Shown here piece by piece: positions 1-64,000 of a stretch of DNA of 64,000 nt. A program made the translations under genes and the position numbers. The stretch covers positions 41,871-105,870 of the IMG/VR virus record IMGVR_UViG_3300032249_000373; one strand, given 5' to 3'. Under the pieces are notes generated by a model. The model saw nothing but the letters and a program-made list of their open reading frames with translations. It was not told the DNA's origin and searched no databases. Position 1 is the stretch's first letter; the number at the start of each line of letters is the position of its first letter. The stretch comes from a virus.

Positions 1-3000
1 AACTCGGTTAAGGGCATTCAGGTTCTTCGTAAAGGCTATCAGCAACTTGCAGCGGGATCAACTGATGCAGCATTAAAGACACAATATTTATCACAAGAAG
101 AATTAGAAAATATTTCTATAAGTAATGCTCTTTATTCTAAGCACCAACAACTCTCTTCAGCATATGCACTAGAAGCATCAGCGTTAGCATCACTAACAAG
201 TGTTTACTCTAAGGCTAACGCTTCTATGGGAGCCTTTGCAGCAAGTAATCCAGGAATGTTTATGCCAAGAGGAGGATTACTACTTCCAAAGAAATTTGCG
301 GGAGGAACAACATCTGTTCCAGGACCAAAGGGAGCAGGAGATGTAATTCCAGCAATGCTATCACCTGGAGAATCCGTTATTCCAGTAAAGCAAACACAAA
401 AGTATTCAGGGTTTATTAATCAGATTATTCAAGACAAGGTTCCAGGATTTTTTGCTGGAAGAGTTGGAGCCTTGCCATCATCTCCAAATATTGTAAGAGG
501 CTCATCTGCAAGAGGACCTATTGGACCTATGGCTCCAGTTATTCCAATTGGAGCAAGGCCAATTTCACCATCACTCCCTGGAATTAGGTATTCTCAAGAA
601 GGAGACAAGGTTCGTGTTTTTGCTGGTGATACATCTTTCCTAATTCCACTAAAAGATATTAGTACATTTAAAGTTAAACTTGAAGAAAATGAAGCATGGA
701 TGAAGTCACCAATCCATGGAAGTGGAAATAAAAATGTAAGAAAAGATAATACAGAACAAGCACTAATTAAAGCAATTACAAGACCACTAAGTGGAGGTAA
801 AAAGCCTTCACTACGTGAACAATCAGAAATTATTAAACCAGGAGATATATATACTCGTCTTCCAAAAGCAGGTGCACAAAGAAAGAGTAATCAAAACCAA
901 GATATTGCAGATAAGAGATTTAGGGCATTAGTTAAATCAAAAAATCCTCATCTTGCAAAACTACAAAATTATTTACAAAATGAAGAAAAGGTTTATCTTG
1001 AAAGAGTATTAGGTCCAGATGTTGTACAGTCTTTAAAGGGTTTTGATGCTAAGAAACTAACCCCAAGTCACATTAGAGAAGTGAGATCTCAGAATCGCAC
1101 ACCTGAAGATTGGGCACCAAGTAAAATTGCAAGAGACTGGGCATGGTTTAACTCTGCACTAAGAGGAACTAAATTTGGAAAAGTTAAGGGTGGGCATCCA
1201 GTAAATGCTGCACAAGCAAGAGAACTTCTTGATAATCTAAAAATGACTCCATTTGAAAACCTTCCAAATGATAAAAAGGCTCTTCAAACTGTACTTGAAT
1301 ATAGATTAAATCGCCAACCTTCATATTACGATGACTTTAGATTTATAGACAATGCAATGATGAAGGTTAATCCAGTAAAGTTGGCTGGTGGAGTTGTTTC
1401 TCTTGGAATGCCAATTCCATTTAAAAAGGTACAAGCACAACGTGCAATGGCAGAAAAAATAGATGCACAAATTAAGGAAAGTAGATTTAAGAATCTTCCT
1501 GTTACAGACACTGGAAGAAAAATACAAAAACTTGGTGGATTTAGCGTTGGTTCAATTTCAAGAGCGGTCAATGGAGTTTATCAATTACCAAATGGTAGAA
1601 CTGTAGTTTACAAGGCTGTAGAAAGTGAAGAGGCTGCTTTAGCAGAAATGCGAATGTCTACCTTAATGAGAAAGGGTAGCGAACTTGATACTCCATCAAA
1701 TCAATCAATTAAGGTTATTGCAGATCCAACAGACTTAAGTAAACAAAGAAAAGTCCTTGTTATTGAATCAGACTATAACCCAAGATTTGCTAATCCAACT
1801 GGAGAGTTTACACCAAAACAATTTATTAAACAAACCCTAGCCTCTGGTATTCGTGGAGATAAGGATCTTAAGACAGACAATGTTAGTGGTAACGATGTAG
1901 TAGATATGAGTAATGCTGGAGTATTCCCGACTGCATCAAATAGAGTTAAATATGCAGATGAGATGAAGTCAGTAGAAGAGCAACTTTTAATAAACTTTGG
2001 AGCAGTAAAGGGTGGAGCATCAAAAGACTTTTCAAGATCTGTTCAAGGAATTGCTGCAGAAATGGGTTTTACAAAATTTAAAAACGCAATGCTTAAAGAA
2101 ATTGAAGAATCTATTCCTAGATATAAAGCAACAATTGATACATTTAAGTTAAACCCAAGAGAAAGAGAACTTTACGATGCTGTAGTTGCTCGTTTAGAAG
2201 ATGCTAAAAAAGCAGACTGGAAGAAGATTTACAATGCTGCTGTTGGTGATATTCCAGCATATGCAAATGGAATTGTTTCAGTCCCTGGCCCAAAGGGTGC
2301 TGGAGATATTCAGCCTGCAATGCTTTCACCAGGTGAAGCGGTAATTCCTGCAAAACAATCTGAAAAGTATATGCCACTTATTCGTTCAATGATTGCAGAT
2401 AATGTTCCTGGGTATGAAGCATCAAATGTTGAATGGGATGGTAGCCCAAGATCACTAAGACCAGGTGGAAAATATGCAGGACCAACTCCTACACCAGGTA
2501 TGGATTCTTGGGGAGATCCAATTAAAGAACCTACACCAACAAAGACAAGATTAAAAAATGCAATTACTTCAGTTGTAAGAGACAAAGATATTAATGCAGT
2601 TAAAAACTTTGCAGCAGAAGCAACAAAGGCTGGTAAAGAAACCAAAATTGCAGGAAAAGCAATGGAAGGTGTAAGAAAGGCTGGCTCTCGTGTTACAGCA
2701 TCCTTTACTGGTACTGAAAAAGCAGTAGATGGAACAACGGATGCACTTGGAAAAGATAAGACTCGTGGATTCCGTGGATTTTTATCAGGGTACGGAAACG
2801 TATCTCAAACAGTTACAAATGAAGATGGAACTACAAGAGCAGCAACCGCTGCAGAGCGCACCAATGCACGTCAAATGAACAGAATGAACTTTACACAAAA
2901 GATGATGCCTATGCAGATGGCTGGAATGATGATTCCAATGGCTGCAGGTATGGTTGCTCAAAAAAATCCAGATGGTGCTATAGCAAAGAACATGGATGCA

Positions 3001-6000
3001 ATTATGATGTTGTCTATGTTAACCATGCTTTTGCCAATGCTTAATAGTCCACTTAAATTACTTGCAGCAACTGCAGTTGGTCTTACTATTGTGTTTAAGA
3101 TGCAGTCAGCAGCAATTAAAAAGAATATGATTGAAGGACAAAAGCAAGCAGAAGCAATGAGCATGACAACCAAAAATCTTGAAGAACTTGGCAAGATCAC
3201 TGGAAGAGTTTCTATAACTCAAACTGCTGCAGCAAAAAGAGCAGGAAGAAACACTGATATTTCTCCAGTAAGCATGGACTTTGGATCTAATATTATATCT
3301 AGTAGCGAATTTGGCAAAAACCTTAAAAAGACATTTAATAGCGCAATAGTAGACCTAGGAGAAGGAGCAGCAGTTAACTCACTAGTTAATCAACTAGGAA
3401 CTGCAGTATCTCAAGGAGTTTTAAATTCAGAGCAAGCACAATCAATTGCGATTGCACTTACAAGAGATTTAAAAGATGCAAGACTTGAGGTTAATGTAAG
3501 AGGAAGATTAATTCAACTTCTTGGTCCTAATGGAAAAAATGTTTTAGATAATCCACTACAAGTACAACTTGAATTAGTTACCACTGGAGAAAAGGTAGCA
3601 CAGGCTGCAATTGAAAACCTTAATAAAGTTGCAAGACAACAAAAGGGTATTAATACTATAGGAGAAGGTTTACAACTAGCAGGAGGAACAGTTGGCGGTG
3701 CTTTAATTGGAGCAAGAGCAGGAAGCCAAGCAGCAAGTATGGTTGCTGGAAGAGGATTAATTGCACAAGAAATGGCAATGACTGGCGCTAAGGGTGCAGG
3801 AGTTCTAGGCAGAGTAGCATCAGGAGTAAGAGTAGCACGAACTGCAGGACTTGTTGCTAGTGGAGCAGCAACGGCAACAGGAGTTGGAGCACCTTTTGGA
3901 GCAGTTGGTGCAGCAATTACAGCAGTTATTACTGGCGGTATTGATCTAGCAATTAGAAACTGGCAAAAGGGTAAAGAAAAAGCAGTAATAGCAAAAGCAG
4001 CAGGTGTAGTTCAAGGACTTGTTTCACAAAATATAACTGCTTCACAAGGAAGTATAGACGCATTAACCTCAATCTTTGATACATCAATTGCAAATCTTGA
4101 GTTAAAGAAAAAGACTTTAAAGACAGACAAAGAACGAGCAGCAGTTGATTTAGAAATTGCTGGACTAGAATCTAAAAAGCAGTCTGGTCTACAAACATTA
4201 AGACAAAAACAAGCAAAGATGCTTGAAGATGTTTCTTCAAACTATGATCAAGTTTCAGGTGCAGACTTTCTTGAAAAAATTAGTCCATTTGGTTCTGGCC
4301 GTGGACAAGTTCGTGATAAATATATGGAAGCATTTGCAGTTGGAATGCAAGATAAGTTTAAAGATAATGCACCACTTAAAGCACAGGCTGCAGCGCTTCA
4401 GTCACAACTTGACCAAATTGGTGATGATAAGGTAACACTTGAGATTTCAACCTTAGTTACTTCAGATGTTTTAACTCCTGGCGAGGCATCTGTATTAGTT
4501 AGCACTTTAACCAAGACTGGCGGAGACATAAAGAAAAATCTAAATGCACTTGTGTCAGTTCAAGGAACAGAAGGCGTTCAAAGATTATCTACAATTCTAA
4601 CAATGCTTCCCAATGAAGATAATCAAAAGACCCTTGTTCTTGCTGTTAGAAACCTAAATAAAGCAGATGCAGATGCAACATTTAGTTCAATAGAAGAACT
4701 TGGAAAAATTCCAGATTATATTGGAATTAAGTTAGAAATTGAAACAGAAAAAAATGATCTGCCAAGAATTAAAGCACGAGGAAAAGAAATTGAAGCACTT
4801 AAAAAGCAATTCCCTAATGGACAAGTTACACTTAAGACTCTTGTTAAGATGCAAGAAGAAGCAGGTGGAGTTGGTAAAAACCTTACTCTAGATTCTGCAA
4901 TCAAGCAGTGGAGCGAGATAAGCAAACTTGATAAGAATGTTCAACTTCAAGCAATTTTAACTATTGGTTCTATTGAATATAGCGATAGTTTTGATAAAAT
5001 ATTAGATAGAGAATTAGAGGCTGACTTCTTAGAAAGAAACCCTAAATTCCGTGCAACTGCTGGAAGAAGCAGAACTGGTGAAAGATTAGCAACTACAAAG
5101 GTAGATCCAAAGGAAAAAGCAAAAGCCCTTGCAGAATTTAAAAAGAATGCAACAAATATAGAAAAAGCAAAAACAGAAGCACTAAATAAAATAAGAGAAG
5201 AACTTTTCCCAACAGCCCCTGTTAGTGGAGCAGTTGTTCCTGGCGCTACAACTCCAAAGGGTGATGGCCCAACAAGAGATGATTCATTCCTAAACGATCT
5301 TGCTCAAAGACTTAAGTTAGTTAAAGAGGGTGGATTCAATGCTCTTAAGCCATTAGAATCTTTAAGAAAATTCCTTAAGGATGGCGGTAAGGATTCAATA
5401 AACCCAGGCCTTGATGCACAGGCTGGAGCAATTAAACAAATAGAATCAGCAGCAAAGACTGCTGGAATTTCTATTGATAAAGACTTCATGGAAATTATTA
5501 GAGGCTTAGATGCAGAACAGTTTAAGTTGTGGTCAGAAACATTATTTGACATTGGCAAGAATGGAAGAATAACAGCGCTAAAGGATGACTTTGTAACCAT
5601 TAATGAAGGATTCCGCAAAGCAACAATTGGTGGATATATTCAAGATGTAAAGGATGCAAGTAAAGAAATTGAAAACCAAGTTACAGCGCATCAACTTTTA
5701 ACAAAAGAAGGATATAACTCACTTGAAATTCAAAAGATATTACAGAACGCAACTCTAACTGCAAAGATTGCTGCACAAGGAGGACTAAAAGCCACTAAGG
5801 AAGAACAAGCAGAGTTAAACAAAGAAATAGAAAAGACTATTAATCTTAATTATCAACTAAGTATGACTAAACTTGGTGATAATATTTCAGAGACAAAGAT
5901 GCAGGTTGAGGCATTTAAGAGGCTTACTGCTGCTGGGGTAAAGCATGAAGTTATTCTTGAAATATTAAAGGATAAGAATAATGCTTTTGCAATTGCTTCA

Positions 6001-7836
6001 GCCGATGCAACTGTAAATACTAAAGATAAGTTTGGTGATTTAATAAATAAGACTAAGGAGTATTCTGATCTTCTTGAGTTAATTGCAAAACAAACAAAAA
6101 CTTTTGAACAAAAAACACAAGATGCTATTGATGCAAACATTGGTGCACTTGACCTACAGGCTAAGACATTACAGAATCAGTTTGATTTAGCAAACTTTGA
6201 ATTAAAGGCAAAGATAGTTGTTGCAGAAGATGCTGTTCAAAAGGTAAATGATGATATTCAAAAACAGCAAGATAAGATTGATAAGATTAATTTTGAACTT
6301 AAGTACGACTCAAAGATTGGTCAAAATCTTCTTGATGACATCCAGGAAAATATTAACGATGCCCAAAGAAAAATGGAGATTGATTTTGATAGACCACTTC
6401 AGGCATTGTCTGATAGATCAGCGGTATTGTCAAATGACCTAACTTTAATTGATAAGGCTACAGAAGCAATCAATGAGAAATATGATGCTCAAGAAAAGGC
6501 ATTACAGACAATATCTGAACTTAATCAAGAAATTGCTGCACAAGAGCAAAAGAGAATTTCTCTTGCTGACGCATTGTCTCAGGGTGACATCTCTGCAGCA
6601 GCACAACTAGCAAATGAAATGAGATCTACTGCAGCAGATGCAGCAAATCGTAGATCTGGAGAATTTCTTGCAGCAGCAAGAAAGGCTGAAACAGAGGCCC
6701 TTGTATCTTCAAGTGGTATGACAAAGGCACAAATTGAAGCAGAACAGTTTAGAATTAGCCAGCAGTCTTATGCTCTTGAACAACAAAGAAAAACTATTCA
6801 ATCACAGATTCTTTCATTAGAGGATCAAGTTTATAATATAACAGAATTAAGAGAAGTAAAACTTTTAGCAATTAGAGATGTTGAAACTGTAATTGATGGA
6901 ATTAAGGCAAATCAATTATTTAATGCACAACAAGTATTAGATAGATTACAGAATGAACTTGATGCTAATCAAAAAATACTTGATGCAAAACTTCTTGCAA
7001 TTGATAAAGAAAAACTAGGATGGGAATCTATACAGATTCAACTTGATGCTTATAAACTTAAGTTAGAAGAAATTAATAATGGCCCACTTAAGACTATGAA
7101 AGATATTGTTAATTCAATCACTGCAGCACTTTCACAAATTAATAATGCTAAGTATTCACCAACAAGTCCATTTGTCCCACCTGCTGCAAGTACTGCAACA
7201 CCTGCACAGGTTACAGCAGCAACTGATGCAGCAAACGCAGCAGCAGATGCATCTGACGCAGCAAACAAAAAGGCAGAAGAAGAATTAAATGCACAACTTG
7301 CAGCACAAGCAAAGGCTGATGCCGAAGCAGCAGCAACAAGTGCAGCACTAAAGAAAGCAATAGAAGATGCAAAGAAAGCAATTGCAGATGCAGCAAAGGC
7401 AGGAGAGCCAGCATCCAAGGCCTACATGGCTCAACAAAAAGCAGAGCAAGAGAGACTTTTAGCAATTGAAAAGCAAAAAGCACAATATGCAGCAATGGCA
7501 GCAGGATATGCATCAAGAGGTCGGCAGGCAGGCTATGCAAGTGGTGGAATGGTCAAGCCTAAGTATTTTGCGGTAGGTGGAAAAGCAAGAGGAACCGATA
7601 TTATTCCAGCAATGCTTACCCCTGGCGAATTCGTAATGAGTAAATATGCAGTTGACTCATATGGTGTTGATAAAATGAAGGCTATTAATTCTGGCTCATA
7701 CGAAGGCGAGAAGGTGTATAATTATAATCTAAACGTCAATGTTAAATCTGATGCAAATCCAGAGGATATTGCAAGAGTTGTTATGACACAAATTAGACAA
7801 GTTGACTCACAGAGAATTAGGACACAGAGGGGCTAA
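1..7836 (+). CDS. Tail tape measure protein, 5' end outside window
   Basis: The reading frame is open from base 1, so the true start lies upstream; at least 2,611 residues are present. Tape measure proteins fill the tail tube and set its length. Visible parts: a first GAGD..PAMLSPGE motif (about 330-375), a kinase-like segment (about 1530-2250, see findings), a second PAMLSPGE motif (2300-2350), hydrophobic Met-rich stretches (2900-3100) that could span a membrane during ejection, Gly/Ala-rich helices (3670-3960), a long coiled-coil region (about 6060-7100), an Ala-rich stretch, and a C-terminal PAMLTPGE copy (7600-7640) of the kind often seen near tape-measure ends. At roughly 1.5 angstrom per residue the tail would be about 390 nm if all residues counted, which they may not. 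It directly abuts the next tail gene. Confidence 0.93.
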   Translation, partial: NSVKGIQVLRKGYQQLAAGSTDAALKTQYLSQEELENISISNALYSKHQQLSSAYALEASALASLTSVYSKANASMGAFAASNPGMFMPRGGLLLPKKFAGGTTSVPGPKGAGDVIPAMLSPGESVIPVKQTQKYSGFINQIIQDKVPGFFAGRVGALPSSPNIVRGSSARGPIGPMAPVIPIGARPISPSLPGIRYSQEGDKVRVFAGDTSFLIPLKDISTFKVKLEENEAWMKSPIHGSGNKNVRKDNTEQALIKAITRPLSGGKKPSLREQSEIIKPGDIYTRLPKAGAQRKSNQNQDIADKRFRALVKSKNPHLAKLQNYLQNEEKVYLERVLGPDVVQSLKGFDAKKLTPSHIREVRSQNRTPEDWAPSKIARDWAWFNSALRGTKFGKVKGGHPVNAAQARELLDNLKMTPFENLPNDKKALQTVLEYRLNRQPSYYDDFRFIDNAMMKVNPVKLAGGVVSLGMPIPFKKVQAQRAMAEKIDAQIKESRFKNLPVTDTGRKIQKLGGFSVGSISRAVNGVYQLPNGRTVVYKAVESEEAALAEMRMSTLMRKGSELDTPSNQSIKVIADPTDLSKQRKVLVIESDYNPRFANPTGEFTPKQFIKQTLASGIRGDKDLKTDNVSGNDVVDMSNAGVFPTASNRVKYADEMKSVEEQLLINFGAVKGGASKDFSRSVQGIAAEMGFTKFKNAMLKEIEESIPRYKATIDTFKLNPRERELYDAVVARLEDAKKADWKKIYNAAVGDIPAYANGIVSVPGPKGAGDIQPAMLSPGEAVIPAKQSEKYMPLIRSMIADNVPGYEASNVEWDGSPRSLRPGGKYAGPTPTPGMDSWGDPIKEPTPTKTRLKNAITSVVRDKDINAVKNFAAEATKAGKETKIAGKAMEGVRKAGSRVTASFTGTEKAVDGTTDALGKDKTRGFRGFLSGYGNVSQTVTNEDGTTRAATAAERTNARQMNRMNFTQKMMPMQMAGMMIPMAAGMVAQKNPDGAIAKNMDAIMMLSMLTMLLPMLNSPLKLLAATAVGLTIVFKMQSAAIKKNMIEGQKQAEAMSMTTKNLEELGKITGRVSITQTAAAKRAGRNTDISPVSMDFGSNIISSSEFGKNLKKTFNSAIVDLGEGAAVNSLVNQLGTAVSQGVLNSEQAQSIAIALTRDLKDARLEVNVRGRLIQLLGPNGKNVLDNPLQVQLELVTTGEKVAQAAIENLNKVARQQKGINTIGEGLQLAGGTVGGALIGARAGSQAASMVAGRGLIAQEMAMTGAKGAGVLGRVASGVRVARTAGLVASGAATATGVGAPFGAVGAAITAVITGGIDLAIRNWQKGKEKAVIAKAAGVVQGLVSQNITASQGSIDALTSIFDTSIANLELKKKTLKTDKERAAVDLEIAGLESKKQSGLQTLRQKQAKMLEDVSSNYDQVSGADFLEKISPFGSGRGQVRDKYMEAFAVGMQDKFKDNAPLKAQAAALQSQLDQIGDDKVTLEISTLVTSDVLTPGEASVLVSTLTKTGGDIKKNLNALVSVQGTEGVQRLSTILTMLPNEDNQKTLVLAVRNLNKADADATFSSIEELGKIPDYIGIKLEIETEKNDLPRIKARGKEIEALKKQFPNGQVTLKTLVKMQEEAGGVGKNLTLDSAIKQWSEISKLDKNVQLQAILTIGSIEYSDSFDKILDRELEADFLERNPKFRATAGRSRTGERLATTKVDPKEKAKALAEFKKNATNIEKAKTEALNKIREELFPTAPVSGAVVPGATTPKGDGPTRDDSFLNDLAQRLKLVKEGGFNALKPLESLRKFLKDGGKDSINPGLDAQAGAIKQIESAAKTAGISIDKDFMEIIRGLDAEQFKLWSETLFDIGKNGRITALKDDFVTINEGFRKATIGGYIQDVKDASKEIENQVTAHQLLTKEGYNSLEIQKILQNATLTAKIAAQGGLKATKEEQAELNKEIEKTINLNYQLSMTKLGDNISETKMQVEAFKRLTAAGVKHEVILEILKDKNNAFAIASADATVNTKDKFGDLINKTKEYSDLLELIAKQTKTFEQKTQDAIDANIGALDLQAKTLQNQFDLANFELKAKIVVAEDAVQKVNDDIQKQQDKIDKINFELKYDSKIGQNLLDDIQENINDAQRKMEIDFDRPLQALSDRSAVLSNDLTLIDKATEAINEKYDAQEKALQTISELNQEIAAQEQKRISLADALSQGDISAAAQLANEMRSTAADAANRRSGEFLAAARKAETEALVSSSGMTKAQIEAEQFRISQQSYALEQQRKTIQSQILSLEDQVYNITELREVKLLAIRDVETVIDGIKANQLFNAQQVLDRLQNELDANQKILDAKLLAIDKEKLGWESIQIQLDAYKLKLEEINNGPLKTMKDIVNSITAALSQINNAKYSPTSPFVPPAASTATPAQVTAATDAANAAADASDAANKKAEEELNAQLAAQAKADAEAAATSAALKKAIEDAKKAIADAAKAGEPASKAYMAQQKAEQERLLAIEKQKAQYAAMAAGYASRGRQAGYASGGMVKPKYFAVGGKARGTDIIPAMLTPGEFVMSKYAVDSYGVDKMKAINSGSYEGEKVYNYNLNVNVKSDANPEDIARVVMTQIRQVDSQRIRTQRG

Positions 7837-8472
7837 ATGGCTACAGCAGCGTATTTGACAGGTAGACGTAGGTATCAGCGCCCACAAGCCCTACTGTGGT
7901 CTGAGAACCCTGGCACACTCGTTAATGGGGTATACCTACCAGACGGCTATGAAGTACAAGGTAACTTTGCAGGGTCTACAGATCCAGATCTAGTTAATCA
8001 ATTTCTCATTCTTTCAGACCATAATCGTGGGGAACTAAATTTTACACCAATAAGAATAGAGCAAAGACAAAGAACTATCAATGGACGTATGCGTTCATAC
8101 CACATAGCAGACAAACTAACAATGTCTGTTTCCTGGAGTAACTTGCCATCAAGGTCATATTTTCAAGATGCAGGGTTTTTGTCTACTGGCTTATCTCCTG
8201 ACAAAAATACAACTGGAGAGTTTACCTCAGATGGTGGAGCAGGTGGAGTAGAACTGCTTGATTGGTATGAAAACCACACAGGACCTTTTTGGATGTTTCT
8301 AGCATATGACAAGTACTCAAACTTTGGTAACGATGACGCAGCCTATGGCCATCTTGCACAATATAATCAAATAATGCAGGTTTATATAACAGACTTTAAT
8401 TACTCTGTTGTAAAGCGTGGTGGGTCAAACCACGATCTCTGGAATATTTCGGTATCGCTGGAAGAGGTCTAA
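7837..8472 (+). CDS. Distal tail-like protein
   Basis: 211 residues. The ATG follows the tape measure stop without a gap, and its stop abuts the next ATG, so it belongs to the tail operon. It has no transmembrane segments and is rich in aromatic and beta-type residues. Position between tape measure and hub-like protein is where distal tail (Dit) proteins normally lie, and the length fits. I recognise no diagnostic motif, so the role comes from synteny; another minor tail protein is possible. Confidence 0.6.
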   Translation: MATAAYLTGRRRYQRPQALLWSENPGTLVNGVYLPDGYEVQGNFAGSTDPDLVNQFLILSDHNRGELNFTPIRIEQRQRTINGRMRSYHIADKLTMSVSWSNLPSRSYFQDAGFLSTGLSPDKNTTGEFTSDGGAGGVELLDWYENHTGPFWMFLAYDKYSNFGNDDAAYGHLAQYNQIMQVYITDFNYSVVKRGGSNHDLWNISVSLEEV

Positions 8473-11400
8473 ATGTTTGTTAGTGAGACATTAAAGACAC
8501 ATTTAGAAACATCTTCAACAGTACACTTACAGTCATTAGTTTTGGCTGAGTGGAATATGAATATGCCAGATAATATATTTAAACTTGGAAACTACAGATA
8601 TAGACCAACTGGATCAGATGTTCAATACCGAACACTTCCTTTAACATTTGATAGCCTAGATGAAGGAAATTACTATACAGGTGCAACAGATGCCGATGTT
8701 GTTGTAGATGGAGGGTTTGATAACTCTGGAGTCCCACAACTTTTTACATCAACTAAAGAAAAAATGAAAATGATATATTCTTTAGAAGACTGTGTAAAAC
8801 CTTTTAGGCCAAGATCTGGAATTAACAAGGCATCATATTTTGGCAATAAATATTTTGCAAACTCTGGTGTATCTCTTGCAGAAAGACCAAGATACTACAT
8901 GGCCTCAAGATATGACCAGTTTAAATATTGGTCATCATTTAGAACAGAGAATAATACTGAAAGAGGAATTGCAAAGAATGTATCTAATGGATTAAATTAT
9001 ATTGATGATGCTGTTCCTTTTGTAGTTTATAAGGAAAAGGTTCCAGCAAACAGACTTGTAGTAAAAATGCAAACAAATGTTGGAACTGCAGACCTTGGAA
9101 ATTTTATAAAAGATGGAAAAGTTTTTTCAGATCCGCTATACGGTACAACAAATAAAACAACTCCAATTAGATGGAAGATTCAATACCTGAATGAAGACAA
9201 TTGGGTTGATGCTTATTCTTTTGACGAAAATTCTGTTCGTGATGGCGGATCTCCAATTATTCCAGAAGATGGTTATGTTGAATTAGAATACGGATTAAAA
9301 ATTCCAGATGCATATAAGGATTCATATACCTTTATTGAAAAAATAGCATCTATAACACTATTGCCAGAGCAGTCGTTAAATGGAGATGGCTATCTCGTTG
9401 TTGAAAATACCAATGATCGTGGAACCTTGTATATTTGGAATGGTCTGGATGAAGAGTACGACTCTTTTGTTCCTGAGTATGGATGGATGCTTGGAACTGG
9501 AGTTTTAAACCGTTCATCAAAACTTATTACAGACCTAACAAGCCCAGATCTATTTACTAATGATGCACAAAACCAGACTACATATAGAGAATTTGCATAT
9601 CTTCGTGGCATAAGAGTTGTTGCAGAAACAATGAACAAATTTGATTCAACCTTTGATTTAATTGAGATGTCTCCTAGACTAATTGTAAATATATCAGACA
9701 AGGTTGTTGATTTTAATATTAAGAAGATTTTATCTGACATAGGAACTACATCTCTTCCAGTTGGACAGTTGCTTGCGTCTACTGGAACCCTATCTCTTTT
9801 TGACGACGATCAAGCATTTAATGAAAACAACACATCTAGTGTTGTTGCTAAATATATTAGAAAAAATATAAAGTTTCTTTTTTATGAATCAATCTTAGAT
9901 GTTGCAGGAGATGAGTATTCAGTTCCAATTAAAACCTTATACTCAGAAGGATTTCCTCAAGCAGATGTAACTGCAGCAAAGTTGTCAATAGAGTTAAGGG
10001 ACTTTTATTTCTTTTTAGAATCAATGCCTGCTCCTAGACTCCTTACAACACAGACATCATTAAGTTATGCAATATCAATGCTTCTTGATTACGTTGGATT
10101 TAGCAACTATACATTTAAACGTGTAGCAGATGAGTCAGATCCCATAATTCCATATTTTTTTGTTGCTCCAGATCAAAATGTTGCAGAAGTTTTAAATCAA
10201 TTAGCGGTATCAACTCAAAGTGCAATGTTCTTTGATGAATACAACAACTTTGTTGTAATGAGTAAAGATTATTTAATGCCAACGGCAACTCAGAGAGAAA
10301 TAGATTTTGTTTTATCTGGATCAAATAATCAAACTGACTCTGGCGTTGTAGAAAATTCTACTTCTGGAAATCTTCCTAATATTATTGCTATCGCATCACA
10401 AGATAAAAAGATTTATAATGATGGAAAAATTAACTACACAACTAGATATATTCAAAGATCTTACGGATCAATACGCCAATCAACAATGATTGATAAAGAA
10501 AAAACTTGGATATATAAGCCATCTCTTTTATGGGAAGTTGCAGGAACAGAAAATACAAAAACAATAAACGAACTTGCTTCAAGGCAGGGGAGTTATGTAT
10601 TAGGGGCAATGCCATTAAACTCAGACCTAGTTGGAACGGCACCAGTTGTAGCAGGAAATGTTCTTACAAATAATATAATTGATCTTGGAGAAAATGTTTA
10701 TTGGCTAACAAGATATAACGGATACCTATACTCTAATGGAGAGGTAATTAGATATGATGCTTCAGAGTTTGATATCACTGGAATTGGCAAGGTTTGGATT
10801 AGCAGCAATCAAGAATATCAAAAGTATTTTTCATCAATACCGTTTAACGGTAAGATATATCCTACGGGACTTGTAAGAATTTATGCAACACCAAACTATG
10901 AAACAGTAGATGGAATAACAAGACTACAGAACGGTGCTGTTGTTGACCATGGACGTGGACAGTTTGGAACTCAGATAGTTTCACATTCTGCTGGAATAAA
11001 TAATTATTGGACAAATAACGATAATGTTCGTGGATTAAACATGAAGTCTCAGTATCTATTTAGTACAAAGTTAGATACTGATCTTGCCTCTACACTTCCT
11101 GCAACTACTGTTGCAGCAGCAGGAGTAAGCAATGCAGTTGCAAAACAATCAACAAGAAACAGCATTATAAAGAATTTTATGGCTACAAGTTATTTAAGTG
11201 AAACAGAAGTAAATAATTTACCATCAACCCAAACAGGAACAATTCAGTCATCAGCATTGGTTTTTAATGGTCCATCATTTAAGACAACAGAAACTCCACT
11301 AAACTTTGTATCTTATGTATACAAAAATTTAGATAATGCCTATAGGCATTTTGGAACAAGGCTAAGAATTATTGGCAAAATTGAAAACAATACAACTAGA

Positions 11401-12795
11401 ACACAGTCTCCAAATGGAAGCGTTACGTACTATCAGTTATCTGGAAACCAACCAGACCAGAATATAAATATAGGTGGTGGTTCTGGAGGACTAGCATTTT
11501 TGTTAAATCCAGAAACAAACAATGGATATTACTTTGAAATTGTTGCACTTACTGAAGATAATATAAACTCATATCTTAAGGTTGATGAAAATAATAATGC
11601 ACAATTTTCAGTAAATAACGTTGTATTCTATAAAATTAAAAAAGACTCTTCAAACTCAGATGCAATACCAGTAAAACTTTGGGGAGGACTATCAAAGATT
11701 ATTGTTGATGATGGAAAGTTTACTGGTCAGCAAAGACTTGCGGGAGAAGAAAATTCAACGGTATATGATTTATCAGTAGAATATATTGACATAGGTAATA
11801 CTAGAAGATTCTATCTATATATAAATAACCAATTAATAAAGGTTGTAGACGATACAGATCCTTTGCCAACATATAATAATATGGCTTTATTTGTGCGTGG
11901 ATCATCAAAGTGTATGTTTGAAAATATATACGCTCTATCTAAAAACTACAGCCAAAACACAGTGTTTACTGTAAATGAAACTTTGGGTCAGGTGTTTGGA
12001 GATAAAGAGATTGATGTTACAGAATCCTTTAGAAAGTATGCAATGAGCGGTGTTGTTCAGTCAACATATCTATCTGGAATTAGTGCACAGCAACCACCAA
12101 AGTATGACATGTATTTTGAAGAGTTTGGTTCTATTATGCGTGAATGTGAATATTTTGACATTAAGTATGATCGTGCATACCCAGCACTTTACGCAAAACT
12201 TTCACCAACATTTAATAATATAAAAGGATACACAACATCTGGATTTTATGCAGACTCATATGGTGCAGAATTTTTAATATTTAATTCAACAGACAAAGCC
12301 TTAAACCTAGATGAAACAACTGGAAACTTTTTAAGAATTCAGGGAATTACATTTACACAAGATACAACGCATGAACTAACCGTAGATGAATTCTTCAAGA
12401 AACGTGGCAATCTATCTGACCCAGAACTAGTTGGAAGCACACTAACATACTCTCCATTGGTTGAAAAATCAAGATATGATGAAATAAAGTTAAGTAGACT
12501 AACATATGGAAAAAATGAGTTTAGTATTGATAGTCCTTATATTCAAACACAAGATGATGCAGATGCAATGATGAACTGGATTATAAATAAGTTAATGGTG
12601 CCTAAAAAATCTGTTGGAATGAACATATTTAGCATTCCAACTTTACAACTTGGAGACATCGTAACGATAAACTACAAAGATTCTTCTGGTTTAGATTTAG
12701 TTTCTAAAGATTCTTCTAGGTTTGTAGTTTATAATATAGAGTATCAAAGATCAGAAAGTGGACCAAACATGACAATCTATTTGAGTGAGGTTTAA
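8473..12795 (+). CDS. Large tail hub / minor tail protein with lectin-like region
   Basis: 1,440 residues. The C-terminus (about 1350-1440) carries the pattern PTLQLGDIVTINY followed by a beta-rich end, which resembles the end of baseplate hub proteins where a GD.V turn is common. Residues about 930-1160 read like a concanavalin/LamG-type beta sandwich (GGSGGLAFLL, YYFEIVAL, RRFYLYINNQ), suggesting a sugar-binding insertion. It is in a gapless operon after the Dit-like gene. Likely role: hub at the tail tip that joins the tube to receptor-binding parts. Domain calls are from memory of family patterns. Confidence 0.65.
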   Translation: MFVSETLKTHLETSSTVHLQSLVLAEWNMNMPDNIFKLGNYRYRPTGSDVQYRTLPLTFDSLDEGNYYTGATDADVVVDGGFDNSGVPQLFTSTKEKMKMIYSLEDCVKPFRPRSGINKASYFGNKYFANSGVSLAERPRYYMASRYDQFKYWSSFRTENNTERGIAKNVSNGLNYIDDAVPFVVYKEKVPANRLVVKMQTNVGTADLGNFIKDGKVFSDPLYGTTNKTTPIRWKIQYLNEDNWVDAYSFDENSVRDGGSPIIPEDGYVELEYGLKIPDAYKDSYTFIEKIASITLLPEQSLNGDGYLVVENTNDRGTLYIWNGLDEEYDSFVPEYGWMLGTGVLNRSSKLITDLTSPDLFTNDAQNQTTYREFAYLRGIRVVAETMNKFDSTFDLIEMSPRLIVNISDKVVDFNIKKILSDIGTTSLPVGQLLASTGTLSLFDDDQAFNENNTSSVVAKYIRKNIKFLFYESILDVAGDEYSVPIKTLYSEGFPQADVTAAKLSIELRDFYFFLESMPAPRLLTTQTSLSYAISMLLDYVGFSNYTFKRVADESDPIIPYFFVAPDQNVAEVLNQLAVSTQSAMFFDEYNNFVVMSKDYLMPTATQREIDFVLSGSNNQTDSGVVENSTSGNLPNIIAIASQDKKIYNDGKINYTTRYIQRSYGSIRQSTMIDKEKTWIYKPSLLWEVAGTENTKTINELASRQGSYVLGAMPLNSDLVGTAPVVAGNVLTNNIIDLGENVYWLTRYNGYLYSNGEVIRYDASEFDITGIGKVWISSNQEYQKYFSSIPFNGKIYPTGLVRIYATPNYETVDGITRLQNGAVVDHGRGQFGTQIVSHSAGINNYWTNNDNVRGLNMKSQYLFSTKLDTDLASTLPATTVAAAGVSNAVAKQSTRNSIIKNFMATSYLSETEVNNLPSTQTGTIQSSALVFNGPSFKTTETPLNFVSYVYKNLDNAYRHFGTRLRIIGKIENNTTRTQSPNGSVTYYQLSGNQPDQNINIGGGSGGLAFLLNPETNNGYYFEIVALTEDNINSYLKVDENNNAQFSVNNVVFYKIKKDSSNSDAIPVKLWGGLSKIIVDDGKFTGQQRLAGEENSTVYDLSVEYIDIGNTRRFYLYINNQLIKVVDDTDPLPTYNNMALFVRGSSKCMFENIYALSKNYSQNTVFTVNETLGQVFGDKEIDVTESFRKYAMSGVVQSTYLSGISAQQPPKYDMYFEEFGSIMRECEYFDIKYDRAYPALYAKLSPTFNNIKGYTTSGFYADSYGAEFLIFNSTDKALNLDETTGNFLRIQGITFTQDTTHELTVDEFFKKRGNLSDPELVGSTLTYSPLVEKSRYDEIKLSRLTYGKNEFSIDSPYIQTQDDADAMMNWIINKLMVPKKSVGMNIFSIPTLQLGDIVTINYKDSSGLDLVSKDSSRFVVYNIEYQRSESGPNMTIYLSEV

Positions 12796-12796
12796 A

Positions 12797-13300
12797 ATGA
12801 CAGTATCTCCAGTTCCACAAACTCCGTCAAACGCAACAGTAGTAACGGCATACTCTACACCCCCAACAAAAACTGCGCCAATAGACACTGTTCTTTTTGA
12901 TGATCAGTCTATGTCTGTAGAAATTATGACAGATTTAATATTTGAAGATATTGGTGGTCATGAGTTGCTCAGTGTTTCTAGAAACGACATTATAAATGGC
13001 CAAAGAGTGTCTTATTCACCAATTAAAAATCTTGGATTGGTACAGCAAAGATATAACCCAAATAATATTTTAAGGCTACAGTCTACCTCAGATACATATT
13101 TTGCTAACTTTGCAATTAAGTTTGAAGAAAAGGTTCCTCTTGAAGGAAACGGTGTTAATGGTGAAAATGTTTATATTGAAGAGGAAACTGGAGATTTAAT
13201 TATTGAGACTGTTAATATGAATAATGATGAACAGATAGAGGTTCAAATCGCCATAAATGGTACAATATATGAAGCGAACTTTGGAGAAACTGTATCATGA
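12797..13300 (+). CDS. Minor tail-associated protein, unknown
   Basis: 167 residues from the ATG at 12797, just after the hub stop (12793-12795); GAGG lies about 7 bases upstream of this ATG. An in-frame GTG at 12785 is a less likely start. No recognised domain; Asn/Asp- and beta-rich, without membrane segments. It overlaps the next gene by ATGA. Operon position suggests a virion or tail-assembly component. Confidence 0.6.
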   Translation: MTVSPVPQTPSNATVVTAYSTPPTKTAPIDTVLFDDQSMSVEIMTDLIFEDIGGHELLSVSRNDIINGQRVSYSPIKNLGLVQQRYNPNNILRLQSTSDTYFANFAIKFEEKVPLEGNGVNGENVYIEEETGDLIIETVNMNNDEQIEVQIAINGTIYEANFGETVS

Positions 13301-14451
13301 TTACAAATAAAGGTAAGAGTATAATCGGAAAATATATGCTAGGGCAGGCTCCTGCCTATGCTTCATATCTTGCAGTTGGCTGCGGTCCCCAGCCATTACA
13401 GACAGAAGATATTGCCGATGATTTTGCAACAAAAACAAACCTAGATTTTGAGATGTTCAGAGTACCAATTTCCTCTAGAGGTTTTATAAATGAAAACGGT
13501 ATAGATAAGATAGTCCTAACAGCAGAACTACCAACAGAAGAAAGATATGAAATAACAGAAGTAGGTCTATACTCTGCAGGATCAAACCCATCTGCTGGTG
13601 CTAATGATAGCAAGACAGTATTTTCTTTTGCACAGGGAGAATCTTGGGTTCATCATACCGCCAACGCAGCAACTGCAATACCAACAATTTCTACTCCTTT
13701 AGATGATCCAGAAGATGATAATGTAATTGCAATCGATAATGTGTTTCAAACAAATGCAGATAATTCTATTTTTTATAAAACAAATAGGCTTGAAAGATAT
13801 GAGCGTGCAAGGTTTTTAAATAATACTATCTTGATTCAGGGAGACGATTCAGATTTAAGTTTAGATGGTGGTGGATCTGGTGGAGTTGACCATATTGTTA
13901 TTGAGCCAGGATCAAACCATATACACTTAACTGCACCAAATGTTGATTTTTCTAAAAACTCTCCAACAGATGAACTAAGATTTGCATTTTCTTTAGTTAA
14001 TAAAGATGGAGACTCTGTAGCAGTTCCAGACACAATTAGAATATTAGTTGATTTTGCTGGCACTGATGTTGCAGAACCAAATGTGTATGCAAGATTTGAA
14101 GTTGATATTGAAAATGGTTTTGATGGATATGACTTTGAAACAAATAGATATTTTGTAGTAAAGAAACAACTGCAAGAACTTTATACAACTCAAAACTTTA
14201 CTTGGGAAGCAGTTACCGTAGTTAAAATTTATGCTTGTGTTATTGACACTGGTGTTAGTGGAGGACCACTTCCTTCATCTGATTACTATATTGCTTTAGA
14301 TGCAATGAGACTTGAAAATATTGCAACAACAAACCCACTATATGGATTAACTGGTTATTCAGTTATTAAAAATGATACTGCTACAACTATTATCAAATCA
14401 CCAAATACAAGTAACTATATTGAGTTTAGATTTTCTATTGGTGTAACCTAA
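13297..14451 (+). CDS. Tail fibre / receptor-binding type protein
   Basis: 384 residues, starting at an ATGA overlap. The N-terminus (MITNKGKSIIGKYMLGQ, then an AVGCG..P stretch) resembles baseplate-attachment N-termini of phage appendage proteins. The rest is beta-rich with a Gly-Gly-Gly-Ser hinge near residues 188-193 before a sandwich-like C-terminal part. Probably a tail-tip appendage; host receptor contact is inferred from place and composition. Confidence 0.55.
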   Translation: MITNKGKSIIGKYMLGQAPAYASYLAVGCGPQPLQTEDIADDFATKTNLDFEMFRVPISSRGFINENGIDKIVLTAELPTEERYEITEVGLYSAGSNPSAGANDSKTVFSFAQGESWVHHTANAATAIPTISTPLDDPEDDNVIAIDNVFQTNADNSIFYKTNRLERYERARFLNNTILIQGDDSDLSLDGGGSGGVDHIVIEPGSNHIHLTAPNVDFSKNSPTDELRFAFSLVNKDGDSVAVPDTIRILVDFAGTDVAEPNVYARFEVDIENGFDGYDFETNRYFVVKKQLQELYTTQNFTWEAVTVVKIYACVIDTGVSGGPLPSSDYYIALDAMRLENIATTNPLYGLTGYSVIKNDTATTIIKSPNTSNYIEFRFSIGVT

Positions 14452-14876
14452 TGGCTGATGCAAATATTAAAAAAACAAGAATTTTAAAATCAGCATTACC
14501 ACCAGTTGATTTTGATACTCTAAAATATAACACAAGATATAGAGTTATTTCTGAAGATAAAAACAGAACATCACACTGGTCTCCAATATATAACTCCAAT
14601 GGTACTAATGTAGTTGGAACAACTGGCGCACTTTCAATAAGTGAGGAAATAATTACAGCGGTATGGGGAGACGAAAACCTTCATCCAGCATATGATGTAT
14701 TTGTTAGTTTTGATGGAAACTCATTTTTTTGGCACGGTACATCGGCAGTTCATTCATATTCTTTTTTAAATGAAGGAACAGCAACTGTACGTGTAAAAAT
14801 ACAACTAGCGTCATCTAAAAAGCAAATAAAGGCAGGATTAGGAATCTTTGATTCTGGATCACAACCTTTGATATAA
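14451..14876 (+). CDS. Virion-associated protein, unknown
   Basis: 141 residues; the ATG overlaps the previous stop (TAATG). Short, beta-rich, no signal peptide or membrane segment. The segment YDVFVSFDGNSFFWHGTS looks like an immunoglobulin- or fibronectin-like strand pattern, which suits a tail-tip accessory protein. Its 3' end overlaps a candidate promoter for the next gene. Confidence 0.55.
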   Translation: MADANIKKTRILKSALPPVDFDTLKYNTRYRVISEDKNRTSHWSPIYNSNGTNVVGTTGALSISEEIITAVWGDENLHPAYDVFVSFDGNSFFWHGTSAVHSYSFLNEGTATVRVKIQLASSKKQIKAGLGIFDSGSQPLI

Positions 14877-14877
14877 T
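14848..14877 (+). promoter_or_regulatory. Extended -10 promoter
   Basis: TTGATT (14848-14853), an 18-base spacer and TATAAT (14872-14877) with the extended TG at 14869-14870. It drives the gene at 14895, whose AGGAGG ribosome site lies just before the ATG. Confidence 0.55.
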
Positions 14878-14894
14878 CTAATAGGAGGAATAAA

Positions 14895-15335
14895 ATGGCA
14901 AAAGTACCACTACCAGAAAGAGGACAACCTCTTGATGTTACATATATTTATCAGTTAGCAGAGGCTGTAAATGACCTTTCTACTTCTATTTCTGATGCAA
15001 CATATAACTATACAGATGTTGACGTAGTTGGAGCAGAAAAAAAGAGTTTAAAAACTTCAGACACAAAGTTTGTTGGAAAATATAAATCAATTGCAAATAA
15101 CGAAACAGTAACTGCAGGTCAGGAAAAGTCTTACTCTGTAACATTTTCTAACTTCAAGTTTCCTCCAATTGCTACTGCATCAATTGTAAATATCAGTGGT
15201 ACGACTGCTGGATCAAACACAAGTGTTGTAATAACTTCTATTACAACTTCAGAGGTTCAGTTTATCGTAAAGTTTGGAACTTCTGGAACCGCATCAGTTG
15301 GTGTTAATGTGATTGCAATTGGTGTACCAAACTAA
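14895..15335 (+). CDS. Small tail appendage-like protein
   Basis: 146 residues with a strong AGGAGG site about 8 bases before the ATG and its own promoter-like sequence. Ser/Thr/Val-rich C-terminal half (FPPIATASIVNISGTTAG) reads as alternating beta strands, as in fibre head or stabiliser domains. The separate promoter and strong ribosome site suggest high copy number. No specific family recognised. Confidence 0.55.
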   Translation: MAKVPLPERGQPLDVTYIYQLAEAVNDLSTSISDATYNYTDVDVVGAEKKSLKTSDTKFVGKYKSIANNETVTAGQEKSYSVTFSNFKFPPIATASIVNISGTTAGSNTSVVITSITTSEVQFIVKFGTSGTASVGVNVIAIGVPN

Positions 15336-15336
15336 C

Positions 15337-15525
15337 ATGACATGTAAAAGATGCGAAGGAAAGATGTTTGTTGATAGAATACATTCAAACATAGATCACC
15401 TAGAAACATATTGTGTAAAGTGTGGAAATAGAAAGTTTTATCATCCACCTAGCGAATCTGCGGAGGGAAAATGGCTACTGCAAAAGGAAAAATTCAGAGC
15501 GAAGCATATAATAGCGAACCTGTAA
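15337..15525 (+). CDS. Zinc-ribbon protein
   Basis: 62 residues from the ATG at 15337, two bases after the previous stop. Two CxxC knuckles (CKRC near residue 3, CVKC near 33) predict a structural zinc ribbon. It overlaps the next gene by 55 bases in another frame. The role may be nucleic acid or protein binding; nothing more can be read. Confidence 0.65.
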   Translation: MTCKRCEGKMFVDRIHSNIDHLETYCVKCGNRKFYHPPSESAEGKWLLQKEKFRAKHIIANL

Positions 15526-16013
15526 TTCCTGGCGGTAAAAAGATTTGGTTCCTTAATGGAGACTTAGTAAGACTTCATCACAGTTCTAGATCAACAGGTA
15601 TGGTAACTGTTTATAATATTAACAAAGATAGATTAGAGACTTGTCTACGTTCTGACTTTAGAAAAAATAGAAAAAGAGCATATACAATTGCAGAGACTGC
15701 TAAGTTAGTTAATCGTCATAGAAAATATATGCCAAGATTAATAAAACGAGGAGTCATTCCTCCACCAGTTGGATCTAGCATTGATGGTAAAACAGGTTTT
15801 CAAATAAGAGCATACTACTCAGAAGACCACGTTAGAGAGATTTGTGCTATACTTTCAACTATACATATTGGACAGCCAAGAAAAGATAAATTAATAACAA
15901 ACAACATGACTCCTACAAGCCAAGAGTTGACAAGGCGAATGGGAGACGGTATACTTACATATACGAAGACAGAAGATGGACGATTTATTCCAGTGTGGAG
16001 TGAATCTATTTAA
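15471..16013 (+). CDS. MerR/excisionase-type helix-turn-helix protein
   Basis: 180 residues; GGAGGG precedes the ATG. The middle (about 72-125) has the pattern YTIAETAKLVNRHRKYMPRL followed by a wing-like I.PP...GS stretch, which matches the winged helix of MerR/excisionase DNA-binding domains. An N-terminal beta-rich part and a C-terminal tail flank it. It sits at the junction between tail and replication genes, so a regulator of the switch between these blocks is plausible but not shown. Confidence 0.6.
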   Translation: MATAKGKIQSEAYNSEPVIPGGKKIWFLNGDLVRLHHSSRSTGMVTVYNINKDRLETCLRSDFRKNRKRAYTIAETAKLVNRHRKYMPRLIKRGVIPPPVGSSIDGKTGFQIRAYYSEDHVREICAILSTIHIGQPRKDKLITNNMTPTSQELTRRMGDGILTYTKTEDGRFIPVWSESI

Positions 16014-16031
16014 TTATTGAATGGGTGGATA

Positions 16032-16238
16032 ATGGAAAACGACAACACAAAGGTATCTGTAACACTTGGATATACACTTAATCTAGGAAATTTTCAGTCA
16101 CTACGCCTTGATTTGGGTATTGTAGATTCAAAGCGTGAAGGCGAAAATGTAGATGAGGCTTTTAGTCGTGTCTATAAGTTTGTAGAAGATAAACTTACAG
16201 AGAAGATTCAAGAAGCAAAATCTGAAATCTCAGAATAA
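16032..16238 (+). CDS. Small conserved phage-type protein
   Basis: 68 residues from the ATG at 16032, preceded by GGTGG; an in-frame TTG at 16017 is less likely. N-terminal beta strands (KVSVTLGYTLNLGNFQSLRL) and an acidic C-terminal helix. The stop overlaps the next ATG (TAATG). The pattern recalls small phage proteins found beside replication genes; function unknown. Confidence 0.6.
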   Translation: MENDNTKVSVTLGYTLNLGNFQSLRLDLGIVDSKREGENVDEAFSRVYKFVEDKLTEKIQEAKSEISE

Positions 16239-16546
16239 TGGCTGATCGCAAAGACCGAATGGCTTTGCTCAGTAGGTTTAACAAGTTTTACTTGCAACGG
16301 TATGAGCAGAAGTCTAACATGAATCTAAACGTTGAGCAGTGGGCTGCTGATGCCCTTGTAGAGTCATACGGAATTGCTCAGTGCTATGATATTCTTGAAT
16401 ATTATTTTAGTATTGCACAAGAACCTTCATGGAATTATTTTGCATATAATGCAGAAAAGATTATTAACGGAAAAGCAGAAGTAGAGCAAGATAAAAAAGA
16501 ACGTGAAGAACGTAGAAAATTAGCAAGGGAGTGGTTGAGTGAATAA
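16238..16546 (+). CDS. Small helical protein next to helicase, possible loader
   Basis: 102 residues, all-helical, with a charged C-terminus rich in Lys/Arg/Glu. It immediately precedes and overlaps the DnaB-type helicase by 8 bases. Small helical proteins at this place can be helicase loaders, but no sequence feature proves this. Confidence 0.55.
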   Translation: MADRKDRMALLSRFNKFYLQRYEQKSNMNLNVEQWAADALVESYGIAQCYDILEYYFSIAQEPSWNYFAYNAEKIINGKAEVEQDKKEREERRKLAREWLSE

Positions 16547-17759
16547 TACAGAAGCAAAGTTAATGTCTGCGGTATTACAAGATAAACAAATTCACGTACT
16601 GCTTCAAGCAAACGTTGAGACATTGCTAAGAACGCATAACGATGTCTGGAACTTTATTCGTTTGTATTCTGAAAATAATCAATGCTTGCCACCAGCAGAA
16701 CTAGTTACAGAAAAGTTTAGAGACTTTGAACCAGTTCCAGGTATTGGAGCAACAAAGCATCACCTAGCAGAACTACAAACAGAATATATTAATGATAGCC
16801 TAAAAGATATTTTACGCAATGCTGCAGGAGAAGTGCAAAGCGGTAATGGTGGAGAAGCACTTGAGCACCTAATTACAAAGACATCAGAACTAAAAAAGAA
16901 TACTTCTGCAATTCGTGATATTGATGCAACAGATCTTGAGTCTGCAGTTGCATACTATGAAATGGTTCAGAAACAAAAAGAAACTGGTCAGATAGGAATT
17001 AAAACAAACCTTCCAGGATTTGACAACTATCTTCCATCTGGAATTATGCCAGGACAATTAGGTGTATTTCTTGCTTACCCAGGAATAGGTAAGTCTTGGA
17101 TGGCTTTATACTTTGCAGTTCAGGCATGGAAGCAAGGCAAGTCACCACTTATTATTTCTCTTGAAATGTCTGAGACAGAAGTTCGTAATCGTATTTTTGC
17201 AATTATGGGTGAGGGACTTTGGTCACATAGAAAATTATCCAATGGTGAAGTTGAGATTGATATGCTTAAGAAATGGCATGCTAACAAGGTCGCTGGTCGC
17301 CCAGAGTTTCACATTATCTCAAATGATAGTGGTGGAGAAGTAACACCTTCCGTTATTCGTGGAAAGATTGATCAGTACCGTCCAGACTTTGTTGTTGTTG
17401 ATTACCTGCAACTTATGTCACCAAACCAAAAGGCTGACTCTGAAACGGTACGAATGAAGAACCTTTCAAGAGAACTTAAACTAATGTCTATTGGTGAAGA
17501 AGTACCTATTATCGCTATCTCATCTGCAACACCAGATGATGTAAAGGATCTATCAAGTCCTCCAACACTTGGACAAACTGCTTGGTCTAGACAGATTGCA
17601 TATGATGCTGACTGGGTTATGGCACTTGGTCGTGCAACTAATAGTGATATTATTGAATGTGTTTTCCGTAAGAATCGTAATGGTTTTATGGGAGATTTCT
17701 TAGTTCAGGTAGATTTTGATAAAGGTTATTACAGGTATAAAGACTATGAAGACAAATAA
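16539..17759 (+). CDS. dnaB: DnaB-type replicative helicase
   Basis: 406 residues starting at GTG (16539) with GGGAG upstream, overlapping the previous gene. Walker A is AYPGIGKSWMAL (about 183-194), followed by LIISLEMSETEVRNR as in the SF4 motif H1a, and Walker B VVVDYLQLM (near 288). The N-terminal part (about 1-120) is shorter than in bacterial DnaB. It unwinds DNA at the fork as a hexamer and should work with the adjacent primase and DnaE. The catalytic core appears intact. Confidence 0.92.
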   Translation: MNNTEAKLMSAVLQDKQIHVLLQANVETLLRTHNDVWNFIRLYSENNQCLPPAELVTEKFRDFEPVPGIGATKHHLAELQTEYINDSLKDILRNAAGEVQSGNGGEALEHLITKTSELKKNTSAIRDIDATDLESAVAYYEMVQKQKETGQIGIKTNLPGFDNYLPSGIMPGQLGVFLAYPGIGKSWMALYFAVQAWKQGKSPLIISLEMSETEVRNRIFAIMGEGLWSHRKLSNGEVEIDMLKKWHANKVAGRPEFHIISNDSGGEVTPSVIRGKIDQYRPDFVVVDYLQLMSPNQKADSETVRMKNLSRELKLMSIGEEVPIIAISSATPDDVKDLSSPPTLGQTAWSRQIAYDADWVMALGRATNSDIIECVFRKNRNGFMGDFLVQVDFDKGYYRYKDYEDK

Positions 17760-18672
17760 TATGTATACACAAGAACAGATTAAGCGTGTTCTTGTTGGTT
17801 CTGGGGTTGACATTGAAGCAGAGTTTGGCAATGACTTTATAATCTTTTGTCCATATCACAATAACAATAGAACACCTGCTGGTGAAGTTGCAAAAGATAG
17901 CGGATTATTCTTTTGCTTCGGCTGTCAGACAACAAAAAACTTAGAAGAATTAATTATGCACATGTCTGGAAGAACATATTTTGAGGCAGTTCGCTATATT
18001 AAAAGTAAAGAAACAGAGCACGACATTGAAAAGTTGGTTAATAAAACACTGGTTGCACCACCAGAGTTTACTCCATATGATGAATTAATATTGAAGCGTT
18101 TGCATAATCAACTACTAGCACAAGAAAAACCTAAGAACTATCTTAAGTATAGAAAGATTAACAGTTCTTCATTTACAAAGTTTTCACTTGGCTATTCAGA
18201 AAAACAAGACTCAATAACTATACCAATGCATTCACCAGATGGCATGTGTCTTGGGTTTGTTGCAAGAACAATTGAAGGTAAAGATTTTAAAAATACACCA
18301 GGATTACCAAAGGGTAAAATATTATTTAACCTGCACAGAATTAAATCATCTGGTACAGTATATTTAGTTGAATCATCTTTTGATGCTATTCGACTAGACC
18401 AAGTAGGTTTCCCAGCAGTTGCTACTCTGGGGGCTAATGTATCTAATTCTCAAATTAGATTGTTAGAAAAGTACTTCACAAACGTTGTACTAATTGCAGA
18501 TAACGATGAGGCTGGTAATATAATGAAAGATAAGTTAGTTGAAAAACTTGGATCTTTGGTTACTACTATCAGGCTTGATAAAAAATACAAAGACATAGGT
18601 GATATGGAAGATGAAGAAATTAAGAACTTAGAGTTCCAGTTTGACAAATCTATATCTGCTATGCTAAACTAA
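17746..18672 (+). CDS. dnaG: DnaG-type primase
   Basis: 308 residues from the ATG at 17746 (an ATG at 17761 is also possible). The N-terminal zinc site has CPYH and CFGC pairs (CHCC), and a TOPRIM domain follows with YLVESSFDAIRL and LIADNDEAG, giving the acidic metal-binding residues. It is about half the length of bacterial DnaG and lacks a clear C-terminal helicase-binding domain. It makes RNA primers at the fork and overlaps the helicase gene by 14 bases. Confidence 0.9.
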   Translation: MKTNNMYTQEQIKRVLVGSGVDIEAEFGNDFIIFCPYHNNNRTPAGEVAKDSGLFFCFGCQTTKNLEELIMHMSGRTYFEAVRYIKSKETEHDIEKLVNKTLVAPPEFTPYDELILKRLHNQLLAQEKPKNYLKYRKINSSSFTKFSLGYSEKQDSITIPMHSPDGMCLGFVARTIEGKDFKNTPGLPKGKILFNLHRIKSSGTVYLVESSFDAIRLDQVGFPAVATLGANVSNSQIRLLEKYFTNVVLIADNDEAGNIMKDKLVEKLGSLVTTIRLDKKYKDIGDMEDEEIKNLEFQFDKSISAMLN

Positions 18673-18696
18673 TATAACAACACGAAGGAGAAAAAT

Positions 18697-19353
18697 ATGA
18701 GTATTGTAAAGGGACTGAAGAACATTGAAACCCTACTCGAAAAGCCAAAGTATGATGAAAATGCACCAAAGGTTAAGTGGTTAAAACTTGCCGATGGACA
18801 ATCAGTAAAGATCCGATTCATTGAAGAGTTGGACGAAGATTCTGCAAACTATAATGCAGAGCGTGGACTTGCACTAGTTGTTAAGGAGCACACAAATCCA
18901 AAGGACTACAAGCGCAAGGCTGTAGATACAATGGAAACAGAAGGTCGTGACTGGGCAGAAGAGATGCATCGCAAGGATCCAAAGGCTGGCTGGAGAGCAC
19001 GCCTTCGTTTCTACTGCAACGTTCTTGTAGACGACGGCATTGAAGCACCATATGTTGCAATCTGGAACATGGGTATTAGCAAGCAGTCATCATTTAATAC
19101 AATTCGTGAGTATGCTCTTGAAACAGGAAGCATCTCTAACGTGCTATGGAAGTTAAAGCGTAATGGTCAGGGAACTGAAACTAATTACACACTAATTCCA
19201 TCAGCACCAGATAAGGAACCATTTAATTGGGGAGACATCAAGCCTTATCCACTAGAGTCTGCACTACGCAAGATTCCATATGCAGAACAAGAAGCGTTCT
19301 ATTTGGGGTTTGACACTCCATCTGTAACTTCATCTACCAACACAGATTGGTAA
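18697..19353 (+). CDS. Probable ssDNA-binding protein
   Basis: 218 residues with a strong AAGGAG site before the ATG. Highly charged, with aromatic residues on strands (WRARLRFYCNVLVDDG, YVAIWNMGISKQ) and an acidic/Ser-Thr-rich C-terminal tail ending in Asp-Trp, resembling the tails of ssDNA-binding proteins that recruit partners. Its place between primase and polymerase supports this role. There is no zinc site of the T4 gp32 type. Naming is inference. Confidence 0.6.
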   Translation: MSIVKGLKNIETLLEKPKYDENAPKVKWLKLADGQSVKIRFIEELDEDSANYNAERGLALVVKEHTNPKDYKRKAVDTMETEGRDWAEEMHRKDPKAGWRARLRFYCNVLVDDGIEAPYVAIWNMGISKQSSFNTIREYALETGSISNVLWKLKRNGQGTETNYTLIPSAPDKEPFNWGDIKPYPLESALRKIPYAEQEAFYLGFDTPSVTSSTNTDW

Positions 19354-19354
19354 C

Positions 19355-22300
19355 ATGAACTACGTAGGCTTACACGTACATACCCATTACTCACTATTTG
19401 ACGGCGTAGCAACTCCAAAAGAGTATGTTGACCGTGCTAGTGCTTTAGGCATGCCAGCAATCGCAATCACAGACCATGGTACGTTGTCTGGTCATCGTGA
19501 GATGTATCGCATGGCTAAAGAAAAGGGTATTAAGCCAATTCTAGGTCTAGAAGGATATATGTGTGCAGACATATCTGATACAAGAGATAAGTCTGAAAGA
19601 GAAGGTCAACAAGATCTTGTCTATAACCACATTATCCTTCTAGCCAAGAATAAACTAGGTTTAGAAAACCTTAACAAGATTAGTGAATTATCATGGACAG
19701 ATGGTTTCTTTAAGAAGCCAAGGTTTGATTTTGATATTCTACAAAAGTATCGTGAAGGTATTATTGTAACTTCTGCTTGTCCAAGCAGTGTTATTGTTAA
19801 AGCATTAGAAGAAGAAGAGTTTGCTCTTGCCAAGAAGTATATTCAGTGGTTTAAAGATAACTTTGGTAGTGACTACTACATTGAAGTAATGCCACACAAT
19901 GATGCACAAATAAACAAATACCTAATAGAACTTGCAGATGAGTTTAGTATCAAGGTTGTTGTTACCCCAGATTGTCACCATGTTGATCAGTCACAAAGAG
20001 AAGTTCAAGAGTTTAAGTTGTTACTTAACACACATGGGAAAGTAAACAAAGAAGCAACATATGAAAAGTCAAAGAAGCAACCAGATATGATGAAACGACT
20101 TGACTATCTATATGGAGAAGATCGCCAGATAACATTTAATAAATTTGATATCCACTTATTGTCTTATGAAGAGATGAAGGCAGCGATGGAATTGCAGGGT
20201 ATTGACAGACCTGATATCTATGCTAACACACTACTATTAGCAGATACAGTAGAAGACTATGAGATACAAGATGGACTAAACTTATTGCCAGTTCAATATA
20301 AAAGCCCAGATAAGGAACTTGCTAAGATTGCTCTAGAAGGTTTGCAGTTAAAGGGTTTGTCAGAAAATAAAGAATATCTAGATAGGCTTGACGAAGAACT
20401 AAAGATTATTAAAGATAAAAAGTTTGCACCATACTTCCTTGTTGTTCAAAGCATGATTTCTTGGGCTAAGAAGGAAGGAATTATGGTTGGTCCTGGTCGT
20501 GGATCTGCTGCTGGTTCATTGGTTTGTTACTCACTTGGAATTACAGATATTGATCCAATTAAGTATGGTCTTCTGTTCTTCCGATTTATTAATCCAGAAC
20601 GTAATGACTTTCCAGATATTGATACAGATATTCAAGATAACAGACGTGATGAAGTTAAAGACTATCTTGTTAGACAATATAGACACGTTGCATCTATTGC
20701 AACATTCCTTGAATTTAAAGACAAGGGTGTTGTGCGAGATGTAGCCAGAGTTTTAGATATTCCATTAACAGATGTAAACAAGGTTTTAAAGTTGGTAGAT
20801 ACTTGGGATGAATATTGTTCATCAAGGACTGCTGCTTGGTTTAGAGAAAAGTATCCAGAGGTGGAGGTTTATGGTGAACAATTACGTGGTCGTATTCGTG
20901 GTACTGGTATACACGCTGCTGGTGTGGTCACTAGCAAAGATCCGATTTTTAGGTTTGCTCCAATGGAAACGAGATCTAGTCCTGGGTCTGATGAACGTAT
21001 ACCTGTGGTTGGTGTCGACATGGAAGAGGCTGAACGCATCGGGCTTATAAAAATTGACGCACTTGGTCTTAAAACATTAAGTGTTATTCAAGATGCAGTT
21101 GCAATGATTAAAGAAAATCATTACAAGGATATTGATTTAGATTCTCTTGATCTTGCAGATGCAAAGGTTTACGAAATGCTTTCAGATGGATATACAAAGG
21201 GTGTATTTCAGTGTGAAGCAACACCTTACACAAATCTTTTAGTTAAGATGGGTGTTAAGAATTTTAATGAACTTGCCGCATCAAATGCATTGGTTCGTCC
21301 TGGTGCTATGAATACTATTGGTAAAGATTATATTGCTCGTAAACATGGCAAGCAAAATGTATCTTATACGCACCAGATTATGAAAGAGTTTACGGAGGAT
21401 ACTTATGGCTGTGTTCTTTACCAAGAGCAAGTTATGCAAGCATGCGTACACCTTGGACAAATGTCCATGTCGGAAGCAGATAAAGTTAGAAAAATCATTG
21501 GAAAGAAAAAAGATGCTAAAGAGTTTGATGTATACAAAGAGCAGTTTGTCAAAGGTGCTTCTGCCTATATTACTCCCAATCAGGCTCTTGATCTATGGCA
21601 TGACTTTGAAGCGCATGCGGGATACTCATTCAACAAGTCTCATGCGGTTGCTTACTCTACGCTCTCGTATTGGACGGCGTGGTTAAAGTATTACTACCCT
21701 CTTGAGTTTATGTTTGCATTGCTTAAGAATGAGAAAGACAAGGATGGTCGTACAGAATATCTAATTGAGGCAAAGCGTATGGGTATTCCTATTAAACTTC
21801 CTCATATTAATGACTCTGACTTTGATTTTAAAATTGAGGGTAAGGGAATCAGGTTTGGATTAACTGGTATTAAGTTTATATCAACAAATATTGCAGAAAA
21901 GTATATTGCTGCTAGACCATTTAAGTCATACAAAGAACTTGAAGAGTTTACTTTTACAAAAGGCAATGGAGTAAATAGTCGTGCACTTAATGCTTTACGT
22001 GTAATAGGTGCTGCAACTTTTGCTGATCAACCAAGAAATGATGCTGAGATTAAAGAAAATCTATATGAATACTTAAACCTTCCAGAATTCAATATTACAA
22101 TCCCTTCTCATTATTATGCATTTATTCAGGATGTAGATTCATTTGAGGAAAAGGGATCTTTTATTCTTATGGGAATGGTTAAGGCAATTAAAAGAGGAAC
22201 GGGATGGTCACGAATTGAAATTTTGGACAAGACTGGTAGTGTTGGCATATTTGATGAAGAATCTACGATTATTGAAACTGGTCGTACTTATCTTGTTCTT

Positions 22301-22630
22301 GCAAATGATAATAGGATTGTGTCTGCAATACCTGTTGACGAGATAAAAGGATCTCCTAATGCTCTTGTAAAGTTTTTAAGTTATAAGCAATTGCCTTATT
22401 CTGAAGAAGAAATGTTTGTTGTTTCTTTTAAGCCAAGAATGACAAAGGCTGGAAAGAAAATGGCTTCTTTAACCTTAGCAGATACAAGTAGAGAACTTCA
22501 CTCTGTAACTGTATTTCCTACCGCATTTCCTAGAGCATACATGCATATTGAAGAGGGCAAGGCTTACAAGTTTAGTTTTGGCAAAACAAAAGATGGAACA
22601 GTAACATTGGAGGATGTATATGTCAGTTAG
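19355..22630 (+). CDS. dnaE: DNA polymerase III alpha subunit
   Basis: 1,091 residues, a near full-length DnaE. The N-terminal PHP domain has HVHTHYSLFDG and AITDHGTL, so its metal-binding histidines look retained and proofreading is possible. The polymerase core shows GPGRGSAAGSLVCYSLGI and PDIDTDIQDNRRDEV (two catalytic Asp), with a third Asp in IKIDALGLKTL. A finger/HhH region and an OB-like C-terminal part follow. Having its own C-family polymerase makes the phage largely independent of the host replicase. Confidence 0.95.
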   Translation: MNYVGLHVHTHYSLFDGVATPKEYVDRASALGMPAIAITDHGTLSGHREMYRMAKEKGIKPILGLEGYMCADISDTRDKSEREGQQDLVYNHIILLAKNKLGLENLNKISELSWTDGFFKKPRFDFDILQKYREGIIVTSACPSSVIVKALEEEEFALAKKYIQWFKDNFGSDYYIEVMPHNDAQINKYLIELADEFSIKVVVTPDCHHVDQSQREVQEFKLLLNTHGKVNKEATYEKSKKQPDMMKRLDYLYGEDRQITFNKFDIHLLSYEEMKAAMELQGIDRPDIYANTLLLADTVEDYEIQDGLNLLPVQYKSPDKELAKIALEGLQLKGLSENKEYLDRLDEELKIIKDKKFAPYFLVVQSMISWAKKEGIMVGPGRGSAAGSLVCYSLGITDIDPIKYGLLFFRFINPERNDFPDIDTDIQDNRRDEVKDYLVRQYRHVASIATFLEFKDKGVVRDVARVLDIPLTDVNKVLKLVDTWDEYCSSRTAAWFREKYPEVEVYGEQLRGRIRGTGIHAAGVVTSKDPIFRFAPMETRSSPGSDERIPVVGVDMEEAERIGLIKIDALGLKTLSVIQDAVAMIKENHYKDIDLDSLDLADAKVYEMLSDGYTKGVFQCEATPYTNLLVKMGVKNFNELAASNALVRPGAMNTIGKDYIARKHGKQNVSYTHQIMKEFTEDTYGCVLYQEQVMQACVHLGQMSMSEADKVRKIIGKKKDAKEFDVYKEQFVKGASAYITPNQALDLWHDFEAHAGYSFNKSHAVAYSTLSYWTAWLKYYYPLEFMFALLKNEKDKDGRTEYLIEAKRMGIPIKLPHINDSDFDFKIEGKGIRFGLTGIKFISTNIAEKYIAARPFKSYKELEEFTFTKGNGVNSRALNALRVIGAATFADQPRNDAEIKENLYEYLNLPEFNITIPSHYYAFIQDVDSFEEKGSFILMGMVKAIKRGTGWSRIEILDKTGSVGIFDEESTIIETGRTYLVLANDNRIVSAIPVDEIKGSPNALVKFLSYKQLPYSEEEMFVVSFKPRMTKAGKKMASLTLADTSRELHSVTVFPTAFPRAYMHIEEGKAYKFSFGKTKDGTVTLEDVYVS

Positions 22631-23633
22631 TGTAGAAGAAGTATTAGCACAGTTAGATCCTAAACTTAGAAAAAGATTAGGCAATGGTGTTGGAGTAAAC
22701 TTTGAGTATCAACCTACACCCAGTTTTGGATTAAACCGTGCACTAGGAGGAGGACTGCCTTATGGACGACAAGTCCTTATCTGGGGATCAAAGTCGTCTG
22801 CAAAGTCCTCTATGTGCCTTCAGATGATTGCTATGGCACAAAAAGAAGGTAAGGTCTGTGCATGGATTGACTCTGAAATGTCATACTCTGAAGACTGGGC
22901 TGTTAAACTTGGGGTAGACCCAACAAAACTTATTTACTCACAAGCAAGAACTATTAGCGATATGGTTGATGTTGGTGTTGGACTTATCAATGCTGGTGTT
23001 GACTTAATCGTAATAGACTCTATTACATCAATGCTTCCTGCAATTTATTTTGAAAAAGATACAGATGATATGAAAGCATTAGAAAATACAAAACAGATTG
23101 GAGCAGAATCTCGTGACTTTAGTAACGCATGGAAAATGCTTAACTATGCAAACAATAAAGTTAAGCCTACTCTTCTTGTACTTATTTCTCAGTCCCGTAA
23201 TAATATTAACGCTATGTATACTAGTCAGCAGCCGTCAGGCGGTCAGGCTACTAAGTTTTATTCGTCTTGTGTTATTAAACTATTTTCATCAGAGTCAGAT
23301 AATCAAGCACTTAAGGGTAAGATCAAGGTAGGAGATAAATTAATTGAAGAAAAGATTGGTAGAAAAATTCGTTGGGAACTACAGTTCTCCAAAACCTCTC
23401 CAGGGTTCCAATCTGGTGAGTATGATTTTTATTTTAGAGGTGACGATATTGGTATTGATGCCATTGGTGATATGGTTGATACAGCAGAATCAGTAGGACT
23501 AGTTAATCGTACTGGAGCATGGTATCAACTTGATGATGGTACAAAGGTTCAAGGACGAGATGGTTTTATCAATCGTGTAAGAGAAGACCTAGATCTACAA
23601 CAAAGCCTAAGAGATAAATTAGCAAATGGCTGA
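22620..23633 (+). CDS. recA: RecA-like recombinase
   Basis: 337 residues. The ATG at 22620 is preferred over that at 22614 because GGAGG lies 7 bases before it. The P-loop is GSKSSAKSS, with Ala where RecA has Gly before Lys-Ser; Walker B is VDLIVIDSITSM. The N-terminal QPTPSFGLNRALGGGLPYG segment matches the RecA core entry. It should form filaments on ssDNA for strand exchange and repair of replication forks. It lacks most of the bacterial RecA C-terminal domain. Confidence 0.85.
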   Translation: MSVSVEEVLAQLDPKLRKRLGNGVGVNFEYQPTPSFGLNRALGGGLPYGRQVLIWGSKSSAKSSMCLQMIAMAQKEGKVCAWIDSEMSYSEDWAVKLGVDPTKLIYSQARTISDMVDVGVGLINAGVDLIVIDSITSMLPAIYFEKDTDDMKALENTKQIGAESRDFSNAWKMLNYANNKVKPTLLVLISQSRNNINAMYTSQQPSGGQATKFYSSCVIKLFSSESDNQALKGKIKVGDKLIEEKIGRKIRWELQFSKTSPGFQSGEYDFYFRGDDIGIDAIGDMVDTAESVGLVNRTGAWYQLDDGTKVQGRDGFINRVREDLDLQQSLRDKLANG

Positions 23634-23811
23634 TAACAACTTTGTTATATTTCATGGAAAGTTTCCATGCAAGAAGTGCCAAGAAGAGGTATCCTCTTTA
23701 AGACTTTGGCGTGAAACAGGAGATGCAACATGGATGTGTTCTGGAAAGCATATGTCTAAGGTTGCATTGATACCATCAAAAAAGAAAAAGAAAGATTTTG
23801 CTAATGAGTGA
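23626..23811 (+). CDS. Small zinc-ribbon-like protein
   Basis: 61 residues, overlapping the recombinase end by 8 bases. CKKC near residue 15 and a later Cys/His pair (CSGKHMS) suggest one metal site. The lysine-rich C-terminus could bind nucleic acid. It lies between the recombinase and the resolvase-like gene. Confidence 0.6.
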   Translation: MADNNFVIFHGKFPCKKCQEEVSSLRLWRETGDATWMCSGKHMSKVALIPSKKKKKDFANE

Positions 23812-24100
23812 GAGGTCTGAGTCAAAACGTATCGGAGCCAAGCAACACAAGAACTCTGGTAGAAATAATACCAAGGGTGATGCATCTTGGAATAATTTTG
23901 TAATAGACTTTAAGGAATGCTCTAAGTCTTTTACCTTAAATCAAGATGTTTGGGCTAAGGCTACAACTGATGCATTAAAGAAAAGTATGGATCCTGCTCT
24001 TATTATTGTGCTTGGTGAAGGTACACAAAAAGTACGACTTGCTATAATAGAGTTAGATATGTTAGAACAGTTAATAGAGGAGAAAAAAAATGTCAAATGA
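23804..24100 (+). CDS. Holliday junction resolvase-like nuclease, PD-(D/E)XK type
   Basis: 98 residues from the ATG at 23804. SKRIGAKQHKNSGRNN, then KGDASWNNFVIDFKECSK, fits the small archaeal/phage resolvase plan: a basic N-terminal strand with GS/GR, a GD acidic residue and a D-F-K catalytic strand. Such enzymes cut four-way DNA junctions formed by recombination. It lies directly after the RecA-like gene; a RuvC-like gene lies 1.7 kb downstream. The core motif is visible, but the identity needs structure-level comparison. Confidence 0.6.
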   Translation: MSERSESKRIGAKQHKNSGRNNTKGDASWNNFVIDFKECSKSFTLNQDVWAKATTDALKKSMDPALIIVLGEGTQKVRLAIIELDMLEQLIEEKKNVK

Positions 24101-24404
24101 GGGTCCACAAAAAACAACGCTAGAACAAGTAAATGGTTTAGCCGAAATTGCAGAGTATATGAATGATGAAGAACTTACAGTTGCTCTTACAATGATTGCT
24201 AAAATAATTATTAAACCAGACATTCCAATTCAGGTTGCAAGTCTTGAGATTGTTAGACTACAGGCAATTGCAGCAAAGATGTCATTAAAGGCTACGTGGA
24301 TGGCCAATGTTGATAAAAGTGACAGGGCAAAGAAAAATATTTACTATACCGCAGCAGAATCAATCAATGATTTGGTATCAGCATTAAAATACATTATGCG
24401 CTAA
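24090..24404 (+). CDS. Small helical protein, unknown
   Basis: 104 residues, predicted helical, with GAGG upstream and an 11-base overlap with the resolvase-like gene. No motif recognised. It is placed within the recombination block, perhaps as an accessory factor. Confidence 0.55.
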   Translation: MSNEGPQKTTLEQVNGLAEIAEYMNDEELTVALTMIAKIIIKPDIPIQVASLEIVRLQAIAAKMSLKATWMANVDKSDRAKKNIYYTAAESINDLVSALKYIMR

Positions 24405-24406
24405 CC

Positions 24407-24415
24407 TGCTATACT
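24407..24415 (+). promoter_or_regulatory. Extended -10 promoter
   Basis: TGCTATACT: an extended TG plus a -10 hexamer at 24410-24415, no clear -35, about 21 bases before the next gene. Confidence 0.4.
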
Positions 24416-24435
24416 TATATAAACAAGGGATGATA

Positions 24436-25245
24436 ATGACTAAAAATTTACTACAACAAATAATGATTAGAGAACCGAAGAAGATAGAGATTATAGACAC
24501 TCAGGCATTGATTGAAAAAATTCAATCAGGATATACGGTTAAGCGTGTAGATAAATTTCAAACAAAGAAAACTTTTGCACCATCTACAATTGCGTACTCT
24601 CATGGAGAGTGTCCAAGGTATTGGTATCTTGCATTTGAGGGCGCAGTCTTTGAAGATAATGCAGATGCCTATGGCGCAGCAAATATGACTGCTGGTACTA
24701 AGTCACATGAACGTATTCAACAAGCAATGATGGACTCTGGAATTGCAGAAATTTATGAGTCAGATGAAGGTCCAACAACAGAGTTTAAGATTATCAATAA
24801 TGACCCACCAATATTTGGTTATGGTGATGCCATGATTAATTGGGAAGGTGAGCAGATTGTTGGAGAAATTAAGACTATGCTCAACGAAGGTTTTGAGTAT
24901 CGCAAGAAGGCGTTAAAACCAAAGACTGGTCACTTAATTCAGTTGCTTATTTATATGAAGATTCTTAAAAAATCAAAGGGTGTATTGATTTATGAAAACA
25001 AGAATAATCATGAGTTGCTAGTTCTTCCAATAGAAGTAACAGATTATTATCGTCAATGGATTGACGAAACATTTCAATGGATGAGAGATGTTCGTAAAGC
25101 ATGGACAGATAAAACACTACCCACAAAAAACTACAGATCAAATTCAAAAATCTGTAAAACATGTCCAATTCAAAAAGCATGTGAAGATGCTGGCGCAGGG
25201 GTAGTAAAACTTAAATCCCTGGAGGGGCTCAGTGAAGTTATGTAG
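24436..25245 (+). CDS. Cas4/RecB-like PD-(D/E)XK exonuclease with Fe-S type cysteines
   Basis: 269 residues; the ATG at 24436 has AAGGGA five bases upstream. The nuclease core shows FGYGDAMINWEGEQIVGEIKT (acidic GD and E-I-K), a QLLIYMKIL motif III-type helix and four cysteines arranged as in Cas4/AddB: one early in GECPRYWY and three late in CKTCPIQKAC. These would hold a 4Fe-4S cluster. Phage members probably resect DNA ends for recombination. No CRISPR array or other cas gene is present here, so a CRISPR role is not implied. Confidence 0.8.
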   Translation: MTKNLLQQIMIREPKKIEIIDTQALIEKIQSGYTVKRVDKFQTKKTFAPSTIAYSHGECPRYWYLAFEGAVFEDNADAYGAANMTAGTKSHERIQQAMMDSGIAEIYESDEGPTTEFKIINNDPPIFGYGDAMINWEGEQIVGEIKTMLNEGFEYRKKALKPKTGHLIQLLIYMKILKKSKGVLIYENKNNHELLVLPIEVTDYYRQWIDETFQWMRDVRKAWTDKTLPTKNYRSNSKICKTCPIQKACEDAGAGVVKLKSLEGLSEVM

Positions 25246-25522
25246 TGTATGCGATACATCATTTAAACCTAAAGTAACTTATCAAATTTACTGTAATAAG
25301 GTTTGTAGGGATATTGCAACCAGAGAAAAGATTGTAGAAAGGTATAACGTAACAAAAAGACAAAAACGAAAAGGTAAAAAGCGTTTATGTCTTGGTGGTT
25401 GTGCACAAGAACTTTCTATATATAACGACTCTGGATTTTGTTCAAATTGTAATGTTAGTGAAAAAGCAGTTGCAAAAATGTTAAAAGAGTTGAAAGGCTA
25501 TATTGAATATGAGCAAGACTAA
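25232..25522 (+). CDS. Double zinc-finger protein
   Basis: 96 residues from GTG, with GGAGGGG directly upstream. Two Cys clusters (CSVCDTSF...YCNKVCRD and CLGGC...FCSNCN) flank a very basic linker rich in Lys/Arg. It overlaps the nuclease gene by 14 bases and the resolvase by 14. Likely DNA- or RNA-binding; the specific role is unknown. Confidence 0.65.
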   Translation: MKLCSVCDTSFKPKVTYQIYCNKVCRDIATREKIVERYNVTKRQKRKGKKRLCLGGCAQELSIYNDSGFCSNCNVSEKAVAKMLKELKGYIEYEQD

Positions 25523-26099
25523 GTGGGGAGCAGAAGCACAGCCAAAAACTATTTGTGCTATAGATGCTAGTACTAATAGTCTTGCCTTTGCTTTGTTTGT
25601 TGGCAATGAACTTGAAAGTATTGGAAAAATTTCTTTTGAAGGAAAGAATATCTATGAAAAAGTTATGGATGCTGGCAAAAAAGTAAAAGCCTTTTTTGAT
25701 ATTTATGGTGGTTTTGAAGCAATAGTTATTGAACATACAGTATTTATGAATAGCCCCAAGACTGCTGCTGACCTTGCATTAGTTCAAGGTGCAATTCTTG
25801 GATCAGCAGGACAATCTGGAACTAAAATAATTGGCAGAGTTTCTCCAATTACTTGGCAAATTTTTATGGGTAATGGAAAAATATCTAAAGAAGAACAGTT
25901 ACTAATACGATCTCAAAATCCTGGAAAGTCTGATTCATACTACAAGGCTCATGAAAGAATGCTTCGTAAAGAAAGAACAATTAAGTTTATTAATATTAAT
26001 TATGATAGAACAATTACAGATAACGATGTTGCCGATGCCTGCGGTATAGGTCATTGGGCAATAAAAAACTGGGAAAAAGCGATAGGAGAAAATAAATAA
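25509..26099 (+). CDS. RuvC-like Holliday junction resolvase
   Basis: 196 residues from the ATG at 25509. RNase-H-fold acidic residues: Asp in ICAIDAST, Glu in IVIEHTVF and Asp in ITDNDVADACGIG. That spacing and fold match RuvC-type resolvases, which cut Holliday junctions symmetrically. It is within the recombination cluster and is the second possible resolvase after the gene at 23804. RNase H-like or other RuvC-fold nucleases are alternatives. Confidence 0.75.
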   Translation: MSKTKWGAEAQPKTICAIDASTNSLAFALFVGNELESIGKISFEGKNIYEKVMDAGKKVKAFFDIYGGFEAIVIEHTVFMNSPKTAADLALVQGAILGSAGQSGTKIIGRVSPITWQIFMGNGKISKEEQLLIRSQNPGKSDSYYKAHERMLRKERTIKFININYDRTITDNDVADACGIGHWAIKNWEKAIGENK

Positions 26100-26737
26100 T
26101 GCCAGAGTTAAATGCAAACATACCACCGATTTCGTGTTATGTAAGAGGAAACTACTTAAGAAATCATCAAGATAGCCACGATAAATATTTTGAGTGCGTA
26201 GTCTTTGGTGTTTCAAGATTAAAATCTAGAAGTCCGCTATTTCATATTATGATGCCAGACGGTGGCCTATGGTGGAGACTTCCGATTTCTGCTTTTTGCA
26301 CAGAGCCAGGGGTTCCTGAAGTTGATCTACACAATCTAGTGTTGTGGAATTCTTTTAGTCATCACATTGCTGTAACAAGATTTGAAAACCTAACAAACCT
26401 TAGAATGTCTTATATAGATAGAACAAAAACAATGAATAAGGGAACCTATCTATTTACATTAGACTGGCACAATCCAGACACAAATGTTTTAGATGATGGG
26501 TATTCTGAAAGTCCTGCAGACCATAAGTGTGGACATGTTATTCAAAGAGATGATGGTAATTTTGCAATTCAGCCTAATAACAGAGTCAGGGTATACGAGC
26601 CTTCATTTACGCTAGAAAAAGAGTATTTGATTGACAGAATAATTAATGAAAAGAAGTATGACGTAGAAAACCAAGATAAGTGGATAATGGAAAACTCTGA
26701 TAGGTTTAACTATAACATTGAAGAAAATAAAGGTTGA
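26099..26737 (+). CDS. Conserved phage protein, unknown
   Basis: 212 residues; the ATG overlaps the previous stop (TAATG). Rich in His and aromatic residues, with motifs such as MMPDGGLWWRLPI and HKCGHVIQRDDGN that look like a conserved beta-rich fold. No membrane or signal segment. I recall similar proteins in large phages without assigned function. Confidence 0.6.
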   Translation: MPELNANIPPISCYVRGNYLRNHQDSHDKYFECVVFGVSRLKSRSPLFHIMMPDGGLWWRLPISAFCTEPGVPEVDLHNLVLWNSFSHHIAVTRFENLTNLRMSYIDRTKTMNKGTYLFTLDWHNPDTNVLDDGYSESPADHKCGHVIQRDDGNFAIQPNNRVRVYEPSFTLEKEYLIDRIINEKKYDVENQDKWIMENSDRFNYNIEENKG

Positions 26738-26762
26738 CAAATAACGCTATGCCTGCTAAACT
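26734..26762 (+). promoter_or_regulatory. Promoter
   Basis: TTGACA (26734-26739), a 17-base spacer and TAAACT (26757-26762) with an extended TG at 26754-26755. It overlaps the stop of the upstream gene and the first codons of the next small gene, which argues for a start at the internal ATG 26782. Confidence 0.6.
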
Positions 26763-26904
26763 ATATACATCGGAAGTCTATATGCGTAAGCGATATCTTA
26801 TGGATAAAAAGACTCCAGAAGAGATTGCAAAGGAGTGCGGAGCCAGTGTTGAGACTATCTACGTATACCTTGCTAAATTTGGATTAAGGAAGTCTAAGAG
26901 ATGA
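26749..26904 (+). CDS. Small homeodomain-like HTH protein
   Basis: 51 residues from ATG 26749 (40 from ATG 26782, which has GGAAG before it and suits the promoter). The pattern RYLMDKKTPEEIAKECG and ETIYVYLAKFGL is a typical short helix-turn-helix in which IAKECG and a following recognition helix are visible. The N-terminal residues LYTSEVYMRKRY also look conserved, which favours the longer form. Probably a small DNA-binding regulator. Confidence 0.6.
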   Translation: MPAKLYTSEVYMRKRYLMDKKTPEEIAKECGASVETIYVYLAKFGLRKSKR

Positions 26905-27038
26905 ATAAGATAAAAAGAATTATATTTATATTGTCATTGGCTGCAGCAGCAGGCATTACATACACGATAGTTGCATTAAAAAATATTCCAGAATCATTTG
27001 ACTGGAACTTAGAGGAAGATGCCGATGAGGATTATTAG
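26901..27038 (+). CDS. Small membrane protein
   Basis: 45 residues with an ATGA overlap to the previous gene. A basic N-terminus and one hydrophobic helix (about 7-26), then an acidic tail. Single-pass, N-in orientation likely. Function unknown. Confidence 0.55.
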   Translation: MNKIKRIIFILSLAAAAGITYTIVALKNIPESFDWNLEEDADEDY

Positions 27039-27186
27039 ACACTTTGTAGATGTTTCAAAAGCGCTTACACAAAGAGCATTTTGTAAACACTTAGACTCTT
27101 CAATATCGTCATGCCCATTTACTGGAAGAACATACACAACATGCCTAAAGTGTTTCAAAAGATTAAATGTTGAGGTAACTAAGTGA
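27025..27186 (+). CDS. Small cysteine-containing protein
   Basis: 53 residues, overlapping both neighbours. It contains a CLKC pair near residues 40-43 and earlier Cys/His residues (FCKH, SSCPF), a probable zinc site. Basic overall. Function unknown. Confidence 0.5.
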   Translation: MRIIRHFVDVSKALTQRAFCKHLDSSISSCPFTGRTYTTCLKCFKRLNVEVTK

Positions 27187-27425
27187 GCGATAACCTACAC
27201 ATTACTGTTGATCAGGTAAACCATCCTGTTCATTACACATCAGATCCTTCTGGGGTTGAATGTATTCAAATTACTAGACATAGAAACTTTAATGTTGGTA
27301 ATGCATTCAAGTATTTGTGGAGAGCAGGACTTAAAGATGAAGCAAAAACTATTCAAGATTTAGAAAAAGCCATCTTCTATATTAAAGATGAAATAAATAG
27401 ATTAGAGGGAAAGTATGTCAAGTGA
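27183..27425 (+). CDS. DUF3310 family protein
   Basis: 80 residues starting at GTG in a four-base overlap. The pattern VNHPVHYTSDPSGVECIQI, NVGNAFKYLWRAGLKD and DLEKAIFYIKDEI is the DUF3310 signature, a small family common in phages and sometimes labelled nucleotide kinase without proof. It lies just before the terminase genes. Confidence 0.85.
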   Translation: MSDNLHITVDQVNHPVHYTSDPSGVECIQITRHRNFNVGNAFKYLWRAGLKDEAKTIQDLEKAIFYIKDEINRLEGKYVK

Positions 27426-27951
27426 GACAGAACTTATTCAGCATCTTGATGAAGTTAATCAAGTAGTTACTGAATACCTTAAGGGCAATGATCCAACAGT
27501 TATTTCTAAAGAGTTAGACATACCACGTACCCGTGTTGTATCTTTAATTAATGAGTGGAAGGTTATGGCATCTGCTAATGATGCTATACGTGCTCGTGCT
27601 AAAGAGGCATTGGTTGGAGCAGATACACACTATACAAAGTTAATTACAAAGGCTTACGAAGTTATTGATGAAGCAAGTCTGTCAACAAACCTTACAGCAA
27701 AGACTGCTGGTATTAAATTAGTTTTAGATATTGAGTCAAGAAGAATTGACATGCTACAAAAAGCAGGTCTTCTTGAGAACAAAGAACTAGCAGAAGAGAT
27801 GATTGAAATTGAAAGACGACAAGAAGTTCTTGTTGGAATCCTAAGAGATATTGCTTCAGAGCATCCAGAAGTTCGTGACATTATTATGAAAAGACTTTCT
27901 GCTATTGCAAAAGAAGGAGAAGTGATTACAGTTGTCCACGATGTTCAATGA
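27415..27951 (+). CDS. Probable terminase small subunit
   Basis: 178 residues. An N-terminal helix-turn-helix (TEYLKGNDPTVISKELDIPR, then a recognition helix) is followed by a long helical region suited to ring oligomers. It directly precedes and overlaps the large terminase gene, the usual place of the DNA-recognising subunit. No family-specific motif was recognised, so the call is by fold type and synteny. Confidence 0.7.
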   Translation: MSSETELIQHLDEVNQVVTEYLKGNDPTVISKELDIPRTRVVSLINEWKVMASANDAIRARAKEALVGADTHYTKLITKAYEVIDEASLSTNLTAKTAGIKLVLDIESRRIDMLQKAGLLENKELAEEMIEIERRQEVLVGILRDIASEHPEVRDIIMKRLSAIAKEGEVITVVHDVQ

Positions 27952-29716
27952 GTTTCTTGAAGTATTAAAAGAAAATCATTTTGTTGAAACCCCAGTTGAC
28001 GTAAAGACATTTGTCCAGTCACCTGATTATCTTGGTCAACCACTTTTATCTGATATCCAGTACGAAATTGTTGAGGCAATGAGCCAGATCTATCGTAAAG
28101 AAGATTTGATAGAGATTATGGGCGATGTTGAAGGAACTAAACACTTTAGTAAGTACACCAAAAATGAATTAATTCTTCAACTTGGCAAGGGTAGTGGTAA
28201 AGATTTTATTTCAACAGTAGCCTGTGCATATGTAGTATACAAACTACTATGCCTAAAAGACCCTGCAATTTATTATGGCAAGCCTGCAGGAGATGCAATT
28301 GATATTATTAACGTTGCTGTTAACGCACAACAGGCAAAGAACGTTTTCTTTAAAGGTTTTAAAACAAAGATTGAAAAGTCACCTTGGTTTGCTGGAAAGT
28401 ATAATGCAAAGGCTGACTCAATTGAGTTTGACAAAGCCATTACTGTTTACTCTGGACACTCAGAAAGAGAATCTCATGAGGGTTTGAACTTGCTTATGGC
28501 AGTACTTGATGAGATTTCTGGTTTTGCAAGCGAGGTTGTATCTGGAAATGAACAAGGAAAGACTGCTGATAATATCTATAAAGCATTTCGTGGTTCAGTA
28601 GACTCTCGTTTTCCAGATCTTGGAAAGGTTGTTTTGCTTTCTTTCCCACGATATCAAGGTGACTTTATTTCTCAACGATACGAATCTGTCATTGCTGACA
28701 AAGAAACTATTGAAAGAACACATACATTTATTATGAATGAAGACCTGCCACATGAAGATCCAGGTAATCAATTTCAAATCTCGTGGGACGAAGATAACAT
28801 TCTTCAGTACAAAATTCCAAGGGTATATGCATTTAAAAGACCTACATGGGAAGTAAACCCAACCCGTAAGATAGAAGACTTTAAACTAGCATTCTATACT
28901 GACCTTGGTGATGCCATGATGCGCTTTGCTTGTATGCCAACCTATTCATCTGATGCTTTTTTTAAGCAGATTGACAAAGTTGAGAAGTGTATGAACACTA
29001 GAAATCCACTAGATTCATTTAGAAGGTTTGACGAAACATTTGTACCAGATCCAGATAAAACATACTATATTCATGCTGACCTTGCACAAAAGCACGATAA
29101 GTGTGCAGTTGCAATTGCTCACGTAGATAAGTGGGTAAATATTCAGGTAATTAAAGATTACGAACAAGTAGCACCAATTGTAGTAGTAGATGCAGTTGCA
29201 TGGTGGGAGCCAAGAGCAGAAGGTCCAGTTAATTTATCTGAAGTTAAGCAATGGATTATGAATCTGCGTAGACAAGGTTTTAATATTGGAATGGTTTCAT
29301 TTGACCGTTGGCAATCATTTGATATTCAAAATGAGTTACAGGCCGTTGGAATTAGAACTGAGACAGTATCTGTTGCCAAGAAGCACTACGAAGATCTGGC
29401 TATGATGATTTATGAAGAGCGTGTTTCTATTCCAAGAATACCTATCCTATTAGAAGAAATGTCAGAACTTAAGATTATGAAGGGTAATCGTGTAGATCAC
29501 CCACGCAAAAAATCTAAGGACCTTGCAGATGCCGTAACTGGTGCGGTATTTGGAGCAATATCACACACACCAAAGAATAATAATACTGAGATAGATGTCC
29601 ATACTTGGTCTTCTTCTGCACGACTTGCAGAAAAAGACAAGGGTATGGTAGAATTAGATAATCCGAAAATGCCTGACGATGTTAGGGATTTCCTGGATGG
29701 TTTTAATTTAATTTAA
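27932..29716 (+). CDS. Terminase large subunit
   Basis: 594 residues from TTG 27932 (ATG 27941 is the alternative). ATPase: P-loop LGKGSGKD near residue 80 and Walker B LLMAVLDEISG near 190. RNase-H-like nuclease: Asp residues in YIHADLAQKHDK, VSFDRWQS and KDLADAVTGA. It packages DNA into the prohead and cuts the concatemer. It lies 20 kb from the tape measure and no portal gene follows, unlike most siphoviruses. Confidence 0.93.
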   Translation: MSTMFNEFLEVLKENHFVETPVDVKTFVQSPDYLGQPLLSDIQYEIVEAMSQIYRKEDLIEIMGDVEGTKHFSKYTKNELILQLGKGSGKDFISTVACAYVVYKLLCLKDPAIYYGKPAGDAIDIINVAVNAQQAKNVFFKGFKTKIEKSPWFAGKYNAKADSIEFDKAITVYSGHSERESHEGLNLLMAVLDEISGFASEVVSGNEQGKTADNIYKAFRGSVDSRFPDLGKVVLLSFPRYQGDFISQRYESVIADKETIERTHTFIMNEDLPHEDPGNQFQISWDEDNILQYKIPRVYAFKRPTWEVNPTRKIEDFKLAFYTDLGDAMMRFACMPTYSSDAFFKQIDKVEKCMNTRNPLDSFRRFDETFVPDPDKTYYIHADLAQKHDKCAVAIAHVDKWVNIQVIKDYEQVAPIVVVDAVAWWEPRAEGPVNLSEVKQWIMNLRRQGFNIGMVSFDRWQSFDIQNELQAVGIRTETVSVAKKHYEDLAMMIYEERVSIPRIPILLEEMSELKIMKGNRVDHPRKKSKDLADAVTGAVFGAISHTPKNNNTEIDVHTWSSSARLAEKDKGMVELDNPKMPDDVRDFLDGFNLI

Positions 29717-29719
29717 CTT

Positions 29720-29737
29720 TCTAGTCATTGGACTAGA
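29720..29737 (+). other. Hairpin between terminase and secreted-protein gene
   Basis: TCTAGTC, four-base loop, GACTAGA: a perfect 7-bp stem without a following T run. It may protect or end the terminase mRNA, or sit in the leader of the next gene; a TAAACT -10-like box follows at 29738. Confidence 0.45.
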
Positions 29738-29757
29738 TAAACTAACAAGGAGAAAGA

Positions 29758-30885
29758 ATGAATTCATTTAAGAAACTCGCTCTTGCCATGGTTGCAGCCA
29801 TGACACTGGGCACAATGGTAGCAACGCCTGCAAACGCTGCTGTAATGACGGTGGCTGTATCGCTTGATTCTGTAGCAAATACTACAAACTCAGCAATCGC
29901 AACGCCTGCATCATTGCCAGTACCTGCAGATAACGCAGTAGATGCTGCAGATGCACTAAAGTTTGTTGCAACAGTTGATGTTGGAACAAGCGTAACAGTC
30001 ACAGCAACAAATGCAACAATCGTGTCTGCACTACACACAACTGCTGCACCAGTAGGAGCAACATCAGGATCTTCATCTTTGACAGTTGCAACTGGTACAG
30101 GAACAACAGCAACATTTTATGTCTACACAAAGACAACAGCAATCGGTACAGTTGTAATCACTAACGGTGGAACACAACTTACATACTACGTACAGGGAAC
30201 TGCTGGTAAGATTAATAATCTAACAGTATCGGCTCCTGCAAACGGTGCTGCTGGTACAAAGCAGGACGTTCTAGTTACAGCAACAGACGTATTTGGAAAC
30301 AAGGTTTCTGGTAAGTCAATCACTGCAACTGTATTTGCTGCAACAGCAACAGTTGACACAGCAACAGTATCAACTGGTGCAACACTTTCAGATTTTGGAG
30401 TTGCAAAGTTTAGCGCAACACTTCCAGCAACTGGAACACGTTCACTAATTATGTTTGCTCCAACAACTTCAACAGATGCTGCATCTGCAGATGTAGTTGG
30501 TCTAACTGCTCGTACTCTTGCACCATTTGCAGAAATTGCAGTTCGTGATCTAGTATCAGAACTTGCTGCTGAAAAGGCTGCAAAGGATGCAGCAATCGCT
30601 GCGAAGGCTGTTGCAGATGCTGCAGTTGTAAAGGCTGCTGCTGATGCAGTTGCTGCTAAGGCTGCTTCAGATGCTGCTCTTGTAGCAGAAAAGGCTGCTT
30701 CAGCAAAAGCACTAGCAGATGCAAAGGTTGCATCAGATGCAGCACTTGCTGCTAAGGATGCAGTAATTGCTAAGTTGACTGCAGACAATGCAGCAACATT
30801 GGCAAAGATCAAGGCATCATTTAATGCACTTGCCAAGCAGTGGAACACAAAGAATCCAAAGGCAAAGGTTGCTCTACTTAAGTAA
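29758..30885 (+). CDS. Secreted Ala/Thr-rich surface-type protein
   Basis: 375 residues with AAGGAG seven bases before the ATG. A clear Sec signal peptide (basic MNSFKK, a hydrophobic core, ATPANA cleavage near residue 27) is followed by Thr/Val-rich beta strands like bacterial Ig-like repeats (about 30-255), then a Lys/Ala heptad helix (about 265-350) and a basic end. It resembles host cell-surface or S-layer-associated proteins more than a phage virion part. It has its own terminator. Possible roles: surface masking, superinfection exclusion or a virion decoration; undecided. Confidence 0.7.
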   Translation: MNSFKKLALAMVAAMTLGTMVATPANAAVMTVAVSLDSVANTTNSAIATPASLPVPADNAVDAADALKFVATVDVGTSVTVTATNATIVSALHTTAAPVGATSGSSSLTVATGTGTTATFYVYTKTTAIGTVVITNGGTQLTYYVQGTAGKINNLTVSAPANGAAGTKQDVLVTATDVFGNKVSGKSITATVFAATATVDTATVSTGATLSDFGVAKFSATLPATGTRSLIMFAPTTSTDAASADVVGLTARTLAPFAEIAVRDLVSELAAEKAAKDAAIAAKAVADAAVVKAAADAVAAKAASDAALVAEKAASAKALADAKVASDAALAAKDAVIAKLTADNAATLAKIKASFNALAKQWNTKNPKAKVALLK

Positions 30886-30902
30886 CCAAAACCTAAAAGT
30901 TT

Positions 30903-30933
30903 GGGAGTCAGGAAACTGGCTCCCTTTCTTTTT
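30903..30933 (+). terminator. Rho-independent terminator
   Basis: GGGAGTCAG, GAAA loop, CTGGCTCCC (9-bp stem with one G-T pair), then TTTCTTTTT. It ends the secreted-protein transcript. Confidence 0.9.
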
Positions 30934-30957
30934 GTCTATATGTCTAACTGAATAATT

Positions 30958-30966
30958 TGATATAAT
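30958..30966 (+). promoter_or_regulatory. Extended -10 promoter
   Basis: TGATATAAT, an extended -10, lies directly after the terminator and 22 bases before the next start; no good -35. Confidence 0.55.
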
Positions 30967-30988
30967 AGGCAAGAGGAGAGTCCACCAC

Positions 30989-33187
30989 TTGAATAAACTC
31001 TTGCGTATATTTACAGTTTTATTACTTGCTTTTGGATGGTTATTTATAGCACCAACAGAGGCTAATTCTGACGACCCTCTAACAGTTGCAGCCCAAAAGA
31101 TTCAAAACCTTAATAGTGCAGTAGATAAATTAGACTACAAAGACGGTTTAATAGGCATGATTGACATAGCAGAGAACAAGTTTATGTATGCTAAAAATCT
31201 GCGGGATGTCAGAGACGCTGCTCAAGAAGACTATGAAGATGCAGTAGAAGCAGAGGAACTAGCCTTAGAAGAAGTAGACCTTGCCCAGTCCAATGTAGAT
31301 GGCCAAACAGTAACAGTAGAACTTGCCTTTGACCACAAAGAAGATGCTCTTCAAGAAAAGAATGATGCACAGGATGCTCTCAGCATAGCCAACATTAATC
31401 TACAAACAGCACAGTCAAATATGCAGTCTGCTGGAGGACAAGGTTTATCTTATACTGTTTATCATCTAGCAAGATCATTTGGTGGAGTAGCAGTACCCAG
31501 CGGGGTAATCTGTTCTGGTAATTGGAACTCAAACTCTATGCAACTTCCAGTTTGTGGAAACAGATATGAAAACTTTATAGTTAAATTTACTGGACAGATA
31601 ACAGTTCCAGAATGGTTCACATCAACAAAATTTGCAGGATATACAGATGATGGTTTTAGGATGTATATTGACGGAGCATTAGTTATTAATAACTGGGTTG
31701 AGCAAGGAGCAACATGGAGTCAATACTCTCCAGTATATGATGTAAACACAGATAAAACATTTGATGTAGAAATTTGGTGGTATAACGGTGGAGGACCAGG
31801 ATCTTATCATCTTGGATGGGGAATACCATATGATTCATCTGGAAGTTTAGGTTGGACTGGTGCAGGTTGCGACTATGCTGGAAATCCAAGAGTGTGGGGA
31901 CAAAACTTTAGTTGTAATCTTGATACATTTTCTTCTGGATCTGGACCAACACAAGCACAAACAGATTCATATAATCAAGCACTTGCTACAAAGGCTTCAG
32001 CACAACAAGATTATAACAATGCGTTATCAGAATACAATGACAAACTAAATGTTTATAATCAAGAGGTCGCAACACTAAATTCATTAAATCAAACATTAAC
32101 CAATAAAGAATCTGAGTATGATAACGCAGTAAATGATACAGCAGATGCTTTGTCTGAAAATAACAATGCCATAAATGATTTTAATAATGCAGTCAATGAT
32201 GTCAATGGTGCAATTGATAACGCATGGCGTTACTATGATGAACAATCGCAAAGAGAAATTCAAAGAGCAATTGCACAGGCTGCAGCAGCAGCCGCAAATC
32301 AACCTAAGCCAGAGCCATCTACAAAGCCAACTGTTGAACCAGAAAAGCCAAAGCCTTCTCCCCCACCAACAGATAAGCCAGAGCCAAAACCAACTAATAA
32401 TACTGCTACAGAAGAGCCAGGTCCAAAGCCTACACAGCCAGGACCAAAGCCTACACAACCAGGTCCAAAGCCAGAGCCACCAAAAGAAGAACCTAAGCCT
32501 GAGCCAACAAAGCCAGAAGAACCTAAGCCTACACCTGCACCAACGCCTGAACCAAAGCCAGAGCCTACACCAGGGCCTTCTGTTGAGCCTTCTCCAGAGC
32601 CTAAGCCACTCTCAAGACCAGACTTTAAGCCAGCAGAAAATATTGATCCAGTTATCAAGGATGCTGAGTTAGCAGCACTTATTCCACAAAAGGGTACAGG
32701 AAACTCAGAAGATTTATCTGGAGTTATTGCAAACCTTACAAGCAAGGATAATAAATTAGTTAAACTTTCTGTAGAACAAACAGCAGCAGTAAGCCAAACA
32801 CTTAAGTCTTTGACTCAAGAAGCAAAGCAAGAAGTTGCAGCAGACCTTGGAATTTCTACAGCAGAAGTTGCAAAGGTGGCAGAGGCAATGAAATCAGATC
32901 CTGCAGTTGCTGCAGCATTTGTTGAGTTCGCAGATAGAGCAGGGGATGCAGGAGATACCCCAATGCCATTTACACTAGCAGACGCAACTACAGAAGTACA
33001 AACAGAAGAATTCTTAGCAGATCCACTTGGAGCAGTATTTGAAGTGGATGTTACAGAACTCCTATCCAATTTTTCTGAGTTGGGTATGGATATGACAGAT
33101 GATCAGAGAGAAAAAGCGCAAGAAGTAATTGTCCCAGTGGTCATTGCATCACAAATTGCGGCATCAGTAATAAGGAGAAATAAATGA
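30989..33187 (+). CDS. Secreted PA14-like, proline-rich protein
   Basis: 732 residues from TTG with AGAGGAGAG upstream. Signal peptide (about 1-25), coiled coil, then a PA14-type lectin region (about 150-300; FAGYTDDGFRMYIDGALVIN is the typical core), a second coiled coil, a Pro/Lys/Glu-rich linker with repeated PGPKPTQ units (about 430-545), and a helical C-terminal part ending in a hydrophobic helix and basic RRNK. This could tether a sugar-binding module at the envelope. It runs into the holin-like genes by an ATGA overlap, so expression with lysis genes is likely. Confidence 0.75.
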   Translation: MNKLLRIFTVLLLAFGWLFIAPTEANSDDPLTVAAQKIQNLNSAVDKLDYKDGLIGMIDIAENKFMYAKNLRDVRDAAQEDYEDAVEAEELALEEVDLAQSNVDGQTVTVELAFDHKEDALQEKNDAQDALSIANINLQTAQSNMQSAGGQGLSYTVYHLARSFGGVAVPSGVICSGNWNSNSMQLPVCGNRYENFIVKFTGQITVPEWFTSTKFAGYTDDGFRMYIDGALVINNWVEQGATWSQYSPVYDVNTDKTFDVEIWWYNGGGPGSYHLGWGIPYDSSGSLGWTGAGCDYAGNPRVWGQNFSCNLDTFSSGSGPTQAQTDSYNQALATKASAQQDYNNALSEYNDKLNVYNQEVATLNSLNQTLTNKESEYDNAVNDTADALSENNNAINDFNNAVNDVNGAIDNAWRYYDEQSQREIQRAIAQAAAAAANQPKPEPSTKPTVEPEKPKPSPPPTDKPEPKPTNNTATEEPGPKPTQPGPKPTQPGPKPEPPKEEPKPEPTKPEEPKPTPAPTPEPKPEPTPGPSVEPSPEPKPLSRPDFKPAENIDPVIKDAELAALIPQKGTGNSEDLSGVIANLTSKDNKLVKLSVEQTAAVSQTLKSLTQEAKQEVAADLGISTAEVAKVAEAMKSDPAVAAAFVEFADRAGDAGDTPMPFTLADATTEVQTEEFLADPLGAVFEVDVTELLSNFSELGMDMTDDQREKAQEVIVPVVIASQIAASVIRRNK

Positions 33188-33411
33188 AAATAATCAATAA
33201 AGCCATCAACCTGTTAGGAAAAATGCTCAAAGGATTAATCAAGTGGTTTAGAGACGCAGGAATGGAATTAATTGCACAGGCATTCACCCTCCTTGGCTTC
33301 TTTATCGCATGGCTAACTTTGACAGGATCAGCAAGAGACATCGTTGGTATTGCAGTATTAATAACAACAGTAATCTGGCTAATCACAATACCACTACGAA
33401 AGGAAGAATAA
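33184..33411 (+). CDS. Holin-like membrane protein
   Basis: 75 residues. A basic amphipathic N-terminus and two hydrophobic helices (about 30-47 and 52-69) with a charged tail fit a small two-pass holin. It is translationally coupled to its neighbours by ATGA and TAATGG overlaps. The endolysin is 5 kb downstream, so the assignment is tentative. Confidence 0.55.
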   Translation: MKIINKAINLLGKMLKGLIKWFRDAGMELIAQAFTLLGFFIAWLTLTGSARDIVGIAVLITTVIWLITIPLRKEE

Positions 33412-33695
33412 TGGCAGTTAAAAAAATAGTAGAACCCCCAAAGCAGGAGCACCCACAGAAAGCAATAACAAATATTCTAATGAGAATTCTTGCGGTATTT
33501 GCAGCATCAGGACTATCAGTCTTGGGAGCAGGAGCCGTAGTAGGAATTGACACAGTTCAGGCAGTTATGCTTGCAGGACTATTAGGAGTAGCAACAGTTA
33601 TTGAAAGGCTGGCTAGGGCTTTTTTGGACGATGGAAAACTATCATTGGCAGAAATCAATGATGCGTTTAAATCAGTAGACAAAAAGGCTAATTAG
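33411..33695 (+). CDS. Holin-like membrane protein 2
   Basis: 94 residues from the ATG at 33411, which overlaps the previous stop. Two hydrophobic stretches (about 25-48 and 52-66) followed by a charged tail resemble phage holins. It may pair with the previous gene as a holin/antiholin set. Function inferred from topology and position only. Confidence 0.55.
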   Translation: MAVKKIVEPPKQEHPQKAITNILMRILAVFAASGLSVLGAGAVVGIDTVQAVMLAGLLGVATVIERLARAFLDDGKLSLAEINDAFKSVDKKAN

Positions 33696-33713
33696 TCATA
33701 TTTTAGACCTTGC

Positions 33714-33743
33714 TTGACACCCCTCCTGGGTAACTGGTATACT
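33714..33743 (+). promoter_or_regulatory. Promoter of protease-like gene
   Basis: TTGACA (33714-33719), an 18-base spacer and TATACT (33738-33743). The predicted start is near 33750, giving a short leader with a GGAGGGG ribosome site. Confidence 0.8.
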
Positions 33744-33773
33744 TAAATATACCTAATCTGGGAGGGGTTTGTC

Positions 33774-34298
33774 ATGACTTGCATCGCTGTTGTACGCCAT
33801 GAAGATAAAGTTTATATGGCTGGAGATCGTGGAGCATCAGATGATGGAACCATCCTAGCACTTGAAGCACCAAAGGTTTGGAAGATAGGCCCATACTTAA
33901 TTGGGTATGCAGGTGCAATGGACGGAGAAAGAATCCGTTATAACTTTAAACCATCTGCACCTAATATTAAAGACACAGATAGATTTATGCAGACAAGGTT
34001 TGTTAAAGAACTAAAAGAATTTTATAACGAGTTCTGGGTAGACACATCTAAAGATGGAGACCTTGGTTTAATCATTTGTGTTCGTGGTCAAATCTATGAA
34101 CATAGTTCTGCAGATATGTCTTTATCTAAATATAACTTGCCATATTTGGCTATGGGTTCTGGAGCAGAGTATGCCTACGGTGTTTTATATGCAACAGATA
34201 AGCAGAAAAATGCAAGAAATAGAGTTATACAAGCAGTAAATGCTGCAATTAAATTTAATCCATCTTGCATGGGTCCAGTTGACATAGTGAGTCTTTAG
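33774..34298 (+). CDS. Proteasome/HslV-like Ntn hydrolase
   Basis: 174 residues. After Met removal Thr becomes residue 1; Asp17 (YMAGDRGAS) and Lys33 (APKVWKIG) fall exactly where proteasome beta subunits and HslV keep their catalytic Thr1, Asp17 and Lys33, and LIGYAGAMDG matches the following strand-loop. This predicts an active threonine peptidase. No ATPase partner gene is seen, so it may self-assemble, use a host unfoldase, or mature virion proteins. It has its own strong promoter and ribosome site and is followed by the carbamoyltransferase with a one-base overlap. Confidence 0.85.
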   Translation: MTCIAVVRHEDKVYMAGDRGASDDGTILALEAPKVWKIGPYLIGYAGAMDGERIRYNFKPSAPNIKDTDRFMQTRFVKELKEFYNEFWVDTSKDGDLGLIICVRGQIYEHSSADMSLSKYNLPYLAMGSGAEYAYGVLYATDKQKNARNRVIQAVNAAIKFNPSCMGPVDIVSL

Positions 34299-35950
34299 TG
34301 ATTGTTTTAGGACTTCACTTTGGGCATGATGCATCTTTATCTATTGTAAAAGATGGAAAACTTATAATCTCTATAAGTTCAGAAAGAGTCACTAGAATAA
34401 AAAAAGATACAAAAATAACTACAGAATGTATAGAGTATGCGTTTAATCTTGCAAAAATAAAATATACAGATATTGATATGATCTCTATAACCTCATATAA
34501 TTCACAACTTAGTTTTCCAGAGTTAAGCATTGTTAATAGTAATAACTTTGTAGTTCATCAAATTGAGCCAATATTTTATAATAAAATTCTTGAACTTACT
34601 GGATTCTTTTTTGGAAAAGAAGTTAGTGTTATTTCCATACCTCACCATTTGGCACATGCATCCTCATCATTTTATACTAGTAATTTTGATGAAGCGATTT
34701 GTTTTACGCTTGACTCGTCTTCACCAGATATGCAATCCGCAAATAGTCTAATATCTATTGGCAGTGGCAATAAGTTAGAGTATATAGAAACTTCTGGAAA
34801 TATGGTAAGTCAAGTTTATACAGCATTTACCGCAGCACTTGGCCTAGGTGCCCCTTTTGCAAAGGCTGGAAGCACTATGGGTCTTGCATCATATGGAGAG
34901 CCAGACATAAGAATTGTAAAAGATATTGATAAGTATGTAGATGAATCATACAAGGATATCGATATGTTTGAGTACTACATAAACCTTTGGGAAGATCTTG
35001 GTGGAGAAAAAAAGAATATAAATAGATATAACTTAAACAATACTGAAACATACTCAAATATTAAAAAAGACTATAACACTCGTTTTGGTATTAAGATGGC
35101 AGCCACTGCTCAGTATATATTTGAGTCATCAATTATGGACACTATAAACAAAATAGTAAAACCTTACGGTTTAGAAAACCTATGCCTTGCTGGTGGATCT
35201 TTTTTAAATTGCAACATTAATTCAATAATAAGAGAATCAGATATTTTTAAAAATATACACCACTGTCCAGCAAGCGGTGATGATGGAATTTCTGCAGGAT
35301 CTGCATTGTATGTTTCTCATAATATATTAAATGAAAAGAGACATATGTATTCAGCCAAAGAGATTGCGTATTCTTCAAAAGAATACCCAGACTTTTTTGT
35401 TGACTATAAAAAAATTGCAAAATATATTGCAGAAGGAAAAATTGTAGCGTGGTTTATGAATGGGTCTGAATTTGGCCCAAGGGCATTGGGAAATAGAAGT
35501 TTGTTAGCAGACCCAAGAAATAAAAACAATAAAGAAATAATAAATTCTATAATTAAAGATCGTGAATGGTTTAGACCATTTGCTGCCTCAGTTTTAGAAG
35601 AAGAGTCTTATAAATGGTTTTATCCAAATAAGCCAAGCCCATATATGTTATATACATACGAGGTATTGAATCCAGATTTGGTGCCTGCTATTACCCATGT
35701 TGATAACTCTTCAAGAATTCAAACAGTAAATAAACAATTAAACATTCATTATTATAATTTAATAAATGAGTTTTTTTTATTGACTAATGTTCCAATGCTT
35801 TTAAATACAAGTTTAAATGGTGGAGGAGAGCCACTAGTTGAAAAAGAAGAAGACGCTATTTCTTTATTTATAAAAAATGATGGAATAGATATTTTAATTA
35901 TAAATGGAAAAATATACAAGAGAGAAGATTTGACACAGCCATTGTCATAG
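34298..35950 (+). CDS. NodU/CmcH-family carbamoyltransferase 1
   Basis: 550 residues from GTG. The N-terminal ASKHA-type domain starts LGLHFGHDASLSIV and has the metal-binding HHLAHASSSF; the C-terminal domain has GSEFGPRALGNRSLLADPR, all typical of enzymes that move a carbamoyl group from carbamoyl phosphate, through carbamoyl-adenylate, to a hydroxyl on a sugar or other small molecule. It overlaps the protease-like gene by one base. A paralogue lies at 51476-53134. The acceptor may be a glycan or modified base; not decidable here. Confidence 0.88.
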   Translation: MIVLGLHFGHDASLSIVKDGKLIISISSERVTRIKKDTKITTECIEYAFNLAKIKYTDIDMISITSYNSQLSFPELSIVNSNNFVVHQIEPIFYNKILELTGFFFGKEVSVISIPHHLAHASSSFYTSNFDEAICFTLDSSSPDMQSANSLISIGSGNKLEYIETSGNMVSQVYTAFTAALGLGAPFAKAGSTMGLASYGEPDIRIVKDIDKYVDESYKDIDMFEYYINLWEDLGGEKKNINRYNLNNTETYSNIKKDYNTRFGIKMAATAQYIFESSIMDTINKIVKPYGLENLCLAGGSFLNCNINSIIRESDIFKNIHHCPASGDDGISAGSALYVSHNILNEKRHMYSAKEIAYSSKEYPDFFVDYKKIAKYIAEGKIVAWFMNGSEFGPRALGNRSLLADPRNKNNKEIINSIIKDREWFRPFAASVLEEESYKWFYPNKPSPYMLYTYEVLNPDLVPAITHVDNSSRIQTVNKQLNIHYYNLINEFFLLTNVPMLLNTSLNGGGEPLVEKEEDAISLFIKNDGIDILIINGKIYKREDLTQPLS

Positions 35951-35958
35951 TATATAAT
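35930..35958 (+). promoter_or_regulatory. Consensus promoter, leaderless type
   Basis: TTGACA (35930-35935), 17 bases, TATAAT (35953-35958), then six bases to ATG 35965. Transcription would start at or next to the A of ATG. Confidence 0.85.
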
Positions 35959-35964
35959 TATATT

Positions 35965-36153
35965 ATGGCTAACAAAGAAGATAATCTAGAGTTTGAAATA
36001 TGGTTAAATAACGGAATTGAGCGGGGATGGATAACGGAGCCGTTCTGTAATACTCATGATGGGGATCCATACATGAGTGAAGAAGAGCAAGAAGAGTGGG
36101 AAGCAGGGGGCGACCCATGTCAAGTAGTAATTAAGATAAGGGGAGATCAATGA
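35965..36153 (+). CDS. Small acidic protein
   Basis: 62 residues, strongly acidic (EEEQEEWEAGGD), with no ribosome site; a perfect promoter places the mRNA start at its ATG. Two Cys are present without a clear metal motif. It overlaps the next gene by four bases. Function unknown. Confidence 0.65.
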   Translation: MANKEDNLEFEIWLNNGIERGWITEPFCNTHDGDPYMSEEEQEEWEAGGDPCQVVIKIRGDQ

Positions 36154-36824
36154 AAATTAAAAAACTTTTAATAGCAGTCGTTTTAATGTTTAGTTCTATT
36201 CTTTTTGTACCAAGCGCTAACGCTAATTGTAGTGCTTTAGATCCATGTATTACATATGCAGAAGTAGATTCTTCTGGTACTGTGCTAAACATAATTGTGT
36301 GCCAGCCATCTGTCTGTGGTTCTAATGGATCTTGGGGTGGAAAACTGGGAAACAATAGGCTTGTTCCACAAGTAGCAGCAGATCCTGTTACTCATCAAAA
36401 TGCAGGTGGAGTTTTGAATTCTAGCGGTCAAAAGGTTACAGAGTCTAACGGCGTGTTTACAGTTCCTGGTGAAAAAAATACAGAAACAAAAACAGAGACG
36501 GTTCAAGAAGTTGGAGTTGTAACAACTATTTCAGCAACAATTAAAAACAATACGGACAAAGTTTTTACATATGAGGACACAAAGTCAAATCCTCATAAAA
36601 TTGAATATAAGTCTGCACCTGTTGGCGCAACTGTATCTATAGAAGAAAACGATGTAAATGATAGTTTTACTACAAAGATAGATCAAGACTTTTATGATCG
36701 TGTTACATCTGAAAACTTTGAAAAAATCTTAAATGAAAGTTATACTAATAATTCTAATATCTTAGAATTAATTGGTAAGTGGATGCAAGAACTAAAGTCT
36801 ATGCTTACTCTTTGGTTCTTGTAG
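36150..36824 (+). CDS. Secreted protein, unknown
   Basis: 224 residues with AAGGGGAG before the ATG. A Sec signal peptide (MKIKKLLIAVVLMFSSILF, then PSANA cleavage near 25) leads to a mature part with an early Cys-rich section (four Cys, probably disulphides), a Thr-rich beta region, and a C-terminal helix. It is the third signal-peptide protein within 7 kb. Role at the cell surface or in the periplasm-like space is likely; family not recognised. Confidence 0.65.
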   Translation: MKIKKLLIAVVLMFSSILFVPSANANCSALDPCITYAEVDSSGTVLNIIVCQPSVCGSNGSWGGKLGNNRLVPQVAADPVTHQNAGGVLNSSGQKVTESNGVFTVPGEKNTETKTETVQEVGVVTTISATIKNNTDKVFTYEDTKSNPHKIEYKSAPVGATVSIEENDVNDSFTTKIDQDFYDRVTSENFEKILNESYTNNSNILELIGKWMQELKSMLTLWFL

Positions 36825-36832
36825 GTATGTTT

Positions 36833-36905
36833 TGGTCTGTAACTCAGTTGGTAGAGTGCCGAACTGTTAATTCGGAAGTCGCAGGATCGTAGCCTGCCAG
36901 ACCAG
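36833..36905 (+). tRNA. tRNA-Asn (GTT)
   Basis: Full cloverleaf: acceptor TGGTCTG/CAGACCA, D stem ACTC/GAGT, anticodon stem CCGAA/TTCGG with loop CTGTTAA, T stem GCAGG/CCTGC. The T loop is ATCGTAG, so positions 54 and 58 are A and T instead of T and A. No CCA encoded. Confidence 0.9.
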
Positions 36906-36910
36906 CAAAA

Positions 36911-36984
36911 GCGAGTGTTGCATAATGGTAGTGCTTCTGCCTTCCAAGCAGATGGTGCCAGTTCAATTCTGGTCACTCGCTCCA
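36911..36984 (+). tRNA. tRNA-Gly (TCC)
   Basis: Acceptor GCGAGTG/CACTCGC, anticodon stem TCTGC/GCAGA with loop CTTCCAA, T loop TTCAATT. A genomic CCA follows the discriminator base. Confidence 0.92.
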
Positions 36985-36986
36985 CT

Positions 36987-37058
36987 GGCCCTATCTTCTA
37001 GTGGTTAGGATACCAGGCTTTCATCTTGGTGAGCAGAGTTCAATTCTCTGTAGGGCTA
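36987..37058 (+). tRNA. tRNA-Glu (TTC)
   Basis: Acceptor GGCCCTA/TAGGGCT, anticodon stem CCAGG/CTTGG with loop CTTTCAT, T stem CAGAG/CTCTG with loop TTCAATT. Two bases separate it from the CCA of tRNA-Gly. Confidence 0.92.
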
Positions 37059-37066
37059 CAAAAGTT

Positions 37067-37075
37067 TGATATAAT
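37067..37075 (+). promoter_or_regulatory. Extended -10 promoter
   Basis: TGATATAAT just after tRNA-Glu, upstream of the hsp20 gene, which keeps a leader of about 50 bases and an AAGGGG site. Confidence 0.55.
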
Positions 37076-37132
37076 ATATAGGTACCTGCCGATTGGGGGT
37101 ACATTAATTTATTCGCTTGAAAGGGGAATAAC

Positions 37133-37549
37133 ATGGTAACAAAGTACGCTATGGATCTATTCAATGATCCTTTTTTTATTGGCTTTAACAGAGAGTTAGG
37201 CCGTTTAAATACAGCACATAAAACAAATTCACAATCCTATCCTCCTTATGATCTTCTTAAACTAGATGAAGATACATATCAGATTTCGCTGGCTATTGCT
37301 GGTTTCTCAAAGGAAGATATTGATGTATCAGTAGATAATGGAACATTAATTATCAAGGGTGAAATTGTTGAAGTAACAGATGCAGAAGTGGTTCACAAGG
37401 GAATTGCTGGTAGAAAGTTTACCCGCACATTCGCTCTTGGTGAATATATGGAAGTAACTTCTGCAGAACTTAAGGACGGTATGCTACATGTTCATGTAGT
37501 ACGAATTGTTCCTGAAGACAAAAAGCCAAAGGTAATTGACATCAAGTAA
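37133..37549 (+). CDS. Small heat-shock protein (Hsp20 / alpha-crystallin)
   Basis: 138 residues with GAAAGGGG before the ATG. The alpha-crystallin domain shows YPPYDLLKLDEDTYQISLAI, AGFSKEDIDVSVDNGTLIIK and the ELKDGMLHV strand before a short basic tail. It is a holdase that keeps unfolded proteins soluble; phage copies may aid assembly or protect the infected cell. Length is typical of IbpA-like proteins. A leaderless promoter for the next unit starts within its last codons. Confidence 0.9.
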   Translation: MVTKYAMDLFNDPFFIGFNRELGRLNTAHKTNSQSYPPYDLLKLDEDTYQISLAIAGFSKEDIDVSVDNGTLIIKGEIVEVTDAEVVHKGIAGRKFTRTFALGEYMEVTSAELKDGMLHVHVVRIVPEDKKPKVIDIK

Positions 37550-37564
37550 TCTTTAGGCTATAAT
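37536..37564 (+). promoter_or_regulatory. Consensus promoter, leaderless type
   Basis: TTGACA (37536-37541), 17 bases, TATAAT (37559-37564), six bases to ATG 37571. Confidence 0.8.
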
Positions 37565-37570
37565 AGTAGT

Positions 37571-37645
37571 ATGGTATATTTGGTATTTTACTAAATGTTT
37601 TATACTTATCTAAATGTCCTGAGTATGACAAAAACTGCTCAATAA
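37571..37645 (+). other. Two tandem mini-ORFs in an mRNA leader
   Basis: A leaderless ATG at 37571 opens a 7-codon frame (MVYLVFY, stop 37592-37594), followed at once by an ATG (37595) opening a 16-codon frame that ends at 37645. They sit 20-90 bases before the next gene. They could be leader peptides controlling it, or chance. Confidence 0.4.
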
Positions 37646-37664
37646 ATAAAAAAGGATGTATTAA

Positions 37665-38378
37665 ATGTCTAAAAAAATAAAGTTTAAAGAAGCCTGTGAC
37701 GGTATAGAAGAGACAGTAGGCTTTCCAAAACCATCCTCAAAATACATTCCAGACTGGTTTAAGTCTATACCAGCAGTTAGGCATGTAAATGGTCAAGTTA
37801 GAACTGGAAGAGCATCAAGTACCGTAAAAGCATGCCTGCCATTTTTAGATGCAATGTCTACAGGATACACTATTTCTTTAGGACAAGATATTGAGGTTCA
37901 AGATAAAGATAACACAAAAAATCTTTTTTGGACAACAAACAGAGATCCTTTTTCACAATTTTTAGAAGCAGATTATCCAGAAACAAGGTCTGAAGGAATG
38001 CCAGTTCCACATGGATATGATAGTAATATTTGGAGAGTGAATACTGGAATAATCCCTATAGTTGATTCTGGGTGCAGCATACTTGTAACTCACCCTTTTA
38101 ATAGGTATGATTTGCCATATCTTGTACTTAGTGGTGTTATTGATGCCGATAAAGCACATAGAACACTTGCTGCTAATATTTATATAAGAAAAGATTTTGT
38201 TGGAATTATAGATAAAGATACACCCCTATTGCAGATTTTTCCATTTAAAAGAGAAAATTGGAAAAAAGAAGACACGTTACACAATAAAAAAGAAAATTTA
38301 ATTAATGATTGGAAACTTCTTTCAACAATTGAAAGATCTTATCTAAAAAATTTTTGGTCTAAAAAAACATATCAATAA
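37665..38378 (+). CDS. Unknown family protein, copy A (THPFNR family)
   Basis: 237 residues with AAAGGA upstream. It shares a pattern with the gene at 44839: an IPDWF/VPEWY motif near the start, THPFNRYDLP, a GVIDADKAH stretch and PLLQIFPFKRENW, plus a KNFWSKK end. The beta-rich core with His and acidic residues suggests a cupin-like barrel, possibly with a metal site. I recall similar unknown proteins in aquatic phages. Function unknown. Confidence 0.65.
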   Translation: MSKKIKFKEACDGIEETVGFPKPSSKYIPDWFKSIPAVRHVNGQVRTGRASSTVKACLPFLDAMSTGYTISLGQDIEVQDKDNTKNLFWTTNRDPFSQFLEADYPETRSEGMPVPHGYDSNIWRVNTGIIPIVDSGCSILVTHPFNRYDLPYLVLSGVIDADKAHRTLAANIYIRKDFVGIIDKDTPLLQIFPFKRENWKKEDTLHNKKENLINDWKLLSTIERSYLKNFWSKKTYQ

Positions 38379-38391
38379 AAGGAGATAAAAA

Positions 38392-39036
38392 ATGGCAGCA
38401 AAAGGTAGTCTAGAAGCAATCATTGAGGTTGCAAAGAAAGAGTTAGGAACCATTGAAGGTCCTAAAGATAATGAAACAAAATACGGTGCATGGATTAAGG
38501 TTAACTTCCAACCATGGTGCCAGTCATTTGTTTCTTGGTGTGCATTTACTGCGGGGGTAGCAAAGTTTCCAAAGTCTGCATCAACAGTTGCAGCATCAGA
38601 TCAGTTTAAGAAAGAAGGTCGTTGGTCAGATGCTCGTAATGATGATCCAATGCCAGGAGACTGGATCTATTTTGATTTCCCAGAAGATGGCGTAAATCGT
38701 ATTTCACATGTTGGTCTTTGCATTAAGAACAATGGTGATGGAACAATTCAAGTTATTGAAGGAAACACTTCAGGAACTGCAAAGGGAGACCAGCGCAATG
38801 GAGGAATGTGTGTTGAGAAAACTCGTGGTTATGTAAAAAACAACAAGAAAAAGTTGGTTAACGCTGTAGTTGGCTGGGGTCGTCCAGTATATACTGGAGA
38901 AGAAAATGCTCCACTACTAAACAAGTTAGCAGCAGCACCAGCCAAGGCAACATCTGCAGATGCTGCTAAAAAGACTTCAACAACTCAAAATATTAAAAAG
39001 TCTTCTGGTGGAAGCAAAGGAAACCAGGTTAAGTAA
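38392..39036 (+). CDS. CHAP-domain endolysin
   Basis: 214 residues with AAGGAG upstream. An amidase/CHAP-type core: Cys in PWCQSFVSWC, His in RISHVGLC, and an acidic residue in VIEGNTSG. The C-terminal part is Ala/Lys/Ser-rich, like a wall-binding tail. It would cut peptidoglycan during lysis. The holin-like genes are 5 kb upstream, an unusual gap. Confidence 0.82.
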   Translation: MAAKGSLEAIIEVAKKELGTIEGPKDNETKYGAWIKVNFQPWCQSFVSWCAFTAGVAKFPKSASTVAASDQFKKEGRWSDARNDDPMPGDWIYFDFPEDGVNRISHVGLCIKNNGDGTIQVIEGNTSGTAKGDQRNGGMCVEKTRGYVKNNKKKLVNAVVGWGRPVYTGEENAPLLNKLAAAPAKATSADAAKKTSTTQNIKKSSGGSKGNQVK

Positions 39037-39222
39037 TTGCCAGTATACGAATACAAATGTACAGGACAATGTTCTGAAGTTGTAATCAAACAAAGATCTA
39101 TTAAAGATACCGATCCAGGGTATGAGTGTGAAACTTGCACTCTACCACTGGAACGTGTATACTCTAATGTAACAGCAGTATTCAACGGTAGTGGATTTTA
39201 TTCCACTGATAACAGAAAGTAG
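39037..39222 (+). CDS. FmdB-family zinc ribbon protein
   Basis: 61 residues from TTG directly after the endolysin stop. PVYEYKCTGQC near the start and CETC later, ending GSGFYSTDNRK, match the FmdB-type zinc ribbon family. Its role is unproven; possible nucleic acid or protein regulator. Confidence 0.85.
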   Translation: MPVYEYKCTGQCSEVVIKQRSIKDTDPGYECETCTLPLERVYSNVTAVFNGSGFYSTDNRK

Positions 39223-39225
39223 CGG

Positions 39226-39231
39226 TATACT
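39226..39231 (+). promoter_or_regulatory. -10 box of leaderless type
   Basis: TATACT six bases before ATG 39238. The -35 region is poor. Confidence 0.5.
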
Positions 39232-39237
39232 ATGAAC

Positions 39238-39462
39238 ATGACAATGACAGAAGAAGTTGTTCAAAAAGAATGGCTATTAAAAGCAACAGATCGTTGTGAT
39301 TCTTGTCCATCAGAAGCACTTGTAAAGGTAACTGGAATGTCTGGAGAATTAATGTTTTGTGGACATCATTATAATAAAATTATGAACAACCCAGAAGGAT
39401 ATAAAAAGATGATGTCTTTTGCTCTTACTGTTATTGACGAACGAGAAAAGTTGGCGGTGTAA
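39238..39462 (+). CDS. DUF7455-like zinc protein
   Basis: 74 residues; the ATG at 39238 fits the -10 spacing better than ATG 39232. The pattern DRCDSCPSEALVKVT and LMFCGHHYNKI matches a small actinobacterial and actinophage family (DUF7455) with a Cys2-Cys-His2 type zinc site. Function unknown. Confidence 0.75.
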   Translation: MTMTEEVVQKEWLLKATDRCDSCPSEALVKVTGMSGELMFCGHHYNKIMNNPEGYKKMMSFALTVIDEREKLAV

Positions 39463-39465
39463 ATA

Positions 39466-39873
39466 ATGTATGAATACTATGTAAGAAAAGTAGAGAATGT
39501 AGTAGATGGAGATACCATTGACGTTCTTATTGATTTAGGGTTTGATATCCTATTTGCATCTCGTGTAAGACTGGCTGGTATTGATACTCCTGAGTCTCGT
39601 ACAAAGGATCTTGCTGAGAAGGCCCTTGGTCTTGAAGCCAAGGAATATCTAAAGAAATCTTTAAAGGACGCTAAGTCTGTTGTGATTAAGACTGAGAAGA
39701 TGGACTCTTCTGAAAAGTATGGTCGTATTTTAGGCTGGGTATATGTAGATGGAAACACAGTATCTCTTAATGACATGATGATTAATGATGGTTATGCTTG
39801 GGGATATCTTGGAGATACTAAGGTAAAAGATTTTTCAGCACTTAAAAAGGCTAGACTAAAATCAGGTAAGTAA
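39466..39873 (+). CDS. Thermonuclease-like (SNase) protein
   Basis: 135 residues. VVDGDTIDVLIDLGF, RLAGIDTPES and EKYGRILGWVY carry the Arg-Asp-Glu-Arg residues of the staphylococcal nuclease active site on an OB fold. No signal peptide, so it would act in the cell, perhaps on host DNA or RNA. It overlaps the next gene by one base. Confidence 0.88.
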   Translation: MYEYYVRKVENVVDGDTIDVLIDLGFDILFASRVRLAGIDTPESRTKDLAEKALGLEAKEYLKKSLKDAKSVVIKTEKMDSSEKYGRILGWVYVDGNTVSLNDMMINDGYAWGYLGDTKVKDFSALKKARLKSGK

Positions 39874-40097
39874 TGGATGCAAAAAGCCAAGCACTTCTTG
39901 ATCATTTAATTAATCAAGGCGCTATTCAAATATCAGACATTGACAGTAATGGAGAGATTGTTTATTCTATTACTGATAAGTTGCAGGAAGTTCATCCAGA
40001 ACTATATATGGAACTTAAAGATGAATTTGAGCACAACATGTTTGAGATGATAAATCAAGGACCAAGAATTATGACGTGGAGAATTAGGGCAAAATAA
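39873..40097 (+). CDS. Small unknown protein, paralogue A
   Basis: 74 residues. It shares QGAIQISDIDSNGEIVYSIT, KLQEVHPELY with the gene at 40348 (EGALEVAGVDS, ELLYSIT, KMQEVMPDMY), so the two are paralogues flanking a thioredoxin gene. No known family. Confidence 0.6.
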   Translation: MDAKSQALLDHLINQGAIQISDIDSNGEIVYSITDKLQEVHPELYMELKDEFEHNMFEMINQGPRIMTWRIRAK

Positions 40098-40361
40098 ATG
40101 AAAATGATTCTTTATTTTACTGCTGATTGGTGTAATCCATGTAAACAGACAAAGCCCATTGTTGAAGAGTTAAATCGTGAACAGATTATGGCTAAGTTTT
40201 TTATTGTTGATGTTGATGTTGATATTGAAATGACTAAAGATTTTGAGATTAAGTCTGTTCCTACATTTATAGTAATGAAAAATAATACTGAGATTTATCG
40301 TACAACTGGTGCAAAAACAAGGCAGCAGTTAGAGGAGTTAATTAGATATGAACAACAATGA
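40098..40361 (+). CDS. Thioredoxin-like protein
   Basis: 87 residues. FTADWCNPCKQTKP holds the WCxxC redox centre, and SVPTFIVM the cis-proline. It would reduce disulphides, for example in ribonucleotide reductase or virion proteins. Directly adjacent to its neighbours (overlap 14 bases downstream). Confidence 0.92.
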   Translation: MKMILYFTADWCNPCKQTKPIVEELNREQIMAKFFIVDVDVDIEMTKDFEIKSVPTFIVMKNNTEIYRTTGAKTRQQLEELIRYEQQ

Positions 40362-40677
40362 AGATGAACTAATCAAAAATCTAATACTTGAAGGTGCCCT
40401 AGAAGTTGCTGGAGTAGATTCAGAAACTAATGAACTTCTGTATAGCATTACTCCAAAAATGCAAGAAGTTATGCCAGATATGTATGAAGACCATCTAACT
40501 CAAGTAAACAAAGATCTTTTAAACCTATGGGAAAAGGGATACGTTAATATTGACTTTTTCTTGGCAGACCCAGTAGTAACTATATCTGAAAAGGGTCTTG
40601 ACAAGAGTGAGATTTCTAAACTTACCAAGCCTGAGATTTGGGCATTAGAAGAAGTCAAAAGACTTCTAAAAAGATAA
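40348..40677 (+). CDS. Small unknown protein, paralogue B
   Basis: 109 residues; the first half matches paralogue A at 39873. The C-terminal half is helical and charged. Unknown function. Confidence 0.6.
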   Translation: MNNNEDELIKNLILEGALEVAGVDSETNELLYSITPKMQEVMPDMYEDHLTQVNKDLLNLWEKGYVNIDFFLADPVVTISEKGLDKSEISKLTKPEIWALEEVKRLLKR

Positions 40678-40681
40678 AGTC

Positions 40682-40690
40682 TGATATAAT
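40682..40690 (+). promoter_or_regulatory. Extended -10, leaderless type
   Basis: TGATATAAT followed by six bases and ATG 40697; no strong -35. Confidence 0.6.
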
Positions 40691-40696
40691 CGTTAT

Positions 40697-41281
40697 ATGA
40701 TAAAAGAGGGCGACTTTGTTATGGGCATGACATCTGAGGGTGTTATGCATGGCGTTGTAGAGCACATTATGGTTGAGGGTGGAACATTAGGGACTCCTGG
40801 ATCAGAGTATGCCCTTGAGTCAATGCCACCAGAAAACCCAGCAATGTCTGTTAGAATTTATAAAGAAGAAGATGGCAAGTGGGAACCAACAGCCTATAGT
40901 ATTGGGATGATGTACAAGGATGCAACTGTTGCAGACATAAACAATCACAATATGGAAGAGGATAGCGAAGAGATGGATTCAGAAGTTGCAATGGCAATGT
41001 ATGATTCATCAATTGGAAAATCACAAGAAATGGAAGACGAAATGGAAAAAGCAAAAAAGCCTAACTATGGTGAAATGATTCAACCACGTCGTGGTGGCTC
41101 AACACCTTCTAACCCAAGACTTTATGCAAGAGTTGTGCAAGCAGCAAAAGATAAGTTTGACGTTTATCCATCTGCAGTTGCAAACTCTTGGGTTGTTCAA
41201 GAATACAAGCGCCGTGGTGGAACATATAAGTCTGAAAAAGAATTGGGATCAGATAATTTTTGGAATGGATTTTTAAAATAA
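40697..41281 (+). CDS. Protein with DUF5872-like C-terminus
   Basis: 194 residues, predicted from a leaderless mRNA. The N-terminal beta-barrel-like part (GDFVMGMTSEGVMHGVVEHI) resembles a module seen in phage head-associated proteins. The C-terminal part ARVVQAAKDKFDVYPSAVAN, SWVVQEYKRRGGTY matches the small DUF5872-type domain. An acidic linker joins the two. Exact role unknown. Confidence 0.7.
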   Translation: MIKEGDFVMGMTSEGVMHGVVEHIMVEGGTLGTPGSEYALESMPPENPAMSVRIYKEEDGKWEPTAYSIGMMYKDATVADINNHNMEEDSEEMDSEVAMAMYDSSIGKSQEMEDEMEKAKKPNYGEMIQPRRGGSTPSNPRLYARVVQAAKDKFDVYPSAVANSWVVQEYKRRGGTYKSEKELGSDNFWNGFLK

Positions 41282-41415
41282 TGCCAAAGAAAAAAGCACA
41301 ATCATTTAATGCAACACAAATCAAAGATGGAAAGATTGTACGCATGAACAAAAACGGTACAGTTAAATCTATTATTGGTCCATACGAAGTGAAGCATCCA
41401 AAGAAGGATAAGTAA
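41281..41415 (+). CDS. Small basic protein
   Basis: 44 residues, very Lys-rich, overlapping both neighbours (TAATG each side). The gapless context supports a real gene; function unknown. Confidence 0.5.
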   Translation: MPKKKAQSFNATQIKDGKIVRMNKNGTVKSIIGPYEVKHPKKDK

Positions 41416-41786
41416 TGGCAGATACATATTCACCCAATGCAGGCATGAAGGCTGCTGCAAGACGTGCTTTAAAGTGGAAAGAAGATGGCAAGGCAACAGG
41501 GGCTGGAACTCCTGTCGGCTGGGGCAGAGCAACAGATATTGTTAGTGGATCGCCTATGTCTCTTGATACTGTTAAAAGAATGTACTCTTTCTTTTCACGT
41601 CATGAAGTAGATAAAAAAGGAAAAGGTTTCTTTGATGGTCCAGAGTTTCCATCAAATGGAAGAATAATGTGGGATGCCTGGGGTGGAGATGCAGGATTTG
41701 CATGGAGTCGCAGCATAGTTGAACGTGAAAAAAGCAAGACAGAAAAGGTTTGGCAAGGAAGTCCATTTAGTTTCAAGGGGGAATAA
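41415..41786 (+). CDS. Conserved phage domain protein, unknown
   Basis: 123 residues. AARRALKWKEDGKATGAG, GWGRATDIVSG, TVKRMYSFFSRHEVDKKG and AWGGDAGFAWS form a pattern I know from many phage structural or head-maturation polyproteins, here as a stand-alone gene. The biochemical role is not established. Confidence 0.65.
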   Translation: MADTYSPNAGMKAAARRALKWKEDGKATGAGTPVGWGRATDIVSGSPMSLDTVKRMYSFFSRHEVDKKGKGFFDGPEFPSNGRIMWDAWGGDAGFAWSRSIVEREKSKTEKVWQGSPFSFKGE

Positions 41787-41788
41787 GT

Positions 41789-41968
41789 ATGGAAGATTTA
41801 ACTATTGATGAATTAAGACAACTTTTGGCATTCTATAAACAAAGAGCGTCAGACGTAGAGTTTTCGTTATTACAGACGCAAATAAAACTAAATAAGTTTA
41901 TGTCTGCTCAATTAGTTTCAGATCAAAATGTTTCAAAAAAAGAAGCACCAGAAAAAACAACTAAATAA
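41789..41968 (+). CDS. Small coiled-coil protein
   Basis: 59 residues with AAGGGGG upstream; one amphipathic helix. Unknown function. Confidence 0.55.
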   Translation: MEDLTIDELRQLLAFYKQRASDVEFSLLQTQIKLNKFMSAQLVSDQNVSKKEAPEKTTK

Positions 41969-41980
41969 TTAGGAGAAAAG

Positions 41981-42397
41981 ATGCAGGCTATTTTAATTAT
42001 CGGCTTGACATTGATCTCTTTTTCATCTATAATTATAGTAATGAACAAAAAAAGAAAAAAATCTTTTAATAAAGTATTGTATCGTCAAAGCGATATGCAC
42101 AATATATTAAAAGATTTTTTCTTTAAGGACATTTTTGATGATAAAGTTGTTACTTCTCAATCTCGGATTTGGAAAGAAAAACAAACAACTAGGGTTGTCA
42201 TAATAGATCAAAAAGCATATTGGGTATCAAATAACATGTTTTATGTTGGTGATACAGTTGAGGGAAAGGTTAGACCAGAAACTGGTAAGCCTTTAGACAC
42301 AACCAAGATGTCAAAAAAAGAAATAGATAAGATGTTATTCATCCTGGATAACTTAAAGAATGGGAAACTAAATGATAGTGGCAGTGCAGGGAACTAA
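41981..42397 (+). CDS. Membrane-anchored protein, unknown
   Basis: 138 residues with AGGAGAA before the ATG. One N-terminal hydrophobic helix (about 3-20) followed by a basic stretch (NKKRKK) suggests a membrane anchor with the rest in the cytoplasm. No known domain in the soluble part. Confidence 0.6.
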   Translation: MQAILIIGLTLISFSSIIIVMNKKRKKSFNKVLYRQSDMHNILKDFFFKDIFDDKVVTSQSRIWKEKQTTRVVIIDQKAYWVSNNMFYVGDTVEGKVRPETGKPLDTTKMSKKEIDKMLFILDNLKNGKLNDSGSAGN

Positions 42398-42722
42398 TGA
42401 GTTTGATGACTATAACCTATTCCTTCGTGCTATAAGCGTTGCTTTATCTGGAATGAAAGAAGAAGAAAAAGATTTTATAATTTATTCTGTTGGTCCAACA
42501 AGGGTCAACTCTTTTGTTTCAGAGTTTTCAAACCTTTCAGAAAGAGGAATGAAGGCAAGGGGTCGTAAGATAAAGTTTTACAAAGTTCCAGAAAGTTGGG
42601 TACATGACAACATGGATCAAGTAAACTATTTTGCATTTCTTAGTAAACCAAAAGAGCCAGTATCCAAACTAACCACTTTTGCAGAATCAAAAAATGTAGA
42701 AGTAGGAATCTTCCGTTACTAA
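42372..42722 (+). CDS. Possible SLOG/Rossmann-like protein
   Basis: 116 residues, overlapping the previous gene by 26 bases. MIVAVQGTNEFDDYNLFLRA and a following strand-helix alternation (DFIIYSVGPTRV, RKIKFYKVP) read like a small Rossmann-like SLOG domain that binds nucleotides. The call is tentative. Confidence 0.5.
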   Translation: MIVAVQGTNEFDDYNLFLRAISVALSGMKEEEKDFIIYSVGPTRVNSFVSEFSNLSERGMKARGRKIKFYKVPESWVHDNMDQVNYFAFLSKPKEPVSKLTTFAESKNVEVGIFRY

Positions 42723-42735
42723 AAGAAAGAATACA

Positions 42736-42945
42736 ATGATAATTAATTCGTTAGCACACATGGAAAAGATTGTTTCAAAGAATAAAGAACTTGAGTGGGT
42801 TGGTTGGGACGTTGTAGAGCGTAAGAGATCAGACCTTGCAAGAACATCTCCAAGTGGAGTACGTGTAAAAAATGCATGGTACCTACAAAAAACCTTTAAC
42901 CTTGATCGCAATGGTTGGGATATTCCAAACAAATACGGTCAGTAA
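42736..42945 (+). CDS. Small conserved protein before WhiB
   Basis: 69 residues. WVGWDVVERKRSDLARTSP and GVRVKNAWYLQKTF suggest a compact mixed fold. Its stop abuts the WhiB start codon. Unknown function. Confidence 0.6.
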   Translation: MIINSLAHMEKIVSKNKELEWVGWDVVERKRSDLARTSPSGVRVKNAWYLQKTFNLDRNGWDIPNKYGQ

Positions 42946-43230
42946 ATGAAACAACATTTATGGAAAGATGAAGCAGCGTGTCTTGGTCTTGATACTAATA
43001 TATTTTTTGATAAGTATGAAGACAGTGTAGATGTACGTCCAATTGTAGATTCAATGTGCCAAAGATGTCCAGTTTCAAAGATTTGCTTTGCTAACGGAGT
43101 TTCTGGTAAAGAGTATGGTGTTTGGGGTGGAGTATTTCTTGAACTTGGAAACATATCTAGAGAGTTTAATAAACACAAAACTAAACAAGACTGGGCTAAT
43201 ACTTGGCAAGCATTGACAATGGAGAAGTAA
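42946..43230 (+). CDS. WhiB-family transcription factor
   Basis: 94 residues. Four Cys (AACLG, CQRCPVSKIC) to bind a 4Fe-4S cluster, and the GVWGG turn after them, are the WhiB signature; WhiB proteins occur essentially only in actinobacteria and their phages. They act with the host sigma factor to tune transcription. This is the clearest host marker in the window. It starts immediately after the preceding stop. Confidence 0.93.
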   Translation: MKQHLWKDEAACLGLDTNIFFDKYEDSVDVRPIVDSMCQRCPVSKICFANGVSGKEYGVWGGVFLELGNISREFNKHKTKQDWANTWQALTMEK

Positions 43231-43461
43231 TTGTATACAGACAATATGCGTAGAGCCTTTCACTCTATTGTTCCTCCAAAAGGATTTACTATAGAGTTAA
43301 TTGACAACGAACATTTCTTAACTATCAAGTTAAACGAATTTAAGTTTGCAAAAATGGTTCATGACGATAAAATACAGGCTCTTCAATATGTTTTAAATTT
43401 AAAGAAAGCATTAGAGTTGGAAGGCGCAATTGTTTTGGTTACAAGAGAGGCTATAAAATGA
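43231..43461 (+). CDS. Small conserved protein after WhiB
   Basis: 76 residues from TTG directly after the WhiB stop (an ATG at 43246 is possible). Beta-alpha fold, basic C-terminus, no known family. Likely coexpressed with whiB. Confidence 0.55.
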   Translation: MYTDNMRRAFHSIVPPKGFTIELIDNEHFLTIKLNEFKFAKMVHDDKIQALQYVLNLKKALELEGAIVLVTREAIK

Positions 43462-44372
43462 GAATCTTTATATCTATTGCTTCTTATCGTGATCCAGAAC
43501 TTCAATGGACAATTAAAAGTGCTATTGAAAATGCTAACAATCCAGACAATCTATATTTTGGAGTTGTTCATCAAGGAGTTGACTCAGAATTATTTGACAT
43601 TCACTCAACTAAAAACATGTCTTTAATTAAGATGCATCCAAAAGAGGCAAAAGGTGCAGGATTTGCAAGAGCAAAAGCGATGGAACTGTACTCTGGACAA
43701 GAGTATTTTCTTCAAATTGATTCACATACAAGGTTTGCTCCTGGATGGGACTTAATATGTATTGATCAGTTAAACAGGGCTAAAAATATATCTGGTCATA
43801 GTCGTGTATTGTTGTCATACTTTCCTGCCCCTTTTGAACCTGAAAGAAATGGAGGTATGTTTTTAGTAAAAAATAACCCAAAAATAAAAGAATATCCAAC
43901 TAGACAAAAAATATTATTAAATAAAAGAAAACAGTGGACAGCAGAAAGATTTGAGTTTGATAGTAAACTAAAAGAAAACCCAGAACTTTCTCAAACAGTT
44001 CTTGGTGGATTTATGTTTTCAGATGGATCAATAGTTAACGAAGTGCCTTATGATCCAGAGATTAGTTTCTTTGGTGAAGAGATTTGTTTTGCTATGAGAT
44101 CATGGACAAGAGGATGGGACATATACTCTCCTTCAAAAAATATTGTTTATCATTTTTATTCTCGTGGAGGATACAGCAAGATATGGAAAGATAGAAATTT
44201 ACGTGGTATGTCTTGGAAAGAAATAGAAGATATCTCGTATAGTAAACAAAAAAGAGTTCTTTGTGGCGAAGAAAAGGGAGTTTTTGGTGCTGGAAACATT
44301 AGAACCCTTTCCGAGTATGAGATCTTTACTAATACTAACTTTAAAGATTTTTATAGTTTGACAAAGCCTTAG
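43458..44372 (+). CDS. GlcNAc-type glycosyltransferase
   Basis: 304 residues, ATGA overlap. IFISIASYRDPELQWTI, then FLQIDSHTRFAPGWD (DxH metal motif), matches the GlcNAc glycosyltransferase family (PF11397) known from protein-glycosylating eukaryotic enzymes and found in some large phages. It would transfer a sugar from a nucleotide donor, to a virion protein, DNA base or glycan. Confidence 0.82.
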   Translation: MRIFISIASYRDPELQWTIKSAIENANNPDNLYFGVVHQGVDSELFDIHSTKNMSLIKMHPKEAKGAGFARAKAMELYSGQEYFLQIDSHTRFAPGWDLICIDQLNRAKNISGHSRVLLSYFPAPFEPERNGGMFLVKNNPKIKEYPTRQKILLNKRKQWTAERFEFDSKLKENPELSQTVLGGFMFSDGSIVNEVPYDPEISFFGEEICFAMRSWTRGWDIYSPSKNIVYHFYSRGGYSKIWKDRNLRGMSWKEIEDISYSKQKRVLCGEEKGVFGAGNIRTLSEYEIFTNTNFKDFYSLTKP

Positions 44373-44386
44373 TGTTAGGATATAAT
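44358..44386 (+). promoter_or_regulatory. Consensus promoter, leaderless type
   Basis: TTGACA (44358-44363), 17 bases, TATAAT (44381-44386), six bases to ATG 44393. Confidence 0.8.
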
Positions 44387-44392
44387 TAAAAC

Positions 44393-44839
44393 ATGTGGAG
44401 TGGTGATATGAAAGATATTTTTATAGTTGTTTTTGCAACATTGTCTGTTTGTTTTGCAGCCTCATACATATTGATTTTAAGACAGTCTATTAAACTTAAA
44501 AGAGATATTTCAAAACTTTTTATTGAAAAAACTTTGCTTCAAGAATATGTTGATCTAACTAAGTCTACAAAAATAAAAGAAGAATCAGATGATTCAATAC
44601 ATAAAGAAAACTTTATTAAGTTTCTTTCTGATTCTAGACTATGGGCATTTGAATATATTGAAAGTGTGCAAAAGGGTTTAACTAGGTTTGTCAATGATGT
44701 TGATGCAGACATATCACACTTTGATGAATATGGGGATGCTTTATCTATGTCAAGACCAGACTATCCCTCTATGAAAAATATTTCAAAAGCATATAAAGAA
44801 CTAAAAACATTGCTTCCAGAAGAAGATAAAGACTTATAA
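44393..44839 (+). CDS. Single-pass membrane protein
   Basis: 148 residues from the leaderless ATG; ATG 44408, with GGAG in front, is an alternative start. One hydrophobic helix (about 10-30), then a long charged coiled-coil. Overlaps the next gene by one base. Unknown function. Confidence 0.6.
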   Translation: MWSGDMKDIFIVVFATLSVCFAASYILILRQSIKLKRDISKLFIEKTLLQEYVDLTKSTKIKEESDDSIHKENFIKFLSDSRLWAFEYIESVQKGLTRFVNDVDADISHFDEYGDALSMSRPDYPSMKNISKAYKELKTLLPEEDKDL

Positions 44840-45564
44840 TGAAAAAAATAATAAATTTTTATCCAAGAGACTATGAGGTAAGTTCATTACTAGATGCCCC
44901 AACTGTAGCAAAAAAATTTGTACCTGAATGGTATAAGAGCCTTGGATCCTCCTATATAGGAAAATCAGGATTTAGTTTCCCTGGACCAAAAAAATGTATT
45001 CCATTTTTAGATACCTTTACTTCTGGATATATACATGAACTTGCATGTGACGTTGAGGTAGTTAATTCTGGGTGGAGTGAAGAAAAACAAGAAGACGTTA
45101 TAACCTACAGGTGGGCTGCATCCCATTTAAGCAAAATAAGGCCAGTAATAACAAGACAAGAAGAAAGCAATGCGCCACACACATTTCCAAAATTTTTAGG
45201 TTATCATAATATTGAGTTTCAATGGTATACAATGTGGGATGCACAGACACCACCAGGATATAGCACAATATATACTCATCCATTTAATAGGTTTGATTTA
45301 CCCTTTCAAACTATGACTGGAATTATTGATACTGACAAATGGCACGGGGCAGGGCCAGTTCCATTTTTATTAAAAAGTGGATTTCAGGGCTTAATTCCAG
45401 CAGGTACACCAATAATTCAATTCTTTCCATTTAAAAGAGAAGATTGGGAATCTAAAAAAATGGATTATGATTATAAAAGAGATATGAAGGATCAGTATTC
45501 ATTAAAAAAATTTATACAAAATGGATATAAAAAAGATTTTTGGTCAAGAAAAAATTATTCATAG
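44839..45564 (+). CDS. Unknown family protein, copy B (THPFNR family)
   Basis: 241 residues. Shares with the 37665 gene: VPEWYKSLG, CIPFLDTFTSGY, YTHPFNRFDLPF, GIIDTDKWHG, TPIIQFFPFKREDW and KKDFWSRKNY. Two diverged paralogues 7 kb apart in one phage imply different substrates or partners. See copy A. Confidence 0.65.
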   Translation: MKKIINFYPRDYEVSSLLDAPTVAKKFVPEWYKSLGSSYIGKSGFSFPGPKKCIPFLDTFTSGYIHELACDVEVVNSGWSEEKQEDVITYRWAASHLSKIRPVITRQEESNAPHTFPKFLGYHNIEFQWYTMWDAQTPPGYSTIYTHPFNRFDLPFQTMTGIIDTDKWHGAGPVPFLLKSGFQGLIPAGTPIIQFFPFKREDWESKKMDYDYKRDMKDQYSLKKFIQNGYKKDFWSRKNYS

Positions 45565-45574
45565 GAAAGGTAAA

Positions 45575-45733
45575 ATGAAAGATATATTATTGTCAACACT
45601 AACAGGTTTTGGATGTGGTGTAGTATTTGCTGCATTCAAATTGCCAGTCCCTGCCCCGCCAGTTTTTGCGGGAGTCGCAGGAATTGTAGGGCTATGGGCT
45701 GGATATGCTATACTAATTAAGGTTCTATCCTAG
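45575..45733 (+). CDS. XapX-type membrane protein
   Basis: 52 residues from ATG 45575 with GGAAAGG upstream. TGFGCGVVFAAFKLPVPAPP followed by a Gly-rich helix fits the XapX (DUF1427) family, two short membrane helices with the conserved KLPVPAPP turn. Function unknown. Confidence 0.75.
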   Translation: MKDILLSTLTGFGCGVVFAAFKLPVPAPPVFAGVAGIVGLWAGYAILIKVLS

Positions 45734-45741
45734 GAGGAAAA

Positions 45742-46026
45742 ATGAACACAGAACAACTAAAGGCACTACTTGCATCATACGGACGTTCAGTCCTTGCATC
45801 AGGCCTTGCACTATACATGGCAGGCGTAACAGATCCAAAGGATCTATGGACTGCACTTGTAGCAGCACTTGCACCAGTTGCAATTAGAGCAATCAATCCT
45901 AACGACAAGGCTTTTGGTATCTTGCCAGATGCTAAGGCTGTAGAGATGGCTCTGAAGGCTGCTAAGGCACCTGTAAAGAAGGCTGCTAAGAAGGCTGTTG
46001 CTAAGAAGGCTGCGCCAAAGAAGTAA
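45742..46026 (+). CDS. Small membrane-associated protein with histone-like tail
   Basis: 94 residues with AGGAGG upstream. N-terminal amphipathic/hydrophobic helices (about 10-50), then a Lys/Ala-rich tail (KKAAKKAVAKKAAPKK) like H1 or HU-type actinobacterial tails, which could bind DNA or acidic polymers. It is the last gene before a terminator. Confidence 0.6.
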   Translation: MNTEQLKALLASYGRSVLASGLALYMAGVTDPKDLWTALVAALAPVAIRAINPNDKAFGILPDAKAVEMALKAAKAPVKKAAKKAVAKKAAPKK

Positions 46027-46043
46027 TATTTACTTACAGAATT

Positions 46044-46071
46044 GCCAGTCTAGAGATAGGCTGGCTTTTTT
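46044..46071 (+). terminator. Rho-independent terminator
   Basis: GCCAGTCT, AGAGAT loop, AGGCTGGC (8-bp stem with one wobble), then six T. It closes the rightward block facing the leftward glycan locus. Confidence 0.9.
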
Positions 46072-46074
46072 GTT

Positions 46075-47109
46075 TTATGAGTTGATTAAGTTTATATATT
46101 TATCTCTTAATGACTCTGTTGAAAAATTAAGAAAACCAAGATCAAATGCCTCTTGTTTAATTAAATTATCTTTCTTTTCCATATACTCATCAACTGTTTT
46201 TGCAAGGGCTTTTGCATCAATATCATAGACATCAATAACAGCCTTAGCCTTAAACTCATCAATCTTACTTGCCTCTACCGTCCATTTATCAGGAAGGATA
46301 GCATTGTTTGGAGAAATGCGGGGCATAAAAACAGGTAGCCCACTAAGAAGAGCCTCATTCATAGGTAAACATAGTCCAGCATACCTTCTAGGTAATACCA
46401 TTGCATCATAGCCAGAGTATAGATCCTCTGGTTCCATTGTTGTATTGGTTTGAATAGTTAGTCGTTCATTGGTATTTCTAATACCTAAATCAGTTTGAGT
46501 TTTAATTACAACTTCGTAATCTCCCTCAGAATACTTAAGCATCTCTATAACAGAATTAGTGCCGTTTCTATCTTTAACTGCAGCCTTACCACCAATATGT
46601 AGTATGCGATTATGACTCTTTGACATATTGCTTTCTTTTGCATTCTTAAAGTTTTCATGGTTTGTTGGTGGCGGTAGATAAACAACCTTACAACTATCAC
46701 CAAAAAGTTTAACTATCTTATCCATATTCCATAGACTAGGAGCAATAAGGACATCTGGAAGTGACCACTCTGTGTGTACAAGGTTTCCAAAAAACTCATA
46801 GTTATATTGGAGTATTGTCTTAACTCCACGAGATCTTGCTATATCAATAAATCTTGGACTATAAAATGTTTCACAACTAATTACTACGTCAAGATCTGTA
46901 ATAAAGTTTGCTATTTCAGCAGTTGTTGGAAAGCCTTTTAGTGTAGCAGTATAGTTATATCCATCATACCAGTCAAAATGTTGTTTATTTTGATTAAAGA
47001 ACCTTGAATTAATAACCATAATCTTATCAGGGTTTAGCATATTTACTAATTCCCTGGTTTGATTACCAAGACCAGTATCATCACATCTTGCAATTATTCC
47101 AACTCTCAT
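46075..47109 (-). CDS. GT-B glycosyltransferase
   Basis: 344 residues. VGIIARCDDTGLGNQTREL, a two-Rossmann layout, ILHIGGKAAVKDRNG and LPRRYAGLCLPMNEALLSGL (acceptor/donor end of GT4-like enzymes) point to a retaining nucleotide-sugar glycosyltransferase. Last gene of the leftward locus; ATGA-coupled to the upstream gene. Substrate unknown. Confidence 0.78.
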   Translation of the reverse strand: MRVGIIARCDDTGLGNQTRELVNMLNPDKIMVINSRFFNQNKQHFDWYDGYNYTATLKGFPTTAEIANFITDLDVVISCETFYSPRFIDIARSRGVKTILQYNYEFFGNLVHTEWSLPDVLIAPSLWNMDKIVKLFGDSCKVVYLPPPTNHENFKNAKESNMSKSHNRILHIGGKAAVKDRNGTNSVIEMLKYSEGDYEVVIKTQTDLGIRNTNERLTIQTNTTMEPEDLYSGYDAMVLPRRYAGLCLPMNEALLSGLPVFMPRISPNNAILPDKWTVEASKIDEFKAKAVIDVYDIDAKALAKTVDEYMEKKDNLIKQEAFDLGFLNFSTESLRDKYINLINS

Positions 47110-47867
47110 TCAGAATACCCCCAAGTAAGGTCATCACTAGTATACTTTCTTGTACCCTGACGACCATCTAAATGATATGATCTTTTTATGTTTCCTTCTG
47201 GATGGTATATCCATAACTTATGCTTATTCCATCCATCATCAGAGAATACACCGTATGGAGAAATATCATCTTGAACTCTTCCGTGTGTAGTATCTTCAAT
47301 AAAAGCAAAATCTTCTACTTCTGGAAGAATAACTTTTCTATAGTATTCAACAGTAGATAGGTGTGGCCTTTGACTCCACTGAGATGTTTTCATAAATCCA
47401 TCTTCTAATCCAAACATCAAATGATTATGAGGTTCAGGTATTGATGACTCAAAATGAAATCTAATTGTATTTGCTTTTCCATACTCAATCATATCTAAAC
47501 ATTTGTCCCAATCAATCTCAACATCGGGTGTAAGTGGAGCATCTCCTTCAACATAAAGAAGGCAAGGTGTATTTATAAGATTGATAGTCTGCTTTAGCAT
47601 TGTGCTTTGATGGCTATGCTTATTAAATATAATTGGCAAAACATTTTTATATTGGTGAAGACACTTCCATAAAATTCTATTTTTGTATTCATCATAATCT
47701 TGTTTGCGATGCAATTGTTCTGATCTTAATCCATCAATTTGCATTATAATTTCATTATTAGGAAAGTGATGCCTAATAGATTTAATAGTTTCATCTATCA
47801 TGTCTGTACTTGGGTGCCCTGGAATTATTGATGTTGCAAGAATAATAGTTACATCTCTTTTATGCAT
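47106..47867 (-). CDS. GT-A-like glycosyltransferase
   Basis: 253 residues. VTIILATSIIPGHPSTDMID and PCLLYVEGDAPLTPDVEIDW fit a GT2-type start and a divergent metal motif (EGDA for DxD). The C-terminal half, with His and Asp residues, may form the acceptor site. Coupled to both neighbours. Confidence 0.62.
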   Translation of the reverse strand: MHKRDVTIILATSIIPGHPSTDMIDETIKSIRHHFPNNEIIMQIDGLRSEQLHRKQDYDEYKNRILWKCLHQYKNVLPIIFNKHSHQSTMLKQTINLINTPCLLYVEGDAPLTPDVEIDWDKCLDMIEYGKANTIRFHFESSIPEPHNHLMFGLEDGFMKTSQWSQRPHLSTVEYYRKVILPEVEDFAFIEDTTHGRVQDDISPYGVFSDDGWNKHKLWIYHPEGNIKRSYHLDGRQGTRKYTSDDLTWGYSE

Positions 47868-48732
47868 TTATCTGCCTCATAATCTTAATTCCTAGATCTC
47901 TTTTTTGTTTGATCCACCAACATACTACTTGGTGCATATTATTTGGATACTGATCTAATAGTTTTGGAACTAATTTATTAAGTTCATTCCAATTTGATAC
48001 ATAGTTAAATGGAACATTAACTCCAAACATGTTTTTATAAAAATCTGTCTGTATTCCTTTTGGATTTATTGTATCTGCTACTGGCAACGTTAATAACTCT
48101 ATTGACTCAAAAAATCTAAATGTATCTATTACTGCTGCACCAGATGGACATGGTGCAATCTTTGCACTTGCAAGTTTGGCATAGTAGTCTTTTGGTTTAT
48201 CTCCTTGTGAAAAGCCTGCTGTTGGACCATATAAAGAATTCTTTAGGGTTGGCATAACATAAGATAACTCTACCCTTCTTTGATGAGTAATCTGTCCACC
48301 AAAATAAACATCGTATTCTTTTTCTTTGTATTCTGGAGCATTTTCACCTAAATGCTGTGGAACACCAATTGGCATTTTGTTGTATGCTGCATGTTTTTTA
48401 TGAGGGTATTGAATCCATATCTCAATATTTGGATGATTAATTTTATCTACATCAAACCTAGCATTCTCATCTCCATTAATAAATAAAACAACCCTAGATA
48501 TTTTACTTAATTCTTTAGATAATCTATTTTCATTGCCAGCAGTTTGAGGTCCAGGGATTACAACAAAGGCCCTATCACTTTCTGGAATCTTTGTAACTTT
48601 TATTTGATTAATTTCATACTTATCAAATATTTCTTTTAATAATCCATAGTCCCATTTGTCATTTGCATAATCTTTTCCATCATGAGAATATAGATAAGCA
48701 TTAATTTGATTCATAGTATAAGTGAACCTCAT
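47860..48732 (-). CDS. GT-B-like glycan enzyme, exostosin-type
   Basis: 290 residues; the ATG at 48714 is also possible. YDVYFGGQITHQRRVEL and KIAPCPSGAAVIDTFRFFES resemble exostosin/GT47-like C-terminal halves, in which a conserved Cys/Gly-Asp-Arg-Phe region binds the nucleotide. It belongs to the same operon. Could be a transferase or related sugar-binding protein. Confidence 0.55.
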   Translation of the reverse strand: MRFTYTMNQINAYLYSHDGKDYANDKWDYGLLKEIFDKYEINQIKVTKIPESDRAFVVIPGPQTAGNENRLSKELSKISRVVLFINGDENARFDVDKINHPNIEIWIQYPHKKHAAYNKMPIGVPQHLGENAPEYKEKEYDVYFGGQITHQRRVELSYVMPTLKNSLYGPTAGFSQGDKPKDYYAKLASAKIAPCPSGAAVIDTFRFFESIELLTLPVADTINPKGIQTDFYKNMFGVNVPFNYVSNWNELNKLVPKLLDQYPNNMHQVVCWWIKQKRDLGIKIMRQINA

Positions 48733-49453
48733 GCTGATAGTCTAAAATTGTTTCAGTATATCCTAATCCCTTGATCCATTGTCTAAGATTATATAAAGAT
48801 TCATCCCATTGCTGCAACATAAACTCTGGGTGTCCAGATAACCAAATCTTTGGCTTATGCTCTCTAAGCACCTTCTCAGCCCCTCCTAGCACCCTCCACT
48901 CACTGCCCTCTACATCCAAGGAAATGGCGGTAGGTGGCTTAATGCCATGATCATATACACAAGAATCTATGGTAATCTGACCATAGGTTTCTCCTTCAAG
49001 GTATAGTTCTTTGAATCCATGTGCTGCTTCAATTACATCGTTAACTTCTGGTGGCCACTCATTATAATATATTCTTGAAAGATTGTTTATATTATCAGAT
49101 GCAAACCCAGGAATACAGGCAAGTGGTAAGTCTAAATTATTTGCACTCCAGAGTAGAGGAAAATGTGACCAAACTTTTGGGTTTGGTTCAAATACAACTA
49201 CTTCGGCACCCCACATTTGACATAGAGCAGCGAATTCACCTTCTTCTGCACCAACATAGTACATAACATCTCCAGAAGAAATATTTTCAGACATGTGTCT
49301 TAGTCTTGGTTTTTCCCAACCTTTAGGTTCGTACCATTCAGGGCGAGCAGCACGATGATCTGGCAAAGTAATCTCAAACTCACCATTAACTATTACTTTT
49401 TTCATCTCTGTCATTTCTGCAACCAGTCTATTAATGATACTTTTGGTGTCCAT
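48701..49453 (-). CDS. FkbM-family methyltransferase
   Basis: 250 residues. VMYYVGAEEGEFAALCQMW (SAM-binding loop), EVVVFEPNP and ISLDVEGSEWRVLGGAEKVL with KIWLSGHPE are FkbM signatures. These enzymes O-methylate sugars or other glycan parts. Overlaps its neighbours in the operon. Confidence 0.82.
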   Translation of the reverse strand: MDTKSIINRLVAEMTEMKKVIVNGEFEITLPDHRAARPEWYEPKGWEKPRLRHMSENISSGDVMYYVGAEEGEFAALCQMWGAEVVVFEPNPKVWSHFPLLWSANNLDLPLACIPGFASDNINNLSRIYYNEWPPEVNDVIEAAHGFKELYLEGETYGQITIDSCVYDHGIKPPTAISLDVEGSEWRVLGGAEKVLREHKPKIWLSGHPEFMLQQWDESLYNLRQWIKGLGYTETILDYQHEVHLYYESN

Positions 49454-50295
49454 CCAGTTAAAACTTTAAACTTTTTATTAGACGCAAGAGTTTCTTGCAC
49501 CTCACCAATTCTTGACGGGATAAACTTAACATCATTTGAAATCATATTAGCAATATCAATTATAGAATAGTTACTTCCATACCCAATGTTATATACCTCA
49601 CCAAACCCATCAGTTACTTCAGATGCAAGGATATTTGCTTGAACTACATCTGATATATGTGTAAAGTCTCTACGCTGAGATCCATCCCCAACAACTGTTA
49701 GTGGCTTACCTTCTTCATGTTGCTTTAAAAATAAACCTATAACTGGTGCATATTGACCTTTTAATGGCTGTCTATCTCCATAAACATTAAAATATCTAAG
49801 GGAGACAGTCTCAAGACCATAAAGATTATAATAGACTCTTGCAAGGTTTTCACCAAACACCTTTGCAGCAGAGTATGGTGTTAGTGGATCAGATGGCTGT
49901 GTTTCTATGTTTGGAAGAATTGCTTTCTTTCCATATGCAGAGGATGTGCTTGAATAGATAAATTTTTTTACTTTGTTAATCCTTGCAAGTTCAATAACAT
50001 TTGCAGTACCAACAGCGTTTGACTCAATAGACTTTCTTGGATTTAATATTGCAGGCTGTATTCTTGCATCTGATGCAACGTGAAACACATAGTCAATCCC
50101 ATTAAATAAATGTGCAATCTTATCGTAATCACAAATATCATACTTATAGTTATTTGCTTTTGGATTCCAATAAAATTGTTCGTGACACTCTGCTGACTCA
50201 TTATCTATACAGATAACGCTATAGCCAAGGTCTATAAGTTTATCAACAAGATTAGACCCAATGAAGCCAGCACCACCAGTTACCAAACAATTCAT
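49411..50295 (-). CDS. NAD-dependent sugar epimerase/dehydratase
   Basis: 294 residues. TGGAGFIGSNL (NAD-binding), SSTSSAYG and YSAAKVFGE (Tyr-x3-Lys catalytic), and RYFNVYGDRQ make it a short-chain extended epimerase, close to GalE or WbpP-type. It would make an activated sugar for the neighbouring transferases. Confidence 0.88.
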   Translation of the reverse strand: MNCLVTGGAGFIGSNLVDKLIDLGYSVICIDNESAECHEQFYWNPKANNYKYDICDYDKIAHLFNGIDYVFHVASDARIQPAILNPRKSIESNAVGTANVIELARINKVKKFIYSSTSSAYGKKAILPNIETQPSDPLTPYSAAKVFGENLARVYYNLYGLETVSLRYFNVYGDRQPLKGQYAPVIGLFLKQHEEGKPLTVVGDGSQRRDFTHISDVVQANILASEVTDGFGEVYNIGYGSNYSIIDIANMISNDVKFIPSRIGEVQETLASNKKFKVLTGWTPKVSLIDWLQK

Positions 50296-51248
50296 TTAAT
50301 GCCAAGTTCTTCTAGTATTGCTGTCCATCTATGAACATATGTGTGCTCTTTTTTAGTACGGTTATGACCATTGATTCTAATTCTTTCTCGTACCAAAGAG
50401 TTTTCAAGATACTGATCTATCTTATCTTTTAAGTTGTTAAAATCTCCATGCTTGTAGAATACAACTTCATCAGGCATAAAGTATTCATCTAGTCCCTTAA
50501 TTTCTGGGTAGATAGTAAATCCACCACGACCAGTAGACTCAAATAATCTATCACTAGTGTAGTAAGGATAATCAAATCCTATGTTAAGGCTATCTCCAAC
50601 TGCAATCTTGCTCTTAGCATAAATACGGTTTAGTGCATCCCCACGAATAGTTCCAGTATCTCCATCTCCACCAACATGAAGGAATCTTTTTCCATAGGTC
50701 TTTCTTAAGAAGTCAATTAGTTCTGGGCGATACTTATGTTCATGGTGATATCTCTTGCTGCCAACAAAAATAACATCGTACTCAAAGTTTTGTGTGTCAT
50801 AGTCTGGGTGAATATAGCATTCTTTATCGTATACTCCTGCAGGCATGAAGTGGCCTTTTACTGCGGTATTGTGATCAAACCAATCAGCCATAAGTTTATC
50901 TACAGTAAAGAAATGTCCAATAGTTCTATAGAAACTATCATGCTTTAGATCTTTCTGACGATCTAAACCAAACCAAAGGTCCAGATGGTATGTCATTGTA
51001 GGCACACCAGAGGCATTTAGTTGCTTAAGGACTTCATCCATTGTAATGTTACCAATGGTTTCCCAGCCATGTGTGTGTACCCAGATAAATAGATCAGAGG
51101 TTGATGCTTTTTCTAGGATGGTTTGTGTCTTGGCCTTACGCTCCTGCAATTTTGTCACGGTATGGCCTAAAGACTCTAGACTACTAGCATGATGATTCTC
51201 ACTACTATAAGATACTTCAAAATTACCAAGAAAAACTATATTAGCCAA
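50292..51248 (-). CDS. CgeB-like glycosyltransferase
   Basis: 318 residues from TTG 51248 with AAAGGGG upstream. LFIWVHTHGWETIG, YDVIFVGSKRYHHEHKYR, AKSKIAVGDSLNIGFDYPYY and RLFESTGRGGF match the CgeB/GT-B family. First gene of the glycan operon, downstream of a -10 box. Confidence 0.78.
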   Translation of the reverse strand: MANIVFLGNFEVSYSSENHHASSLESLGHTVTKLQERKAKTQTILEKASTSDLFIWVHTHGWETIGNITMDEVLKQLNASGVPTMTYHLDLWFGLDRQKDLKHDSFYRTIGHFFTVDKLMADWFDHNTAVKGHFMPAGVYDKECYIHPDYDTQNFEYDVIFVGSKRYHHEHKYRPELIDFLRKTYGKRFLHVGGDGDTGTIRGDALNRIYAKSKIAVGDSLNIGFDYPYYTSDRLFESTGRGGFTIYPEIKGLDEYFMPDEVVFYKHGDFNNLKDKIDQYLENSLVRERIRINGHNRTKKEHTYVHRWTAILEELGIK

Positions 51249-51277
51249 GACTACCCCTTTGTTTTAAATCTAAAACA

Positions 51278-51283
51278 ATTATA
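51278..51283 (-). promoter_or_regulatory. -10 box before glycan operon
   Basis: TATAAT on the - strand, about 29 bases before the TTG start of the operon and just after tRNA-Arg. Confidence 0.45.
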
Positions 51284-51284
51284 G

Positions 51285-51356
51285 CACGCCTAGAGGGATT
51301 TGAACCCCCGACAGTCTGGGTAGAAACCAGATACTCTTCCGCTGAGTTATAGGCGT
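51285..51356 (-). tRNA. tRNA-Arg (TCT)
   Basis: Acceptor ACGCCTA/TAGGCGT, anticodon stem TCTGG/CCAGA with loop TTTCTAC, T loop TTCAAAT. Reads AGA codons, frequent in AT-rich DNA. Confidence 0.92.
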
Positions 51357-51360
51357 TCAG

Positions 51361-51435
51361 TACACCAGGTAGGACTTGAACCTACGAATAGCCGAATTAT
51401 GAGTTCGGTGCCTTAACCAACTTGGCTACTGGTGC
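51361..51435 (-). tRNA. tRNA with CAT anticodon (Met or Ile2)
   Basis: Acceptor GCACCAG/CTGGTGT, anticodon stem CCGAA/TTCGG with loop CTCATAA, T stem GTAGG/CCTAC. The G-T first pair is unlike initiator tRNA. Elongator Met or lysidine-modified Ile cannot be told apart by eye. Confidence 0.9.
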
Positions 51436-51475
51436 ATAAATATAAGTATACACTTTATAGCATAACAAGTCAATA

Positions 51476-53134
51476 CTACTTTGTAACAAGCAAGCCTAAC
51501 TCTGGCAAATATAAAAACATTATGTCGGAATTATGTAAAGTCCACAATGCATCATCTAGTGTTTCTACGATTGTGTTTCCTGCTAGATTAAATGATGTAT
51601 TAAATAAAATTGGAACTCCAGTTATTTTATAAAACTCATTAATAAGTTCATAAAAGTTAGGGTTATCATCTATCGCAACTGTCTGAATCCTACAAGTTCC
51701 ATCTACGTGTGTTATTGCTGGAATTAGTTCTTTTTTGTTTTCAATGACATCAACTGCAAACATCATAAACTTTGATTCATCCATGTTGACTAAATCAAAC
51801 CATTCTTTAGCATTTTCTTTTAGTACAGATCCAGCAAATGGCCTAAACCATTCTCTTTTCTTTACTATATTAACATGATCTTTGCCATTTGGATCTCTTG
51901 GATCATATAAGATACTACGGTTTCCTAATGCACGTGGACCTGACTCAGAAGAACCTTGGTAAATTGCAACAATATTTTTTTCTGAAATAAGTTTTGCAAT
52001 ATCAAATGCAGACACACTAATCGTTTTTTCATTTTTTAAATTTTCAGCACTGTAGTTATGCTTTGGACCATAGTATATACTTTTTTGTTTATTTTTTTCA
52101 TTACTTCGTGTTAGTGTATGGTAAAGATATTTTGCTGCCCCAACAGAATTTCCAATATCCGAACACATTGGTTCAACGTATACGTTTATATCATTTGGAA
52201 TGTTTTTTAATAAATTATAGTTTGATACGCAATTTAAGAAAAATCCTCCAGACAAACAAATGTTTTTTTCTTTTGTTTTTGAAAGCAAGTCTAAAACTTG
52301 AATAACAATATTATCTTGTATATCTTTTTGTAGTTTATATGCAAAATTTGCTTTGTCCTGAAATGTTTTAAAACTATTTATATCTACATATGTACTATAG
52401 TAATCACCCTCCATTATAAATAGTTCTTTGTTTGTAACTCCATCTTTATAAATTTCTTCATTAAACTCATCTGGTATTCCATATGGAGCCAGGCCCATTG
52501 TTTTTCCAGAATCTTTTTCTGTAAGTCCAACAGCAAAAGATGCCATTTCATATATTTTTGCTTCTGAAAAAGAATTAGTAATAAATTCTTCATCGTTTAT
52601 CCAAGTTTTGCCACTAGGAAGTGGATAATTAATAGTTATTTGTTTTTGAACTAAGTCTATTTTATTTGGATATTTCATAGTAAAAGATGATGCGGTTTCT
52701 CTTCCAGGCTTGTTATTTATAAAGACTGATTCATTAGAATAGTTGACTAAAACTTCAGATCCCATTCCATCAATAACTAACACTGCAGCACTATCAAAGC
52801 CAGAATTGTAAAATGCAGTTGCTGCATGCATTTCATGATGATTGTGATAAAACTTATAAACTTCTACATCCTTTTGAGTAAAAGTTTTTGATAGTGAAGA
52901 TAAATAAAGAATATACCTTTCAATTCCTGATTCATTTGTATCATCAAATCCAGTTAGCGCAATATTGTCTACTGTGTCTGTATATTTTTTTACATAATTT
53001 AAAACTTGCATTGCGTGATGATCATATTTTATGTTTGATAGTCTCTCTCCTTGCAGATGAAACAATACTTTTCCGTCTTCTAATAAAGCAACAGAAGAGT
53101 CGTGAGGTCCTTTGTGTATTCCAAGAGTTATCAT
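51476..53134 (-). CDS. NodU/CmcH-family carbamoyltransferase 2
   Basis: 552 residues with AAGGA upstream. TLGIHKGPHDSSVALLEDGK, YHNHHEMHAATAF (metal histidines), VLVIDGMGSEV, SGGFFLNCVSNY and SESGPRALGNRSILYDPRD are family hallmarks. It is a diverged paralogue of the gene at 34298. Lying beside a sugar-modification operon, it may carbamoylate a glycan hydroxyl. Confidence 0.88.
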   Translation of the reverse strand: MITLGIHKGPHDSSVALLEDGKVLFHLQGERLSNIKYDHHAMQVLNYVKKYTDTVDNIALTGFDDTNESGIERYILYLSSLSKTFTQKDVEVYKFYHNHHEMHAATAFYNSGFDSAAVLVIDGMGSEVLVNYSNESVFINNKPGRETASSFTMKYPNKIDLVQKQITINYPLPSGKTWINDEEFITNSFSEAKIYEMASFAVGLTEKDSGKTMGLAPYGIPDEFNEEIYKDGVTNKELFIMEGDYYSTYVDINSFKTFQDKANFAYKLQKDIQDNIVIQVLDLLSKTKEKNICLSGGFFLNCVSNYNLLKNIPNDINVYVEPMCSDIGNSVGAAKYLYHTLTRSNEKNKQKSIYYGPKHNYSAENLKNEKTISVSAFDIAKLISEKNIVAIYQGSSESGPRALGNRSILYDPRDPNGKDHVNIVKKREWFRPFAGSVLKENAKEWFDLVNMDESKFMMFAVDVIENKKELIPAITHVDGTCRIQTVAIDDNPNFYELINEFYKITGVPILFNTSFNLAGNTIVETLDDALWTLHNSDIMFLYLPELGLLVTK

Positions 53135-53146
53135 TTTATTCCTTAT

Positions 53147-53536
53147 CTAAATATATCTAACTTCATCAATGATTTTATTTTTTAATGCAATCTTAATCAT
53201 ATTGTCTGAATAACTTTTTGGTTCTGGTTTAGCAGAAAAATAAACAACATAGTATAGTGTGTTATATGTTTTTATTAATGCACCATTTGCAATTGCTTTT
53301 TTTACATTATCAGTTCTTTGTGCTCCTGGTCTTTTTCCTTCTCCTACATCTCCACCTTTTGCTTCAACGTATTCAAAACCGAAATCAGAGTGTGCACGAA
53401 AATCTACTTCACAGCCAGCAACTTCAAAGCAATAATTTCTATCAATATTAGTAAAACCCCTATTGACCAAATCTGCATATACAAGTTCTTCAAAAGCGTC
53501 TCCAGACTTTTTAGATTGTGATTGAAAGTTTTCCAT
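53147..53536 (-). CDS. Small PD-(D/E)XK nuclease-like protein
   Basis: 129 residues. GDAFEELVYADLVNRGF, CEVDFRAHSDFGFEYVEAKGG carries the Glu, Asp and E-x-K residues of restriction-like nucleases, with later basic residues. TACAAT lies six bases before its ATG, so a leaderless start is likely. Substrate unknown. Confidence 0.72.
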   Translation of the reverse strand: MENFQSQSKKSGDAFEELVYADLVNRGFTNIDRNYCFEVAGCEVDFRAHSDFGFEYVEAKGGDVGEGKRPGAQRTDNVKKAIANGALIKTYNTLYYVVYFSAKPEPKSYSDNMIKIALKNKIIDEVRYI

Positions 53537-53542
53537 ATGTTT

Positions 53543-53548
53543 ATTGTA
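53543..53548 (-). promoter_or_regulatory. -10 box of leaderless type
   Basis: TACAAT on the - strand, six bases before the ATG at 53536; weak -35. Confidence 0.4.
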
Positions 53549-53553
53549 TCAGT

Positions 53554-53787
53554 TTACAAATGTATCTTGTTAACTGGCTCTTTAGACCAATGTATATAAG
53601 ATTTAATATATACTGCTCCATAGGCTATTGCTGCAAAAATAAATCCGTACTGCTTAGTAGTAATAGCATAAACCATCCATAGACATTCATTTACAAGTAA
53701 TATAAGCCAAGCCCATATAACCTTGCGTCCTACAAAAAATGTTCCTGTTACTCCTATGGCTGCCAATACCCAAGACCAGTACTGCAT
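53554..53787 (-). CDS. Small PnuC-like membrane protein
   Basis: 77 residues, three hydrophobic helices. VNECLWMVYAITTKQYGFI recalls PnuC-type transporter helices in small phage membrane proteins. Too short to be a full transporter. Confidence 0.55.
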   Translation of the reverse strand: MQYWSWVLAAIGVTGTFFVGRKVIWAWLILLVNECLWMVYAITTKQYGFIFAAIAYGAVYIKSYIHWSKEPVNKIHL

Positions 53788-53788
53788 A

Positions 53789-53878
53789 TTAATCCTGCTT
53801 AACCTTATAAGTCATAACGAAATAACAGGCTAAATACCCAGCAATAAATGCAGGGATCAAGAATAAAACATTAATCAT
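53789..53878 (-). CDS. Tiny membrane protein
   Basis: 29 residues, one hydrophobic helix and basic end; overlaps the upstream zinc-ribbon gene and ends one base before the next start. Confidence 0.45.
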   Translation of the reverse strand: MINVLFLIPAFIAGYLACYFVMTYKVKQD

Positions 53879-53972
53879 CTTCTTCCTCAAATTCTCTAAG
53901 GGCGTTGCTATTATCATTACAATAATTACAATCGCCATATTCTAGTTTATTTCCACAATAATTACAAAACAT
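53871..53972 (-). CDS. Tiny zinc-ribbon protein
   Basis: 33 residues with CNYC and CNYC pairs and an acidic tail; AAGGAGAGG right before the ATG. First gene of a leftward unit. Confidence 0.6.
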   Translation of the reverse strand: MFCNYCGNKLEYGDCNYCNDNSNALREFEEEDD

Positions 53973-53990
53973 ACCTCTCCTTATATATCC

Positions 53991-54019
53991 ATTCTAGCAG
54001 GTTTGTCAGACTTTTGCAA
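53991..54019 (-). promoter_or_regulatory. Promoter of leftward unit
   Basis: TTGCAA (54019-54014), 17-base spacer, TAGAAT (53996-53991), then a leader with a strong ribosome site. Confidence 0.6.
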
Positions 54020-54031
54020 GTATGATAGAAT
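54003..54031 (+). promoter_or_regulatory. Promoter, leaderless type
   Basis: TTGTCA (54003-54008), 17 bases, TAGAAT (54026-54031), six bases to ATG 54038. It overlaps the leftward promoter. Confidence 0.7.
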
Positions 54032-54037
54032 TATAAT

Positions 54038-54244
54038 ATGTGTGTATTTTGTAGAGGGGTCTTAACTCCAATAGTTTATTCAAGGTCAGTTGACGATGTA
54101 CTTCTTGGTATGCATAAATCTGGACAAATAATCTTATCAGGACCAGCAGAAAGATATGTTGATCGTCCTAGATCATACTGTAGAAGATGTCAAGAGCCAA
54201 GCACTGTTGAAGTACCGCTTGATAATGCACTGGTTTTAGATTAG
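54038..54244 (+). CDS. Zinc-ribbon protein
   Basis: 68 residues, leaderless start. CVFC at the N-terminus and CRRC near residue 48 form a zinc ribbon; between them lies a beta-rich stretch with basic residues. A lone + strand gene among - strand genes. Unknown function. Confidence 0.65.
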   Translation: MCVFCRGVLTPIVYSRSVDDVLLGMHKSGQIILSGPAERYVDRPRSYCRRCQEPSTVEVPLDNALVLD

Positions 54245-54360
54245 TCTTTATCTGGTATTTCATCAAACCTGCGATAACCTTTTCTAACTAATAACTTTGC
54301 TATTTGAAATGTAGAAAGTAAATATCCAAATAACATTCCGTATAGTATATGTATAAGCAT
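54241..54360 (-). CDS. Tiny membrane protein
   Basis: 39 residues, one hydrophobic helix then a basic KGYRRF stretch; overlaps the upstream gene by one base. Confidence 0.45.
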   Translation of the reverse strand: MLIHILYGMLFGYLLSTFQIAKLLVRKGYRRFDEIPDKD

Positions 54361-54455
54361 TAATCAATCCTGTCTAAATCTTCAAGGCTATACACACCGT
54401 ATAAATTCATCATTTCTTCAACACTAAACTCTTGGTCAAACTCTGCTTCGTTCAT
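54360..54455 (-). CDS. Tiny acidic protein
   Basis: 31 residues, highly acidic, overlapping neighbours by ATGA and TAATG. Unknown. Confidence 0.4.
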   Translation of the reverse strand: MNEAEFDQEFSVEEMMNLYGVYSLEDLDRID

Positions 54456-54646
54456 GGCCGTGCCGTTTTTTCCAGGTAGTCAATGACATCGCACTCTACA
54501 TCACAAAGATCAAGAGAGATAATATCTGCAATCATATCCGATCTAATTGAGTTCATAATTGCTCTGGCCATTTGTTGTTCAATATCTAACTCAAGGTTAA
54601 CATACTTAACCCATGGTCTGCGTAATGTGTATGGACCTATCTTCAT
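54452..54646 (-). CDS. Small helical protein
   Basis: 64 residues from ATG 54646, which has GGAGG upstream. A long amphipathic helix; two Cys. Unknown function. Confidence 0.55.
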   Translation of the reverse strand: MKIGPYTLRRPWVKYVNLELDIEQQMARAIMNSIRSDMIADIISLDLCDVECDVIDYLEKTARP

Positions 54647-54855
54647 CAGTATCCTCCAAGGCATTCGTTGCGTGTGTGAAACAATCTAATCTTTGTCATA
54701 ATTTTGCGGGATGGAGCATAAAGATCATCCTTACAGGCACTACACCTATAAGACCATTCTCCAGTAAAGAAATCATGTACATAACCCTTAGCGTTGGCAT
54801 ACTTTTTGGCTACGAAGGTTTGAAATGGATCAGGAATCTCTAATGACTGTATCAA
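54646..54855 (-). CDS. Small zinc-binding protein
   Basis: 69 residues from TTG. CSAC, then a His and a later Cys (FHTRNEC) form a likely zinc site in a basic context. Overlaps both neighbours. Confidence 0.55.
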   Translation of the reverse strand: MIQSLEIPDPFQTFVAKKYANAKGYVHDFFTGEWSYRCSACKDDLYAPSRKIMTKIRLFHTRNECLGGY

Positions 54856-54997
54856 GTCTATCCCAATGCCCCATCATGCTTCCTACAAAAACATTTCCAG
54901 TTTCTCTATCTACAAGAAGATATTTCTCTGGAGATCTAGTCTTAACTGTAAGACTGATTGGTTTTTCTAACTCTTCAAACTTCTTTGACTCTCTCAT
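54830..54997 (-). CDS. Small unknown protein
   Basis: 55 residues from ATG 54997 with AAAGGAGAA upstream. Charged; beta-rich C-terminal half (KYLLVDRETGNVFVGS). Unknown. Confidence 0.55.
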   Translation of the reverse strand: MRESKKFEELEKPISLTVKTRSPEKYLLVDRETGNVFVGSMMGHWDRLDTVIRDS

Positions 54998-55317
54998 TCT
55001 TTCTCCTTTTCCCAATAGGCTACGCCATCTTCATCATAGTCATCCCAATTTTGACTTGATACATCCATTTTAATCTGATCTAAATCTTTTTTCCAAGCAT
55101 CCATATCTATTGTATAGTATGTTCCCCACCACTCGTAAGGTTTATTAAGATACTTCCACATTTTTGAGTGGTACTTAAATCGTAATCCTAAGTTATCATC
55201 TTCATCTAGATCAAATGCCTTAACAAGATGATTACCAGCAAAGCCACCAAGAAAGTTTCCTATCCATCGTAATGGCCATATCTTAGTTCTCTGTGTTTTT
55301 GTTGAATGATTCAGCAT
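54994..55317 (-). CDS. Small unknown protein
   Basis: 107 residues from ATG 55317; the start is uncertain because of overlap with the upstream gene. Trp-rich, with YEWWGTYYTIDMDAW and an acidic end. Unknown. Confidence 0.5.
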   Translation of the reverse strand: MLNHSTKTQRTKIWPLRWIGNFLGGFAGNHLVKAFDLDEDDNLGLRFKYHSKMWKYLNKPYEWWGTYYTIDMDAWKKDLDQIKMDVSSQNWDDYDEDGVAYWEKEKE

Positions 55318-55408
55318 CTTTTGGTACCCACACTTTCTTTCCATCTTTCCATACAGGCCAATAGCCAAGACTGCGCCAATCCATTTGAGTTATCTTAGGC
55401 TCTTTCAT
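55283..55408 (-). CDS. Small Trp-rich protein
   Basis: 41 residues. MDWRSLGYWPVWKDGKKVWV suggests a compact beta fold. Overlaps both neighbours. Confidence 0.5.
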   Translation of the reverse strand: MKEPKITQMDWRSLGYWPVWKDGKKVWVPKDAESFNKNTEN

Positions 55409-55496
55409 CCATACCTCTATTCCAAATTACCAAACACTTACTACACTGTATACCGTTTTGCTTCATATACCAAGTGTGGCTACACTCTTTTACCAT
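55395..55496 (-). CDS. Tiny zinc-binding protein
   Basis: 33 residues; C-x-H early and CSKC later give a probable zinc site. Overlaps both neighbours. Confidence 0.5.
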   Translation of the reverse strand: MVKECSHTWYMKQNGIQCSKCLVIWNRGMDERA

Positions 55497-55596
55497 ATGC
55501 ACACCAAACTCTACCATCTGTCATTGTTTGATGTGTTTCCCAAAACAAAGGATCTTTGTGTGACATTTCACACTTTACGCATTCGTTCTTATTCAA
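55480..55596 (-). CDS. Tiny zinc-binding protein
   Basis: 38 residues from TTG, which overlaps the upstream stop; CVKC, His and a late Cys. Unknown. Confidence 0.5.
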   Translation of the reverse strand: MNKNECVKCEMSHKDPLFWETHQTMTDGRVWCAYGKRV

Positions 55597-55756
55597 AGTC
55601 AACCTGACTTTCAAAGATACTGTTGTCTCCTCTTGCAACCTTTGCTGCAAGCATACGCATACCAACTGCATTTAGTTGTGAGTTATCTTCACCAAGAGGT
55701 ATAGCCTCAATAGCCCTTGCAATTTCTTCTCTCAATAGCATGTCATCTAGACTCAT
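55589..55756 (-). CDS. Small helical protein
   Basis: 55 residues. LLREEIARAIEAIPL and AVGMRMLAAKVARG form helical motifs I recall from actinophage early genes. ATGA overlap with the phosphatase gene. Confidence 0.6.
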   Translation of the reverse strand: MSLDDMLLREEIARAIEAIPLGEDNSQLNAVGMRMLAAKVARGDNSIFESQVDFE

Positions 55757-56199
55757 TTTTTACCATCCCAATTTCCTATTTTTGTTGTAGGAATATCATT
55801 GTCTTCCCATAATTTTATCACATTTGGGTTATCATCTACTGCATGTGTAACATCCCAGAGTTGAGTAATCTTATCAAGCATGTCTTTCTTTGCTTCATAG
55901 TCTGGTCTATTATCGTTGTCTGCTCTCATAAACAAACCATGTGATCTAATATTATTCTTTGCAAGCCACATGGATGTAAGTCCACGATACTTTTCTTTAC
56001 GAGATGTAACAACTAGAATAGAATGTCCATCACTAACAGAATTATTAAGCATTTCTAATACATCAATATTTGGCAGGGCATCAATAGATGCAGAATGAAA
56101 GGCATCGTAATCCCTATCAGAGCCACGAACAAGGTGTAAGTATGGATCAACATTGGCAAGCGTGCCATCTACATCATATATATGTGCTGTTGGTTTCAT
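55753..56199 (-). CDS. HAD-family phosphatase
   Basis: 148 residues; leaderless promoter. IYDVDGTLANV holds the nucleophile Asp, ILVVTSRKEKY the Thr motif II, and VDDNPNV the acidic motif IV. It resembles the phosphatase half of polynucleotide kinase/phosphatase, acting on DNA or RNA 3'-phosphates, or another small phosphate ester. No kinase domain is attached. Confidence 0.82.
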   Translation of the reverse strand: MKPTAHIYDVDGTLANVDPYLHLVRGSDRDYDAFHSASIDALPNIDVLEMLNNSVSDGHSILVVTSRKEKYRGLTSMWLAKNNIRSHGLFMRADNDNRPDYEAKKDMLDKITQLWDVTHAVDDNPNVIKLWEDNDIPTTKIGNWDGKK

Positions 56200-56205
56200 A
56201 TATCA

Positions 56206-56234
56206 AGTATATCGTTTTCCCCACGGGATGTCAA
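56206..56234 (-). promoter_or_regulatory. Consensus promoter, leaderless type
   Basis: TTGACA (56234-56229), 17 bases, TATACT (56211-56206), six bases to ATG 56199. Confidence 0.85.
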
Positions 56235-56243
56235 GAAGTTTGC

Positions 56244-56249
56244 TATAAT
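56244..56249 (+). promoter_or_regulatory. -10 box before fibre genes
   Basis: TATAAT seven bases before ATG 56257; no clear -35. Adjacent to the divergent promoter. Confidence 0.5.
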
Positions 56250-56256
56250 TGAGGAT

Positions 56257-57624
56257 ATGGCCATAGTAGAATTATCAGCGTTAAAAGCAAAATTTGAACC
56301 AGGAGACTCTCCTAAGAGTTCTGATTTTATTAATCTAATTGATACCCTTGCTGCATTGCCAGAAGCAGATGTTGCAGCCAATGGAATACCCTCTGGTGGA
56401 ACTACAGGACAGGTTCTTGTTAAGGTTGACGGAACAAATTATAATACACAATGGTCAACACCAGATTTATCTGGAAAACAGGATGTGGTTGCAAATGTAT
56501 CATCAACAGAAATAGGATATTTAGATGGTGTTACCTCTGCTATCCAGACTCAAATAAATACTAAGGCACCAACTGCAGATCCTACTTTTACGGGTACAGT
56601 ATCAGGAGTAACAAAAACACATGTAGGTCTAGGAAATGTTGACAATACATCAGACGCTAGTAAGCCAGTGTCAACTGCTACACAAACAGCGCTTGATCTA
56701 AAGTCTAATCTCTCAGGGCCAACATTTACAGGAACTGTGGTTCTACCAAGTACTACATCAATTGGAGATGTTTCTTCAACAGAACTTAGTTATTTAAATA
56801 ACGTAACATCAGCAATTCAGACTCAAATAGATGCTAAGTCTCCACTTGATTCTCCTACATTTACAGGAACACCTGCTGCACCGTTAGCAGTAACTGGCAC
56901 TAATACAACACAGATTGCAACAACAAGTTTCGTACAGCAAGAACTTAGTGTCCTAACTAGTGGAGCACCTGCAGCATTAAATACTCTTGATGAACTTGCT
57001 GCTGCACTTGGTGATGATTCTAATTATGCAGCAACAATTACAACTGCTTTAGGCTTAAAGGCACCGCTTGCCTCTCCAACATTTACTGGAACACCAACGC
57101 TTCCAACAGGAACAATTGCAACAACTCAAACAGCAGGAAATAGCACAACGGCAGTTGCAACAACAGCATTTGTTACTACAGCAGATAATCTTAAGGCTAA
57201 TCTTGCAGGACCTACTTTTACTGGAACAGTAACTATTCCAACACTAGATGTAACAACAAAACTAATTGCAGAACAATCTTTTACTGTTGCCTTATCAGAT
57301 GAGACAACATCAATAACAACTGGAACATCAAAAGTTACATTTAGAGCACCATTTGCTATGACATTAACAAAAATACCACGAGCATCATTAGCAAATGCTG
57401 GGACTGGAACTTCAACAGTTGTAGATATTAATAAAAGCGGTACAAGCATTTTAAGTACAAAGTTAACAATAGATGCAACACAAAAAACTAGCACTACATC
57501 AGCAACCACAGCAGTTCTTTCATCTAGCACAATAAATGATGATGAAGAAATAACAATTGACATAGATGCAGCAGGTACCGCTGCACGGGGACTAAAAGTA
57601 ACAATATTCTATAAGAGGTCTTAA
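56257..57624 (+). CDS. Tail fibre with repeated SPTFTGT units
   Basis: 455 residues from ATG 56257. Repeats of (S/G/D)PTFTGT at least five times, plus TEIGYLDGVTSAIQTQI and TELSYLNNVTSAIQTQI duplicates, are typical of trimeric phage tail-fibre shafts. The C-terminal part is Thr/Ala-rich and ends in a beta domain. It lies 41 kb from the tail module with the next gene as partner, so it may be an exchangeable receptor-binding cassette. Confidence 0.82.
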   Translation: MAIVELSALKAKFEPGDSPKSSDFINLIDTLAALPEADVAANGIPSGGTTGQVLVKVDGTNYNTQWSTPDLSGKQDVVANVSSTEIGYLDGVTSAIQTQINTKAPTADPTFTGTVSGVTKTHVGLGNVDNTSDASKPVSTATQTALDLKSNLSGPTFTGTVVLPSTTSIGDVSSTELSYLNNVTSAIQTQIDAKSPLDSPTFTGTPAAPLAVTGTNTTQIATTSFVQQELSVLTSGAPAALNTLDELAAALGDDSNYAATITTALGLKAPLASPTFTGTPTLPTGTIATTQTAGNSTTAVATTAFVTTADNLKANLAGPTFTGTVTIPTLDVTTKLIAEQSFTVALSDETTSITTGTSKVTFRAPFAMTLTKIPRASLANAGTGTSTVVDINKSGTSILSTKLTIDATQKTSTTSATTAVLSSSTINDDEEITIDIDAAGTAARGLKVTIFYKRS

Positions 57625-57626
57625 TC

Positions 57627-58802
57627 ATGACCGCTATACTAAATTCTTATTCATTTCCCAAACCAACAGCAACAACAACTGGTTTAAAACTATTCCTAGA
57701 TCCATCTGATGGAGCATGTTTTAGCCGTAACAAGATATCTTTTGGAACAGACATATACTCTTTCACATCTTTTGCGGGTGTAAATAATGGATCTCAATCA
57801 AGAGATACAATATCATCTCCAGTAGGTTCAACACCATTAAGGATGACAGTTACTGGAAATGATCCACACCTAGGAACATATAATAGTGGTTTGTCATCAA
57901 ACACTGTTGCAGTCAACCAGGGAGAGACCTGGACTTTAAGTTTTTATGTTAAGGGATCAATTAATACATCAGGTGAAGTTTTTATATTTGGAGCAGATGT
58001 TAATGGTGTTGCATACAATAATGGGTTTTACGATATTGCAGCAATAGGATATTCAGTCACAACTGACTGGACAAGAATCAGTATGTCTTATACATTTACA
58101 AATGCTGCTTCAAAATTTTTACAGTTTAGATTTGATGGTCCTAACACATACACATCAACACATAATCTTTGGTTTGACGGATTACAAATTGAAAAAGGTT
58201 CAACCGCAACAAACTTTAACAGCAGTAGTTCAACAACACTTCTTAAAGATTTAAGCGGTGCTGGATCTAATGGAACAATAAGTGGTGGAGCAACATTGTC
58301 TTCAGATGGAACTCACATAGTACTTGATGGAGTAGATGATTATATTTCTGGTGCCATACCCACACTATCTGGGAATGCCCCACATACAATTGATTCTTGG
58401 TTTAATCTTTCCTCTTATGGTGCAGCAAGAATGTGGATTTTTGTTTTAGGTCAATATGGGCAAGGATCACACCACTGGATCTTAAGTGGTGAAACTGGTG
58501 CTCAATTTGGTGTTTGGTCAGGAAATGCTCAAGCAAATCCAACTATACAATTAAATCAATGGACAAATATAGTTACAACATTTGATGGAACAACATTTAA
58601 TTGTTATAAAAATGGTGATCTTGTAACATCAATGCCAGGCACATTCAACTTTACAAGCACAGCATATAATATAGGTTTAAGAATAGGTGGAGAGGCTTAT
58701 ATGAATGGAAAACTTGCCACCATGAAAGTATATGATCGCAGTCTTACTGAGGCAGAGGTTTCTCAAAATTTTAACTCACTTAGATCTGTTTTCAGTATTT
58801 AA
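57627..58802 (+). CDS. Fibre/spike protein with LamG-type lectin domain
   Basis: 391 residues, two bases after the fibre gene. The N-terminal half has an Ig/CBM-like sandwich (WTLSFYVKGSI); the C-terminal half is LamG/concanavalin-like (HTIDSWFNLSSYG, QWTNIVTTFDGTTFNCYKNG, LATMKVYDRSLTEAEV). Likely the sugar-binding tip that pairs with the fibre shaft. Confidence 0.8.
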   Translation: MTAILNSYSFPKPTATTTGLKLFLDPSDGACFSRNKISFGTDIYSFTSFAGVNNGSQSRDTISSPVGSTPLRMTVTGNDPHLGTYNSGLSSNTVAVNQGETWTLSFYVKGSINTSGEVFIFGADVNGVAYNNGFYDIAAIGYSVTTDWTRISMSYTFTNAASKFLQFRFDGPNTYTSTHNLWFDGLQIEKGSTATNFNSSSSTTLLKDLSGAGSNGTISGGATLSSDGTHIVLDGVDDYISGAIPTLSGNAPHTIDSWFNLSSYGAARMWIFVLGQYGQGSHHWILSGETGAQFGVWSGNAQANPTIQLNQWTNIVTTFDGTTFNCYKNGDLVTSMPGTFNFTSTAYNIGLRIGGEAYMNGKLATMKVYDRSLTEAEVSQNFNSLRSVFSI

Positions 58803-58835
58803 GTTCGGCGCAAAATAGAGTATTAAACCTTCCCC

Positions 58836-58851
58836 TGAGTCTAACGACTCA
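58836..58851. other. Hairpin between convergent genes
   Basis: TGAGTC, TAAC loop, GACTCA; no T run on either side. Weak terminator or processing site. Confidence 0.35.
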
Positions 58852-59421
58852 CCCTTGGTTAGTAGACTTCAACTTGCTCAAATAATATTTATACTCTGAG
58901 ACTAGCCTAGATTTCTTACTTGAGTTACATCTCCTACACAAAGGCTGTAAATTTCCAATTGAGTGGTTTCCCGACCTAGATATGGGAATAATATGATCCA
59001 TCGTAATCTTTTCTGTAGCCCCACAAAAAGCACAAGGAGAGTTGTAGAGCCTCTTATACTCTTTATCTAGTATCTTATATGCCTTGGCTTCTTTTGCTAT
59101 CTTACGTTTGATATGAGCGTTTGCTACATGAAGAGTAAACCTTTCACGGTTTGCTTGATTCCAAGCCTTAGCAGTTGCTACACGCTTCTCGCTATTTTCT
59201 TGACGATAAATGGCCTTCTTAGTCATATAGGCTTGGTCTTGCTTTTGTTGCACCCAACGCTTTTTGTTTTGTTTTTGCCATTGTTTTTTATATTTTTCTG
59301 GATTAGCCTTTGCCCAAGCCCTAGCATACTCTTTAGCACAGGGCTTACATTGTGACTGACCTTTATAAAAATCTATGACAAGGCAGGTCTTTTGACATTT
59401 TTTGCAAACCTTAGTTTCCAT
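58849..59421 (-). CDS. HNH endonuclease
   Basis: 190 residues, leaderless promoter. N-terminal CKKC and CKPC zinc pairs, a long basic helix, then the HNH core CAFCG, ITMDHIIPIS and LQPLCRRCN. Looks like a free-standing homing-type endonuclease; it could also nick packaged DNA. It is convergent with the fibre pair and may aid its transfer. Confidence 0.88.
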   Translation of the reverse strand: METKVCKKCQKTCLVIDFYKGQSQCKPCAKEYARAWAKANPEKYKKQWQKQNKKRWVQQKQDQAYMTKKAIYRQENSEKRVATAKAWNQANRERFTLHVANAHIKRKIAKEAKAYKILDKEYKRLYNSPCAFCGATEKITMDHIIPISRSGNHSIGNLQPLCRRCNSSKKSRLVSEYKYYLSKLKSTNQG

Positions 59422-59427
59422 ATACCA

Positions 59428-59456
59428 ATTTTACCAATTTTGCCAGGGTATGTCAA
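59428..59456 (-). promoter_or_regulatory. Consensus promoter, leaderless type
   Basis: TTGACA (59456-59451), 17 bases, TAAAAT (59433-59428), six bases to ATG 59421. Confidence 0.8.
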
Positions 59457-59617
59457 GAATGCTCTCTACACACAGGCATAGGAATATTCTCTACAGGGCT
59501 AAAGGAATGTCTAGGTTTGGAACATATATAGCATAGGCTCCAAAGTTCTTTATTATTTAATCTTACCTTATTAAAATATTTTTGTTGCAAATCCTGTTTT
59601 TCCTTTTTGGATAGCAT
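59453..59617 (-). CDS. Small zinc-binding protein
   Basis: 54 residues from ATG 59617. CYIC, then Cys-x2-His near the end (VCREHS). Basic N-terminus. Unknown. Confidence 0.6.
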   Translation of the reverse strand: MLSKKEKQDLQQKYFNKVRLNNKELWSLCYICSKPRHSFSPVENIPMPVCREHS

Positions 59618-59623
59618 AGCCTT

Positions 59624-59629
59624 AGTATA
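59624..59629 (-). promoter_or_regulatory. -10 box of leaderless type
   Basis: TATACT on the - strand, six bases before ATG 59617. Confidence 0.6.
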
Positions 59630-59632
59630 GCC

Positions 59633-59638
59633 TATAAT
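59633..59638 (+). promoter_or_regulatory. -10 box of leaderless type
   Basis: TATAAT, six bases before ATG 59645; back-to-back with the leftward box three bases away. Confidence 0.6.
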
Positions 59639-59644
59639 GTATGC

Positions 59645-59965
59645 ATGGAGCAAGCAATACTATACCTACTATACAGTCCAGAGCATAAGGCTATCAAGAT
59701 AGGCATATCAGATATCTCAGGTAAAAGGTTTGCAAGCCACAGGACCAAGGGTTGGATCTTGATTAAGTATTGGCATTTTTTTGAACGGTATAAGGCAAAA
59801 GAAGTAGAAACTATAGTACTAAGAACACTAAGGGATAGATACGGACACTATCTAACTAAAGAACAAATGCCTCATGGGGGATATACGGAGACATTTGATG
59901 CAAATAAAGTAACCAGGAGGATGTTGATCCGTATGGTCAATAAGGCAATAAAGGACAGTTCGTAA
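59645..59965 (+). CDS. GIY-YIG-like (T5orf172 type) protein
   Basis: 106 residues, leaderless start. ILYLLYSPEHKAIKIGIS and GGYTETF with a conserved Arg-His region in between resemble the T5orf172 branch of GIY-YIG nucleases. May cut or nick DNA; catalytic residues are divergent. Confidence 0.65.
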   Translation: MEQAILYLLYSPEHKAIKIGISDISGKRFASHRTKGWILIKYWHFFERYKAKEVETIVLRTLRDRYGHYLTKEQMPHGGYTETFDANKVTRRMLIRMVNKAIKDSS

Positions 59966-59981
59966 TCCTTATATACCCTGG

Positions 59982-60173
59982 TTATATACAGGCTAGACAG
60001 TAGTATGGAGCACGAAGATTGTCTCTATGGGTGTATATGGTTTGAGAACATTTATGACAGTTAACATGGACCATAGGACCTTGTTCTTTGACTGGTGCTT
60101 GTACACTTAAGGTTCTTGTATAGTATACCTTAGTGGCATACCAAGTGATTAGTATTAGGGTTAGTGTTAGCAT
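59982..60173 (-). CDS. Membrane-anchored zinc-ribbon protein
   Basis: 63 residues from ATG 60173 with GAGG upstream. One N-terminal hydrophobic helix, then CHKC and a second C-x2-C near the end. Unknown. Confidence 0.6.
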   Translation of the reverse strand: MLTLTLILITWYATKVYYTRTLSVQAPVKEQGPMVHVNCHKCSQTIYTHRDNLRAPYYCLACI

Positions 60174-60174
60174 T

Positions 60175-60306
60175 TTATTCCTCAAAACTCATTTGTGATG
60201 ACCAGAAGTCGTTATTGTATGTTTCAATTTCATCTACTACAGCATGACAATTAGAGCAAGTTACCTTGCCATCTAAGTCAATTTCATAGTAGTGTTTACA
60301 TTCCAT
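60175..60306 (-). CDS. Small zinc-binding protein
   Basis: 43 residues. CKH, then CSNCH, and an acidic tail. The -10 box is six bases before the ATG. Confidence 0.6.
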   Translation of the reverse strand: MECKHYYEIDLDGKVTCSNCHAVVDEIETYNNDFWSSQMSFEE

Positions 60307-60312
60307 AACTCT

Positions 60313-60318
60313 ATACTA
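60313..60318 (-). promoter_or_regulatory. -10 box of leaderless type
   Basis: TAGTAT on the - strand, six bases before ATG 60306; weak -35. Confidence 0.4.
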
Positions 60319-60340
60319 CCACATGAAGGTTAACAAAACC

Positions 60341-60460
60341 TTATTGTTTTAATGGCATAACAGCATCACAAATACAGATGATTGACTCTGGTAATGTATG
60401 GACTTTAGTATTGATTGCAATGGTTGTTGCACACTCTGGACACTTGTATGTATTCTTCAT
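60341..60460 (-). CDS. Small zinc-ribbon protein
   Basis: 39 residues with CPEC and CIC pairs. The -10 box TATCAT is six bases before the ATG. Confidence 0.6.
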   Translation of the reverse strand: MKNTYKCPECATTIAINTKVHTLPESIICICDAVMPLKQ

Positions 60461-60466
60461 ATATCC

Positions 60467-60472
60467 ATGATA
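60467..60472 (-). promoter_or_regulatory. -10 box of leaderless type
   Basis: TATCAT on the - strand, six bases before ATG 60460, with a TTGTCT -35-like box 16 bases further upstream. Confidence 0.45.
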
Positions 60473-60480
60473 TCACACAC

Positions 60481-60534
60481 TTATCCACAGACAAATAGCC
60501 TAAAAATGTCATAGTTATCCACAGGTTATCCACA
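60481..60534 (+). promoter_or_regulatory. Three perfect DnaA boxes
   Basis: TTATCCACA at 60481-60489, 60515-60523 and 60526-60534, all on the + strand. Confidence 0.8.
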
Positions 60535-60833
60535 ATTAAATGTTACTGATATTTTTTAGATTTATCCCAAAGTGGAGGAAAGTGGAGGATAGTGGGTTTT
60601 GGAGCATTTATAAGAGGGGCTTCGTAATGTCTTGGGGGCCCCAAACCTCCTATCATAAAACCTTCCCATTGTCAAACCTTCAAACCTTTATAGCGGATTA
60701 TACTCCCAAACCTCTATATTGTCAAGTATATTTGATAACAATTTGATAACAAACCCCTATAAAAAACCTCTCAAAATGTGAGAAAAATGTAGAAAACCTT
60801 ACATAAAAATCTATAAAGGTTTGATAAATATTC

Positions 60834-60867
60834 TAAAATCCAGGGAAAAATATATGTCCTTCGTAAT
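60834..60867 (+). repeat. 34-nt iteron module, copy 1
   Basis: Starts TAAAATCCAGGGAAA and ends TTCGTAAT, exactly 34 bases. Confidence 0.7.
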
Positions 60868-60901
60868 GTCTTTTATACTATGGGGTTTGGTATATCTTTT
60901 G

Positions 60902-60955
60902 ATCCCCCGCTGCAGAATGTCTGATAGTATTATGAATCATTGCAGGGCGGGGGAT
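60902..60955. other. GC-rich hairpin
   Basis: ATCCCCCGC (60902-60910) pairs with GCGGGGGAT (60947-60955), nine perfect pairs; then TGCA/TGCA after a two-base bulge; 26-base loop. Confidence 0.75.
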
Positions 60956-61056
60956 AAATAAGAGAGTTCGTAATACCCCTATAGGAATAACAAACCATAC
61001 ATTCTGGTTTTTGGATATAGAGGTTTGACAGATATGAGTTTATATGATATAAGGGT

Positions 61057-61085
61057 TTGACATGTAAGGTTTGATATGCTAGAAT
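61057..61085 (+). promoter_or_regulatory. Consensus promoter inside origin region
   Basis: TTGACA (61057-61062), 17 bases, TAGAAT (61080-61085) with extended TG at 61077-61078. No gene follows on the + strand, so an RNA transcript is implied. Confidence 0.6.
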
Positions 61086-61113
61086 CCTGGGAAATTTATA
61101 GGTCGTTCGTAAT
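61080..61113 (+). repeat. 34-nt iteron module, copy 2
   Basis: Starts TAGAATCCTGGGAAA and ends TTCGTAAT, 34 bases. Confidence 0.75.
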
Positions 61114-61179
61114 CTTTTTTATTGGGATATAAGGTTTGATCGAAAACCCTGCGAATTTTTTTAGAGGGTTCGTAATGTC

Positions 61180-61213
61180 TAGAATCCTGGGAAAAAGTTT
61201 TCGAGTTCGTAAT
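61180..61213 (+). repeat. 34-nt iteron module, copy 3
   Basis: Starts TAGAATCCTGGGAAA and ends TTCGTAAT, 34 bases. Confidence 0.75.
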
Positions 61214-61247
61214 AAGTTATAGAGGTTTGAAATGTTTTTCGAAAATC

Positions 61248-61526
61248 TCAGTCTTCGGCAGCAGCGATTTCCAAAACCTCATCTAGGGTCATGCCCTCAA
61301 TGATGTCGTCTTCAGTTAGTTTAATAGATTCAAGAAACATTTCAAATGTGTCAGCAATGTATCTGCGACCATCATCTGAAACCTCAACAACTAATCCCTG
61401 TGATGTTAGATATGCCAATGGTAATCCAAGATCGTTGTATTCTATAAAGGCTCTGAAGTCTTTCTCTTCTTTGTAGCCTTCATACAACTGCCCCAGGATT
61501 ACACACTGTGTTGCAAAATCTGTCAT
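61248..61526 (-). CDS. Small acidic protein
   Basis: 92 residues, acidic, helical C-terminus (LTEDDIIEGMTLDEVLEIAA). ATGA overlap with the upstream gene. Unknown function; typical of phage early genes. Confidence 0.6.
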   Translation of the reverse strand: MTDFATQCVILGQLYEGYKEEKDFRAFIEYNDLGLPLAYLTSQGLVVEVSDDGRRYIADTFEMFLESIKLTEDDIIEGMTLDEVLEIAAAED

Positions 61527-61795
61527 ACTTGCTGTGCCTTGAAAAAGTCTATAGCATTGTCATACATAACTTCTGGGTCAAGGTCACGCATGTCGCATAG
61601 TGTACGCCATACTAACTCTAGTTGTGACTTACCCATTTCTGTAGGCTCTGCCCAACCACCATTAACAAAAATAGCAAATGTCAAACCATCTTCAAAGTCA
61701 ATCCAAAAGTCTGAGGGCAGATACTCAACTTCTTCTAGGTCTAAAGCATCTAAGTTAATCTGCGTTAGAATGCTTGCTATCTTGTTATAGTCCAT
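61523..61795 (-). CDS. Small acidic protein
   Basis: 90 residues. Mixed fold with FWIDFEDGLTFAIFVNGGWA. Overlaps both neighbours. Unknown. Confidence 0.6.
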   Translation of the reverse strand: MDYNKIASILTQINLDALDLEEVEYLPSDFWIDFEDGLTFAIFVNGGWAEPTEMGKSQLELVWRTLCDMRDLDPEVMYDNAIDFFKAQQV

Positions 61796-62012
61796 GTCTC
61801 CACCGTTCCATTTGTAGTTTAGGGTCTAGAATACCTTCTTTTTCATACTCTGCACTTTCAATTATAGCAATCAAACGAGTGTATGTCAAGTGTGGCAATA
61901 CCCTAGCAAGCATTATGCCTGTCTGTTCAAGGTCTAGATTTAAGTCCTCAATAATAGGTTTAATTCTCATGGCAACACGTTCTTCTGGCGTGATACCTCT
62001 GCTAATTCTCAA
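61785..62012 (-). CDS. Small helical protein
   Basis: 75 residues from TTG 62012 with a strong GGGGG site upstream. Helical and basic. First gene of its operon, after a -10 box. Unknown. Confidence 0.6.
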   Translation of the reverse strand: MRISRGITPEERVAMRIKPIIEDLNLDLEQTGIMLARVLPHLTYTRLIAIIESAEYEKEGILDPKLQMERWRHGL

Positions 62013-62028
62013 AGCGTCCCCCTTCTAT

Positions 62029-62034
62029 CCATTA
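62029..62034 (-). promoter_or_regulatory. -10 box before early operon
   Basis: TATAAT on the - strand, directly after the terminator and about 16 bases before the TTG start at 62012. Confidence 0.5.
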
Positions 62035-62036
62035 TA

Positions 62037-62065
62037 CCAAAAAGAAAGGTGGAGGGCAACCCACC
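62037..62065 (-). terminator. Rho-independent terminator
   Basis: On the - strand GGTGG pairs with CCACC around a short loop, followed by TTTCTTTTT. It separates the unit ending at 62101 from the next. Confidence 0.65.
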
Positions 62066-62100
62066 ACAGTTCGCCCCCCACCGTAAGTGCGAGAGTGACC

Positions 62101-62469
62101 CTACTCCCCCACCGTCGCAGCCACAGGCAAATACGCCTGTACAAATGAATCCCAGTTTACTTTAGTATCTGAGCCTACCTGATGAATAGTTTCTTTAGCA
62201 ATATCAATAACGACGGTAGTCTCACCTAAATCAAAGTTGGTACCAGTAATAGCATAGATACCAAACCCTGTTTCCTCTAGGATTGAATCTTGCATAAGAT
62301 AACTAATCACCATACGTGTACAGTAGGCATAGTCTGACCACCTAGGTTTTGCATGGTCCAGGGCCATTGATAGGTCCCGCTGCCATTCTGTCTCACCCCA
62401 GTGGCTATAGAGCACTACGTGTGCTTCATCCTCAACGTCTTTAAAAACAAAATTAATACGGGCTCCCAT
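62101..62469 (-). CDS. Small conserved protein
   Basis: 122 residues from ATG 62469 with GGAAGGAAG upstream. Mixed fold with HVVLYSHWGETEWQRDL and several His/Trp; I recall similar proteins in actinophage early regions. Function unknown. Confidence 0.6.
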   Translation of the reverse strand: MGARINFVFKDVEDEAHVVLYSHWGETEWQRDLSMALDHAKPRWSDYAYCTRMVISYLMQDSILEETGFGIYAITGTNFDLGETTVVIDIAKETIHQVGSDTKVNWDSFVQAYLPVAATVGE

Positions 62470-62615
62470 TATTCTTCTTCCTTCCAAGATACAATTGATA
62501 GTTGGTCTAATATTTCATTAATAAGATCTGTTTCATTATCTGACTCAGCCTCATATCTAAATGTCATGTAATCACCTGTGGGCTCAAAGATGATTTCTAC
62601 TTTATATTCGTTCAT
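62469..62615 (-). CDS. Small acidic protein
   Basis: 48 residues, beta-alpha, acidic; TAATG overlap with the next gene and ATGA overlap with the upstream one. Confidence 0.5.
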   Translation of the reverse strand: MNEYKVEIIFEPTGDYMTFRYEAESDNETDLINEILDQLSIVSWKEEE

Positions 62616-62977
62616 AGGTCTGTTCCTTTACAGTCGTGGGTCTCTTCTTCTTCAATTGTATCACCGCAAAAATCACATGTCAAGTCTGGCTCTCCTACCA
62701 TGATTTGAATAGTAGTATTATCAGGCACAGGCTTCTCACTAAGGAAATAGCCAATGCGATTAACAAAGCCCCAGCCGCTCCATATATAGGTACCGCCGTC
62801 GTCTCCGTCTCCATACATCCAGATGCGATTTTGTGGCTGGGACTTAATAAACTCTACCTCATCACCATAGGTCTCATACATCAAACCATCAAAGGAGGCA
62901 TCTATGTCATATGAGTTAAGTATAAATCTAAACTGCTCATCTGCTTCCTCAAAGGTCATCTCAATAAAGTTATCCAT
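62612..62977 (-). CDS. Acidic protein with C-terminal zinc site
   Basis: 121 residues from ATG 62977 with AAAGGAGAA upstream. Gly/Asp-rich middle (MYGDGDDGGTYIWSG) and CDFC with a later His-Asp-Cys near the end. Unknown. Confidence 0.6.
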   Translation of the reverse strand: MDNFIEMTFEEADEQFRFILNSYDIDASFDGLMYETYGDEVEFIKSQPQNRIWMYGDGDDGGTYIWSGWGFVNRIGYFLSEKPVPDNTTIQIMVGEPDLTCDFCGDTIEEEETHDCKGTDL

Positions 62978-63227
62978 TAACTTCTCCTTTGGCAAAAGCA
63001 ATAGCATATGTCAAACCATATAGTTCTGACAAACCGTCAAGGTATCCTTCAAGGTGTAAACGATTAACTGTTTGGTCATACTGTTCATCATCGTTGTCAG
63101 CATACTCAGCCAATTGCTTTTCAGCCTCATACATCATAGTCTTTAAGTGGCCATGCATTATGTCTGCACCGTCCATACCTAAATCAACTTGCTTGCGTAG
63201 ATATGGGTCAAGTGTTGTGCTATTCAT
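62970..63227 (-). CDS. Small helical protein
   Basis: 85 residues, helical, acidic. Overlaps its neighbours. Unknown. Confidence 0.6.
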   Translation of the reverse strand: MNSTTLDPYLRKQVDLGMDGADIMHGHLKTMMYEAEKQLAEYADNDDEQYDQTVNRLHLEGYLDGLSELYGLTYAIAFAKGEVNG

Positions 63228-63384
63228 TGATTACCTCCAGTATATGCTTAGCAGAATAAATTTGTCCATTAAGGAACCAAGGCTCAGACATGTCATCCCC
63301 TAGGTAGTTACCTAATTCCATTAGGTCTTGCTCCAACGATATGATGTGGATATTTATATACTCTCGTAAAGTGTTTAGGTCCAT
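63220..63384 (-). CDS. Small protein
   Basis: 54 residues. Helical N-terminus, then WFLNGQIYSAKHILEVI. Overlaps both neighbours. Unknown. Confidence 0.5.
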   Translation of the reverse strand: MDLNTLREYINIHIISLEQDLMELGNYLGDDMSEPWFLNGQIYSAKHILEVINE

Positions 63385-63539
63385 TGGGATGACTCTCTTA
63401 GGGCAGGGTCAAAAATTTCACAATAACATCCATGGCATAACATAAAGTTATCTGCTTCATCAACGTTAAGTTTATTTCTGCAGAGTGTGCAGTCGTAATC
63501 AGTGAAGGTGGCAAATCGGGTATAAATTACATTGGTCAT
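63375..63539 (-). CDS. Small zinc-binding protein
   Basis: 54 residues with CTLC and CHGCYC motifs, a probable zinc ribbon. A consensus-like promoter lies seven bases before the ATG. Confidence 0.6.
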   Translation of the reverse strand: MTNVIYTRFATFTDYDCTLCRNKLNVDEADNFMLCHGCYCEIFDPALRESSQWT

Positions 63540-63543
63540 AATA

Positions 63544-63759
63544 CTAATTATACGGGTTTGAGTTGATTTTTACAAGCCCAGCAGGTGTGACCTTCGTCAC
63601 AGGTTGAAAGAGAGGGGCATTGCCGTCTGACTCTGTTAATAAGATTACTATTCCATATCCCCCACAAATGCAGGCGGGATCTAAAACCTTATCAGCACAA
63701 GCAGTAATCTCTATAAGAGCATCACAATCAGTACATAAATAATCATACTTAGTCCACAT
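63544..63759 (-). CDS. Zinc-ribbon protein
   Basis: 71 residues with AAGGAGA upstream of the ATG. CTDC and CIC pairs near residues 9-32, then a beta-rich end. Unknown function. Confidence 0.6.
   Translation of the reverse strand: MWTKYDYLCTDCDALIEITACADKVLDPACICGGYGIVILLTESDGNAPLFQPVTKVTPAGLVKINSNPYN
63547..63575 (-). promoter_or_regulatory. Promoter, near-leaderless
   Basis: TTGTAA (63575-63570), 17 bases, TATAAT (63552-63547), seven bases to ATG 63539. Confidence 0.6.
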
Positions 63760-63760
63760 A

Positions 63761-63850
63761 CTAATCTCCTTGATTAACTAGATAAGCACGAACTTCTTCC
63801 AGGGCATCAATAGCCTGTTCACATACTACAATCATATCTTCTCTGCTCAT
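63761..63850 (-). CDS. Tiny helical protein
   Basis: 29 residues, one amphipathic acidic helix; the ATG overlaps the upstream stop. Confidence 0.4.
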   Translation of the reverse strand: MSREDMIVVCEQAIDALEEVRAYLVNQGD

Positions 63851-64000
63851 TAATCAAAGTACCCTTCTGCCCATAGACCTTCTAACAATTCTTTTGCTCT
63901 TTCTGTATTGTTATATAGCCATGGATCGTCATCTGAGTTAATTGTTGTAAGGACGGAATCAAGTGCATTAATCATATCGTCTAAATCTTCTTTAATATAA
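63850..64000 (-). CDS. Partial small protein at right edge
   Basis: The frame is open to the window edge; the last 49 residues are acidic and helical, ending before the next ATG (TAATG overlap). Its start lies outside. Unknown. Confidence 0.55.
   Translation of the reverse strand, partial: YIKEDLDDMINALDSVLTTINSDDDPWLYNNTERAKELLEGLWAEGYFD

Follow-up and report, generated by a model that had tools for sequence, protein, structure and literature searches.

The tail tape measure protein of an uncultured freshwater phage (IMG/VR record IMGVR_UViG_3300032249_000373) carries an internal domain in which the catalytic residues of kinases occur in kinase order. Sequence comparisons and a predicted structure support treating this domain as a separate family of atypical kinases. 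In tape measures it comes and goes as an exchangeable cassette, and it is probably an active kinase that forms removable cargo of the tape measure, is ejected along with it and acts in the host. The window analyzed here is a stretch of 64,000 nucleotides (positions 41,871 to 105,870 of the record), and coordinates refer to this window unless the genome is named.

Tape measure gene and genome setting

The virus record is 105,870 bases long, and the window begins within the tape measure frame, an open frame of 3184 codons that starts 1719 bases ahead of the window (genome position 40152). The N-terminal part of the protein, which is encoded ahead of the window, matches PF10145 (E=2.9e-29), TIGR01760 (E=1e-34) and a PHROG tape measure family (E=2e-88). 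These family matches, the length of the frame and the tail gene downstream of it identify the product as a genuine tape measure of a phage tail. A preliminary description of this DNA, made from the letters alone, had placed a kinase-like domain within the tape measure, and the domain is indeed in the same frame as the PF10145/TIGR01760 N-terminal part. The features discussed below are as follows.

1..7836, + strand: 3' part of the tape measure gene (PF10145 and TIGR01760 on the N-terminal part; minor tail protein downstream)
295..453, + strand: boundary repeat, first copy (FAGGTTSVPGPKGAGDVIPAMLSPGESVIPVKQ...VPGFF), bounding the cargo slot on the left; also found at slot edges in related tape measures
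454..1380, + strand: upstream cargo domain without a family match, exchanged independently of the kinase
1381..1401, + strand: junction on the left of the cassette, LAGGVVS, which copies the boundary repeat in part
1402..2280, + strand: kinase cassette, with bounds from comparison with the kinase-less tape measure L034
1435..2244, + strand: predicted atypical kinase domain, 270 aa, from conservation and a model with pLDDT 92.7 and pTM 0.90
1612..1614, + strand: VVYK lysine (VAxK equivalent), kept in 132/132 readable distinct domains
1645..1647, + strand: helix-C glutamate (ALAE), kept in 134/134 readable domains
1858..1881, + strand: catalytic loop DKDLKTDN, with the first Asp at 1858, the catalytic Asp at 1864 and the Asn at 1879, each kept in 135/135 readable domains
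1903..1905, + strand: DFG-equivalent Asp, kept in 135/135 readable domains
2260..2415, + strand: boundary repeat, second copy (YANGIVSVPGPKGAGDIQPAMLSPGEAVIPAKQ...VPGY), bounding the cargo slot on the right; its identity to the first is 63% (E=1e-19)
7603..7638, + strand: core of a third repeat copy, IPAMLTPGEFVM, near the C-terminus (residue 3108 of the frame)
8473-12795: minor tail protein, downstream of the tape measure

The host of the phage is probably an actinobacterium because a DnaE-type polymerase encoded at 19355-22630 shares 54-55% identity with Streptomyces phage DnaE. Although this polymerase resembles those of Streptomyces phages, the G+C content of the window is only 36%. The phage encodes two Nol-like carbamoyltransferases (34298-35950 on the + strand and 51476-53134 on the - strand), which match PHROG 1601 with E-values of 6e-122 and 6e-152, respectively. 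Five tRNA genes are present, those for Asn, Gly and Glu at 36833-37059 and those for Arg and Met on the other strand at 51284-51435. A frame of 732 codons (30989-33187) has neither a PHROG match nor a relative in INPHARED.

Conservation of the active-site residues

Translation of frame 1 bore out the strings quoted in the preliminary description as well as the codons it gave for the Lys (1612), the catalytic Asp (1864), the Asn (1879) and the following Asp (1903). When residues are numbered from nucleotide 1399, these are K72, D156, N161 and D169, and the helix-C Glu at 1645 is E83. The Asn is located five residues past the second Asp of DKD, as in the D-L-K-x-x-N motif.

Among 76 distinct near-full-length domains, 29 of 268 alignment columns are fully invariant, and these include the Lys, the Glu, both Asp residues of DKD, the Asn and the Asp of DxG. 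With this proportion of invariant columns, the probability that four residues named from one sequence would all be invariant is about 1e-4. The largest set consisted of 136 distinct domains with identities down to about 30%. Throughout this set the VAxK-type Lys, the helix-C Glu, the catalytic Asp, the Asn at +5 and the DFG-type Asp follow one another in the kinase order, and there are no substitutions at the six positions (K, E, D, D, N and D), the only departures being gaps in cut sequences. The half of the set that came from a pattern scan is biased toward D, D and N by the pattern itself; the K, the E and the Asp of DxG lie outside the pattern. Lys, Asp and Asn, which had been picked out from a single copy, are kept without substitution in the homologous tape measures of this set. 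In view of the invariance of the catalytic residues, a chance motif was rejected, and likewise a degenerate pseudoenzyme. Pairwise dN/dS values among close copies of the domain are mostly 0.1-0.3.

Other parts of the motif set are less regular. The Gly-rich start noted earlier was only loosely right: the family pattern is G-x-S ... G-x-Y rather than GxGxxG. The Lys at D+2 of the catalytic loop varies across the family. DxG is found in 126 of 135 relatives, and the copy in the window has DMS instead.

Predicted structure and class assignment

With 10 close sequences AlphaFold2 gave a model of low confidence (pLDDT 63), which was superseded by one of 270 residues based on 59 diverse relatives (pLDDT 92.7, pTM 0.90). 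The N-lobe of the final model has three strands, the third of which ends in the Lys, followed by the helix with the Glu, two strands, a hinge and a helix, after which comes the catalytic loop. The C-lobe is predicted to be helical. In a Foldseek search against the PDB, the best 50 matches were all protein kinases, seven of them at E<0.001. The best E-value was for AAK1 (E 4e-5, probability 1.00), and Pto and GAK were also among the seven. The highest listed TM-score was for HipA (0.38), which had also been the top match of the weak first model. TM-scores to PDB kinases ranged from 0.23 to 0.38; because these are low, the C-lobe as modeled probably differs from that of known kinases, and the overall superposition is poor.

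The domain has no significant match in Pfam, PHROGs, NCBIfam or the PDB sequences, either as a single sequence or as a profile; matches to Kdo_hydroxy (E 0.15) and ribonucleotide reductase (E 0.86) were set aside as noise. None of the 59 family members has a Pfam match, PF07804 (HipA_C) included, and PF07804 is absent throughout the virus record. Membership in the HipA family was rejected, as a profile-profile comparison with a HipA alignment built here was not significant (P=0.26); the best aligned segment of this non-significant comparison sets the catalytic Asp and the Asn in register. The domain also lacks the marks of PI3/PI4 kinases, with no Pfam match and a loop of the form DKDLxxxN versus the DRH type. 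The marks of the kinases of polyvalent proteins are likewise absent: there is no Pfam match, the position two residues ahead of the catalytic Asp is an invariant Asp, and there is no insert.

The earlier assignment to an atypical kinase is supported, since no kinase family is matched by sequence, the whole-structure TM-scores are low and the structure matches are all kinases. The relation to HipA- or PI-kinase-like folds that had been suggested with it was not established, given the P of 0.26 for the HipA profile and best E-values that belong to eukaryotic Ser/Thr kinases. A profile search against kinase families, proposed at the same time, gave no family match by sequence, and it was the structure comparison that returned kinases throughout. 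It is very improbable that the resemblance to kinases is coincidental and that the domain has another fold. The missing family match and the low TM-scores would fit such a coincidence, which is already strongly opposed by the kinase order of the residues and their invariance in 136 domains, and by a confident model whose listed matches are all kinases. The modeling did not give a confident non-kinase fold; at pLDDT 92.7, the 50 top PDB matches of the model are kinases.

Some proteins with a kinase fold, such as SelO and SidJ, have other activities. The domain could accordingly bind ATP without transferring a phosphoryl group to another molecule, and serve as a trigger or a folding aid or carry out AMPylation or glutamylation. 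The apparently unusual C-lobe, the DMS in place of DxG in the window copy and the appearance of SidJ at rank 49 for the weak first model are in line with this reading, which is nevertheless improbable given that every residue for phosphotransfer is kept, the catalytic Asp included.

Among predicted viral structures, the best matches were proteins of uncultured Caudovirales (A0A6J5S481, A0A6J5PWC9 and A0A6J5MJB0) with portal, ADP-ribosyltransferase or PI3/4-kinase annotations. The first two have TM-scores of 0.53-0.55, the highest obtained for the domain. These proteins may perhaps carry the same type of domain. They differ in having portal or polyvalent-type rather than tape measure annotations, and the identity is 12-15% in a comparison made through predicted structures.

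Cargo slot and cassette exchange

The kinase domain and an unrelated domain upstream of it both lie between two copies of a boundary repeat that ends in PAMLSPGExVIP. The bounds of the cassette follow from a related tape measure (L034) that is 90% identical over 480 N-terminal residues and lacks the kinase, its upstream domain joining directly onto the second repeat (...NLASGIVSVPGPKG...). Because L034 is without the kinase at precisely this point, the cassette in the window is 1402-2280, between LAGGVVS and YANGIVS. Other close relatives differ in the cargo they carry. In two of them (L032 and L033) the N-terminal part is 94% identical and the kinase only 42-43% identical; in another (L010) the N-terminal part is 99% identical, the kinase 94% and the upstream domain 43%. 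In one tape measure (L144) two repeats enclose nothing but the kinase.

Another type of cargo accompanies the kinase in six tape measures (L159, L178, L181, L183, L186 and L187), which have a HAD acid-phosphatase domain in the same slot, downstream of the kinase, at about residues 1300-1560 of the tape measure frame. Five of these were recognized by PF03767 (E 3e-15 to 2e-17) and the sixth by a profile built here; there is also a weaker PNKP-phosphatase match. All of the HAD-bearing tape measures (6/6) have the kinase as well.

The version of the upstream cargo in one relative (L038:8319-9476) contains SHIVPRSQ...DNLIMDSNIVNESLKN and is HNH-nuclease-like by eye only. The upstream cargo in the window (454-1380) keeps the SH and few other residues of that version. 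The PAMLxPGE repeat is found at the edges of the cargo module (295-453 and 2260-2415) and at the C-terminus of the tape measure (7603-7638). Tape measures of Clavibacter and Stenotrophomonas phages match the C-terminal copy too, as does a cyanophage protein annotated as lysozyme.

Distribution of the domain

A first scan of IMG/VR found eight copies of the domain at 94-100% identity and three at 44-47% (one partial). Tape measures were also collected through their conserved N-terminal part, and a profile of the domain run against them picked up relatives down to about 30% identity. A scan seeded with the diverse domain alignment raised the count to at least 405 relatives in IMG/VR. The 80 of these that were examined are all in long frames, and the tape measure anchor is present in every one that has its 5' end. 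An independent scan with a degenerate DNA pattern for the catalytic loop gave 80 readable loci, all of the same family, and those with a 5' end are in tape measures with the sole exception of a 174-codon fragment (L254). In this fragment the kinase segment (L254:206-247) is in an isolated frame; the gene may be broken or wrongly assembled.

No relative was found in 84,980 prokaryote species genomes (GTDB) by two degenerate-pattern scans with a pre-filter that could miss distant ones, nor was there any relative of the cargo among INPHARED phages. Since the examined IMG/VR copies with a 5' end are, one fragment apart, in tape measures and none was found in these other collections, the family is phage-borne and confined to tape measures as far as seen. 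Sampling by the N-terminal part gave 69 tape measures, of which 19 have the kinase domain and 50 do not. The domain is dispensable for infection as such because about three-quarters of the sampled tape measures are without it.

Proposed role of the kinase cassette

From established tape measure biology, the protein would fill the tail tube, exit first and contact the inner membrane. A conserved, exchangeable enzyme within a tape measure would most simply be an effector delivered at entry, and delivery with the tape measure is plausible from what is known of tape measure biology. The kinase would travel unfolded or extended inside the tail tube, be ejected along with the tape measure as infection starts and refold at or within the host membrane. 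There it could use host ATP to phosphorylate a host target, which might favor phage take-over or blunt the host response. The most likely targets are host proteins, with lipids or nucleotides also possible; we infer the substrate, as we do activity and delivery. Cassette swapping suggests a target under selection from a host-phage arms race. Against the cargo-kinase reading are the low TM-scores to solved kinases, the lack of a significant sequence or profile match to a kinase family, the need for a domain of about 270 residues to cross the narrow tail tube and its absence from 50 of the 69 sampled tape measures.

Alternatively, the domain could be an active kinase that works in assembly or entry and not as a host-directed effector, for example by phosphorylating phage tail proteins or itself, or by modifying inositol lipids of the host membrane that the tape measure crosses. 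Actinobacteria have phosphatidylinositol lipids, and both the probable actinobacterial host and the fold relative annotated as a PI3/4-kinase would suit a lipid substrate. Tape measures are generally known to insert in the host membrane, and the catalytic residues would be invariant whatever the target. The lambda tape measure has been found at the inner membrane (PMC13190303), which is also in keeping with a role in entry. Frequent absence of the domain in close relatives fits poorly with a role in assembly, and a kinase of assembly or entry is unlikely overall, though less so than a kinase fold that transfers no phosphoryl group.

Comparison with known systems

MuF and polyvalent proteins deliver enzymes from the phage head. 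Kinases have been described in polyvalent proteins, which are large phage proteins with multiple domains and are presumably injected (Iyer et al. 2017, PMC5512222). Those kinases and the tape measure kinase have intact active-site residues in common, and those of Iyer et al. have a reduced C-terminal subdomain. The kinases of Iyer et al. come from (pro)phages of Verrucomicrobia/Chlamydia and of Bacteroidetes, where they are part of polyvalent proteins; in them a conserved His precedes the Asp, with an insert between the two, and a Glu precedes strand 2 (PMC5512222). By contrast, the domain described here is in tape measure proteins, has an Asp in place of the His and lacks a Pfam match. As in the HipA Ser/Thr kinases, the K, an ENE-type Glu, D-x4-N and a following Asp occur in the same order; unlike HipA, the domain is without the HipA N-terminal domain and has DKDLxxxN versus TDxHxKN. 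AAK1, GAK and eukaryotic-type Ser/Thr kinases gave the best Foldseek E-values (4e-5 to 1e-3), and the window copy has D-L-K-x-x-N as they do, but the C-lobe is probably not common to them (TM about 0.3), the Lys at D+2 is variable and there is no sequence match.

Actinobacterial contractile injection systems have effectors derived from tape measures with exchangeable domains (PMC13277306). Sle1 and the Tme effectors (PMC13277306, PMC11126660) resemble the present system in their tape-measure-like carrier, exchangeable functional domain and occurrence in actinobacteria. They belong to bacterial tail-like particles, with a C-terminal functional domain and no kinase, whereas the carrier here is a phage protein and the cargo is internal.

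In outline, phage kinases that are injected and tape measures that bear enzymes are each already known. What is new is an injected-type phage kinase on a new carrier, the tape measure, in a new sequence family, with a plausible delivery and a putative activity. No kinase in a tape measure is reported in the full-text literature that was searched, a body that takes in few subscription papers and no bioRxiv preprints. We give an even chance to the broader view that the tape measures of a large, probably actinobacterial group of freshwater phages are a polymorphic effector platform, in which kinase, HAD phosphatase and nuclease-like domains, loaded into a recombining slot flanked by PAMLxPGE repeats, would be injected at DNA entry. 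The presence, within the tail ruler protein, of catalytic residues that are unchanged in 136 of 136 variants suggests that many uncultured freshwater phages introduce a phosphorylating enzyme into bacteria at the onset of infection. The kinase cassette is common (at least 405 IMG/VR loci and 19 of 69 sampled tape measures). If it is active, the tail ruler would be a protein-injection device with exchangeable cargo, and the cassette would offer a direct handle on the effects of such phages on their hosts in the first minutes of infection.
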